Origin: Owenia fusiformis
Taxonomy: Eukaryota; Annelida; Polychaeta; Sabellida; Oweniidae
Assembly: GCA_903813345.2 (NCBI GenBank)
Contig: CAIIXF020000006.1
Location: forward strand, 2,914,001 to 2,978,000
DNA: 64,000 nucleotides
Direction of reading: 5' to 3'
Position 1 is the first letter of the stretch. Each line of letters begins with the position of its first letter. Positions 1 to 64,000 of this stretch are shown here, one piece after another. The position numbers and the translations under genes are program-made. The notes below the pieces were generated by a model. That model did no database searches. It saw only the letters and a program-made list of their open reading frames with translations, and had not been told where the DNA came from.

Positions 1-459
1 ATTATTGGAATTATCTAATGAATGAATTTAGTCCTAACAATGAATGAATTTAATCTCTCAGGAAAATGAGTGAAGACATTTTTGAGACCTATTAACTTAA
101 ATAAAGTATTTTGACAAAATATTACCACCTGGTACGTTATTGCACTTGGACAGAAAAGCGTAACAATATGTTGCAGACTGTAACATTGAGTGCAAAAATG
201 CCAGTCACAAAAACAATGCCACCACTTCTTGGTGATAGTGGTTAGAACATAAAATACAGAACAACCATCAACAAAGAACTGTATAATAATCACAAATACT
301 GTACAAGGCAATAACATAAACATTGAAGTTTCACCAACTGTCATTTGTTGCAGACGCTGACTAACGAACACCAACTGCCAAATGCCATCAACAAAAAGTG
401 GAGACTGTAACAATATATCACCACTTCCAGTGGCATACTAAGAAATTAGGAAATCTTAC

Positions 460-3400
460 TCTAATGGTACATTCTTGTCATTTGAATAACAGGCAGAAAA
501 TTTGATGGTTCCATTGTTTCCTTCTATCTGGCAGGAGGAACAGCCTAACTGTTCAGAACACAAGTCAATGTTAGTGACCAGGCTGCATATATCCTCAGGC
601 ACAGTTAGCTTCACCATTGTGCCTTGGCTTACACCATTAAAACCTCCCATGAGGTAGATATTGTTATTGTTATCTGATATTGCAGTCACACCAGCTAGAG
701 TCTCAAATGGTTCACCCAATATTGTCTCACCTAAAAGGATAATACAATCACCATGAGTGGAAATTCAGGTAGTTGTTTCAGGAGGAATGCAGATTATAAT
801 AAAAATATGACAAAGACTACCCTTCGTTTAATCTCAATTACATCAAAAACAATTAAGCACATTCTAATGCCTTTCCTATAAAATATGTTCTATATGAACA
901 TTATAAGAACTATTAAATAATAATCAACAAAAAGCAGATGGTATATTATTGAATGCAGTACACCAGTTAATTTTAAGATTTTCACACTGAGGTAGCTGAG
1001 GTATGAGGTAGCTGTTTTGCATTATCTGATGGCTTACCATTAGGGGTCATTGGAGTCCATGTATTACAGTCAAACCTATAAAGCAGTATAGAATGGGTCA
1101 CGTAACTCTCACTCATCCATCCTCCAACAACGGCCATATACTCGCCAACCACGACCGCAGAGTGGAAGTAGCGCTTGTCAGCCTGGAAACATAAACAATG
1201 TAATCAGAATATTGCAAAGGAACACTTCAATTCTGATCAAAATTAACCTGAATCTAAATTGGCTTACAGTACGTAGTGAATGATGCAACTCTTACTAATC
1301 CAGCCTCCAACAATTTTGGGCATTTTGAATCTCCAGTGAGGTTTCGCAATGACATTGTTGACAAAAAAATGCTGCCTTACTTTCAAAAAGCTTTTGGAAA
1401 CAATTAGAATGGATTTATTCAAGCTCATAACTCACCATAGTACCGGGCTCCTGAGGCAGCATGCTCCATCTGTTCTGATGCAAGTGAAGTGTATATAGCC
1501 TGTTTGTCTCAACTGTTGTGTTTGTCATATACTCATATCCACCAAAAACATAGATGGCATTGCTGTGTGGGTGGAACACAGCGCTGTGACCGTAAAGACC
1601 TGGAATCATTGATAAAGATGAAATGCATGTATACATTATGCAGTGTTTTTATTTATATTTGATAGCAATATATATACTGGGTGAACTTATTCTAAAGAAT
1701 AAAAGTTGAAACTTCAGAGAGTGAAAATTTCAAGACTTTTTAGACAATGTTCACATGTAGCCATTTTACACTATAAGTTTAATAAGAAAAAAGCACATAC
1801 CAAGGGGATATGATCCACGTGGCTGAAGGTCTTTCCATATATCAGTGGCTGCATCAAACTCATACACTTTATCTGAGTAGTAGTTAACCGCGGAGAATCC
1901 CCCAAGGATTACGAACTTTGTGTCAGTCACCAGCGTCATAGTGTGACCAGCCATTGGGGCAATGTACATGCTGTCATCTAAGTTAGAAGTCTGCAAAATA
2001 AAATGATACTTAATATATATTTAAAAAATTATAAACTTTACCACGCTAATTTAATATGTAAACTACAATAAGTACTTTAGACCCCTCTCCTTACGTCTCG
2101 TTCTCGTACTGACCTGCATGTGACTCCAGCTGTCTGCTTCTGTGTCTGTCCCATAACCACCTGGTACCTGCAGGAGATAACATACAGCAATAAAGGATCA
2201 TCTTTTATGGTTTCTTTATTAAATAACAAGATGATGTACACTGACAGACCTTTATGCAGAAACATTACCACCCCCAGTGTGAGAATATTTGGGGAGGTTA
2301 TGTACTTGGTGACAATATGAACTGACCTTGATTGGCTGATACTTCTACAAGGACGACAATGTCAGTCATGGAATCTTCTCGTAACAAATTAAGTTTTGAA
2401 ATAACTAAAAGGTTTAATATTTGTTTGCTGACATGCTTGATTTTTTATTACCTGCAGCTGGCTCCATCTATTGGCATCTATGCTGTACTTCCAGAAATCA
2501 TTATATGAGCCCATTGTGTTAATGTGTCCCCCAAACATATAGATCATCTTTAACGTAGGAATACACACCATAGCATGCCAGTACCTGAAAGAAAGAAAAC
2601 GTAATCTATGATTCTTTTCAAAATAAACAATGGCTCTATAAACAATATATAAAGGAAAACATTAATGTTTAAGTAAATGCATTCACTAGTTCAGATAGGA
2701 AAATTCCACACTTGCATGATAATTCGGATTTGTCTGGGATAACAACTTCATGACATGTACATTGTACTTGTTTTTCTTCCACCTGATCTTAACTTAAATT
2801 GAACAGCTGATGAAAGTAATTGTACTCATCTATAGTAAAACATAATCCTTTCTTAGTTAGCATACATCAGGCCTTTTCTTTTACCTAAACCTACACTTTT
2901 AACTAACCTAGGAGGTGGTGCAGTGTTATCTGGTTTCAACAGCTCCCAGGAATTGGAGCCAACTGTGTATACCCACATATCATTTTTAGCCCCATTGGCA
3001 AGTGAGTAACCACCAAACATATAGAAAACAGCATCATCACATGTCACCATGACGTGACCCATACGTGAGAGATGGCTGGTGAATGCAGAAGCCCCGTCTC
3101 CACGCCATGGGTTGATTGCGTCATGGTATTTAGCTTGAATAGGAAGGTAGGGGATGCTACAATCTTCTCCTGTGTAGGCATCTGAACACATACACTGACC
3201 CAGGGCCTTTAAATAAAAGAAATATCTCAACATTGGAGATAACAGGATCTATAGCAGTACCGCTGATTTCCAGTTATCAAGTATGATATGACTTGCCAAC
3301 TGTCAGGGAGTTGGTAATTACCTTTATTTTCTGAAGATGGTGTCTGTAGGCCACCAAAACGTCAAATCAAAAGTAAACTTTTTCCGAGTAGTGTGAGAAC

Positions 3401-3661
3401 ATTTTTGTTTTGAATTAAATAATCTATTCATTCAATCTCTTTAGTGAATCACATGGGACACATGTATTAACATTACCTGGTCGCAATAACCCTGGCTTTG
3501 ATTTGCCATACAGTCATTGGGGCATAAGACCAATTCACAGCCCACTCCCCCATAGCCTGCCTTACACACACAAGCCCCATTCACGCACTCCTGGGTTCCA
3601 CGACAGTGATCCGGGCAGCGATGTATCTGATAGGTGGCATTAAACCCCTTTGTAACTGATC
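460..3661 (-). other. MEGF8: MEGF8 copy A exons 20-27: EGF modules, second Kelch block, PSI start
   Basis: Exon 20 (3477-3661) has EGF cysteines ([23 protein letters not shown]). Exon 21 closes an EGF ([12 protein letters not shown]) and opens the second propeller (FYMFGGY). Exons 22-27 supply further blades ([35 protein letters not shown]). Exon 23 is only 54 bp. Exon 27 ends in a PSI start ([19 protein letters not shown]). Positions 1-459 are intron sequence with no exon I can support. Confidence 0.87.
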
Positions 3662-6600
3662 CTGGAAAAAAACAGAATGCTCTGCTTCGTCACGTGACAA
3701 AATATTGAAAATGTCTGAATAAAAATTGCATCATTGATTGGCTGATTGGTTTTGTGGCATCTCACAAAACTCTGGCAACTGCCAGGAGGAGCAATATTGA
3801 AAATGAACTCAGCTGGGGTTTATTTACACAGTGTTTTATCAAGTTGAGGTAGGAACAATCAAAACCTTGTGAATCAAGATGATTTCCGACCTAATGTAAT
3901 TAAAAACTAAAATATGTTACATAACCAGCTTTAACAGACATTCGAATGTGGAAAGGTTTTAAGATATATATCTAATCATGAGTGAACCAGTATTTGTCAA
4001 ATAAAATGTTGAAATGTACATGTTGAGCCATTAATATACAAGACTCCATACAAGAGATACTGCTTCATAGTATAAGTCTTCTCTGTCTATTTACCTGGTA
4101 ATATATTTGCCTCAAAGTGGACTGTAAGATAGCCCGAGGTGGCAATCACTGTGACATCATGCATCAGGTTTGGCCCACACAGGGCAGCCAGGAGTGTGGC
4201 GTTACCATTGTCCTGAGCATGTACCAAATCTGGGATGCCATCATACACATAAACATAATCCTGGAAATAACAGTAATGTTTTTGCAAGATATGTAATTTT
4301 GCCTTTTTTAAATTCACAACATGGTGAATTCAATAATCAACTGTAATTCCTAAGGATTTCAATTTGCAACATTTTATGTTCACAAAATGGTAAACTAGTA
4401 AAATCAAAATGATCAAAACAGTAAGTTCTTCAAAATGTAAAAAATGTAAAAATGTACTTCAAAAATGTATCGTCTGAGGCTATCCAATAATTACATTAAA
4501 AGAGGAACATTAAATTTTCATAACACAACACACAAAATGAAACTTACATTTGTGCATAAAGCAGACATCTGTTTCTCTACAGTTAGCAAAATAGGTGATG
4601 CTGGACCAGAGACAGGTGGGAACGTCAGCTCATTGTGAACAGTTAAGAACCACACACAATATGCATGTAAGGGGTCCGCCACTCCTGAGCCGTCATGGGA
4701 ACCAAGGGCCCCTTCTACTACATCAGTAACAACTGTACGGCCATCACACTTTAGGTAGCATCTGCCATTATTTCTGTTAACAACAAAGTGTATGAATATA
4801 CAATAAAACCTGTGTAAATGGAACTCCTTTGGTGCACTTGGTAGGCATTCAACTTTAAACAGGGGCTCATCTAACATTGATTGAATCAGACTCCTTAGCA
4901 TAACTTACCTTGGATCTCCATAGTAATTCTCCTGGCAGAGCTCACAATGATCACCACGTGTGTTATCCCTGCAGTAGCACTGACCAGTAGACATGTTACA
5001 AGTGCCTAAGCCATTGTCTGCGTGTCCATTGCACTCACACTGTTTACAACCTGCAGAGAAGTTCATTTATTAAAATACATAGACACATCTGCCTAAGCCA
5101 TTGTCTGCGTGTCCATTGCACTCACACTGTTTACAACCTGCATAGAAGTACATTCATTGAAATATATAGACATGTTACAAGTGCCTAAGCCATTGTCTGC
5201 GTGTCCATTGCACTCACACAGTTTGCAGCCTGCATAGAAGTACATTCATTGAAATATATAGACATGTTACAAGTGCCTAAGTCATTGTCTGCGTGTCCAT
5301 TGCACTCACACTGTTTGCAGCCTGCATAGAAGTACATTCATTGAAATATATAGACATGTTACAAGTGCCTAAGTCATTGTCTGCGTGTCCATTGCACTCA
5401 CACTGTTTGCAGCCTGCATAGAAGTACATTCATTGAAATATATAGACATGTTACAAGTGCCTAAGCCATTGTCTGCGTGTCCATTGCACTCACACTGTTT
5501 GCAGCCTGCATAGAAGTTATTTCATTGAAGTACACTATTTTACATTTATATTTCATCTCTGTATTTTCTGCACATTAAGGCAGGCAGATTAGAACAAGAA
5601 ATCTGAATAAACTTTAACCTTTACATGCACAAACAAACCCAAGATCATCCAAATGTACACACCTTAAAGAAATCCTATAAGGTACAATCAAGGAATCCTT
5701 TTTAGATTTGTATCAATTTAGGTTCATTATTGATTTTCCACCTGTCTGGATCTAACAATTGGTGTTAATTTGTTAATCAATATTCTATTGGATTGTATTC
5801 AATAATGATTATATATTCAATTAGAAGTTACCTATTGATTCCAATAAGGCATGTAGTGCATTAAAGGTACAATTCAATAATATTCCACTGGCATAAAGAA
5901 CTCAACTGAAACAATCCAATATTATGTTTCCATTCAAAGAAAGGAAACTACATGATAACCCACTTCGAATCAAACAGGTTGTTTTCCTTTAACATCACCT
6001 AAACAATCTACAAACCTTCAGATGTTTTAGCGTTGCCATAACTACCAGGTCTACATTCCTGGCAATGAGTCCCCATAGTCCAATCCTCGCAATTGTCACA
6101 CTGACCGACACCATACACACATGTACTGCGATTGTTGCACTGGCAGTTAATATCACAGCCTTCACCCGTCCAGCCTCTATCGCAGATACATTTGTAGTCA
6201 GGTGCCTCGGAGCATGTTCCGAAGACACAATCATGGAAACACCTGGATATAGATGATACAAATATTCAAATTCAATTTGGAAAATGTTTTATCATAAAAA
6301 TTATTTGAATCACACTGTTCACAACTGGATTGAAAGTATATTTTAAATTAATAGTTAGTATTATTTAATACATCATTTATACACCCGGGTATCAACTATT
6401 TTATTGCATACATCATAAGGATGTCATGTAGACAACTAATTTCAGAATAAATGCAAAACTCACGTGACATCACACTGCTCCTTGCCATCCCCCACAAATC
6501 CTTGCTTACAAGTACAGTTATAACTCTCAAATGTATTGATGCAAGTTGCGTTCTCGTGGCAATCATGTATTCCCAGGGTGCACTCCTGCACATCAGGACA

Positions 6601-9600
6601 TATCCCATAAGCCCATGCTGCAGGTTCAGAGGCGGTGATGTTGTTAACTTCTGCTACCAAAGCTGAGCAATTGTTGTTTTCACTAGGACCTAGCAAGACA
6701 CAAACAAAATTTTTGCACTGTTGAAATATTTATTTGAATTTAACTATATGTATAAATTTTTAAGTGATGATGACAAGCAATTTTAATAAAAATATGTTAT
6801 TATGTGTGTACAATCATATACTTCAAGATGGTGGCCTATACCAAATAATACAGTGAAGATTTAGTAAATGAGTTACAGGACAATGTTTTATCTCAATAAT
6901 GTGGTTATACAATATAGAGGAGGACTGGTACTGGTTGAAAGTTGTTTCCATTAGCAGAGATTCACATTTCAAAGTTTTGTAAAATAAGTGAGTGAATGGG
7001 AAAGAGGTAACGAGAAAGAGTTCACATTGAGAGGTGTTCACATTGAGAGGTGTTCAGATATAGATATCACCGTAGAAATATTTCATACTGTTGAAAGAAA
7101 TAACTTTGCATCATTCACATTGGGTGTTCAATCAATCACAAAATGAGTTACAAGACAATAACATTGTAATATACCAGTGAAATCCCCAGAGAGACATCGC
7201 CCTATGGTTGGATTGTCTGTATTCCCGCACCAGCCACACTGGAACTCCTTGAGGCAGCTCTTACAGGTTGTATGTTGGGAACAATCACTGCAAAGTAACA
7301 TGTATCTTAATTATTGCAAACTCATTATGAACATAGAGAAAGTACTTATTACAACAGGAATAATTGGCAACATCCATGTACTCAATGAATAACCTTTATA
7401 GAGTCATGTGTTCAAGCACTACTTTTACAGAACCTAACACATTTTTTAATCTGATGCTGATTTTTCTTGATTTAAATATAGTCAGTACATAAAAGGTTGT
7501 GGCAAATCACGTATGGGCATTAAATATCATTCAATGCTTGCAACAATGGAATAATGAAGATGAAATAATATATCTTTAAAGCTCATCTACCTGCAATTCT
7601 GGCTTTTGCTGTCAAACCATTCAGTGCATTGCCCAAAGTTGTGGCGGGTGATGTAGTCGGAGAATGGGAAACATGTGGAAGTGCTCCCACACCAGGCACA
7701 TTCTCCTCTATCTCCAATGCATGTGGAGCAGTTACTACGGCTACAATAACAAATAAATATTGAATTTAGAATATTGAAAATACATGCATGTATCTACATT
7801 TGACTGGTTAAAAAATGATCTTCCTGTTAAGTTGCTAAACATTTAGCAAAGGGGGATTGTATACTAGTATAGTACAGTATATGTCAAGGGCACTGTGCAA
7901 AGTTTGAAAACTTTCTTTTTTGAAATTTTATACAGAAATTTGATAACAATGGGCAAGACTAGAAGACTGCAATATGAGGAAAGTGTACATTGAACTTTGT
8001 ATGAGGCTGTTCAAAAACTATTTAGCATATTTTGGCCAGAGTTAGGGAAATCCAAAGTTCGAGTCTTACGACTGAATATCATATCAAAATAAAAAGAGAA
8101 ATGCCAAACAAATGATTTTGCAGTAATCTAGTAATCCTACTTTATTAACAGATAGTACTGATATAAAGGAAATATTAAATGAATTATTACTCACAGATGA
8201 CAAGCGGCAGCACATTGCCCCACAGATTGTATCGCATTCACATATCTTCCCCTTCTCATGCAACGCCCATCATTAGGTAGCCATTCGCAAAGCCTATCCT
8301 ACAAGTAGAACAGTTTGGTTAACAGTGCTCCATTCTCATATAAACATCACTGTGTTTGCAATTCGAACAAGGGTACTATGTACAATATGAAGTGAATTGC
8401 ATTACAGGAAAAGTGGGAGTTCTTCAGTTAGCCTCAAAATCAGGGATCAAAGAACGCATAGCATTTTGCAATCAAATCTTGAGTAGGGCAGTTATGGCAC
8501 AATGTTAACCATCAATCCGTCACTGATATCTTTTCCTCATGGGTCAAATACTCTATATTCCCTTAAAAAATTGTAATACATATTAAGTCAATGCCATCTA
8601 ATAAATATGTCTCTTTTGGGTATACTTACTGCCGCACATATATGGCAAGAGAGATGATCGCTACAAACAGTGCAATCAGCAGGTGTAATAACCAGTTCTG
8701 TAGCAGATGTAGTAGCACAACCAGCGTTATCGACATCATTCCTCATGACGCACTTTCCTTTGTTCTTGCACCATCCACATACAGTGTCACTCAGGCAGGC
8801 TAGACAGTTGCCAAGGTTACTGCAGTTTGCGTTAGAGGCGGTGTCTGTGTATGGTTCGAGAAATTCATTGAAAAATTCCTGAAACAGAAAAATATCTGAA
8901 TGTTTGATTTAACATAATATTAGTATTCAAAAATAAATAATTTATTTAATCTACTATACATTCCTTTGATACCTTAAAATAGTGTTTCACTTGGAAGGTT
9001 TTCCACTCACAGATGTTTAATTTAGGGTGCGTTTTTAATGAAGGTGTTCATACTGAACCTGGTATATCAGTAGTAATAATTGCCCAGTGTAGCTCTGTAT
9101 CAACTAAAGATTAAATATCAGAATAGACCAAATTGACTATAAACTATCTTAAGCTCACTGGCTTGTACAGTACAGCTGTACTACATCAAAATCAACATTC
9201 CACTTTGATAGAAAGGAACCCTAGCCTACCTGTCGTAGCTTTGAAGTATCAGGTATAGCACCATTCCAAAACAGTTTCATAGAGGCTACCCTGACGTCAT
9301 CAAATATCTCCAATTCAGCTGTGTATTCTACATAATATCTAGAGCTGCGATCATTTACAGGAAATATAGCCTCCCCGCTTGGCCTAACAGCGTTGATCTC
9401 ACTCTGGACATTTGAATAAGCCAGTGATGCCACTTTCTCCTAAATAACAATATAGCAAGATAATTGCAGTATCAATTTTGATAATATTTTTTTTCAATTT
9501 ATTTGCAAAGTAAAATTTATGGTGTTATGTAGAACTTTGTAAAGACAAATAGAAATCTCCAACAACTCATATGAAAGAAATGGAAGGAGATTTTAAAATG

Positions 9601-12600
9601 TCAAATAAAATATGTTTCAATCAGTATGATAAAATCTGTGGCATACCTTGCGTGCCTTCGTGTCATCTAGACTGAGATAGACATCAGATTGGGCATTTTT
9701 GGCTACCATCGTGACTTTTATGGGATCCCTGCTGGGTGTCTCTGCCTCCAGTGGATAAATGAAACCTAAGAGTAAAGAAATCAGTAGGAGTGTGTATCTC
9801 ATACTTGAGTGGGTTTGGGGTAGATATCACCCGGGAATATATATCGTATCTGAGGAGCGGGCAGGATATATTGTATATGTCCCGCTCCAGGCCAAATGCG
9901 GGCAGATATAATATATCCATCCCGCTCCCGGGAATTTTTCAAAAGTTTAAAAAAGTTTAAATATCAAAAGTTTTAATTTTTTAATTTCAAAATTTAATTT
10001 TTTTTAAGTTTAAATGTTACAATTTCATTGTATTGAACAAAAAGAATATTACAAAAATGTTAGATATAAATATCTTGTCATTTGAAAAAGGTGGAAAGGG
10101 TTATATCTACCCTAAACCCACTCAAGTATGAGATACACCAGTTATGCACGGTCGGTTTGGATACATGGAATATCCCTTGGGATATGCAATACATCTTCCC
10201 TCGGTCCCTTCGGTCCCTCGGGAAGATATATTGTATATCCCTCGGGATATTCCCTGTATCCAAAACCTCCCAGTGCATAACCCTTATATATCCAATTCCA
10301 ATATTCATGGGGAATGAACATTACTTCAGAAAATATCAAATAACGCCAGTAAAACAACTGGTCTATTCCCTACTTTTGATCAGGTCTCAAATCCCTGTGA
10401 TAAAAGCAGGCTGTATATGAAGAAAATTATGTAGCCTCACCTTTCATAAGTCCGATATATTTGCCAGGTTTTAGAGTTTGCTCAATTTCCATCAGTTGTC
10501 TTCTACCAAATGCAATAAATTGGGCTGTTGTATTCCGAATGATAATCACCTAAAAAAAATATTATAAATATTATAAATAGTAAGCATAATATACTTCTCT
10601 ATCGTACCACAATATCTAGACTAAATTTCGTTTGTTGGTATAATAACTTGTGCATACATGTTCCAGTTTAATACATAACACAATCTGGCCCCTGACATGT
10701 ATACTCACTTCATCAGGTTGTTCAAGATTCTGAGGTGGGAGGTATTTCAGGAAGTGTAATCCAGCAGGTTTGTCTTGAAGACGACACATTTCCAGAGTTG
10801 TTGGTCGATGGCTCATTATACCCCACCATCCGGTGAGGCCTGACCTCCTCCCATCTGTGTGGTTACATGCACCTCTTGTCACTGTAACAAGGGTGTCCAA
10901 TTAAAAATAAGAATACAGAAGCACTTAAATATTTGATATAATAATGTAATAACCATGAATGACAACAACCATGATTAGCATTTTCTTCAAAGGCCAGTCC
11001 ATATACCAGATCTAGTTTAATATTTGCTTTTTGAATAATTAGCATTAAATAAACTCACACCCCTATGTTACCTAGGTTACAGTATTATAGTTCATGTATT
11101 GTTAAAAGGGAGTGACTTACAAAATTTCAAAATTCAATATCTCAAAATTTGAGTAAAGAACTGGATCACTATAAAAATTAAGAGATTAATTCTCTTGGAT
11201 AAAAATCATGCCTTACCATTACTAAGCTGACATGTGGCTTCCTTTACACACCATGCACACTGATCGTTATACTTTAGTCCATGTTTGGTGGTCTCTGTGG
11301 TGACTGTATAGCCTTTCCCTTGAACTGCACATGATTGACAGTCTTTGAGGGCGGGGCATATACCAGGGCATTCTGAGGTATCCATGATGCCTTTACTATT
11401 ACAATCCTGAAGAAAAAAAAAATTAAATAGTTCAATGTAGTATAACATACTAGTATTTATTTCCACACATTTGTATACCACAATATTAGATGGGTAGGTT
11501 GCATGAAACTGTCCCATTTTGAATCTAGCAACTTTGCCAGATAGAAAGTTTTACCTTTGAGGAATTGTTTTAAAAACCTCCATTGTAAATACAATCATAT
11601 ATATAATATGTTTTACCAAGACCTAATTTCCAAATAGCCAATAATTCTTGTGTCTAAAGAAGACTTACGCCAGTTTTAGATCTGTGAATACATCCAGGCA
11701 TATCATTAAGTTTCTTGCTTGTACACAGCGCACACTCCGGATCAAAGCGACAGTAGTTGCCATCAGTGATCTCAGAACAATGGTCTTTTATACTGTCATC
11801 ATTCTATAACAGAGAACAATAAAGATTAAAAATGAATTTGCTTGAATATTATATAATTTCATTACAATAAGCACTTTATATCGGAAAATTACTTCCACTA
11901 CCTGTAGCAATGAAATAAATCCGTAATTGTGACCTGCGTGAATCTCGCTTTGAGGTGAGTGAGGTTTTTAAGTTTTAGGTACCTTATAAAAATTTACATA
12001 GCTCAACTGTTCTACCTGATTTCTAGCCATTGAAGGGGGCACCTTGTATGCAATAAGGTCCCCCAGAGCAGTGCCCTGGTATCCCCCAGATATAAGCAGT
12101 GTGTTCCCAAATGCTACTGATGCCACGTGACTATACCTGCCACCGACAAATCCTGAGCTTGCTACACCTGAAATATCATTATATCATATACAACTACACA
12201 TTAAAACAAAAATAGTGAATATCTTGTTCTTGGAGGTTCTATGGGTAAACTTTGTATTTAAAGGGATAAACCTCGCTCGAAGCTTAAACCAACTGTCAAA
12301 TGACATGCCATCTGGTATCCATATAATCTAAAATGAATCAATCTGTTTTATTTTTAAAAACTATGTAACTATCTGATATCATTATTTTGTTTCAACAACT
12401 AATTTAAATAAATCAAGCAGTTTATACACCTAATTTGGGCATCCACTGTTAATAATTTGTATAACCTAAATGTAATTAAACAAAAAAAGAAATAAAAAAA
12501 TGAAATAACAAAAAAGGTACCACATAATGGCTATTATACAGTACTCTTATCACTTACCTCCAGTCCAAGGTAACTCTAATGCTGTGTGGTTAATCCAAAC

Positions 12601-15600
12601 ATGGCACCCTAAGTGATACAGGTAAAGCTTATTATCATAGCATATCTCCTCATGTTGATGAATATGACAGTTCCCTCCATACACCACCATATAATTGCCT
12701 ATTATATTGGCCGAGTGGAACGCACGGTCCTTTGGAGGCTCAATAAAACTGTATGCGTTATCATTGAGATGGTAGGGTGGCTCAGCATCAAGGTGAGACC
12801 AATAATTCAATTCTATATGGTAAGAGTGTATTTGTTTACTGCGCTTACTGAAGCGTGCATAGTCAGGAGTAAACCCACCATACACAAGGAGGGATTTTGA
12901 TTCAGGGTGGAACACTGTTGAATGGCCAACAAGTCGACGTAGTTCCTGCTTGCCCCCCTTGGGTGTAAGATATATCCAGGTGTCCGTAGTACCCAGGATG
13001 TCATAGCAGTAAAGGGCAGATTGGTACGCACCATAAGTGTCACGTCCACCGAGTAAGTAAAGATACTGAGAGTTGCCATCAGTTACCAGTGTTAAGGTGT
13101 GGCCAGAGAGCCCCGGAGGGTGCACTGTACCAGCCAGTGCTTTCTCAATCCATACCCCAGATGTGATGTCATAAAACCAAAGGTCTGATAAATGAGTCCC
13201 ATTGGCAGCGATGCCTCCAAATATAAACAACCCAGACTGAGTTGCAGCTGCTGCGTGATTATTCCGAGCTTCCGGCCACGTGCCACTCTTGGTCACCTCA
13301 ATCCACTTATTGCTCGGGAAGTCATAACGTATCAAGTCATTGAGTATTTCATTTAGAGTATTGCCACCAAATAACCAGAAACTATTCGATGATGAGATAA
13401 AGGCCCCAGCATGGCCTGTTCTTGCTGTAAAGCCTGATCCAGTAGGAGCAACCGGATACCAGGAGCTATTTCCTATGGTGCTATTCATTGAAAGGGCACA
13501 GTTTGATCCTGTAAAGCCATCTATGCATACACATTTCCCTCCAATACATTCACCCAATGGCTGGGAGCAAAAATCTGGGCATTCCTGAAGCTGGCAGCCA
13601 TCTCCTGTCATACCAGGATGACAATGGCATGTGTGGGTAAGGCTATTACATGTGCCTTTCCCACTACAGTCAAGCAGGCAGTCTGTTACTGTATAGGTGG
13701 CGTTAAAACCCTCAAGGGCATAATTCCTGTCACTGTAGAAGTATATCAGCATCTGGAACAAAGTGCATCAGTAAATATTATTCAAATATTTCATACTTTT
13801 GAGGATCGGAAATGACCCGTTCATCTTTCAATGATTCTAACAAGGTTTATTCCCATACAAGGTTATTCTATAAAATTGAGTTAAAGACTGTGTCACTTTA
13901 ATACAAAAACAAACAACTAAATAAATGCTATTCACTTATTTCTTTCCGATTTTGAATACAACAAACAAACAAGTTGGTCTAGTACATACACAATAAAATC
14001 TGTCAAGTGGAAAATTTCAGTAGATCACTGTTCAACATTTTGTTACACATTTCCTTAATATAAAATGAACCAGCATGTAACTGGAACTCTTCAAAAGGAG
14101 AGACCTACATTGCGATAGCGGCGCCCCCTTTGTCCTTATCCTTCCAAAGCGCAAACAGAAGATAAGAGGGGCTCTGGCATATCAGAATGAGAATCCTACT
14201 ATTATGTCCCAAGTTTAACTGTACTTACATTCCCTGATGTGGCAGTGATGACTGGTGGGGTGTTACTGCCTGAGAAGCTCCCCAGAAGCTTACTGTTGTA
14301 GGATTCCCCATCGTAGATGAAGATATAGTCATAGGAGCACTCTACACTCAGGTTTTCAAACTTAAGTGTGATGAATTTATCTGGGCTCCCAGCTGAAACA
14401 GATATGACATTTCTTATGTTATGAACATGTGTTGTAAAACCTGTATATCTGAACACACCTCTTATCTGAACGTTTGTACCTGAAATATGTAGAGCAGGCA
14501 CTATACGTACAGCTCTGTACATCCATTATGATGAATAAAAAGGAATTAAAGGTGACAGTAAGATTTAGAGACCACCAAAAGTAGACCTAGCACTAAAACA
14601 GAATCAGAATGGAATATACTTTGAGTGACATTTTAAACTTGATCTTGAAACCCCAACTTATTATTTAATATCTATTGGACTTAAAGACCTAATAAAATAA
14701 TGATCATTTAATTACATCTATTTCAAAACGTAAGATCTGACTTTTTGGACTTTAATCCTACATTAGGCCACCTATATATAACACATACTCTGATAATCAC
14801 CATTGACATCGTTTGTGGAATCACAGCAGCAGAAAAGGAAGAATTTTGATTTTTCTAAAAGGCTAAAATTGGTCTATGTGTGCTAGCTCATTTTTTGATT
14901 GAGCTAGTTTTGACTTGGAAGTGAAGGTCAATTATAAATATGATTACCTAACAAAAATTACATGTCTCAAAAGATATTACAAAAAAAATTATTTGCATTT
15001 ATTTGTTATGCTTAAATCCCCTAAAATTGGAAACATATAATTGTACGTATTTCAAGAAAATAATCTTGAAACATACCTCAATAAAACATTTTAAAACAAT
15101 AATTCTATGTGTTTAAAGTTTGAAAAGTAAACTACTCAACATGGTTTAAAATGGTTTTATATTGCAGGGATCAAAATCACTAAGAAGGGAATGTATTGGC
15201 CATTTACAAATATTATTTCATGTTGGTAAGGGAACTTGGGTCAAATTGATTTCATAATCCCAACAATAGACCCGTGTGCAGACTCAGACCATATACAAAT
15301 AAAAACAGTCGTAGCTGAATATATGTACATAGAAACACCTAAGCTACTACATACTAAATCAAACATTAGACTTTACTTTCCTTGACCAAGGAAATCATCT
15401 ATTATGCAAAAAGTTTATGATACTGAATTCATCCTATGATTTTAAATATAATTAATAATAAGTAATGTTTCTTCTCCTTGAAGGGTGAAAAGATTCAGAA
15501 TCTACACCAAATTTCCACCCTTTCAAACCCCAGAATGAGTTATACAGTGAAATAGTTTTCTTTCTATTCAGAAGTACACTGTACATGTATATTGATAGCA

Positions 15601-18128
15601 ACCAATGCAACCAATGCAACCAGATTGTTGGATGCACGGACAGATGAACAAGCTCATCATGTGAGCTAAAAATATGTGGAGAGTGGAGATAATGACTTAT
15701 TGTATGTTACTAAATGAGAATTATGGATCTTTCAACAGAAAAATCTAAATATTTTATGCACACATATAGACATCCATAAAATGTATGTTGGCTCTTCATA
15801 CAATGTGTTCATGAAAGGCTTGTGAATTGCACTGAACCAATACATAATTTATTTGTTCTAATGCTCATGATAAATATTTCTATAGACACAAAAATGTCAA
15901 TCAAACAAATTAACAAAATAACAGAAAAAACTACAAATTGACCTTTTCTGATGACACTTATCATGATGAAAACATATATAATAGACACTGACAGAGTTAT
16001 CTGCAAAACAAAAAATCAAAATATTATTACTTGACCTTAAAAGTTTGTTGAAATGAAGCTTATAAGCTAAGAAAACAATAGAATTTCATAACATAAATTG
16101 TGTCGGTGATCTTGCCAAGGTGATCTTGCCAACATGAGAGCAACTGACTGCCTGGGTTGAAAATCTGGAAGTTACATCCTACCATGTTAAAACCTGTTTG
16201 CACCCTGCTAATAGAGTGAAAAATTGACCTTATTGCGAAAAGTCCTGAGGAGATTAAGACATGTCAATACTACCAACTTACAACTTTGCATGAATTCAAT
16301 TTCTTAAGCAAATACTACATACACTGTGTTGCAATTGAAGGATGGACACTCAAAATAGTGTTGCACTCAACGCAATCAATATTTTGTATTTTCAATATCC
16401 TAACTTAACATACATTTCCTATGATCGCCGTTCTATTATCATTTTTTTATTATATGTGGCACATGCAAGTTCATTTTTTTGCTAATCATAATTTTTTCTA
16501 CACTAATTTCCAATCTAACTTTATGTTTATACAACGGACATGACCCAAGGACGACATGATGATCAAGCAGCCTCCCTATGTCATGTCCTCAGCTCTTGCA
16601 AAGTTGCCCAAGCAGAACATTGCTACATGTGGCGGCATGATCAAGAGATTGCTAGACAGCTTGATCCCTTGATTTCTGATTCCTCCCTGACTAGTTCACC
16701 CTCATAACCACTAACCATCGAGTTTGTGAAAGCAGGACAAGCAACCGCAAAACCAACAGTTAACCAACCATCCAGAGGCATTTTACATTCAGCATCTGAT
16801 TGGGTTATGAAGGTTGATGTTGGTAAGCTGCTTGTTTTCCCCCAGCATGTAGTCAGCACCACTCTGAGGCCAGACATCATAATCACCTCAGAAACAACAC
16901 AGACCATCATTGTTGTTGAGTTAACTGTACCCTGGGAGGAGTGGGTAGAAGAATCCCACGAATTAAAGAAGTTGAAATATGAGGACATTGTAACTGATGC
17001 CAAGCGAAGAGGATGGAAGATACACTGTTTCCCTGTGGAAGTAGGCTGCAGAGTTTTTCCAGCCAAGTCTATGGACTGGATGTTGAAGTCGCTTGTTTAT
17101 AGTCTCGCAAGAGAAAGAAAGCAATGATTAACCTAGGAAGGGAAGCTGAACGTTGCTCTCGTTGGCTGTGGTTGAGAAGAAATGCAAATTGGTTGCCCAA
17201 GTAATCCATTGTCATCTGGCCTCATCTCCACCAGAATCATGACACACCCTGTATCCAATAAGTCTCCCCTCTCAATAGCTAGCATACCTTTAACCCCTAC
17301 ATCAAGCTTGAGCGGTAATGTGAAAAGGTGAGAGTTGGTCGACCATAAAGCGCTTTTTAAACCTACCATAGACCCTCTCAAGTCGGTTTTAGGCATTTAC
17401 CGCTCATTCACCAAGTTAAGATGTCTACTCTGATGGAAGTTGGAGGCAGCTGAGGAAACCTCTATATTTCCACAGCTAATGTGTATGGTGCAGCATGTAG
17501 TCCATCTAAGCATGTTTATCATAATATGGTAAGTTGAAAAATAGGACCATTCGGTGCACAAGCAGGAGCCAATTACTATACCAATTACATGTACATTCAT
17601 ATATGTAATGTATTTCCAACATGGAGCCAGTTGACCCAGTTGACCCATCACATGGATATGAGCATTTGTTCAGAAAAAAGTTTTTTAATCCCAAAGGCTC
17701 ACCATGTAAACAAAAATAATTCAAAATAATTCAAATTGGTCATCAGGAGAAAACTATGGCTGGTTTCTATCATTATTTTCCAAACATTAATGCCATAGAA
17801 GGGATCTACCTCAAACATAGATAAAGTACATGTTCATGTCTAGTTAGAACAGCTGAGTAAGACATCTACCTGTAGGTCAATTGGCAATTTACAAAATATA
17901 AATAAAATAATTGTATTTACCTTGAATGAGCCATTCACAATGAGCAGATATCGGATAATCTCCTTTGCCATCTGATATTATACCAGTCGTAGAGTTGAGC
18001 ACCTGGCGAAATCCATCTGTTTTACCATTACAAGCAATGCATTCTGGCACCAACAATATGGATAAAACCGTTATACACAATGTGTAAATAATAGCTATAC
18101 GTCGGCTCCAGGAGATCCTGAGTTCCAT
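460..18128 (-). CDS. MEGF8: MEGF8-like large CUB/EGF/Kelch/PSI receptor, copy A (27 exons, 3' end off window)
   Basis: Exons in transcript order: 17921-18128, 14229-14392, 12558-13752, 12016-12167, 11669-11803, 11217-11406, 10709-10881, 10441-10549, 9647-9765, 9230-9439, 8630-8878, 8195-8298, 7591-7740, 7175-7287, 6464-6689, 6016-6242, 4909-5050, 4548-4773, 4095-4260, 3477-3661, 2908-3206, 2452-2584, 2114-2167, 1801-1990, 1436-1599, 1038-1182, 460-730. Every junction is GT-AG and the phases chain without a break for 5,699 bp (about 1,899 codons), ending in phase 2 at a donor, so the gene continues to the left. Seen: signal peptide, CUB, EGF, Kelch block, PSI-like cysteine modules, calcium-binding EGF, laminin EGF, second CUB, EGF, second Kelch block, start of another PSI. 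Two CUB and two Kelch blocks fit MEGF8 and not attractin, which has one of each. Known of the family: single-pass membrane protein acting in developmental signalling. The membrane segment would lie outside the window. Confidence 0.93.
4095..4773 (-). other. MEGF8: MEGF8 copy A exons 18-19: CUB2
   Basis: Exon 18 (4548-4773) starts the second CUB domain ([13 protein letters not shown], then [13 protein letters not shown]). Exon 19 (4095-4260) carries [11 protein letters not shown] and LTVHFEANI. The tandem-duplication breakpoint (TAAGAA at 4644-4649) falls inside exon 18. Sequence left of it is single-copy in this window. Confidence 0.88.
4909..6689 (-). other. MEGF8: MEGF8 copy A exons 15-17: Ca-binding EGF and laminin-type EGF
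   Basis: Exon 15 (6464-6689) has a calcium-binding [15 protein letters not shown], then [12 protein letters not shown] with the Asn/Phe-Tyr hydroxylation and Ca pattern. Exon 16 (6016-6242) has a further EGF ([12 protein letters not shown]) and a laminin-EGF start. Exon 17 (4909-5050) is laminin-EGF ([14 protein letters not shown]...[15 protein letters not shown]). A 92 bp tandem array of exon 17's 5' end lies in the intron just upstream. Confidence 0.88.
5051..5515. repeat. 92 bp tandem array of splice acceptor plus exon 17 start
   Basis: Five extra copies of a roughly 87-92 bp unit lie in intron 16 next to exon 17. Each holds the minus-strand acceptor (CTATGCAG) and the first exon bases (CAGTGTGAGTGCAATGG region). 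Copy B has just one (24,826-24,900), so the array grew after the duplication. Units of 92 bp are not a multiple of three. Confidence 0.85.
9793..10138. mobile_element. Hairpin MITE with GCGGGCAGATATA core
   Basis: Inverted ends TGTATCTCATACTTGAGTGG and complement at 10,105-10,138. The inside holds short palindromes such as GGATATATTGTATAT and several CCCGCTCC. Absent from the same intron of copy B. No coding capacity. Confidence 0.65.
10141..10281. mobile_element. Hairpin MITE with CCCTCGG core
   Basis: A near-perfect stem: left arm GTTATGCAC...TTTGGATACA, right arm TGTATCCAAA...GTGCATAAC. The loop region repeats CCCTCGG/CCCTTCGG. Absent from copy B. Confidence 0.65.
12016..13752 (-). other. 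MEGF8: MEGF8 copy A exons 3-4: end of CUB1, EGF modules, first Kelch block
   Basis: Exon 3 (12558-13752, 1,195 bp) ends CUB1, then has EGF modules with cysteine runs such as [11 protein letters not shown] and [12 protein letters not shown] and a second one ending [12 protein letters not shown]. Kelch repeats follow, with paired glycines (FWLFGGN, LFIFGGI, LYLLGGR, LLVYGGF, MVVYGGN). Exon 4 (12016-12167) adds a sixth blade ending [11 protein letters not shown], a stretch I recognise from MEGF8. Six blades would close one beta-propeller. Confidence 0.9.
14229..14392 (-). other. MEGF8: MEGF8 copy A exon 2: CUB1 core
   Basis: Residues 70-124. It contains the CUB signature [20 protein letters not shown], with the Asp and Tyr that usually line the calcium site, then [10 protein letters not shown]. 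Acceptor TTTCAG, donor GTAAGTAC, length 164 bp, phase 1 to phase 0. The counterpart in B is 41517-41680, with a further half-copy at 40456-40560. Confidence 0.9.
16540..17127 (+). pseudogene. Retroelement C-terminal relic in intron 1 of copy A
   Basis: The open part (16726-17127, 133 residues) contains [30 protein letters not shown] and [14 protein letters not shown], a block I recognise from the C-terminal part of invertebrate retroelement polyproteins. Upstream, a broken frame carries a WRHDQEI-like piece of the same domain, followed by a stop near 16,705. It is antisense to MEGF8 and absent from copy B intron 1. Confidence 0.55.
17861..17890. other. Near-empty target site matching the virus-like element insertion in copy B
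   Basis: Intron 1 of copy A reads GACATCTACCTGTAGGTCAA followed by TTGGCAATTT. Copy B reads GACATCTACA, then the 9.35 kb element, then TCTACAGGTCAAGTCAATTGG. The flanks align across the insertion, so this is the paralogous unoccupied site, with a few substitutions. Confidence 0.8.
17921..18128 (-). other. MEGF8: MEGF8 copy A exon 1: signal peptide and start of CUB1
   Basis: The ATG (complement of 18126-18128) opens [18 protein letters not shown], a basic N-terminus followed by a hydrophobic stretch to about residue 30, which is a signal peptide. CUB1 starts at about residue 33 (IACNGKTDG) and the exon ends in CEWLIQ plus one base, the usual CUB 'W.I' strand. The donor is GTAAATAC. The equivalent exon of copy B (51676-51883) is nearly identical, including the 5' flank to about 18,500. 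Confidence 0.9.
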
Positions 18129-20009
18129 TTTATCTGTTAGAATATGTGTTTGTAAACTGCACCATGTTTGTTACATGAGAAATAGGGTACTGTTCATATT
18201 CAAGAGTGGGGTATATCCACAGAGTCTGCGTCAGCTCTGTGTCTACAGTAACATACACACAGCATAAGAAATAGTATACAGCTACTACTAAAAGTTTATG
18301 TGGATGTATTTTCATATATTTAGACTTGAAATGAAGGATGTCAAAATTGATACTCCACTGAAAAATAAACAAAGCAATTGCCTTCAATTTAGATATCCTC
18401 AAACGTAACTTTCGTCAATAATCATGTGGACTGTGATGCATCAGTGTTTAGAGTGTATATCCATTGTTCATAAACTCAACATTATTTTAATTTTTGTTGT
18501 ATATTAGTGTAGTTACACGTAAAAAACTAAAATAAATTAAAAACTTTAAAATTTTTTAATTGAAGCAGTAAATATGTCTCGTATTTTGATTGGCCCTTTG
18601 AAATTTTCATGACATACCCCATGTAAGTTATATGTTACCAGATACTAGTGACATCTTTGAATAGATATAAATTATAAATTGTTGCAACTTATAGTACTAC
18701 GGATATAGTTACTTCAAACTTCAAAGATATTGTAAATGAATCTGGGGAATAGGCACTAGGCAGTAAAACCTGCGTACAGGGAATGCTCTTGGGACTGAAG
18801 GAAAGTTTCCTTGTTCAGAGGTTTTCCCTATAGAGAGTGGCCGCACTTTCAGCAAACTCAGAATTGCCGAATAAGCATTTTTGTATATAGTATATGTTGA
18901 TTGATTGTACAAATGCCGGCTCCATACTTGGTTACGTTTTCCCCATGTTGATTTTAGCTGCTGCTAGCGTCTGATGATGTCTAGTTGATGTAATTATTGA
19001 TTTGATGTGTAGAGATATATTGCTAAAAACTAAATTTCAAGTTTCATCAACCCCATTTTATATCATTGATAATCTGGAAATTAGATCAGTAAAAGATTTA
19101 GAGATTTGGCTCAACATGACCGTGTACTTACTATCTGTTATCTCCATAAAACAATTGTGTCAGTCCCTAGATTATCACAACTGGTTTGATGCAATTAGGT
19201 TTTTGAAAGGAAGAATTAGTGTCATGATAATAAGTAACAATAAGTAACAAACAGATTAGTATTAGTTTTAAAATAAATCAGGGTAATTAACAGTGGGTGC
19301 GATGCTACATCATGTAAATAATTGGCTTATCTTAATCTCAATCATATTAATCCAAGCTTTTTATATTCAGATATTGGCTTAAGACTTTCACACCTCTGAA
19401 AAATAATGGAATATACAGTCTCACCAATATTCCATATTCCTTGTTCACAGGTGAATTTTCATAATTTGCCCCAAAATAGTGTTCCTTGTTCCCTGTTCAC
19501 AGGTTTTCCCTACAGAGAGGGTCTGTTAACATGTAAGTCAATGGAAAAATATTTGGTTCTTTTGAAAAGCATTCCTTGTTCATAGGTTTTCCCTACAGAG
19601 AGCAGAGCTGTCAAGTGTCCCGCGAATGGCGGGATTATCCCGCGAGTTTGATCAAAATTAGGCTAATTCGCGTGTCCCGCAATGTCCCGCGAAGTCCCGC
19701 AAATGTGGTTTTTGACCTCCGCGAATTTCCGAAATTGTTGCAATCCCCTATATTGTGATTATCTTATCTTATAAAAGAAGCTAAGTTTTTGCACTTTTGA
19801 AGAGTAAAATTTACCTAATTTTAAGTACTCAGCGTGCTGTTGTTTGGTATCAAAATAAAGAGGAAGGGTTCAACTTTCATTTTAATTACGAATGTAGGTC
19901 AAAAATAGTTCTAACGTTGGGCTTTTTACTATCCGTGTGGCCTTCATCTCAGAACTGAGCAAATGTTAGCAAACGCGAGTTACAATAAATGGACGCTGAT
20001 ATCTAGAAA

Positions 20010-20872
20010 GGGTGCATTGTAGAAATACCGGGTAGTAAATCCTCCATGCTGGGTTCAAACTTGGTACCCGGTACCCGGTCAAAAAACGGGTACCCATAAA
20101 ACGAAAAATACGAATCATAATTAGATTATGAGAAAACGTGTAAGATTTGTTTTGAATTCACAAAAATGTATGTAACATCCTTCAAAATTGAGCTAGAAGC
20201 TTCAAATAAAAAGTATATTTAAGGCTCTTTTCTTCCTCTATCGTCATGGCCATATTTTCATCGGTTATGGGGGGGGGGTGCGATCGCACCATCGCACCAT
20301 CTCCTGGCTACGCCTATGACATTGTAAGACATAACAATTTACAATTCAGTGGACAATTTGTCGAAAATTGGGATAACTTAAATTATGATTAATAATCAAA
20401 ATCATGTAAATTAACACGTCACCTCCGCCTGCTAAAGCAACGATAGCTATTTACAGATTTAAATCATAATCAAAACAATTCACGTACCAACAAACAAACT
20501 ATTGAAAATAGAGTAAGATTGATTTGTCTTCTTTTTCAAATCGTCTTACAATGTCATTGGCGTAGCCAGGAGGGGGTGCGATCGCATCCCCCCTCCCCCT
20601 TTCATTACCAATGGAAATATGATGATAGAGGACGAAAAGAGCCTTAAAATGCTTTTTATTTGAAGCTTCTAGCTCAATTTTGAAGGAAGTTACATACATT
20701 TTTGTAAATTCAAAACAAATCTTAGGTTACACGTTTTCTAATGATCTAATTATGTTGTAGGCCTATATTCGTATATTTCGTTTTTTGGGTACCCGTTTTT
20801 TTCGACCGGGTACCAAGTTTGAACCCAGCATGGAGGATTTACTACCCGGTACCCGTTTTTTTCTACAAACCC
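20010..20872. mobile_element. Foldback (MULE-like) element, 863 bp, 10 bp target duplication
   Basis: Two arms of about 300 bp are inverted copies of each other; both contain GGGTAGTAAATCCTCCATGC and GGCGTAGCCAGGAG-type motifs around a G-rich centre. The 10 bp duplicate TATCTAGAAA flanks it (20000-20009 and 20873-20882), as in Mutator-like insertions. No coding capacity. Confidence 0.8.
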
Positions 20873-20980
20873 TATCTAGAAAAGTAACCCCATTCCCTAT
20901 AATTTGATGTAGATTAATCGAACCCCTATATCAATATCATGGGCTTTCAATTGAAAGAAAATGCCATGAATAGGTACATT

Positions 20981-21260
20981 CAGGCCTGTCAACTGTCCCG
21001 CAATTTGCGTATTTGTCACGCATTTGCTGAAGAATTTGAAGTCACGCCAGTTATTTTTGCGTGACAGAAAAAGTCACGCAAATACGCATTTTACCTGGTA
21101 ATTGTCAAGCAAAAATATTTCTTTAGAAAAATTTCTAAAAAAAATCGTCTACACAGCAAAAATACGAACGCCGGGAAAAAACGTACGCATTTCGTTCGGA
21201 CTTTTCACGCGAATTACGTATATGTGACGCATTCCGTTCGAAATATTTCGTACCTACCTA
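20981..21260. mobile_element. hAT-like repeat fragment (CAGGCCTGTCAACTG end)
   Basis: Starts CAGGCCTGTCAACTGTCCCG and continues with GTCACGC-rich sequence. The same sequence occurs in the opposite orientation at about 25,780-26,033, so it is one repeat family at two sites. Confidence 0.6.
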
Positions 21261-22212
21261 TTACGGTACTCACACCTGAAGCATGGTTTTTGCTTTTGAA
21301 AAATTACAATAAAGTTTAATAATATTCCTATACGTATTTTGTGAAATTGTGTTGACGTTTATTGAAGTTACAATGCAACGGTGCATTGTATTTGATTAAT
21401 CAGTATCTGGAAGTTTGATTTAAGTACTTTTACACGCTTTTACATTAGTCCCAATCACGCAAATCCTTGAATGTCCCGGGACATCCTGCAAATTTAGGTG
21501 AATGTCCCGCGAAATCCCGCAAATTTAGGGCACTTTGTCTAAAAAATCTGTCCCTCTATCAAGTTTTTGGTGGTAAACCTGTTAACTATAGCGCAATTAG
21601 GGTGTTTGTCCCTCGAATGGTCCCGCGAAATCCCGCGAATTTGATAAAAAAAAAATTGGCTTATCAGCGCAATCACGCAAATCCCTTAAATGTCCCGCGA
21701 ATTTAGTAGATGTCCCGCAAAATCCCGCGAATTTTGGGCACTGGGTCTAAAAAATCTGTCCCGCGAGAAAATCTTTAGGGGTTGACTGAGAGAGGTATTC
21801 CATCGGACAGGTTTTACTGTATATTGAATTTCCATGAATTTGTTCTCACTGGTAGGGGTGTATGTGTAAGTCATGTAAGTATTCTGGGTGTTTTTAATAT
21901 CATTATTAATTTGTCATTGAATGGATAAAACATGCATCGCACTCCCATGCAATGCTAGTCTTCAACATATTATTCTGAGACACTGCATGAGAGTTTGAAC
22001 ATACATGATTCTCTCACTTTTAATTTCTATGAAAGTATTAATCCCCATATCCATGGGCTCAGATTCTCATCATTGTCCTCAGGGCAATTCTTGCAAAAAC
22101 CTCTAACCAATCAATCAATTTACATAACAATATTGGCTTTTTAAAAAATATAATTTTTTAATAAGTATCTTTAATTGAAAAACATAAAAGTCAATTAATT
22201 CTTTTAAGTATT

Positions 22213-23498
22213 ATGTTTATGTTTATGTTTCTTTATTTGGACCATAAATTGATCATACAAATACATACTGGTATATATTAAGTAAAATAAAATAATATTA
22301 CAATTTTACAGTGATAGTAAAGATTGATGGTGGTGTACAGAACATGTAATTATATGCCCCTTGGGTTTGATGATTGATTTAATGCATCCCTGTGCATTTC
22401 ATAAATAGCATGTATTTAATAGACAGTCCCTATCTCCAAACTGACTACTGTCCAGGATAAGTCTTATCTTTTCTAAATCAGTGCCATATAGGTTACTGTT
22501 CTCAATGATATTGTTTAATTGATGACTTAAATGCTCAACTGCCTGGCAGTGAAATAATAAGTGTTGCAGTGTCTGCACTGCCCTATGACAAAGTGGACAT
22601 GTCTCACTATCTTTATATTTTTCGCAAATGAGTGATGAGTTTCCACACAAAAGTCTCACCAGGGTTATACATGGTCTAATTAGGTATGGGTCATTTTTTG
22701 CCAATATCCACCACTTAATGGGTTTGATAACCTTAACAACATTTCTGAACGTACTGAGAGACCTGTACATCATACAACTAGACCTCCATTTTTCCAACTC
22801 ATGTCTGTGCAACACATCCTTAACAATACTTTTCCACTGTGACTTCGAGACAGATACTCCATAGAAAAGCCATTGCATTACATGATCTATTAAGTTGAAC
22901 CTTTCAGCTATGTTAAGTATATCCCAGATAGGAGAATGACAATTGTTCTTTTTGTGGGTAAGCGTGGTGTTCAACCATTGACACACTCTTATGATGGCAA
23001 TTTTCTTATAGACTACATCCACTGGTAACATGAGTAACTGCCATAAAAACATGAGCTTTCTTTGTAAGATTATAGTTGTAATATTATTCCACCCCAATGG
23101 TGCTAAACATGCACTGTTTGCCGTATTAATAGGAAGACCCTGCAGTTGTTTCGCTATTTTAATATGTGTGTTTTCATAGATATTCATTTCTTTTTCAGTC
23201 AGAACAATCGCTTCTACTCCATATGTCACTGATGGCACTACAATACTCCAATATATGTGTGATGCAGTTAGGGGATTATACCTTACAGTGTCCATGGATA
23301 CTAGTCCAATCCCTGCATCCATTGTCATGCGTCCAGTCCTACATTTTTCATTGACATATGGTGTATTATCTCCAGTTGATGACAAGTCGGCTCCAACATG
23401 TTTACACACATTGGTTATTTCCAATACAGTCCCTGATAGTGTTAGTTCCTTAGGCTTTTGTGTTTCATGAGTATTGGTGGTTGGGAAGTAAAGAACTT
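22213..23498 (-). mobile_element. 5'-truncated LINE, upstream of copy A
   Basis: A 1,286 bp insertion between GTATT duplicates (22208-22212 and 23499-23503), absent from unit 2. The 3' end on the minus strand carries an (AAACAT)n tail. The frame at 22399-23424 (341 residues) is the region after the reverse-transcriptase core, ending in a zinc-knuckle-like CPLCHRAVQTLQHLLFHC. The polymerase motif itself is missing, so it is dead. Confidence 0.75.
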
Positions 23499-24432
23499 GT
23501 ATTTATTAATTCTACTTACTACTCTTTTAAAGGAAGAAATAAATAACATTTTAACATGAATGCTGAACTGACAAGATTTTACATACAGATATAGAATACA
23601 GAGCAGACAAATGAATTCATAGTTATTGAAATCATTTAGATTCATAAAATGAGACAGTACAATACTTTCAATTACATCAAGACAAGCGCCAATTAACAAT
23701 ATTCATGTCTTCAGTTTCGATGCTATACATATTCAAAGTTAATTTCCAATGAGGAATCATTTATTCTCTTGTCAATTCCCTCACTATCCTCCCCCCTAAA
23801 CCCCCCCCCCCATGTTTTCATAAACTGTAACTTCATGTACTTCAAGTAATCAGTCTATACTATCCTATCCATAACCCCATTCCACCCTACAACACAACAA
23901 TATCAATACTCTACAGGTTGCCCCATATACATATTTAATGTATTTATGTATCAATTATGTCTTAATGTACTGTAGAAATGTACATTTACTTAAAAAGGCA
24001 ACAATTAAATGATTGTTTTTTCTTACAGCACTTGAGGCTACTTTAGGTCCAAGAGTTTTAACTTAACTACATTAAAATATTTCATTTTTTATGATAAATA
24101 GTTTTTAAAAATGAATATCACTATTTATTGCTATTGAATCTAAACATTTCTATATTTTAAATCTTCAATAAGCATATTGATCAGATAATTTCTTTTGTCA
24201 GGTAGGCTATCACATTTTGAAAATATTGTTTCCAATAAGCTCCTCCCTCCAGTCCTCTGCTTCCTTTTTAATATACAAACTGTGAAAATGTTCTAAAATT
24301 CTATTGATGACCTGTTTGTGAATTAACCATTTTCTAATAGCATACCAGCTTTACTGAACCTTTGATATACACGCATTCAAAGTATATGAGGGGCTAACCT
24401 GTCTACAAGATATAAATTTTACGATTACACAT

Positions 24433-27400
24433 TTACAATAAATACCTAACCATGATAGAGAATAATAAGAACCACACACAATATGCATGTAAGGGGTCCG
24501 CCACTCCGGAGCCATCATGGGAACCAAGGGCCCCTTCTACTACATCAGTAACAACTGTGCGGCCATCACACTTTAGGTAGCATCTTCCATTATTCCTGTT
24601 AAACAACATTTATATCTTGCTAAAGTGTATGAATATACAATAAAACCTGTGTAAACGGAACTCCTTCAATGCACTTGGTAGGCATTCCACCTTAAACACG
24701 GGCTCATTTAACATTGATTGAATCAGACTCTTTAGAATGATTTACCTTGGATCTCCATAGTAATTCTCCTGGCAGAGCTCACAGTGATCACCATGTGTGT
24801 TATCCCTGCAGTAGCACTGACCAGTAGACATGTTACAAGTGTCTAAGCCATTGTCTGCGTGTCCATTGCATTCACACTGTTTGCAACCTGCATAGAAGTA
24901 CAGTTATTGAAGTACACTATTTTACATTTAAATTTCATCTCTGTATTATCTGTATTTTTGGACATTAAGGCAGGCAGATTAGAACAAGAAATCTGGAGAA
25001 ACTTTAACCTTTACATGCACAAACAAACCTAAGATGATCCAAATGTACACACCTTAGAGAAATCCTTAGTATGTATCCAACAGACCGAATATAATATTCG
25101 GTCTGTTATGATTGATATATTTCCTGTGGAAATCGCGGTGATATTTTTTGCACATAAATTTCTCGTTTATTACAAGAATATTCACCTTGAAAATTTGTGA
25201 ATATGTTGAAGAGATGTTCATCTTAAACTAGAAGAAAAAATATTTGTATAAGGCGGGTACAAGTTGATGTAAAATAATGAAATTTTCAGACTCACCAAAT
25301 CTTCAGGATGTGTTCATAAGTATATCGCGAAATCAATGTCAAGGACGTTTGAGTTCACGAGATCCAAACGAGATATGCAAATTTTTGAACTTTGACAACA
25401 CATGACCACTTGATTACCTCGGCCTTCTTCATGAATATTTCCGCTCTATTTACTATGAATGAAGAAAATTAATCGGGATAATGATAATAAATGACTAGAT
25501 GTAATAAATTCCCGCACAAATGGAATTTATCAATACGCTTCCCAGGGCTGTCAACTTGGGACCACCTAATATGAGTGACTTCAAAATGTTGGACACCTAA
25601 GTCCAAATCTGAACACTTTTGTCCAAATTTTGAACACCTTTGGCCAACTTTAAAACACCTTTGGCCAAAGTTTGAGCACCTTTGCCAAACTTTGATCACC
25701 TCAAATTTTTCGCGCTCGCTACGCTCGCGATATCGTCAACGGGGGGGGGGGGGGGGTAGGTACGAAAATTTCCAATGAACATGCGTGACATATACGGGAT
25801 TCGCGTGACAAATCCGAACAAATTGCGTTCGGTTTTTTTCCGCCGTTCGTATTTTTACCGTATCATAAACATATTTCGAAAAAAATTCTACAGAAATATT
25901 TTTGCGTGACAATTACCAGGTAAAATGCGTATTTGCGTGACATTTTCTGTCACGCAAAAAAAACTGGCGTGACTTCAAATTCTTCAGCAAATGCGTGACA
26001 AATACGCAAATTGCGGGACAGTTGACAGGCCTGGCTTCCGTAATGTTGCTCCGTCCGCTCCACGTGTTATTGTTTACAAATAGACTGACGTCACTGGCTA
26101 AATCTCGTTTATCGTGAGAATTGGCATTGCCAAAATGGCTTGACCTAATCAATGGCTTCGCTACAAGAAGCGTCTGTACATTTTATGAATATCTTCAGTA
26201 AGAGGACAATATACGAAAAAATAATATTGTAAGTTCTTTATAAGGTAATCATTTTATCATTAAACAAACTTATTTGTAACATTTATACAACACCACATTT
26301 TACAATAGGTGACTTACAGTCTGAATATTTATTCAGACGAAGGATACAGTCTAGAGAAATCCTATAAGGTACAATCAAGGAATCTTTTTAAGATTTGTAA
26401 GTGCAAATTAGGTTCATTATTGATTTTCCACCTGTCTGGATCTAACAATTGGTGTTAATTTGTTAATCAATATTCTATTGGATTGTATTCAATAATTATT
26501 ATATATTCATTAAGAAGTTACCTATTGATTCCAATAAGGCATGTAGTGTATTAAAGGTACAATCCAATAATATTCTACTGGCATAAAGAACTCAACTGAA
26601 ACCATCCAAAATTATGTTTCCATTCAAGGAAAGAAACTACATGATAACCCACTTCGAATCAAACAGGTTGTTTTCCTTTAACATCACCTAAACAATCTAC
26701 AAACCTTCAGATGTCTTAGCGTTGCCATAGCTACCAGGTCGACATTCCTGGCAGTGAGTTCCCATAGTCCAATCCTCGCAATTATCACACTGACCCACAC
26801 CATACACACATGTACTGCGATTGTTGCATTGGCAATTAATATCACAACCTTCTCCAGTCCAACCTCTATCGCAGATGCATTTGTAGTCCGGTGCCTCAGA
26901 GCATGTTCCGAAGACACAATCATGGAAACACCTGGATATAGATGATACAAATATTCAAATTCAATTTTGAAAATGTTTTTTCATAAAAAGTTATTTGAAT
27001 CACGCTGTGCACAACTGGGTTGATAAAAGTATATTTAACAGCTACTGTTGCTCAATACATCATTTATACACCAAGGTATCAGCAATTTTATTCTAAATTT
27101 TTTGCATATATCATAAGTATGCCATGTTGTCAAAATACATCTTTGAATGTAATAAAATAGAAGCTGTAACTAATTTCAGAATAAATACAAAACTCACGTG
27201 ACATCACACCGCTCCTTGCCATCCCCAACAAATCCTTGTTTACAAGTACAGTTATAACTCTCAAATGTATTGATGCAAGTTGCGTTCTCGTGGCAATCAT
27301 GTACTCCCAGGGTGCACTCCTGCACATCAGGACATATCCCATAAGCCCATGCTGCAGGTTCAGAGGCGGTGATGTTGTTAACTTCTGCTACCAAAGCTGA

Positions 27401-30400
27401 GCAATTGTTGTTTTCACTAGGACCTAGCAAGACACAAACCAAATTTTTTGTTGAAATATTTATTTGAATTAAACTATGTATAAAAGAGCACGTAAGGTAT
27501 GGCAAGCCATTTTCAAAGGGCTATATCTTTAGTTCGAAGAATAAGTTAACCACAAAATCAAATGGTTCTGTTAGATCCATGTCTTATCTTCAATAAATGA
27601 CATAAGGATGATAATCAAGTTGATTGAATGATCTCTTAAGCTGTCCCTAATCCACCCATCCTCACCAATTTTCCCTAACTCAGATGCAATTTTCACCAAA
27701 AGTGCAGGCCTTTTTGATAATTTTTAGTGCAAAGTTGTATTGAACTTTAAGACATGATTTAAACTGTAAAGGGGAAAAGTTAATTGTAAACCTACTTTTT
27801 GATATTTTTTTCGTGATTTTTTCGTATTTTTTTCTGATATTTTAAAGTGCTTCATTATTATACAACAATTACAAAATAGAGGGCAGCTAAGTGCCATAAA
27901 TAATTTGTTTGTTACAACACTCAGATAGTGACTTACTCAGCGTTATGGATTATAATCCTGTATTTAACCTTGTATTGTTTGTGTATAAAACAGTTGTGTC
28001 ATTCACGTATAGCTACTTATATTTATTTGAGTTGTGTGCGGTTTGGAGTCGCTTGATCACTACTTTAACCCAATATGTTATATCAATTATTGGGTTTACA
28101 TGATTTCAACACAATTCTTACAGAACATGCAGAAACATTAGTTAATCTATCTCAATTTAATGCTATATTCTTATACCGAAGGGGTCCCTATCGCCAAGAT
28201 ATACATATTACAATACACAATATATTTTATATATGTTTTTACTTACTTTAGTTGCAGTACATAACCTGTTCATTACTTTGGTTGGTGCTGGGGAGGCTGG
28301 TGGGCTTTGCAGGCTATGACTTCGCAAACTGATTCCCGCCAGTTGTAGTCACGTGACATTTGATCCTTATCGCATGATCTAAGTAATTTACTCACCTATG
28401 CACCTCTGCCATCTATACATCACTTACGAGATAGATTTAACTGTATGAATATCTAGTGATCTGAGCCAACTCCAAAACACATAAATATTTTTATCCCATA
28501 CTTGGACGTGTTACGGGTACATAAAGCCGGTTTGTAAAAACTTATATTTTCATCAGCGGGCAGATATAGCTTTACGTCCCGCTCCGAGCGGGCAGATATA
28601 GTATATCTGCCCGCTACGTCATAATCGCCGCTCGCATATTTGTTCATAATATGTAACGTTCGCGTAATGACTGTAAACTACAATGGAGAAAACACAGACA
28701 ATCGGGATCTGTTTGATGGTTTAAAAAAGGGAAAGAGCATCCACTTAATCAATCAAAAATTCGAGAAAATAAATGTGGGAATATTTGAGAGAACAGGAAA
28801 ATCCGCCCACGGCCAAGAAAACAAAACTGGACATGAATATTCTAAAATATTTCCACGATTGAACAATGTAAACCAGATGACCAAGATTGGTATGGGATAA
28901 ACATATTATCCTATAGTCGGTTCAGGATATTGGGATTATCCCTTGGCCAATATAATATATTTTCCCTCGGGACCTGCGGCCCTCGGGCAAATATATTATA
29001 TTTGCCTCGGGATAATCCCAATATCCTGAACCTCGTATAGGATAATCTCTATATATTTCATATAAGTCATTTATATACTGAATAGTTCTTTGTGCATGTA
29101 CATGTGCCTGGTTTGGGCTATTCAACCTAGATTCTTTGTTATATTAGGGCAGGCTGAAATGAATAAGTGTGAAAATAAAATGAATTACAGGGTGAGGCAA
29201 AAATGTCATCCAAAGAAATGTTATTAACTCATTCATCCAGTATGAGTTGAAATCATGTTTAGTTAATTGTCTCAGGTTAATTTTACTATGTAAAATCTTT
29301 TTGCATTTTACCATGTTTCATGGGTCCATTCCTCAAGGTCACAATTCTATGGCCATTTATTCTACAAATTTCAGCCTCGTCCCTTCAGGCAGACCTGCAC
29401 TGGTCGGTTGAGGTTGTAAGTTCATGGTCACAGAAATTGTTCTCCTACTTGTTGTAGGGGTTGACATTATCTCACAGATAGCCCGTAGTCATGAGATGAG
29501 GCTGGCATTTTGGACCATGTTTCGTTTTATAGCCATAAAATCCCGACTATTGGGGCAGGGCCAATTAAACTTAGTAAAATGAAAGAACATTAAACAAGGT
29601 TTTATTATGCGAAATAACATTTTAACAGATGCGGAATTAGTTTGGGCTACATTTTTGGCTCACTCGGTATTAGACTGCACTTTGATAGTATTTATGATGT
29701 CATATGTTGGGTAAAAGGCGATGATTTAACCTACTTTGATGGCAAATTCATTTTAATATGAATGAAATAGTGGCAGGTACTATTTATATTTAATGAGCCA
29801 TAAAATAGTAGGTTGATCTGACAGTTGTTAGTTGAATTCGCTATTACTACTTGTAATGGGGTTTCAAAGCCCGTGGTCACCTATGTAGTTCCTTCATCCA
29901 AGGCCAAATCGACTCAAGAACGGTGTTATATTAGATGCAGCATTTATTGATTTCTGGAATCACAGCACCCCTAAAAAGCGTAATCATAATTCCGTCGATT
30001 GACCTACAGCATAGGCCTAGGGAAAAGTAGTAGGAAGGAAGGCATAAGTTTACTCTTTACTACTTTTACATAGACCTATGGCCTAAAGATAAGTTTGGGA
30101 ACCCTTATTAAAACCAAAACCTCTATTTCTAATTACAGCCCCTAAAAGCAACAACCCCGAACCAAGTGGCAGTCATTGAACCCAAAGGCATTTTTATGTG
30201 CCAACCTATAATGAGACCCCCTTTAGTGAATAACAACCAGGTAGTCATCTAAGGTATAACAACATGTTCAGTTTGTAATTTTATAGAAGGTCACTGAATC
30301 CTCTAATAGTTCATTCAGTTAGGGATAAACTATGAGTACTGGGTTTTATGAGAAATAATAGCAGAGGGGCTTGGCGTGAGGCTATTAGTTCTCATATGAC

Positions 30401-33400
30401 CCATTTCGAATAGTTTATCTAACTTAACTCCAGACTGATTCTTATGAAGGGTAATTGACCCATGATCCAAGTTTAGAAAAATTCTTTTGTATTAACTATA
30501 TGGTAAATGTGTAGACAAGTGGGTTGGTTTGATTGGTTCAGCTTCAATGCACTGCATGTATCAGGCAAGGTACATTGAAAATTGTATTTATTTTGTGTTT
30601 ACAATTCAACTATTGAGTGATTGAAAATGGTTTAATAAGAACAGCTTCGGTGCACTGCATGTGACAGTCAAGGTGTAAATATTGAGCCAAACACTGTCAA
30701 TCATATTTTGTGCCACACTGGTTTTAGATAGCTGCAGTGTCCATTCTTCAAAAACAATACAACAAGAATGCACTCCTCTTTCTTACTACTGTACATTTAT
30801 ATTCTTTAATTTTTCAAAAATTCAAATCTGACTTTAAATTTTACAATTGACCTTCAATGACCTTCTCAAAGTAAAGAGGGTATAAAAGGTATTTTTCAAC
30901 TTGCTTCGAATTGACCGAATTTTCAAAATCACCTACAAGTTCTCAGAAGTCAAATCTGACTTTTGAATTGACATTTGACCTCTCAAGTTCAAAAAGTTCA
31001 AAAAGGCATTTTTCAACTTGCTTCATATAATCATTTTCTTTTCAAGATTTGACTTGAACTACACGGTGATGACATTTTGTAATGGCAATGCCTTGTTCTA
31101 CATGTTGTTATTTCATGATTTCTTTACGAAGTATTGGCTTCGTACCTCATACCCATGTACGTGGGTGGTGATGCAGTTTTTGAAGGGTTCAATTTTTAAA
31201 GTTTTAAAAGATTATTCAATTTTAATGCTATCTGAGGTATAAATACATTCATAGTATCCATAGATGTGAACTTCGTCTAGTGAAAGATAGATAGATACAG
31301 AGTCATAAAATAAAGCCAGAATTGTTAATTTTTTGTTTTTCATTGATTGTCAAAATAGCGCCATTCAAAGGACTTTTCAATAGAGAAAAATCCATTCTAA
31401 ATAAGTTTTAAATATGTCAGGGTATCATTTTATTTAATCACAGCATGATTAAAGATAATTGTAGTCTCAGGAATCGTAAATTCACGTTTTAGTGTAGATT
31501 GGTTCTATAGTGAACGAGCATTTCAATTAGGCAATTTTTATCGAAATAGCAAAGGTAAACAATTTTGCAATTCTGGCCTTATTTATGACTAGAAAAATGT
31601 TGGATCTATAAGACATACACGTAGGTCTACAAGTGCATTAATGCACCTACAATTCATGTGATCAGAATAATCTGAAACGTTAGAATTGAACTCTTCAAAG
31701 AATGTATCATGTCCCAAGTACGTCGGCACGTGGGTACAAGGTATAAGGGTTTTCATACAAAGCCCGAAGTATTGACTGAGAATATAGAGTGATCGAGTAC
31801 GTGACAATATCATAATTACACAAGGCCATAATTACACAAGGCCATATACATATTGACAAAGGGTAAAACCCAACGCATTAAACTGTTTATTCCATAAAAA
31901 TTCCAATCAGCAAAAACAATCCAATAAAATTTGAAATGAACAAAAAATGCAACAAATGTTTGGCCAAACCATTGGAGAAAATTATTATTTGCATGTACTC
32001 TGTATACAGTGGTACTTGTATCAATACCTACTACATATAACACTATTCGAAAGATCATTTACAGCAAACTCCTTTACATAAGGCACTTTCGAAACCCCCA
32101 ATATGGTTGATGATAAAGAAAGATACACATGGGAAGAGTTAATTCAAATAAGATGGTATTGAATCATGTTTGTTGAAACATCGCAAATGTGTAATATTTC
32201 AAATATTCATTTACACTATACAATTCAAATATAAACAAGTATTTCCTCTTATGTGTTTTACTAGGTGTTAAACATATTTATGTTTTACTGTACATACTTT
32301 ACACGACCCAGTCATGTTGACATATCCATGCTCATTTCTATAATACGCAATTATGCAACAGTGAATACACAGAGTATCTAGCACTCACCCATGTAGAATA
32401 TATCATGCCATCTATGGAACATATATAACTCTATCTATAAACATGATTGCATAAAATAGGGTACATCTAAATGTCACTCTAAGTGACATCTTTTCATACA
32501 CTTCACACTAAGGGCATGGCCTATGAGGTAAAAATGACAAATGGATTATCAGATAATGCTTATCTCATTTAGATCATTTTTTTCTTTTTGGAAATCAATC
32601 ATGTGACATAGCTCAATGTTTTCATGCATTAATCTCATTAAAAAATTGCTACTTTTAGGTAAAAAATTCGGCCTAAAAAAGTTATTGTTTTTGGATTATC
32701 CTAATCCCAAAGTAATCAAGTTTTCCTTTTTAGAGGTAGATCATTCCTTACAATAAATTGTAATTTTGCCATAAAAGCTGAAATAAAATGCTGCATTTTT
32801 GGTGAAAATTGCGTCCGAATTAGGGAAAATTGGTGAAGATGGTTGGATTAGGAACAGCTTAAGAGATAATCCATTCAACTTGATTTATTGAAGACAAGAC
32901 ATGGATCTAACAGAACCATTTGTTTTTGTGGTTAAAGTATTCTTAGAATTAAAGATATAGCCCTTTGAAAATGGCTTGCCATATCTTACCTGCTCCTTTT
33001 TAAGTGAAGATGCGAGCAATTATAATAAAAAATATATCATTATGTGTGTTCAATCATACACTTCAAGATGGTGGCTTATACCAAATAATACAGTGAATGT
33101 ATTAATGAATGTGGTTATACAATATAGAGTAGGACTGGTACTGGTCGCAAAATTGTTCCCATAAGCAGAGGTTCATATTACAAGTTTTCTAAAATAAGTG
33201 AGTGAATAGGAAATAACAAATGGTAATGAAAAAGTATTCACACTGAAAGGTGTTCAGATTAGAGAGGTGTTCAGATATACAGGTTTCACCCCATAGAAAT
33301 ATTTCATACTGTTGAGTTAAAACAAAAATGAGTTATAACAAGACAATAATGATGTAATATATACCAGTGAAATCCCCAGAGAGACATCGCCCTATGGTTG

Positions 33401-36400
33401 GATTATCAGTATTCCCGCACCAGCCACACTGGAACTCCTTAAGGCAGCTCTTACAGGTTGTATGCTGGGAACAATCACTGCAAAGTAATATGTACATTAT
33501 TGAGATATTGCAACCTAATTATGAACATAGAGAAAGTACTTATTAAAACAGGAATAAATGACAACATCCATGTACTCAATGAATAACCTTTATAGAGTTA
33601 TACGTTCAAGCACTGCCTTTAAAGAACCTACAACATCATCTGATGCTGATTATATTAGATTTAAATATAGTCAGTGCATAAAGGGTCGTGGCAAATCATG
33701 TATTGGCATCAAATATCATTCAATGCTTGCAACAATGGAATAATGAAGATGAAATAATAAATATCTTTTAAGCTCATCTACCTGCAATTCTGGCTTTTGC
33801 TGTCAAACCACTCAGTGCATTGCCCAAAGTTGTGGCGGGTGATGTAGTCGGAGAATGGGAAACATGTGGAAGTGCTCCCACACCAGGCACATTCCCCTCT
33901 GTCTCCAATGCATGTGGAGCAGTTACTACGGCTATAATAGCAAATAAATAAATCGAATTTAGAATATTGAAAATACATGTATGTATCTATGATTGACTGG
34001 TTAGCAAATGATCTTGCTGTGGCACTGTGCAAAGTTTGAAAACTTTCTTTTTTGAAATTCTTAACAGATGTTTGATAACATTGGGCAAGACTAGAAGACT
34101 TCAATATGAGGCAAGTGTACATTGAACTTTCAATGAGGCTGTTCAAAAACCTTTTTGCATATTTTGGCCAGAGTTAGGGAAATCAAAAGTCTTATGACTG
34201 AGTGAATATCATATTGAAAAAGAGAAATGCCAAACAAATGATTTTACAGTAATCTAGTTATCCTATTTTATTAACAGATACGTAGTGCTGATATAAAAGA
34301 AATATTAAATGAATTATTACTCACAGATGACAAGCGGCAGCACATTGCCCCACAGATTGTATCGCATTCACATATCTTCCCCTTCTCATGCAACGCCCAT
34401 CATTAGGTAGCCATTCGCAAAGACTATCCTACAAGTAGAACAGTTTGGTTAACAGTGCTCCATTCTCATATAAGCATCATTGTGTTCGCAATTTGATCAA
34501 GGATACAATGTACAATATAAAGTGAATTGCATTACAGGAAAAGTGGATTTCTTTGGTTAGCCTCAAAATTAGGGATCAAAGAACCATATAGCATTTTGCA
34601 ATCAAATCTTGAGTAGAGCAGTTATGGCACAATGTTAACCATCAATCCGTCACTGCCACCATATCTTTTTCCTCATGGGTCACATACTCTATATTTTGTC
34701 AAAAAATTGTAATACATATCATCTCAATAAAATCTGATGAAAATGTATTTTTTGGGTGTACTTACTGCAGCACATATATGGCAAGAGAGATGATCGCCAC
34801 AAACTGTGCAATCAGCAGGTGTAATCACAAGCTCTGTAGCAGATGTAGTGGCACAACCAGCATTATCAACATCATTCCTCATGACGCACTTTCCCTTGTT
34901 CTTGCACCACCCACATACAGTGTCACTTAAGCAGGCTAGGCAGTTGCCAAGGTTACTGCAGTTTGCGTTAGAGGCGGTGTCCGTGTATGGTTCAAGGAAT
35001 TCATTGAAAAATGGCTGAAATGGAAGAATATCTGTTCCTTATATATCAGTAGTAATAATTGCCCAGTGTAGCTCTGTATCAACTAAATATTAAATATCAG
35101 AATATAGAAAAGAAACTCACTGGCTTGTACAGTACAGCTGTACTACATGAGATAAATTGATCACTTCAGCATATGGTAAAAATCAACATTCCACTTTGAT
35201 AGAGAGGAATCCTAGCTTACCTGTCGTAGCATTGAAGTACTAGTATCTGGTATAGCACCATTCCAAACCAGTTGCATAGAGGCTTTTTTAACGTCATCAA
35301 ATATCTCCAATTCAGCTGTGTATTCTACGTAATATCTAGAGCTGCGATCATTTACAGGAAATATAGCCTCCCCACTTGGCCTAACAGCGCTGATCTCACT
35401 CTGGACATTTGAATAAGCCAGTGATGCCACTTTCTCCTAAATAACAATATAGCAAGATAATTGCAGTATCAATTTTGATAATATTTTTTCCAATTTATTT
35501 GCAAAGTAAAATCTATGGTATTATGTAGAACTTTGTAAAGACAATATGGCATCTAAAGCATCGAGAAGCATTGTAGAAATGATGCAATTCATAAAAGAAA
35601 TAAAAGAAGATTTTAAAATGTGAAATAAAACATCTTTTAATCAGTCCTATGGCATACCTTGCGCGCCTTTGTGTCATCTAAACTGAGATAGACATCAGAT
35701 TGGGCATTTTTTGCTACCATCGTGACTTGTATGGGATCTCTGCTGGGTATCTCTGCCTCCAGTGGATAAATGAAACCTAAGAGTAAAGAAATCAGTGAGT
35801 AAATACCAGTAATAAAATGCAACTCCAGCAGTGTAAATGTATATACAATTCCAATATTCATGGGGAGTGAACATTACTTCAGAAAATATCAAATTACGCC
35901 AGTAAAACAACTGGTCTATTCTTCAATTTTGATCAGGTCTCAAATCCCTGTGATAAAAGAAGGCTGTATATGAAGAAAATGATGTAGCCTCACCTTTCAT
36001 AAGTCCGATATATTTGCCAGGTTTTAGAGTTTGCTCAATTTCCATCAGTTGTCTTCTACCAAATGCAATAAATTGGGCTGTTGTATTCCGAATGATAATC
36101 ACCTAGAAAAAATATTATAAATAGTAAGCATAATATACTTCTCTATCGTACCACACTATCTAGACTAAATTTCGTTTGTTGGTATAATAACTTGTGCATA
36201 CATGTTCCAGTTTAATACATAACACAATCTGGCCCCTGACATGTATACTCACTTCATCAGGTTGTTCAAGATTCTGAGGTGGGAGGTATTTCAGGAAGTG
36301 TAATCCAGCAGGTTTGTCTTGAAGACGACACATTTCTAAAGTTGTTGGTCGATGACTCATTATACCCCACCATCCAGTGAGGCCTGATCTTGTCCCATCT

Positions 36401-39400
36401 GTGTGGTTACATGCACCTCTTGTCACTGTAACAAGAGTTAGGTGTCCATTTAAAAATAGTCATACAGAAACACTCGGGTATTTGATAAATAATGCATTAT
36501 CCATGAAGGACAACAACCATGATGAGCATTTTCTTTAAACAAAGGCCAGTCCAGATCCCAGATCTAGTTTAATATTTGCTCTTTGAATAATTAGCGTTAA
36601 ATAAACTCACACCCCTATGTTACCAAGGTTAGAGTATTATAGTTCATGGATTGTTAAAAGGAAGTGACTTACAAAATTTCAAAATTCAAAATCTCACAGT
36701 CTGAGTAGAGAACTGGATCACTATAAAAAATAAGAGATTAATTCTCTTGGATAAAAATCATGCCTTACCATTACTAAGCTGACATGTGGCTTCCTTTACA
36801 CACCATGCACATTGATCGTTATACTTTAGTCCATGTTTGGTGGTCTCCATGGTGACTGTATAGCCTTTCCCTTGAACTGCACATGATTGACAGTCTTTGA
36901 GGGTGGGGCATATACCAGGGCATTCTGAGGTATCCATGATGCCTTTACAATCCTGAAGAAAAAAAAATTAAATAGTTCAATGTAGTATAACATACTAGTA
37001 TTTATTTCCACACATTTGTATACCACAATATTAGATGGGTAGGTTGCATGAAACTGTCCCATTTTGAATCTAGCAACTTTGCCAGATAGAAAGTTTTACC
37101 TTTGAGGAATTGTTTTAAAAACCTCCATTGTAAATACAATCATATATATAATATGTTTTACCAAGACCTAATTTCCAAATAGCCAATAATTCTTGTGTCT
37201 AAAGAAGACTTACGCCAGTTTTAGATCTGTGAATACATCCGGGCATATAGTTAAGTTTCTTGCTTGTACACAGCGCACACTCCGGATCAAAGCGACAGTA
37301 GTTGCCATCAGTGATCTCAGAACAATGGTCTTTTATACTGTCATCATTCTATAACAGAGAACAATAAAGATTAAAATAGATTTGCTTGAATATTATATAA
37401 TTTCATTACAATAAGCACTTTATATCGGAAAATTACTTCCACTACCTGTAGCAATGAAATAAATCCGAAATTGTGACCTGCGTGAATCTCGCTTTGAGGT
37501 GAGTGAAGTTTTTAAGTTTAGGTACCTTATAAAAATATACATAGCTCAACTATTCAACCTGATTTCTAGCCATTGAAGGGGGCACCTTGTATGCAATAAG
37601 GTCCCCCAGAGCAGTGCCCTGGTATCCCCCTGATATTAGCAGTGTGTTCCCAAATGCTACTGATGCCACGTGACTATATCTGCCACCGACAAATCCTGAG
37701 CTTGCTACACCTGAAATATTATTATATCATATACAACTACACATTAAAACAAAAATAGTGAATATCTTGTTCTTGGAGGTTCTATGGGTAAATTTGTATT
37801 TAAAGGGATAAACCTCGCTCGAAGCTAAACCAACTGTCAAATGACATGCCATCTGGTATCCATATAATCTAAAATGAATCAATCTGTTTTATTTTTAAAA
37901 ACTATGTAACTATCTGATATCATTATTTTGTTTCAACAATTAATTTAAATCAAGCAGTTTATACACCTAATTTGGGCATCCACTGTTATTAATTTGTATA
38001 ACCTAAATGTAATTAAACAAAAAAAAGAAATAAAAAAATAAAATAATAAAAAAGGTACCATATCAGCTCCCCATAATGGTTAATATATGGCTATTATACA
38101 GTTCTCTAATGACTTACCTCCAGTCCATGGTAACTCTAATGCTGTGTGGTTTATCCAAACATGGCACCCTAAGTGATACAGGTAAAGCTTATTATCATAG
38201 CATATCTCCTCATGCTGATGAATATGACAGTTCCCCCCATACACCACCATATAATTGCCTATTATATTGGCCGAGTGGAACGCACGGTCGTTTGGGGGCT
38301 CAATAAAACTGTATGAGTTATAATGGAGATGGGAGGGTGGCTCAGCATCAAGGTGAGACCAATAATTCAATTCTATATGGTAAGAGTGTATTTGTTTACT
38401 GCGCTTACTGAAGCGTGCATAGTCAGGAGTAAACCCACCATACACAAGGAGGGATTTTGATTCAGGGTGGTACACTGTTGAATGGCCGACTAATCGACGT
38501 AGTTCCTCCTTGCCCCCCTTGGGTGTAAGATATATCCAGGTGTCTGTAGTACCCAGGATGTCATAGCAGTAAAGGGCAGACTGGTACGCACCATAGGTGT
38601 CACGTCCACCGAGTAAGTAAAGATACTGAGAGTTGCCATCGGTTACCAGTGTTAAGGTGTGGCCAGAGAGCCCCGGAGGGTGCACTGTACCAGCCAGTGC
38701 TTTCTCAATCCATACCCCCGATGTGATGTCATAAAACCAAAGGTCTGATAAATGAGTCCCATTGGCAGCGATGCCTCCAAATATAAACAACCCAGACTGA
38801 GTTGCAGCTGCTGCGTGATTATTCCGAGCTTCCGGCCACGTGCCACTCTTGGTCACCTCAATCCATTTATTGCTCGGGAAGTCATAACGTATCAAGTCAT
38901 TGAGTATTTCATTGAGAGTATTGCCACCAAATAACCAGAAACTATTCGATGATGAGATAAAGGCCCCAGCATGGCCTGTTCTTGCTGTAAAGCCTGATCC
39001 AGCAGGAGCAACCTGATACCAGGAGCTATTTCCTATGGTGCTATTCATTGAAAGGGCACAGTTTGATCCTGTAAAGCCATCTATGCATACACATTTCCCT
39101 CCGATACATTCACCCAATGGCTGGGAGCAAAAATCTGGGCATTCCTGAAGCTGGCAGCCGTCTCCTGTCATACCAGGATGACAATGGCATGTGTGGGTAA
39201 GGCTATTACATGTGCCTTTACCACTACAGTCTAGCAGGCAGTCTGTTACTGTATAGGTGGCGTTAAAACCCTCAAGGGCATAATTCCTGTCACTGTAGAA
39301 GTATATCAGCATCTGGAACAAAGGACATAATGAAATATTATACAATTATTCCATAATACTACTGTTTTCCCAGGGAAATATGAAGGAATAAAAATCGTAT

Positions 39401-42400
39401 TGAATTGTATTACATGAAAAAATCGTATTGTCCCCGGGAAAAAAGTCGCATTGGAGCGTATTAATGAAAAAATCGTATTGTCCCCGGGAAAAAATCGTAT
39501 TGGAACGTATTAACCTATTTTTGGTTTTCCTATTATTTTTAACATTGGCTAATTGATAAAAGCATTTTCAAAATGTAACATTTTAGAGGAATGTATAATG
39601 GAATAAATAGGTTATTTCTGGTCGGGATTGAATATGGGTTTCATTCCTCAGAAAATATTATATTGACCTTGGGAAATATGATATTGACACTCGGTCGCTG
39701 CGCTCCCTCGGTCAATATTATATTACCCTTCGGTCAATATCATATTGTCCCTCGGAATAAAACCCATATTCTACCCTCCCAGTAAATAACCTATATATAT
39801 TTCATAATTTTGAGGTTCGGAAATGACCTGTTCATCTTTCAATGATTCTAGCTCCTATTATTTTTAACATTGGCTAATTGATAAAAGCATTTTCAAAATG
39901 TAACATTTTAGAGGAATGTATAATGGAATAAATAGGTTATTTCTGGTCGGGATTGAATATGGGTTTCATTCCTCAGAAAATATGATATTGACCTTGGGAA
40001 ATATGATATTGACACTCGGTAGCTGCGCTCCCTCGGTCAATATTATATTACCCTTCGGTCAATATCATATTGTCCCTCGGAATAAAACCCATATTCTACC
40101 CTCCCAGTAAATAACCTATATATATTTCATAATTTTGAGGTTCGGAAATGACCTGTTCATCTTTCAATGATTCTGGCTAGGTAGTTAGAGACTGTGTCAC
40201 TTTAATACAAAAAACAACTAAATAAATGTATTCACTTATATCTTTCTAATTTTGAATACAACAAATAAACAAGCTGGTCCAGTACATACACAATAAAATC
40301 TGTCAAGTGGAAAATTTCAATAGATCACCATTCAACATTTTGTTACCCATTTCCTAATACAAAATGAACAAGCATGTAATTGGAGATCTTCAAAAGGAGA
40401 ATCCTACTTTTATGTTCCAAAGGTATTCCTTTTACACAGGTGTAACTGTACTTACATTCCCTGATGTGGCAGTGATGAGTGGTGGGGTGTTACTGCCTGA
40501 GAAGCTCCCCAGAAGCTTACTGTTGTAGGACTCCCCATCGTAGATGAAGATATAATCGTATTGGAACGTATTAACCTATTTTTGGTTTTCCTATTATTTT
40601 TAACATTGGCTAATTGATAAAAGCATTTTCAAAATGTAACATTTTAGAGGAATGTATAATGGAATAAATAGGTTATTTCTGGTCGGGATTGAATATGGGT
40701 TTCATTCCTCAGAAAATATTATATTGACCTTGGGAAATATGATATTGACACTCGGTCGATGCGCTCCCTCGGTCAATATTATATTACCCTTCGGTCAATA
40801 TCATATTGTCCCTCGGAATAAAACCCATATTCTACCCTCCCAGTAAATAACCTATATATATTTCATAATTTTGAGGTTCGGAAATGACCTGTTCATCTTT
40901 CAATGATTCTAGCTCCTATTATTTTTAACATTGGCTAATTGATAAAAGCATTTTCAAAATGTAACATTTTAGAGGAATGTATAATGGAATAAATAGGTTA
41001 TTTCTGGTCGGGATTGAATATGGGTTTCATTCCTCAGAAAATATGATATTGACCTTGGGAAATATGATATTGACACTCGGTAGCTGCGCTCCCTCGGTCA
41101 ATATTATATTACCCTTCGGTCAATATCATATTGTCCCTCGGAATAAAACCCATATTCTACCCTCCCAGTAAATAACCTATATATATTTCATAATTTTGAG
41201 GTTCGGAAATGACCTGTTCATCTTTCAATGATTCTGGCTAGGTAGTTAGAGACTCTGTCACTTTAATACAAAAAACAACTAAATAAATGTATTCACTTAT
41301 ATCTTTCTAATTTTGAATACAACAAATAAACAAGCTGGTCCAGTACATACACAATAAAATCTGTCAAGTGGAAAATTTCAATAGATCACCATTCAACATT
41401 TTGTTACCCATTTCCTAATACAAAATGAACAAGCATGTAATTGGAGATCTTCAAAAGGAGAATCCTACTTTTATGTTCCAAAGGTATTCCTTTTACACAG
41501 GTGTAACTGTACTTACATTCCCTGATGTGGCAGTGATGAGTGGTGGGGTGTTACTGCCTGAGAAGCTCCCCAGAAGCTTACTGTTGTAGGACTCCCCATC
41601 GTAGATGAAGATATAATCGTAGGAGCATTCTACACTCAGGTTTTCAAACTTAAGTGTGATGAATTTATCTGGGCTCCCAGCTGAAACAGATATGACATTT
41701 CTCATGTTATGAAACATGTGTAGTAAACTTGTATATCTGAACACCCCTCTAATCTGAATATATGTAGGTACTTGTAGAGTGACAGTAGTAAAATTGAGTG
41801 AAGGCCAAACAGAACTGTGTTATCTTAGTTTAAAAAATCCTCATGCTTTTTTCATTTCCCGTTTGGTGATTTCTGATAACTACCCAAAGACCGTAAAGCC
41901 ATAGCCGGGATATACCTCAAACATAGATAAAGGACATGTTCGTGTCTGGTTCACCCTGCGTGCAGAGTCTAGTTAAACTACACTCTGCCTAGTAGAGACC
42001 ATATTACAGTTTAGTAGCCCCGCCCCCACAACGGGTACCGGTGACAGTTTGGGTAAATTACTTTTGACCTACGCGCTGACCTTCCACCAATCAGCAAGCT
42101 TGAAGAAACATACGCCAAATGCGTTCTAATTAAATATGCACATGTCATTGGTCAATTCCAGGCTGACCATATAAAGAACGTCGGTCAAATTTGGCCGAAG
42201 CTCTCTTTTAAGAAGTAAAGTCAAACGAATGCAAAGGGTATGTCTGGTTAGACCAGCTGAATAAGACATCTACAAGTAGTTATAGAAACGAGAGTTCTGA
42301 CGCACCTTTAACATTGAGTCCTATGGGGAGGGACACGATTTTTCATAGTACCCTCCCTAACATGGGCTCCAATGGGGAGGGACATCTGTGAGCCTCCCTG

Positions 42401-45400
42401 AGCTCGGGAGGCACATACGGGGACCCCACCCCTCCCCCCTCGGCGTGGTGGCGTGTACATATTTCGGGAATCTCGGGCCCTAAGGGTAACGGACGCCCTA
42501 CCCCACGTCTGTACGTTTACTGTAAGGGATACTATTCGAATTCCCGCCAAAAACAATAAATCGATAAACCAGTACGCGTCCCGTTTAACCTTGAAAGCCT
42601 GTACCGTCGGTACAGGTTCTGGTAATTTGATACGGAATATTGACAGCCGGTGAAGTAAAATTAATAAAAACGCGTCAGTCGTTGACTGGTAATCGATAAT
42701 AGGTAAGACCGTACCCGCCGGTACAGGCTCGAGTGATTTCTTACATGTTGTGGCACGTGGGGCGTGACTTAAACAATAAGTTCGTCTCGTTAATTATAGT
42801 ACGTACCGGAAACAGCCACTAGTCAAAGGGTATATAAAAAGATAAGTTCATTTAGTTTTCATAACGTTAAATACTTAATCACCAAAGATGCCGATTGGAA
42901 AATTTCGAGTACCATCTAATATTAAAACAATAAAAAATGGGGAATTTATTGAAACAATTTCGACACCAAAAATTGTTTTAATGAAGATATGCGACGGAAT
43001 GTTCAGCGCCGTCAACGACAATGGAGTTGACATCAGAAATTACCAAATATGGCCAATCACGGGGATCACAAACGTATGTAATGCCTACGGAACGTGCGCT
43101 GGTGTATTTCTAACCCATAATCAAATGGCGCGACTTATCGACAATTTACCACACGTCACTGAAAAATTCATGGAAATTGAATCCAAGAAAAAGGCTGATG
43201 TCAAAGAGTGGGACGTTGTATTGGGGGCTCAATTTCGACTCAGCGTTCATCCTAAATTTCGAAGAGTTAATATTAGGGGTAAGGTTTTAAATGATTTGTT
43301 ACTGATCATAGAACATCGAATATACAATTTAAACTGTCATTCATATTGTGGTTACATGTCGTATTTTTTTTTGTATTTTAAAAAGGTTATCATCTCAATA
43401 CATACTCCGATGATCCACGGAAACATTTGCCCGATAGAAACGGTATCGTTATGACACGTGCGGTGTTTGAGCTATTTGTGGACAGCCTTATTAAATACGG
43501 GCTTGTTCAACCAACCGAACCTCATTGTGTAATAACGGGTCACGCAGAAAAAAGTGAAGCTGATAGTTGTAGTGAATGCAGTTATTTCGACCCCGTGGAT
43601 TTCAGTAACTAGAGTTAAATATGATGTATCACACAGTAGAAATAAAGACATATATACGAACGAGAGTTCTGACGCACCTTTAACATTGAGTCCTATGGGG
43701 AGGGACACGATTTTTCATAGTACCCTCCCTAACATGGGCTCCAATGGGGAGGGACATCTGTGAGCCTCCCTGAGCTCGGGAGGCACATACGGGGACCCCA
43801 CCCCTCCCCCCTCGGCGTGGTGGCGTGTACATATTTCGGGAATCTCGGGCCCTAAGGGTAACGGACGCCCTACCCCACGTCTGTACGTTTACTGTAAGGG
43901 ATACTATTCGAATTCCCGCCAAAAACAATAAATCGATAAACCAGTACGCGTCCCGTTTAACCTTGAAAGCCTGTACCGTCGGTACAGGTTCTGGTAATTT
44001 GATACGGAATATTGACAGCCGGTGAAGTAAAATTAATAAAAACGCGTCAGTCGTTGACTGGTAATCGATAATAGGTAAGACCGTACCCGCCGGTACAGGC
44101 TCGAGTGATTTCTTACATGTTGTGGCACGTGGGGCGTGACTTAAACAATAAGTTCGTCTCGTTAATTATAGTACGTACCGGAAACAGCCACTAGTCAAAG
44201 GGTATATAAAAAGATAAGTTCATTTAGTTTTCATAACGTTAAATACTTAATCACCAAAGATGCCGATTGGAAAATTTCGAGTACCATCTAATATTAAAAC
44301 AATAAAAAATGGGGAATTTATTGAAACAATTTCGACACCAAAAATTGTTTTAATGAAGATATGCGACGGAATGTTCAGCGCCGTCAACGACAATGGAGTT
44401 GACATCAGAAATTACCAAATATGGCCAATCACGGGGATCACAAACGTATGTAATGCCTACGGAACGTGCGCTGGTGTATTTCTAACCCATAATCAAATGG
44501 CGCGACTTATCGACAATTTACCACACGTCACTGAAAAATTCATGGAAATTGAATCCAAGAAAAAGGCTGATGTCAAAGAGTGGGACGTTGTATTGGGGGC
44601 TCAATTTCGACTCAGCGTTCATCCTAAATTTCGAAGAGTTAATATTAGGGGTAAGGTTTTAAATGATTTGTTACTGATCATAGAACATCGAATATACAAT
44701 TTAAACTGTCATTCATATTGTGGTTACATGTCGTATTTTTTTTTGTATTTTAAAAAGGTTATCATCTCAATACATACTCCGATGATCCACGGAAACATTT
44801 GCCCGATAGAAACGGTATCGTTATGACACGTGCGGTGTTTGAGCTATTTGTGGACAGCCTTATTAAATACGGGCTTGTTCAACCAACCGAACCTCATTGT
44901 GTAATAACGGGTCACGCAGAAAAAAGTGAAGCTGATAGTTGTAGTGAATGCAGTTATTTCGACCCCGTGGATTTCAGTAACTAGAGTTAAATATGATGTA
45001 TCACACAGTAGAAATAAAGACATATATACGTCAATGTAAGTAATATAGTCATTCATACTTAGGTTTTTGAACATGATAGGTCGATTATTAGTTTTGAGCG
45101 TTATTGGAACATGCTGCATTTGTCAAAACATCAATGTTACTCGACACTTTAATGAAACTGAAAACGTAACACCTTATTACGTACTGAAACCATATATTAG
45201 TAGTAGTTACGATGTAAATCTAGAGACTCCAATGGCCTTAAGCTTTACCGGAGGTGTTTTAACTTTTGTTATCATAGGTGAGTTACGCGATTTTTGACAA
45301 ACTATAACACAACGTAATGTTTGGTTTATATTTAATAGTGGTAACTAATGCTATATCATTTTTAGGTAATGTGTTATGGCTTAGAATGTTAACGAGATCC

Positions 45401-48400
45401 AAATTACCGATGGTTAAGGATGAAAGACAAAGGGAGCCTATGATAGCCATATAAAATTCATACAATGTGTACAAAAGATATACGACAAATAAATAAGAAT
45501 GTATTAAACTACAAGATCTTGTAGATCAGAAAATCCCTTAATTTGTTTGTTTATTGTTCTTTAATTGTTTAAAACTTAGTGAAACATTCGATGTAAGTTT
45601 ATTAATTCCAAAGTTTCAACATTTGTACAAAATCATTAATTACAGACCTACACACAAAGTTGCAATGTCATCTACTTAGAAACACGTGTATATTCGATTA
45701 GGGTGACATCTTCAAATATTAAAATACTCTGTACGATGCTGACATCTAGTGGTAGTTGGATATCACAACATTGATACAAATATATAACATTTATCGAGTA
45801 TACATATTCAATAATTGTTTAACATTAAACACCTTTGGAATGTAATCATATGATATTGTTTACACGTGTATTGCGATTTAGCATTGAAATTGCGAACCGC
45901 GATTGAGTAAATTAGCATTTGAGGCTTTTTGAACACCGCATCAATGAGGATTTAAATCGACCTCTTTAAGAAAACTTTAAGACAACTATGTTGTTGTTTT
46001 TTTGAAAATTACATGCAGAATTTTAAAAAAAAACGTCAAATAGAATAAATTCTGGTCTTGAATAAATATGCAGATTTCCTAAAATCTTTTTTTAAATACC
46101 TTTCCTATATTTCAATACTATTTAGCGATTCCTCAATTAAAACAAAAATACGAAGTGAACCAAGTAACTTGGGAAGATCACATGAATTACATGAGTTTAA
46201 TTGATTTATATCGGTCTAATTAAATACAATGGTAAATAAGACAGCTATAATTAAGTAGGCAAAGTCTGTATTTAGTCCAACAAACAAGTTTACGCCTACA
46301 GGGGTGATATTCATATCATTGTATTCAAATATGTCCTAATAGAGTGTTTAAAATGGCAGCCATTTTGCTTTGTTTTTACGTGGTCTCTTAAGAGCTTTGG
46401 CCGGAATACCCGGTACTTTGTACGATGTGGCGCTTCTTTTGTAAATGAACCTAGGTGTATTATCGGTATAGCTAGGCATCCCTATTGCATCATCATCATC
46501 ATCACTGGTTGATAGCCCCGTGTCATGATTTTGTTTACTGGAGGTACCTTCCTTAAAGTCGCTATCGGATGGGGCATCCAATTTATTTTCCGAGGAAAAC
46601 GTAGATGCATCATTACTCCCGGAATCAACTTGCTTCGTTTGACTAGGTTTACGTGTACCTATTCCACCATCCATTTTATCAGTATTAGTTGGCGACTGAT
46701 CTATGGTTTTGTTATTTCCCTCCTCAGTTTTACGCGTGGAATTTTCGAGTCTGATATATTTATCATAAGGTATCAAAACAGATTTGATCATAGCTGCAAT
46801 TTTTGGATAAAATTATGAACGGATTTAATCAATAGACCCAAAACTGATGTATTACGTTTGATCAAGTCCTTTCTAAACTTCTTGCTTTTTGATTTGGTCG
46901 CGATGTGTTGTAAAACTCTTTTATGTCGTTTCAATTTTTGTTTATAAAAATTCGCGATAGGGAGACTACCGTGAAGTACGTTAAGAGCTATTTCACCTAG
47001 AACTCGAAGTTGCGTTTCAGTAATTGTATTCAATAAAACTTTCATTTGCTGCAAAGTACTAGTCAAAAGGAATTTTAGGAAGTTTTTATTCCTTTTAATA
47101 AGTGCTGACATCGTGACATGTCTTTTATATGTTGTCCGGTAACCGTCTGGATCTATACTGACGCGTTCAATTAACTTTTGGGTTTATAAATGATAGGATC
47201 TTCATTCGGAAATATACGTGTGCGTAATCTATATTCATCAACGCCATCTGGCGACATATCCACGACTATGTAACCGTACCTTTCCGAAGTGGCGTCCAAA
47301 TAGCTGTCCATGAAATATTTCGTTTTATCCGGATATATCTGACCAGCCAAACACTTTAGTTGTCTTTTATCACGATTTGCCTTGAAAATGATGAAATACT
47401 GCGTATTTAATGAAATATTTCTAGCGCTAGGACCCTGACACAAGGCGTTTTGTGTTAGAAAAAGGACATTCATATTTCTATGATGACATAATTGCGTGAA
47501 TATTTTGGCAGCCTCTCTACTTTGACATACGCTAGCCATTAAATCATCTAGAACTAGAAATGTTGGTATCGATATATCTTTCGTAAAATTTAAGATCTCT
47601 TCCTCGTCGACTAGTCCTTCGTGAAATATGATTTCATCTTTAAATTGTAGCTCCATATCGCGGTACACGGATTGCCAAGTTGCGTAACAAAACAATATTT
47701 TGGAAGGTGAATTCGAACTATTTTGAAACAAGGCATCTCTATGTTTTAGAATTTTGAAACACATGTTAGTTTTCCCTGATTGAGACGCTCCTATCATGGC
47801 GATAGAGGTAGGCGAATTAAAGGGCACCAGGCTATGTGTCATGACTTCGACGGTTGAACTTACAATGATAAATACTTGTTTTGCGAAGTCTTTTATTTAA
47901 ACAATCGGGCCATTGATGATTTTTAATAAGTTAGTACCAAAGAACAAATATAATTTTTTACCTAATCCATTTTATTTCGATACACAATAGTATAACATAA
48001 ATAGAATATAAACAATTATATCTAATTAACTTTCTAAAGCCTGAATATTCGGTATGCAGGTTTGGCATTCTACATAAGTCACTGCGGATTTGGTAGAAAA
48101 GTGAGTCTTGAAATAATCTATGGTGATTAGATCATTGTAATAAGTATCCTCGATATTATAGTCGTTCAATATACCTAGTAAGCTTTCATTTCTACGAATA
48201 TAACGATCCATTACAACTAATGTATATTGGCCACAGATTGTACTTTCATCATCTTGAAGTCTCAAGTTATTGTATATAAATGTATCCGAATTATTTCGTA
48301 TGAATTCAAATAGACCATATTTTCGAGGATGACCACCCAAACTGTCAAAATACATACATGTTTTCTGACCCAACGTGTCAATCTTGAATACAAGTAAGAC

Positions 48401-51400
48401 CCAATGTAATCCGGGGTGATCGTGCTTGGCCGTATTGACGATATAAACGGCTAATTTACTCGGAGAAAACCGCGGTAATTCGTCTTTGGCGCAGACCCTA
48501 CGGTAGGCGGTTTTTAAATAAGATGTAGATTCTAATATATGCCTTAATTGGAGAGAGTTCATTATGTTATGACGTTCCTAGCCTCGTCTATCTGAATAAC
48601 TTTGGGAAACTCCGCCAAAATCAGGATGTTGATCGCTTCTTGTAGAGGTTTTTGAAAATGACCATTGATGGATAAATTACCCCTTCTCTCGATTGAATTA
48701 ACTTGCGTACTGCCGATGTTATTGACGTCAAATCTTAAAATTGTAGTTCCGTTGGCGAATTCGTCTCTGGATATGCTCGCGTTTCGTTTTTGGTCGTTAA
48801 ACTGGGGAAATAAGTTGTTGTAACACGTTATATACGTGTTCAGCAAACCGCCTGTTCTGTAATCTAATGTTACGGGATTGGTCACGCTTAGTCCATCGAC
48901 TAACACGTCTAGATAATCTAAGTTGAAATGTTGAAAGTTGAAAGGATTCAAATCGTACACGCCCATTTGAGATCGAGCCGTGACCATGACTAGGTATATC
49001 GTTTGAGGCACCCTACCTAGAAATAAATTATCGATTTGAAAATTGCGGTTTCCGGTGGCCACACTTAAACTTTTCATTTCTCTGCCGATGTACGGATATT
49101 GAGCCAGATTCGTCTTTAACGTTTGGGCGTGACCTTCCAATACACCGGGTGTCGGCTCAATTTTGGCAATTCTTAGAAATGCGTCGGTAATCTTAACCTT
49201 ATAAGCTACGTCGTTATCATGAGCCGCTAGGTTAAAGGCAGCCGGGGATGGTGTTAGTTTGACTTGAATATCAATGTTATTCAACAAATATTTTTCAATC
49301 TTAAAGATGTCAGCGTGCAATGGACCCGCCATTTCAACCTCCAAACTCTCGATCGTGTGCGCCATTCTCCTCAGAAATCCATTATTTTTGGAGTCAAACC
49401 CGTTATGGTCGTTACCTAGACTGGCTTCATCCTTAAAATACATTTGGGATGATAAGTAACCTTGCATATCTGCTGCTGATGTGTTTAGTACTGTTTGAAT
49501 ATAACTTGTGTACGGGTAATAAGGTCCCGATGTTGAAATTGATTTTTGCTGCATTTGAACATCCACTTGCGAGAATAATGAATGTAACCAAAGATTAGCG
49601 CAAGTAACTTTGGGTGCAGATGCCGCCGGGTCGTTTGGATCTATAGGCAATGGACTCCCATCCGGCATGGTTATTTTTGCCTTGACGAATAACACTGTTT
49701 TACTCAAATCTAAGTAGTGATCTCCGTTATTTGTTATATCGAAGGTTAATGGATTACCATCTGATAAATTGATCGGTCTAAAATTGACGTATTTCAACTG
49801 TTTCGTGCTGACATCTGTATCACGGGTTTCAAAAATCATAAACTGCTCGTTCACAACCTCGTTAGAACTGTCCATAATGTTATCCATTTTTATTTATTTG
49901 TTTTTGTTTTATCTGTTTTTCCCTTTTAATCAAATATGGTACTTATACCGAGCGTGTTATTTTCACGTTTTCCACGTTTTTTCTTTAATATGGTGTTACT
50001 CCCTTCGATACCTTTGGTACGTGTGGTCTTATTTTTAAATACGGTAGGTTTTATAGATTTAATCCGGGGGCCTGTATCTATGATGTTATCACGACGCATG
50101 CGCGCTCTAGCTCTTTGAACACTAGCTTCAGACGGCGATATCATAGTTACACGCGACCCACTTCCGGTTTGGTCGGTTGCACCACTTTTCAAAGGAACGT
50201 AATGAGCCTTGTTAACTTTAATTTTAACCATTTTTTTCTCTGGTTTTGAGAACAGATCTGTCCAGATATCCATAGCCTTTGTATTAGATTGGCGAAAAGT
50301 TTACTCAAATATGTAATCTCTTTTTAAAATGTAAAACGCAGGATGTGGGACTATTACTCGTAAATTCAACTGGAGAACCGTCCTGATAAGTCAAAGCAAT
50401 ACTAATCTCGTTAAAATTATTTAGTCCTAAATCCACGTAATATATATTTTTAAATTCACAGTATGTCTTAGATGTCGATATAGTACGTAGGATCGTCCTC
50501 GAAGTTGGTCCTACTAATGATTCACCTATTATATTACAATATACGTATATTAAGCCTTTATTTATACGTTTACCTAGACAAATTCCGGTTAAACCGCAAG
50601 TCCAGTTTTCTAATTTTTTAAATGTTTGGTAATTGGGTAACTTGCTGGTAAATTTACTTTGAGTGTTATCCGCGTAATGAATTAAGGAATCCTCGCTCGA
50701 AAGATGTGCGTACGTCTGTTTCAAACTCATAACTAAATTAACTAGTAATGTTTCTTCTTAAATACTAAGGTGCGAGGCGAGTCTATCGAGTATCTATCGG
50801 CTCATTGGTCTAGCAGTACGATTCTCAATTTGGTTGTGATAGGTTTCGGGGGTCGAATCCCGGACGGGCCTATTTTTAAAAAATGATTTCATTTTAATTA
50901 CCGTGTCTTTAAATTTCAGAGGCCAAACAAAATATAAAGTTAATTTACATGATCCTTTATTAAGCATAGGTTGCTTTAAGAATACGTATACAGTGTTATA
51001 GAATAGTCACTGGCCCTTTTTTAATGGTTCACTGACACTGAGTTTTCATTTACCTATTATATAGAAATTACGATCGAATCGATCTCATTACAGGCAGTAT
51101 AATTAACGAGACGAACTTATTGTTTAAGTCACGCCCCACGTGCCACAACATGTAAGAAATCACTCGAGCCTGTACCGGCGGGTACGGTCTTACCTATTAT
51201 CGATTACCAGTCAACGACTGACGCGTTTTTATTAATTTTACTTCACCGGCTGTCAATATTCCGTATCAAATTATCAGAACCTGTACCGACGGTTCAGGCT
51301 TTCAAGGTTAAACGGGACGCGTACTGGTTTATCGATTTATTGTTTTTGGCGGGAATTCGAATAGTATCCCTTACAGTAAACGTACAGACGTGGGGGTAGG

Positions 51401-51883
51401 GCGTCCGTTACCCTTAGGGCCCGAGATTCCCGAAATATGTACACGCCACCACGCCGAGGGGGGAGGGGTGGGGTCCCCGTATGTGCCTCCCGAGCTCAGG
51501 GAGGCTCACAGATGTCCCTCCCCATTGGAGCCCATGTTAGGGAGGGTAATATGAAAAATCGTGTCCCTCCCCATAGGACTCCATGTTAAAGGTGCGTCAG
51601 AACTCTCGTTTCTGTAACTACTTCTACAGGTCAAGTCAATTGGCAAGTTACCAAAAAAATAAATAAAGTGTACACCTTGAATGAGCCATTCACAATGAGC
51701 AGATATGGGATAATCCCCTTTGCCATCTGATATTATACCAGTCGTAGAGTTGAGCACCTGACGAAATCCATCTGTTTTACCATTACAAGCAATGCATTCT
51801 GGCACCAACAATATGGATAAAACCGTTATACACAATGTGTAAATAATAGCTATACGTCGGCTCCAGGAGATCCTGAGTTCCAT
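24433..51883 (-). CDS. MEGF8: MEGF8-like copy B, truncated in CUB2 by the tandem duplication (18 exons)
   Basis: Exons in transcript order: 51676-51883, 41517-41680, 38118-39312, 37559-37710, 37214-37348, 36769-36952, 36253-36425, 35994-36102, 35658-35776, 35221-35436, 34766-35014, 34325-34428, 33782-33931, 33365-33477, 27198-27423, 26705-26931, 24746-24887, 24433-24595. They sum to 4,029 bp, 1,343 codons with the stop, so the frame is open throughout. Lengths equal copy A except exon 6 (minus 6 bp) and exon 10 (plus 6 bp). Exon 18 crosses the duplication junction at about 24,466 after HAYCVWFL, reads ten junction-derived residues ending MVRYLL, and stops. If expressed, the product has signal peptide, CUB1, EGF, first propeller, PSI and laminin-EGF modules but no membrane anchor, so it would be secreted. 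An unprocessed pseudogene is the alternative, though no internal stop or frameshift was found. Intron 1 holds the virus-derived element. Confidence 0.85.
25067..26351. mobile_element. 1.29 kb insertion in intron 16 of copy B
   Basis: Flanked by TAGAGAAATCCT (25055-25066 and 26352-26363). Copy A has a single uninterrupted version near 5,667. Both ends carry subterminal palindromes (ACCGAATATAATATTCGGT and CTGAATAAATATTCAG). A 16-base G run lies at 25741-25756. It encloses the hAT-like element below. Confidence 0.7.
25543..26033. mobile_element. hAT-like MITE nested in the 1.29 kb insertion
   Basis: Ends CAGGGCTGTCAACTTGGGA and the inverse of CAGGCCTGTCAACTGTCCCG. Flanked by GCTTCC on both sides (25537-25542 and 26034-26039). 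hAT elements usually make 8 bp duplicates, so two bases may have diverged. The left part repeats a CACCTTTGGCCAA-type motif. Confidence 0.6.
28587..28615. repeat. 29 bp perfect palindrome
   Basis: AGCGGGCAGATATA, one central G, then its exact inverse. The same GCGGGCAGATATA word occurs at about 9,898 in the copy A hairpin element. Confidence 0.8.
28905..29046. mobile_element. Hairpin MITE with CCCTCGGG core
   Basis: Arms ATTATCCTATA...TTCAGGATATTGGGATTATC and complement; central CCCTCGGGACCTGCGGCCCTCGGG-like core (28971-28986 region). Same architecture as the elements at 10,141 and 39,609 with different arm sequence. Confidence 0.65.
29047..32999. other. Interior of the 5.5 kb TIR element, no genes seen
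   Basis: About 4 kb of AT-rich sequence with scattered frames under 82 residues that show no family features. Repeated phrases (TTTTCAACTTGCTTC) near 30,890-31,020 suggest old internal repeats. Confidence 0.5.
39609..39792. mobile_element. Hairpin MITE with CCCTCGGTC core, four copies (also 39934, 40670, 40995)
   Basis: Arms AGGTTATTT...GAATATGGGTTT and AAACCCATATTC...AAATAACCT; core repeats CTCGGTC/CCTTCGGTC with ATATTATATT steps. Copies at 39934-40117, 40670-40853 and 40995-41178 arise from the 325 bp and 1,061 bp duplications. The identical 64-residue frames over them are by-products. Confidence 0.75.
40456..40560 (-). pseudogene. Partial duplicate of MEGF8 CUB exon 2
   Basis: 105 bp equal to the 3' part of exon 2B (41517-41621), with its donor GTAAGTAC intact but the 5' part and acceptor missing. 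It sits in intron 2 of copy B and is probably skipped. Confidence 0.85.
42275..42798 (+). repeat. Left terminal inverted repeat
   Basis: Pairs with 51098-51622 in reverse complement, nearly identical, ending at TTAATTATA. It holds a perfect 19 bp palindrome CCTGTACCGTCGGTACAGG (42598-42616) and related GTACCCGCCGGTAC-type motifs, which are candidate protein-binding sites. The short open frame on its minus strand (42308-42556) recurs only because the TIR does and is not called a gene. Confidence 0.92.
42831..42838 (+). promoter_or_regulatory. TATA box of PC4-like gene, copy 1
   Basis: TATATAAA lies 57 bp upstream of the ATG at 42888, just inside the TIR boundary, where an early viral promoter would be expected. 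The copy at 44203-44210 is identical. Confidence 0.6.
42888..43612 (+). CDS. PC4-like (p15) two-module ssDNA-binding protein, intron-containing, copy 1
   Basis: Exons 42888-43278 and 43386-43612. The 107 bp intron starts GTAAGG and ends TTTAAAAAG. Spliced length is 618 bp (205 residues). The unspliced frame runs into the intron and stops at 43454. Two PC4-like patterns are seen. The first has NGVDIRNYQ followed by [16 protein letters not shown]. The second has RRVNIRG at the splice junction followed by [20 protein letters not shown]. Known of PC4/p15: dimeric beta-sheet ssDNA-binding coactivator with the pattern 'vdIR.y....GI.lt...w..L'. The C-terminus adds cysteines (CSECSY). Inferred role: ssDNA binding during replication, or transcription control. 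AATAAA at 43641-43646 follows the stop. The family call rests on motif recall. Confidence 0.65.
44203..44210 (+). promoter_or_regulatory. TATA box of PC4-like gene, copy 2
   Basis: Identical to 42831-42838 as part of the 1,372 bp duplication; 57 bp upstream of the ATG at 44260. Confidence 0.6.
44260..44984 (+). CDS. PC4-like (p15) two-module ssDNA-binding protein, intron-containing, copy 2
   Basis: Exons 44260-44650 and 44758-44984, with the same protein, intron and AATAAA (45013-45018) as copy 1. It is the second gene of the internal tandem duplication. The predicted proteins do not differ, so the duplication is recent, maintained by gene conversion, or an assembly effect. Confidence 0.65.
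45073..45454 (+). CDS. Small membrane glycoprotein, intron-containing, unknown function
   Basis: Exons 45073-45277 and 45366-45454; intron GTGAGT...TTTTTAG (88 bp); 97 residues when spliced. The ATG at 45073 is chosen because the frame's earlier TTG is not a usual start. Seen: hydrophobic signal peptide ([17 protein letters not shown]), a short ectodomain with three N-glycosylation sequons (NVT, NET, NVT), a hydrophobic membrane span ([14 protein letters not shown]) crossing the splice site, and a short charged tail. This fits a type I membrane protein. AATAAA at 45488-45493 ends the unit and a TATA-like CATATATACG precedes it at 45021. I do not recognise a family. In a virus-like element, an envelope-type, entry or exit protein is possible but unproven. 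Confidence 0.55.
45455..46347. other. Gap between convergent gene sets of the element
   Basis: About 0.9 kb, AT-rich, with no frame of note. Plus-strand genes end at 45454 and minus-strand genes at 46348, so both polyadenylation regions fall here. No polymerase or integrase remnant was recognised. Confidence 0.6.
46348..46791 (-). CDS. Hydrophilic Asp/Ser-rich protein with basic C-terminus
   Basis: 147 residues. It starts [15 protein letters not shown], an opening I associate with small proteins of metazoan Polinton-type elements. The middle is low-complexity and charged, with a run of five Asp (SDDDDDAIG). The C-terminus is basic ([14 protein letters not shown]). Its start overlaps the end of the next upstream frame by 4 bp (46788-46791). 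No catalytic motif; a structural or core protein is a guess. Confidence 0.6.
   Translation of the reverse strand: MIKSVLIPYDKYIRLENSTRKTEEGNNKTIDQSPTNTDKMDGGIGTRKPSQTKQVDSGSNDASTFSSENKLDAPSDSDFKEGTSSKQNHDTGLSTSDDDDDAIGMPSYTDNTPRFIYKRSATSYKVPGIPAKALKRPRKNKAKWLPF
46788..47111 (-). CDS. Small basic helical protein of Polinton-type elements
   Basis: 107 residues, Lys/Arg-rich and helical: [14 protein letters not shown] at the start, an EIALNVLHG motif in the middle, then [15 protein letters not shown] and a hydrophobic end (VLGLLIKSV). From memory this layout recurs beside capsid genes in cnidarian and molluscan Polinton-like elements; the function is unknown. It overlaps the downstream acidic gene by 4 bp. 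Confidence 0.6.
   Translation of the reverse strand: MSALIKRNKNFLKFLLTSTLQQMKVLLNTITETQLRVLGEIALNVLHGSLPIANFYKQKLKRHKRVLQHIATKSKSKKFRKDLIKRNTSVLGLLIKSVHNFIQKLQL
47171..47842 (-). CDS. Genome-packaging ATPase (FtsK/HerA, A32-like)
   Basis: 223 residues. Walker A is [10 protein letters not shown] near residue 17-26, Walker [10 protein letters not shown] near residue 95. A sensor-like [20 protein letters not shown] segment and KANRDKRQL follow. This order is typical of the compact A32-type packaging ATPases of Polintons, adintoviruses and virophages, which pump dsDNA into the capsid. Walker motifs are intact. It sits downstream of the protease with its own 183 bp leader. Confidence 0.9.
   Translation of the reverse strand: MTHSLVPFNSPTSIAMIGASQSGKTNMCFKILKHRDALFQNSSNSPSKILFCYATWQSVYRDMELQFKDEIIFHEGLVDEEEILNFTKDISIPTFLVLDDLMASVCQSREAAKIFTQLCHHRNMNVLFLTQNALCQGPSARNISLNTQYFIIFKANRDKRQLKCLAGQIYPDKTKYFMDSYLDATSERYGYIVVDMSPDGVDEYRLRTRIFPNEDPIIYKPKS
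48026..48562 (-). CDS. Adenain-like (Ulp1-fold) maturation cysteine protease
   Basis: 178 residues. Catalytic residues are visible in family order: His in [11 protein letters not shown], Asp in [10 protein letters not shown], and Gln/Cys in [13 protein letters not shown], where CGQY matches the adenain/Ulp1 nucleophile. It would cleave capsid precursors. The start shares one base with the capsid gene's stop (48562), suggesting coupled expression. Confidence 0.88.
   Translation of the reverse strand: MNSLQLRHILESTSYLKTAYRRVCAKDELPRFSPSKLAVYIVNTAKHDHPGLHWVLLVFKIDTLGQKTCMYFDSLGGHPRKYGLFEFIRNNSDTFIYNNLRLQDDESTICGQYTLVVMDRYIRRNESLLGILNDYNIEDTYYNDLITIDYFKTHFSTKSAVTYVECQTCIPNIQALES
48562..49887 (-). 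CDS. Major capsid protein (double jelly-roll, hexon-like)
   Basis: 441 residues, usual for Polinton/adintovirus capsid proteins. Family-like stretches are [20 protein letters not shown] near the N-terminus (the P-F/D-Y-L-D-L core of the first jelly roll), [18 protein letters not shown], and [20 protein letters not shown] in the second half. The frame is intact end to end. It is the first gene after the basic protein and penton-like gene. Assignment is by motif recall; structure prediction would settle it. Confidence 0.88.
   Translation of the reverse strand: MDNIMDSSNEVVNEQFMIFETRDTDVSTKQLKYVNFRPINLSDGNPLTFDITNNGDHYLDLSKTVLFVKAKITMPDGSPLPIDPNDPAASAPKVTCANLWLHSLFSQVDVQMQQKSISTSGPYYPYTSYIQTVLNTSAADMQGYLSSQMYFKDEASLGNDHNGFDSKNNGFLRRMAHTIESLEVEMAGPLHADIFKIEKYLLNNIDIQVKLTPSPAAFNLAAHDNDVAYKVKITDAFLRIAKIEPTPGVLEGHAQTLKTNLAQYPYIGREMKSLSVATGNRNFQIDNLFLGRVPQTIYLVMVTARSQMGVYDLNPFNFQHFNLDYLDVLVDGLSVTNPVTLDYRTGGLLNTYITCYNNLFPQFNDQKRNASISRDEFANGTTILRFDVNNIGSTQVNSIERRGNLSINGHFQKPLQEAINILILAEFPKVIQIDEARNVIT
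49926..50273 (-). CDS. Small basic, probably core or capsid-associated protein
   Basis: 115 residues, strongly basic: [28 protein letters not shown], and [10 protein letters not shown] near the C-terminus. It lies between penton-like and capsid genes. Basic proteins here may condense DNA, as adenovirus core proteins do, but no homology was recognised. Confidence 0.6.
   Translation of the reverse strand: MDIWTDLFSKPEKKMVKIKVNKAHYVPLKSGATDQTGSGSRVTMISPSEASVQRARARMRRDNIIDTGPRIKSIKPTVFKNKTTRTKGIEGSNTILKKKRGKRENNTLGISTIFD
50305..50730 (-). CDS. Penton-like minor capsid protein, short form
   Basis: 141 residues. The N-terminus has the layout [20 protein letters not shown] then a Leu-Pro and [10 protein letters not shown], which matches the opening of Polinton minor capsid proteins as I recall them. 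The C-terminus has [19 protein letters not shown], and [12 protein letters not shown], matching their end. The usual protein is over 300 residues, so the middle is missing or condensed. Expected fold: single jelly roll forming vertices. Confidence 0.65.
   Translation of the reverse strand: MSLKQTYAHLSSEDSLIHYADNTQSKFTSKLPNYQTFKKLENWTCGLTGICLGKRINKGLIYVYCNIIGESLVGPTSRTILRTISTSKTYCEFKNIYYVDLGLNNFNEISIALTYQDGSPVEFTSNSPTSCVLHFKKRLHI
50799..50871 (+). tRNA. tRNA-Pro (UGG)-like gene in the virus-like element
   Basis: A 73-base tRNA-shaped sequence. The acceptor arms GGCTCAT and ACGGGCC pair with one mismatch, the D-arm/A-box is TGGTCTAGCAGTA, the anticodon loop is TTTGGTT (anticodon TGG, Pro), and the T-arm/B-box is GGTCGAATCC. 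A run of five T (50873-50877) follows, as in a Pol III terminator. Anticodon and T stems carry mismatches and position 37 is not G, so it may be decayed or unusual. It sits between the penton-like gene and the right TIR. Confidence 0.65.
51098..51622 (-). repeat. Right terminal inverted repeat
   Basis: Reverse complement of 42275-42798 with scattered single-base differences; one alters the 19 bp palindrome (CGGTACAGG becomes CGGTTCAGG equivalent). Its outer end ...GTAACTACT abuts the target duplicate TCTACA at 51623. Confidence 0.92.
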
Positions 51884-53770
51884 TTTATCTGTTAGAATAT
51901 GTGTTTGTAAACTGCAGCATGTTTGTTACATGAGAAATAGGCTACTGTTCATATTCAAGAGTGGGGTATATCCACAGAGTCTGTGTCGGCTCTGTATCCT
52001 GGTATCTAAAGTAACATACACACAGCATAAGAAATAGTATACTGCTACTACTAAAAGTTTATGTGCATGTATTTTCATATATTTAGACTTGAAATGAAGG
52101 ATGTCAAAATTGATACTCCACTGGAAAATAAACAAAGCAATTGCCTTCAATTTAGATATCCTCAAACGTAACTTTCGTCAATAATCCTGTGGACTTTGAT
52201 GCATCAGTGTTTAGAGTGTACATCCATTGTTCATAAACTCAACATTATTTTAATTTTTGTTGTATATGTAGCACTTCTGAGATTGAATACTCCTAACAAA
52301 GTAAGGTTTGGTTCTTGGTAATATTTCTACACTAAAGCTCAAAATGCCGCAAACAGCTTGGAATGCAGTAGTTTGAAGTGGGTGTGAAAACTTGAGATTC
52401 CCTGTATAATGTCAAGTGCCTAGTCAAGGCCTTACAGGACTCTCTCATAACTGAAATTGAAAGATTTTTGGAATTCCTGTCTACATGTAGCTATTTATTC
52501 GATAATATATGACTTTTTGGCAAAACATTTTAGAGGAATCATTTTAATTGGAGCACCTAGCTGACGAGTTAGCGTGTCCACATTACAGAATTTTTCTAAA
52601 ATGATATATTTGGGTCTAGAGCTTTATAATATTTATGGGTGTGTGAAATATTTGTTGAGGAATGAACTTGAATGCTTGATGATGGTGGGGGAGAAAGTAA
52701 ACAGATAAGGGAGAACGAAACAATTTTAATTATATAGCCAGGTCAAGTCCGGAATGGTAGGGGCTGGCTGACCCTTGGGGCCATGATGATCTGGCCGGAA
52801 GGAAGTCCACGACGTCATGTGCTACCCTTTACCTGGGCTAGTATTTAAGACCATGGCAATGAGTAAGATATAATATTAGTGCGTATATCATATAAGGTGC
52901 GTAGTGCACTCATTTGTGGGGCTCTAGACTTGACTATATAAAATTCAATGACTTTCTTGACTAAACTGATCACTTGGTCAAGGCCGGATCATTTGACATC
53001 CTTTGAAGTAAAAATGTTATGTTTATCTGAGAGTATAGGAACAATATTTTCTTTAAAACCTTTCTTTATCTTGGCTACAAGTATTGTTTTATAACACTTT
53101 GACTAGAAGGCGGCCATTTTGAAAAGTGAGTGACCATTTTTGAATGGTATAATGGTGAACTTTGAATTTTGACTTTGTAAAAATTGCAGTCATGTTAGTT
53201 CGATAGGATTTGCTACGCTTTTGGCATTGCTGTTGACTAGTTCATTAAAATAATTGAGATACAAACACAACTGATATTAAAATTTAATCGAAACTGAAAG
53301 AAGTAATGTAATATAAGTGATTATAAGTAAGCAGAAAATAATAGAAATGAAGTTGTTGAAATTAAGTAAGTGAAGAAAATGCTTCTTTGAACAGGCAGGA
53401 AGTAGGTTAATTGGTATTTTGGTAAGTTATGATGAACTAAAGTTACATTATTTTGGTAAATTATGATGAACTAGCGTTTCATTTTGGAACCTTGAACTGT
53501 TGTAGGTTTTGAGGCTTGTGTCGTTGTAAGAGTTATGTTTAGTTGAAGGCAGGGGTAATCCCGTTTGAGTAAGTCAAGGGTTTCGTCTTATGTTTTAAAT
53601 AAAATGTCTTGGTGCAATCTTTTCGTTAATATTTTTGAAGTTTTTTACTGAAAATATTACTAGTATGGCTGTTTATGTGTGTTATTGATGTGACATGCCA
53701 CGTTGCAATATTATTATGACTTATTAAAATTATGATTAAAACCGTATGCCCAGATAAATAAGATCATATT

Positions 53771-56700
53771 CAGTGGCGTAGGAACAATGTACGCCAAAAC
53801 GGCAGTGCGTAGTGTTGAAAAGTGAGAATAAAAAGAATTTTCCTATGTTCTCTAGTCATATTATTCAATGCTTTATTGTACTAAAAATCCCTTTCGGGTG
53901 AGTGTACAGCAAATAAACATGATAAAATAAAACTAAAACTATACATACAATTACAATAACATACAATGCAAATTTTACATGGCATATAATGACAATATAA
54001 TGTGATTGACTGATCATTAGATATATACCAACAACTACTATTAGCCTACACCTACATGTATATATTTATATTGATAATATAGTTGTTGATCTCTTTTCAA
54101 TTATTTCATAAAGGTATTTTGCAAAGGTGATACACATGTTACCCTCAGCATTAAACATATAATTAGCCTTTTCTTCGGTAGTCAATACAGTTAGATTTGG
54201 GCAAATCGAGTTAAACGTATCAAAGTATTCATATCTCATTTTTTCCAATTTTTGGCACTCAAAAATAAAATGAATTTCCGTACCAGTGGTAATTTTACAT
54301 AATTTGCATTTTCTTTGATCTCTCGGAACTATTGGTCTTGTATACCTTCCTCGCTCTATTTCTAAATTGTGTGCACTTATTCTTAATCGCGTCATAGATT
54401 TCCTATGTTCGGCGTTCTTTATTAAATTCAAATATGGTTCTTTTCCCCATCGTTGTTTGATATTATTCAAAAATTCTAATTTCCCTTTATTATCATTGAC
54501 AGTTTTTTCCCAATATTTTATATATCTTTTTTCAAGGATTTTCTTAATATCAAGCGGTTTACTTTTAATGTAATTTTTATCTTGTGGTTGAACATATGCC
54601 ATTATTTTATCAATGTCATAGTACCATGATGGTTGATTATGAACTTTTGATAGTTCAATACTATCTGCATATGCATTAATTAGTAATGAACTCGTTCCTT
54701 CATTTTCTATATGATCTAAGTATTTAACTTGTTGGTAAAATATATTGATAAACAGAGGGAATCTACCTAACTCACCCATCGTAGCTAAATTACTCGTTTT
54801 TCTATGCACCCCTAATAGAAACTTCAAAAAAGATAGATGTAGTAATTCCGGTGGAAGTGACTTGTCATATTTCATTTCAAGGCCAAAATCTTTATTTTTC
54901 AGAAGATCTTTATTAGTTATTAGACCAGCACCCCAGATTTCACATCCATATAATAAAATTGGTTTTACTAATATGTCAAATAATTTCAGGCACAAAGTTA
55001 GGTTAATATCACCATGTGTAAGCATACTTATCAATTTGAATTTCGCCTTTTCTGCTTTTTCTTTAATAAAGATTGCAGCTTGTTTCATCGATCCGTTGGC
55101 ATGGAATTCCATACCCAAATAAGTATACTTTGATACGTTTTCAATTACCTGGTCCCCAATGTAGAATATATCATTACATCGTTTACCACTTTTATTAAAC
55201 ATTACAATTTTAGTTTTATCAGTATTGATATCTAAGTTCCATTGTTTACAATAATTGTTTAATTTTTTCAATTTTATGTCCATATCAGTTTTATTTGCAG
55301 TAATTATGGCTAAATCATCTGCAAATAGCAGGCAACTTATTTTTTGTTTTTGTAATTTTAAGTCTGATTCAAGTGTTAATTCTTCAACAACATCATTGAT
55401 GTAAATATTAAACATTAATGGACTGAGTGGGTCCCCCTGTTTAACCCCCCTCTCACATTTAAAGATATCAGTATGGTCACCGTTACTGTTAATTCTAACT
55501 GATGCCATTGAATTAGTATACATGTGTTTTACCATGTGATAAAAATGACCTCGAATTCCTGCTTGCAGAAGTTTGAGATACAGTCCCTTATGCCATATCG
55601 TGTCAAATGCTTTTCTTAGATCTACAAAGCAAATATACATTTTCTTTTTCTCAAAGTGTATAAATCTGTCAATTAGCGTACGAATAATAAACATATGGTC
55701 TGTGGTTCGTGACTTTTTCTTGAAGCCAATTTGGTTTTCCTGTAACATTTGATTTTCTTGAACATAGTTATATAAACGATTATTCATTATTATGGAGAAC
55801 AATTTTGACAAGCAGTCTGATATAAATAGTCCACGATAATTTCCAGGATCACTTGAATTACCCTTCTTGAAAACTGTTATTATTGATGATACATTCCACT
55901 CTTTTGGGAAGAGTGTATTTGAAAACATAGTATTAAACATCTTTAAAATAATATTCCCTATCACAGGGTATGATGTTTTTATCATTTCATAACTGACACC
56001 ATTATGGCCAGTCGCCTTTTTATTTTTCAGGCCTTTCACTGCTTGCCAAAGCATATTGTCATATTTTCTCTTTGTTCATAAATTGTAAAAGTAATCTCGA
56101 GCACACTAGCCTAAAGAAATGTTTTGTGGATACCATATCATTATTGGTCTGTCTGGAAAATATCATTTAACAGATTGAACTCCCTAATTACCAACATGCT
56201 TTATTTCATGAAAATCGAGCCACTATTGAATGTCTTATGAATACAATTTTGCCAAATATTCGTGAATCGCGTTCTCTTCACGAATTTGAGAGGAAAACTG
56301 TTTTTTTTTCAAAAACTACTTGATAAATACCTTTGACATTTTTTCTGCATTTTCCGTAATGCTTATGCAAACTATGGTATCATATAATTATAATGATGAA
56401 CCTCTTTAAATTTAGATGTACATTTTTTTTATTCTCCCCTACCCCAATTTTTCAATTTCACTATCGATTTATATTCCGTTGCTATGCAAAATCATAGACA
56501 CGAAATCAAAGTTAAGTCAACAATTATCTATTTTCTTACTAAATCACTAATTGTTATCAGATTATTGGTAGTACTTTTTGAAATATGGATGTTTAAGACA
56601 AAAACAACTTGAAAATGCTGATTATTCAATTACATGTTCCATTGATTTCAGTTCTAGAAAAGCGATTACCTATTTTTTTTTCATTTGAAAAATAATAGAT

Positions 56701-57334
56701 TCTTGTTTTATAACATTTTTGGCACCCCCTAAGTCACGTTGACCTCGATTTGACCTTTGTGGTGGGTGTGTTTATTTGTTTCATTGATCACGAATGCGTT
56801 TCTTTATATCAATTGATCAAACTAGTTTCTTTAATCTGTACGTATTGTATTGCACGGTACACGATGGAATCAGACAATACTATATATATCTTAATTCAAT
56901 TATTCGAAAATGATTAAAAAATCTCTAATTGTTTTTTGGAAATTGGTCGTCTCAATCGTTCGAGACATTAGCAAAGTGAGAATGATTTGTGTCGAGATTT
57001 AAAAGATAGGCTTTCCAAGGTGATTTTAAATGATGAAAATCATTCGAACATTTTAAAGCACATTAAAAAGGTATCAGGGATTTAAAGCTTGCATATAAAA
57101 TCGAAACGCCAACCTATACGTATGACCAATCGCCCATATAAATGCATCACTTAAGTATTTCCGTTCACATTTAGGTTGTGAAAAACATTGCAAGCTTAAA
57201 ATCTCTGTTACCATAAAATGACGTTTTACAAGCATAATATAGGCGTTTTGATATAGAATATTGACACAATTGTTTCATATTTTTTTGGCGGGATTTTTGG
57301 CGTAGTGTTGCATTTACACCTTCCTACGCCCCTG
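53771..57334. mobile_element. hAT-like element with CAGTGGCGTAGGAA ends, carrying a nested LINE
   Basis: Left end CAGTGGCGTAGGAA, right end the inverse of CAGGGGCGTAGGAA. ATATT occurs on both sides, shorter than the 8 bp expected for hAT. No transposase found. The LINE occupies about 53,870-56,070; the remaining 56,070-57,330 is AT-rich with no frame. Confidence 0.5.
54066..56054 (-). CDS. LINE reverse transcriptase (662 residues, 5'-truncated)
   Basis: The open frame contains the RT signature order: KKATGHNGVSYEM (motif 1 region), GNYRGLFISD, VDLRKAFDTIWHKGL, KQGDPLSPLMFNIYIND, and the catalytic LLFADDLAIIT (the A/T-FADD box). A C-terminal cysteine motif CKLCKITTGTEIHFIFEC follows. No endonuclease domain or ORF1 lies upstream, so the copy is 5'-truncated at about 56,060. 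The long frame suggests recent insertion. Confidence 0.88.
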   Translation of the reverse strand: MLWQAVKGLKNKKATGHNGVSYEMIKTSYPVIGNIILKMFNTMFSNTLFPKEWNVSSIITVFKKGNSSDPGNYRGLFISDCLSKLFSIIMNNRLYNYVQENQMLQENQIGFKKKSRTTDHMFIIRTLIDRFIHFEKKKMYICFVDLRKAFDTIWHKGLYLKLLQAGIRGHFYHMVKHMYTNSMASVRINSNGDHTDIFKCERGVKQGDPLSPLMFNIYINDVVEELTLESDLKLQKQKISCLLFADDLAIITANKTDMDIKLKKLNNYCKQWNLDINTDKTKIVMFNKSGKRCNDIFYIGDQVIENVSKYTYLGMEFHANGSMKQAAIFIKEKAEKAKFKLISMLTHGDINLTLCLKLFDILVKPILLYGCEIWGAGLITNKDLLKNKDFGLEMKYDKSLPPELLHLSFLKFLLGVHRKTSNLATMGELGRFPLFINIFYQQVKYLDHIENEGTSSLLINAYADSIELSKVHNQPSWYYDIDKIMAYVQPQDKNYIKSKPLDIKKILEKRYIKYWEKTVNDNKGKLEFLNNIKQRWGKEPYLNLIKNAEHRKSMTRLRISAHNLEIERGRYTRPIVPRDQRKCKLCKITTGTEIHFIFECQKLEKMRYEYFDTFNSICPNLTVLTTEEKANYMFNAEGNMCITFAKYLYEIIEKRSTTILSI

Positions 57335-57507
57335 ATATTATCTACCATAGGTGGCACTATATGTGTTTAAATAATTAAGTTTTATTAAATTAAGTATATG
57401 TATATTACCTATCTTTTCGGCGAAAGCCATTGTTTTTTTAATTTTCATGGATAAATGTTCTATGTATTGTTATATGTGGGATTCTGTTTGTCTTTGAGGG
57501 GGGTGAG

Positions 57508-57783
57508 TGTAGCACTTGATTGCTCTTGTATTTCCATGTATGTACATGCTGTCTGCTTACGTCATTGCTTTAGTGGCTAAAAGTGTGTCTAAATATATTC
57601 TACTTTAGTTCTCTGCTATGTGTCTGAGGATCAACACCTCAGATGCATAGCATAGATTTCATAAATATATATTATCATTGAATCAATAGCAAAAAACAGA
57701 CTACATTATTCTGTTTAATTTGGGATTAAAGAACACATAATTATAATAACTACAAACATTTAAACATTCAACATTTGACAACA
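57508..57783. repeat. Possible 3' LTR
   Basis: 276 bp from TGTAGCACTTG to GACAACA, preceded by a purine-rich tract and followed by GTATA. The counterpart at 52267 shares only the first bases. Confidence 0.35.
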
Positions 57784-59537
57784 GTATATTAGTGTAGTTA
57801 CACGTAAAAAACAAATAAATTAAAAACTTTAAAATTTTTTAATTGAAGCAGTAAATATTTCTCGTATTTTGATTGGCTCATTGAAAATTTCATGACATAC
57901 CCCATGTAAGTTATATGTTACCAGATACTAGTGACATCTTTGAATAGATATAAATTATAAATTGTTGCAACTTATAGTACTACGGATATAGTTACTTCAA
58001 ACTTCAAAGATAGTGTAAATGAATCTGGGGAATAGGCACTAGGCATGGTAATTACCTAAATTTACTTTATTGAATTTCCATGAATTTGTTCTCACTGGTA
58101 GGGGTGTATGTGTAAGTCTTGTAAGTATTCTGGATGTTTTTAATATCATTATTAATTTGTCATTGAATGGATAAAAACATGCATCACACTCCCATGCAGC
58201 GCTAGTCTTCTATTATCCCGAGACACTGCTTGAGAGTTTGAACATGCATGATTTTCTCACTTTTAATTTCTAAGAAAGTATTAATCCATATCCATGGGCT
58301 TAGATTCTCACCATTGTTCTCAGGGCAATTCTTGCAAAAACCTCTAACCAATCAATCAATGTTACATAACAATATTGGCTTTTTAAAAAATATAATTTTT
58401 TAATAAGTATCTTTAATTGAAAAACATAAAAGACAATTAATTCTTTTAAGTATTTATTAATTCTATTTATTAATAAACTACTCTTTTAAAGGAAGAAATA
58501 AATAACATTTTAACATGAATTCTGAACTGACAAGATTTTGAATACAGATATAGAATACAGAGCAGACAAATGAATTCATAGTTATTGAAATCATTTAAAC
58601 TAGATTCATAAAATGAGACAGTACACTATTTTCAATTACATCAAGACAAACACCAATTAACAATATTCATGTCTTCAATTTCGATGCTATACATATTCAA
58701 AGTTAATTTCCTATGAGGAATCATTTATTCTCTTGTCAATTCCCTCACATTCCTGCCCCCCCCCCCTAGACCCCCCCATGTTTTAATAAACTGTAACTTC
58801 ATGTACTTCAAGTAATCAGTCTATACCATCCTATCCATAACCCCAATTCACCCTACAACACAACAATATTAATACTCTATAGGTTGCCCCATATACATAT
58901 TTAATGTATTTATGTATCAATTATGTCTTAATGTACTGTAGAAATGTACATGTACTTAAAAGGTAACAATTAATAAGTAAAAAGGCTTTTTTCTTACAAC
59001 ACTTGAGGCTACTTTATGTAAAGTCCAAGAGTTTTGACTTAACTAAATTAAAATATTTCATTTTTTAGGATAAATAGTTTTTAAAAATGAACACCACTTT
59101 TTATTGCTATTGAATCCAAACATTTCTGTATTTTCAATCTTCAATAAGCATATTGATCAGATAATTTCTTTTTTCAGGTAGGCTATCACATTTTGAAAAT
59201 ATTGTTTCCAATAAGCTCCTCCCTCCAGTCCTCTGCATCCTTTTTAATGAGCAATATACAACAACTGTGCAAATGTTCTAAAATTCTTTTGATGAGCTTT
59301 TTGTGAATTAACCATTTTCTAATAGCATATAAAAATACCAGCATTACTGAACCTTTGATATACACGCATTCAAAGTATATGAGGGGCTAACCTGTCTACA
59401 ATATATAAATTTTACGATTACACATTTACAATAAAGACCTAACCATGATAGAGAATAATAAGAAACCCAATTACATCACATCCAACTCGAACAAAAAATG
59501 ACTTATGTAATTTTGACTATGCCATGGTGTACATGTA

Positions 59538-60602
59538 CGAGGGTTGTCCCAGAAGTAATGCACTATGTGCTCTAACTTTATCAATGATTGATATTTTTCC
59601 ATGAACTTTTCAGTAAATGTTCCTTAGAGACATTTTGAATATTCTAAAAAATTTCATGTTGACTGATGAAACTATATTGATGTTATAATAAAATCAAGTT
59701 GGTGAGTTTGGGTAGGGCGGGGCAGGTTATACAGTCACGTCAAAATGCATAAAAAATTTAAAATATGAAATAATTAATCAACAAATACCACTTGGTGAAG
59801 CTAAAAGAAGTATGCTCAAAAATACATTTTAAGATACTAAATTACTATGAGCACATCCTAGATTTAATGGATGTATATTGCACAGTGTCCCAATTCAAAT
59901 TTTCCCAAAATATTGCCCTTTGCATGCTATGTACTTTTGATGCCTGTCAGGTCAAACACTCTCGGCAATTTCTTCATTGTGACTTGTGGAGTTTTTGCCT
60001 CCAATGTTTGGAGTTGTCATACAGGGTCAAATCGTCTCTTTTAAATCTCTTCTGCCACCCCATAGTTGTAGTTCTATCTGGTATACACTCCTTATATAAT
60101 TTCTTCATGGTAGCATTGTTTTGCGTGGCTGTGAGTCTAAGTGAAGTATGAAATTAGGCCACCAAACGCAAGGCCGCCTGTTATCAGGTGAGAATTGCAG
60201 CCATTTTTGCAATTTCTTGACTGTGACTGTACTTGAATTCGTGACTATTGAAATGTGGTATTATGACATTACAGTGCTAAATGTCATTATTCATACTTGG
60301 TTAACATCATGCTGAATAAATTTAACAATTTCCCAAACATTTTGACTATTTAAAGGAAAGAAATATTAATAAAATAACACTTTAGATCTTTTCATAATTA
60401 TAAAAATTGGTACCTGCCCCGCCCACCCCTACCCCAATGTTGTTATAGCAACCATATAAAGACTTAATATTAATGTTGGATGTTGAAACTTCAGGATATA
60501 ATAGATAAAACTTCAATTGTTATATACACAAAATTTCAGCTGAATTGAAGAATATTAAAAAAAGTTAGAGCATATAGTGCATTACTTCTGGGACAACCCT
60601 CG
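59538..60602 (-). mobile_element. mariner-like element, decayed
   Basis: 1,065 bp with TA on each side and inverted ends CGAGGGTTGTCCCAGAAGTA, a mariner-type terminus. The minus strand near 59,950-60,150 has broken transposase-like pieces (WQKRFKR, DNSKHWRQKLHKS). The 119-residue plus-strand frame at 59792 is antisense and not a gene. It lies just outside the duplication. Confidence 0.7.
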
Positions 60603-61457
60603 TATACAATCACATTTATGATGGGAGTAGACTTTCTAGAGAGTGGCTCCAATATCAGCAATATCTCTGCATAAACAGATATTATGTTTTTTATATTTTT
60701 GATGATGAATGAATGATCCGTCTAACACTTTATGAATTCTTATGGTATCTTATATCATGTTTTAAATCATTTGGGATAATTTTACTTCTCAGTTATTTGA
60801 TGTATCAATCATAGTACCATTTATCAAAATATTTTCTATTTCGAAAAATGAGCAAGAATACAGAGATTAGAGCTACCTACTAAGTAGAATTTGACTGGCC
60901 AAATTTTCAAAATTATTTTTTCTATTGCTTCTAGATTTCTCTCAAAACAGTCTTCTCTGTTCTTCATGATTTTGGTACACATGTCAGTATATAGTACCCT
61001 CGACAGCCACATGAAAACCATCAATTCTTCAATTAGCCTAAAATATTTATGAAACAATATTGTAAAAAGGAAAGTAAATGTGTAATTAGAATTTCTCAAA
61101 GCTTCAATATGAGCCAGATTTGACATGATTCAGAAGTGGCTGTTTGGGGTACTATATTAAGCAGATACCTTTTAATATTGGATTATGCTTTAAGATCTGC
61201 TAGAGTAAAATGATGTCCTGAAATTGCACTGAATGTTTTGAGTGAGATCCTACTACATGTAGATGTATGTTAAAATATGCCTAGTAGTACAGAATTGTGA
61301 TGACAGGGAGCTAAATATTCCCCAACCAAGTGCAATCATTGTCTCACAAAATGATCCAAGAACTGACACTATTTCTGGGTCTATATACCATGTTGCAGTT
61401 AGAAAATATCATACAAGAATATTTGAATTATTTTAAGATCCTAGGAATATATCTATG

Positions 61458-63819
61458 TTATTCTGGTCCAAATGTCATTTGGCTTGGTCCATGCATTTTC
61501 ATGTATCTTCTATACATCTTGTGTCTGGAATTTTCAGCTAGTTTAATTTTCATCTCTTCTTCCTTTTGCTGTTTCCATTCCTGAAAAAAGTATTTTGTTC
61601 ATACACAAAACAATTTCAGTACTGATCTCCACAATTCAACACAGATTTTAGCATTGTCTTAATGATGACCAGTGCTGAAAATATTTTGCTGATTAACTGA
61701 TAAACCCTTTGTGTTTATAAACACTCTATTTAAAAATGTTCTCTTTACAACTGATAAGGCCCGGTGAGATATTATTCCTTAACATTAGAGTTCCACATTA
61801 CCAAATGTTGCTTTTTGTGCTCTTAGTTATAATTTATGTACAGCCAGATATTCTATTGGGTAAGACATATTAGCTAGTATTCTACTTTTGTATTATCTTT
61901 AACTTGTGCAAACATTACTAGTTATAACTTGTTATTGCATCAAATGTCATTTCAATATCTTACCAGAAAATTCTCTTTTATCCAAAGTTCAGATTCTAAA
62001 AAGTATTCTATTTCAGATTCATCTTGAGCCTGAAAAACAAACACATTATGTTTAATAGTGAGTGAAATTCTGCGCTAATGGCCGATGTGAAAAAGTCAGT
62101 CCACCGTAGTAGGAAACCCATGATCCCTCGCTTCCTTGCAATTACCTACATATTACCTCGTATTATGATGGCATTCTTTGCAAATCACATAATATAGGAG
62201 CATGCCTATTGTAATTATATGGACACAAGCTTGATTCATTGATCTCTTCACTTCTAGACACTAGAATTCTTTAAAATTTTCTCCACCTTTTTTACACATG
62301 TGAGTTTTAAAACATAAGTCATTATGTGAACATTGAATTAAAACTGTCAAAGTAAGGACAATTTTAGAGGCAGTTTAAACATTTTATGGGGTCTTTAAAT
62401 TCTTTTTATAGATACTTACATCCCATTGGCTCTGTGAGAGTTTCATATATTTTCTAATAATATATATTTGTTCCTCCTCCCCATAGTCTTGTCTACATAT
62501 AGTGAACTTCCATATCCACCTGGCGTACCAGTAGATATACATCACTAAGTAGTAAGGGCTGAATAAAATGAGCAACCACAACACACCATATATATCTGGC
62601 TTGCTATAGCCACCTCTGAAAAATACAACATAGAAGCATTTAATAATTGTTTGAGTTTAAACAGAAATAAAAGGACCTGTCCTTAATCAGATGTAACCCT
62701 TGTAAGGAGAGCTCAGAAATTGATCAATGAAAATGAATTCATATATAAATTGTATTTCAACATCTGGCCAGAGATAATCAATTTGTAGAGTTTATTTCCT
62801 TTTATTAAGAAGTATTAAAGCCATGCCCAGATTGGCTTGTATCATGGCTTAAGAATGAAAATTGAAGGTCGTTCTATAGGTTTTATATTTAAGTATAATG
62901 AGGTAATTCAACCGAGCTAATCACTGTAATCAGTAATCAGCCTACACGTTTAATCAGTGATACAGACAATAGAAAATTTACTCACTTTATATCCATCTTT
63001 TCTGCAACTATATTACGCAGCACTGCCTCTTCCTCTTCACGGATTTCCTCCTAAAATTTAAACATAATTTTTCTAAAATCTTACACATTTCTAGTAATCA
63101 ACTTTGTCACCTTCTTCACATCAATACTATTACCAACCACCTGATAACTCTCTGAGCCAATCAGAGTCTGTTGTTCCAATCATGCTTCAGTGATCAATAT
63201 CGTTACATTTTAAAATACATCAAAAACTGTAATATTTGAACATCTGCATAATATGAGCCCGTCTCAATATGGACACTTTTCATAGTCCCATTTACTCCCT
63301 TGAAACCTTGATATCTGAACAACTGCTATTCAAAACACCATGTTTTGCAGGGCCCAATGGCGTTCAGATTAGACAGATTTTATGTACTGTTAACAGCCAA
63401 CCCTCATATGTAAAACACACTAGCCAATCAGAACTTGTTGTTCAATTCTTCCATTCCATTTAAATTAAGCCAAAACAGAATATTCTCTTTTAATTTACCC
63501 TGTTACCATGGTGATTATTCTGAACTTGAAATGTAAAAACTTATAAGTTAGCATTTATGAACAGCCAGATTGTATATTGACATGACATATAAACAAATTT
63601 AGCAAGTCACAAATGAAGTCTCAAAATGTCAAAGTTGTCCCAAAATGTTGCAAATTTCAGACTGGCCATCTCCCATACCTTAGATTTTGATCTGTCCCTC
63701 TTTTTCTGCGTGTTCAGGAGTCCTTCTTTCTTAGCTATTTGTTGGGCTTGTAGTCTGTACTTGGGAACTGTCACCAGGTATTTAATTGCAGTGTGGTAGT
63801 TGTTCCATGCTGACCAATA
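61458..63819 (-). CDS. DNAJC25: DNAJC25-like ER membrane J-protein (5' end off window)
   Basis: Exons in transcript order: 63679-63819, 62986-63050, 62420-62615, 61964-62029, 61458-61580 with TAA at 61458-61460. All splice sites are GT-AG and phases chain to 196 codons. Exon residues YWSAWNNYHTAIKYLVTVPK, a KEEG-type basic segment, GGYSKPDIYG, the hydrophobic LLILFSPYYLVMYIYWYARW (membrane segment), YGEEEQIYIIRKYMKLSQSQ, ESELWIKENF and YRRYMKMHGPSQMTF match what I recall of the C-terminal two thirds of DNAJC25. The J domain with its HPD loop should lie in exons beyond 64,000. Known of the family: multi-pass ER J-protein, poorly characterised. It lies upstream of the MEGF8 duplication on the same strand, in single-copy sequence. 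60,836-61,457 is presumably 3' UTR or flank; the 96-residue frame there is not supported as coding. Confidence 0.88.
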
Positions 63820-64000
63820 CTAAATTTGAAAAATCATTGTAAAAAACACTTCATTTTCATCAACAAACGCTTCTTTGACATATCCAAAAGTCATTGGAAG
63901 GTTATCCCTGCAATTTACTTTGCACAGTTCGGAGGCTTAAAGGATGAGTCTGGGAATGAGTCTGGGTATCGACTTAGAAAATATTGAAAATTGTAATGTC

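Follow-up and report, generated by a model that had tools for sequence, protein, structure and literature searches.

A Polinton-like capsid element of Owenia fusiformis and the polymerase and integrase elements that share its ends

Polintons are usually regarded as self-sufficient units, and Starrett et al. are said to have described, in 2021, genomes that have virion genes and lack a recognisable family-B DNA polymerase (PolB) and integrase. The stretch of the Owenia fusiformis (annelid) assembly analysed here, called the window (64,000 nucleotides; contig CAIIXF020000006.1, positions 2,914,001 to 2,978,000), contains an insertion that raises the same question within a single host genome: how is an element copied and moved when it encodes a capsid and neither of these enzymes? 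A preliminary description of the locus suggested either a satellite-like element, which makes its own particle and borrows its replication, or a new lineage.

A complete insertion with capsid genes

The limits of the element can be read exactly from the sequence: AGTAGTTA opens it at 42275, and its last position is 51622. It is flanked on either side by a 6-bp target site duplication (TSD), and its terminal inverted repeats (TIRs) are 525 bp long (Table 1). It lies within an intron-like gap of an attractin-like gene, in which Pfam recognises an upstream CUB exon as well as kelch exons, and the target site is uninterrupted in a tandem paralogue of this gene.

Between 46348 and 50730, seven minus-strand open reading frames (ORFs) fill 4,072 of 4,383 bp. 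The longest run without a stop has 443 codons, compared with at most 177 in 200 Markov resamples. The major capsid protein (MCP) is predicted to be a double jelly roll. It has 434 relatives, of which the animal members are named 'F54H12.2-like', and its predicted model (pLDDT 81.7) matches the MCPs of PBCV-1, Sputnik and mavirus at E ~1e-14 to 1e-15; a profile search against PDB sequences gave no match. Among 24 MCPs compared, that of the window is an outlier, with a mean identity of 34.8% to the other 23, which average 48.6% mutually.

The plus strand carries spliced genes. The splice of the 205-aa gene agrees with the annotated O. fusiformis paralogue P0121, and the only two relatives of the protein at E <= 0.1 are both from O. 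fusiformis. By eye we took the protein to resemble PC4. This assignment is unsupported, Pfam at E <= 10 giving only unrelated sub-threshold names; PDB gave no match at E <= 10, and the AlphaFold pLDDT is 32.8. Scans of viral contigs with A1, P0108, P0092 and P0121 found no relative, and comparison with PHROGs gave weak matches only.

None of the ten ORFs scanned matches a PolB or integrase family, and there is no space left for either gene, so that the element has neither; nor did its ORFs match a helicase family. The preliminary description was thus accurate in reporting a complete Polinton-like element with both TIRs, a 6-bp target duplicate, seven open minus-strand genes, an intact capsid, protease and ATPase, and no polymerase or integrase.

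Table 1. Features of the element and its target site (positions in the window)
Feature	Position	Strand	Basis or remark
TSD left, TCTACA	42269..42274	.	sequence
TSD right, TCTACA	51623..51628	.	sequence
Left TIR, outer terminal module, ~306 bp	42275..42580	+	common to classes A and C, 97.7-99.0% over 306 bp
Left TIR, inner part	42581..42798	+	common to class F; partly to PolB-side arm of A
Right TIR arm	51098..51622	-	self-comparison; 98.9% identity to ~42275-42798 over 525 columns
Empty site in tandem attractin-like gene copy, same window	17860..17880	.	paralogue comparison; position approximate
Tandem duplication unit 1, 1,372 bp, perfect	42287..43658	+	self-comparison, = 43659-45030
Tandem duplication unit 2, with internal TIR copy minus outermost 12 bp	43659..45030	+	self-comparison
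205-aa protein gene, spliced, copy 1	42888..43612	+	exon 1 ~42888-43278, exon 2 ~43386-43612
205-aa protein gene, copy 2	44260..44984	+	ORF; splice as in P0121
Small putative membrane protein, first exon	45073..45297	+	signal peptide, NxT sites, TM by eye; predicted splice near 45275
147-aa ORF	46348..46791	-	ORF list; conserved in B and F
107-aa basic ORF	46788..47111	-	ORF list; conserved in B and F
Packaging-type ATPase	47171..47842	-	Pox_A32 E 0.043, below cut-off; E 6e-37 to class A ATPase
Adenain-like protease	48026..48562	-	Peptidase_C5 E 1.4e-4, above own cut-off
MCP, predicted double jelly roll, 'F54H12.2-like' family	48562..49887	-	relatives and predicted model
115-aa basic ORF	49926..50273	-	ORF list
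141-aa ORF, candidate vertex (minor capsid) protein	50305..50730	-	position and eye only; no family match
tRNA-Pro(UGG)-like sequence, degenerate, then T5 run	50799..50871	+	ARAGORN at lowered thresholds only
Scar: F has ~1.31 kb with integrase gene at same point	50921..50922	.	window vs F alignment

Elements with the same ends and elements with the same capsid genes

A search for other copies with the same TIRs, proposed in the preliminary description, yields three classes of element in the genome, here called A, B and C; B is the type found in the window. Because 40 of the 104 candidates from the TIR search were scored, all class counts are lower bounds.

Class B elements are ~8.0 kb long, occur at at least five loci, and carry capsid genes without PolB or integrase. 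There are four full copies with the same gene set on different contigs: that of the window and those on C11, C12 and C5 (7,980, 7,980 and 7,909 bp). Their 6-bp TSDs all differ (TCTACA in the window, CATATA in C11, TATTAT in C12, GCTAGT in C5). At the fifth locus, C1, the capsid-side end is rearranged. The ten queried ORFs match C11 and C12 at 98.6-100% and are stop-free there, the MCP is interrupted in C5, and the 141-aa gene has a stop in C1. The exon of the small membrane protein is found in B copies and in class F. Further B copies were reached with a TIR/205-aa-gene query, and an older relative is present at C8.

Class A has the same TIRs as B, lacks the 205-aa gene, and encodes PolB, an ATPase and a chromodomain integrase (rve 8.8e-12, Chromo 2.2e-6), with no capsid. 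At least four loci share a PolB piece at 100% identity; three of them are 9,312-9,326 bp long, and the fourth, whose first PolB ORF holds an additional insertion, is 10,411 bp. The PolB is spread over several ORFs whose boundaries are equal across the copies compared, which is consistent with introns. Pfam alone found no PolB family at E <= 0.1 on the four pieces. The 422-aa piece has 8,000 scored relatives, the best of them 50-60% identical, and PF03175 or PF02945 is present on many of the 120 relatives listed. The only relative of a B protein found in A is the ATPase, a second ATPase for the system, to which that of the window is 34% identical. All five A-type loci with both ends have 6-bp TSDs; these include the element at C10:31.09M, a decayed A relative outside the four-locus count. 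PolB relatives 71-72% identical to that of A, with open frames over 1,130 codons, are found at C3:31503715, C91, C11:3249526 and C369:13367, those on C3 and C369 near other capsid genes. They appear to be intron-poor, more complete relatives of class A.

Class C is the shortest (4.36-4.38 kb), and comprises the 14 remaining single TIR matches of the search, and hence at least 14 loci. It encodes an integrase and an ATPase only. The integrase is mostly 97-98% identical to that of A (100% in one case), its ORF being split in one element, and the ATPase is ~60% identical to that of A. Identical 6-bp TSDs flank 11 of the 14 loci, the other three being not measurable by string search. The arms of C differ consistently by 3-4 bp. 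Arms are therefore not always homogenised, and we dropped TIR divergence as a clock. The later comparisons of C leave out L041, whose end string was missed by the same search although its TSD had been read.

All three classes have in common an outer 243-306 bp that are ~98-99% identical, and all are flanked by 6-bp TSDs. The arms of A and B differ at 2-7 of ~303 positions, B arms differ from each other at 0-7, and arms of A and of B have SNP haplotypes in common.

A fourth class, F, has the capsid cassette of B and different ends. It is 8.9 kb long (8,863 bp in the copy at C2:33.41M, TSD ATCAGG), its TIRs begin AGTAGTAAATC, and its outer 190 bp show no similarity to the outer 306 bp of A, B and C. 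The capsid cassettes of B and F are 94-98% identical, with the MCP mostly at 95-99%. Beside the cassette F carries another integrase, 36-46% identical to that of A. PolB was not seen in F: in three copies the TIR adjoins the small membrane-protein gene, and of these one was read through to the 107-aa gene, while the other two leave ~1.4-1.6 kb unread, too short for PolB.

The distribution of the capsid genes was followed with an MCP search in which 94 of 94 candidates were scored. It identified 20 close loci, at 85-100% identity, and 58 others at 31-38%. Of the close loci 13 are full length and stop-free, and 12, including C3:20352047, have an integrase beside the capsid cassette; the integrase search scored 111 of 486 candidates, and integrase counts are lower bounds. 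In the PolB search, in which 80 of 80 candidates were scored, no PolB was found within 30 kb of any of the 20 close loci, compared with 8 of the 58 other MCP loci that have one within 20 kb. The query was the PolB of class A, so distant PolBs score weakly and may be missed, and this control for linkage of MCP and PolB is conservative. An integrase lies within 10 kb of 29 of the 35 PolB loci, and the genome has dozens of further PolB loci and integrase loci.

The larger relative with both polB and integrase that the preliminary description had recommended looking for did not emerge: F adds an integrase, with no PolB seen, and none of the 20 close loci has a PolB detected within 30 kb. These observations make it very improbable that the window copy is a once complete Polinton that decayed by losing PolB and integrase independently. 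The absence of an integrase is indeed a deletion relative to F. However, four full copies inserted at different places have this same structure, PolB was detected beside none of the close copies, and the three F copies examined leave no space for one. Private decay of one copy is thus rejected, in agreement with the earlier view that the intact genes argue against simple decay.

Origin of the capsid element and its possible helpers

The window can be aligned to F up to position 50921, and the alignment resumes at 50922; the intervening ~1.31 kb of F contain its integrase gene. The 200-bp region around this scar is continuous in C11, C12 and C5, and is split at the same point in F loci including C8; no match to it was obtained in the pieces of C1. 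The TIR of B is a mosaic, with an inner 218 bp of F type and an outer 306 bp of A/C type. On the basis of the scar alignment and the mosaic TIR, B appears to descend from an F capsid element whose integrase gene was deleted and whose outermost ends were replaced by A/C ones. As the older relative at C8 shows, the combination of the 205-aa gene with F ends and an integrase is older than B.

A large loss at 45.4-46.4 kb was considered and rejected: this stretch is collinear with F to 46341 at 98.7% identity, F being ~350 bp longer at 46338, so that nothing large has been lost there. The preliminary description had set against its own reading the outcome that most copies carry polB or integrase and that this one has a clean internal deletion in that stretch. 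A clean deletion does exist, at the scar and common to all four full B copies, and an integrase accompanies 12 of the 20 close capsid loci, none of which has a PolB detected within 30 kb. Its proposal of a new lineage survives only in part, because the capsid cassette of B is shared with the larger, integrase-bearing set F.

We consider it probable that these elements form a split Polinton system, in which B provides capsids and uses the enzymes of A and C in trans. This is the form in which the satellite-like reading of the preliminary description fits best: PolB and integrase are present on other elements that have these ends, and the particle itself is predicted from the genes. The parts of this proposal differ in strength. 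Integration of B in trans by the chromodomain integrase of A/C type, leaving 6-bp duplications, is strongly indicated: it is possible because the ends of B are those of A and C, and it is the simplest account of the A/C-type ends on B, the integrase in both A and C, and the 6-bp TSDs in all three. Replication of B by the protein-primed PolB of A is moderately indicated; the match between the termini of B and A makes this PolB the most plausible enzyme for the task. With its genes for a shell, a protease and an ATPase, B may in return provide particles for A and C. The evidence that A and C are packaged in B or F particles is that these capsid-less classes retain packaging-type ATPases under selection, which hints weakly at such an exchange. 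Against the system as stated, the helper need not be class A, because of the dozens of other PolB loci and integrase loci. Furthermore, with PolB missing from F as well, the division of functions may go further back, and be less strict, than a two-part virus would imply.

Selection bears on whether the capsid genes are of use. Purifying selection on the MCP, integrase and ATPase is shown by dN/dS (NG86) of 0.12-0.19 for the window MCP against five F copies, 0.12 for the A and C integrases, and 0.12 for the A and C ATPases, the last with dS >2 and near saturation; the MCP comparison of the window with L054 was out of register and is not used. These genes were therefore kept working for part of the history of the lineages. 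The B copies are too similar for selection within B itself to be read, and their intact genes may reflect youth rather than selection. We weighed the alternative that B is an ordinary non-autonomous Polinton derivative mobilised in trans by A and C, as any deletion derivative would be, with capsid genes that are young passengers and make no useful particle. The great similarity of the B copies, the clean integrase deletion, the A/C-type ends, and the existence of another deletion-like class, C, are all in its favour. Nevertheless we regard it as unlikely, given the low dN/dS of the capsid cassette against F (a ratio that selection in the F lineage could have produced), the 13 of 20 close MCP loci that are full length and stop-free, and the ATPases kept by A and C.

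A bolder alternative is a segmented or multipartite Polinton virus, in which A, B and possibly C would be replicated and packaged together and jointly required. The complementary gene sets with common termini, as in a multipartite virus, and the fact that A and B have exchanged terminal SNP haplotypes would fit this, and there is a precedent in the bipartite bidnaviruses, in which the termini are conserved and the PolB is of polinton type (PMC4061559). However, F bears capsid and integrase genes with other ends, and the copy numbers are unequal (at least 4, 5 and 14 loci for A, B and C), so no fixed partnership of A, B and C is apparent; we think this version doubtful, if somewhat less so than the passenger alternative. 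To a wider version, in which A and C would be replication and integration segments and B and F capsid segments with termini in common, with the PolB of A copying, B and F particles packaging, and the ends recombining, we would give similarly tentative credence.

The split system that we prefer can be compared with known ones. With Polintons/Mavericks the window element shares long TIRs starting AG, a 6-bp TSD, a double-jelly-roll MCP, an adenain-like protease and a packaging ATPase, and it lacks the protein-primed PolB and the rve integrase. The Owenia family as a whole has both PolB and a chromodomain integrase; the difference is that here they are on separate elements, and neither is in the capsid element. 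Adintoviruses are defined, in a section of PMC11071296, by a single genome with PolB with an N-terminal OTU-like domain, an rve chromodomain integrase and an adintovirus-type hexon; the element, without PolB and integrase, falls outside this definition. The same section notes adenovirus-type virion genes in genomes without recognisable PolB and integrase, and credits the finding to Starrett et al. 2021. Adintoviruses and 'meldviruses' resemble the Owenia element in being animal-associated with adenovirus-like virion genes (PMC11071296, same section). The genomes without the two enzymes are single ones, whereas in Owenia the missing enzymes are on same-ended partner elements in one host genome. 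Class A resembles the nine MCP-less Polintons in which protease and ATPase are missing too (PMC4028283), except that an ATPase is retained in A and C and that their ends are also those of a class with capsid genes. Bidnaviruses have two linear segments, the termini of which are conserved, and a PolB derived from polintons (PMC4061559). They differ in being single-stranded, with a parvovirus-type single-jelly-roll capsid and a superfamily 3 helicase, and in having no integrase-type insertion family; the Owenia MCP is predicted to be a double jelly roll, and no helicase match was found in the window element. Some of the wider history of the group is given in PMC11071308. No split, bipartite, multipartite or trans-complementing Polintons were reported in the titles and abstracts searched, which largely leave out subscription journals.

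An element without PolB and integrase thus need not be dead or unrelated. With capsid, polymerase and integrase on different common-ended elements, Owenia offers a natural test of the interconversion of virus, satellite and transposon, and of the ways in which segmented DNA viruses, bidnaviruses among them, could arise. If the segmented reading were true, it would be an animal double-stranded DNA counterpart to the bipartite bidnaviruses.

Further features of the locus

Three features go beyond the preliminary description: the perfect tandem duplication at the left end, the spliced plus-strand genes, and the tRNA-Pro-like remnant. The 1,372-bp duplication is either private to the window copy or an assembly artefact; in a search of five other copies, its junction was not found intact in any.

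The tRNA-Pro-like sequence lies between the 141-aa gene and the right TIR, and in F before the integrase. It has no Rfam match at E <= 1 and no folding signal (z -0.05), and the lowest ARAGORN threshold also gave two overlapping chance-like calls. Its relative in L054 (3710-3781) is called as tRNA-Pro(tgg) by ARAGORN. By this comparison it appears to be a captured host tRNA gene that is degenerate in the window.

The surrounding region is itself repetitive. The attractin-like paralogues are in tandem at 10287-18507 and 35840-52271, with identity up to ~95%. Right beside the element, at 39493-41621, is another local tandem duplication (1,068 bp, 99.8%), which is accompanied by 325-bp repeats. 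To the left of the element, ~290 bp at 41952-42239 are missing in the paralogue and are therefore a second small insertion. Finally, a reverse transcriptase domain (RVT_1, E 1.4e-36) is encoded by a LINE-like ORF at 54066-56054.
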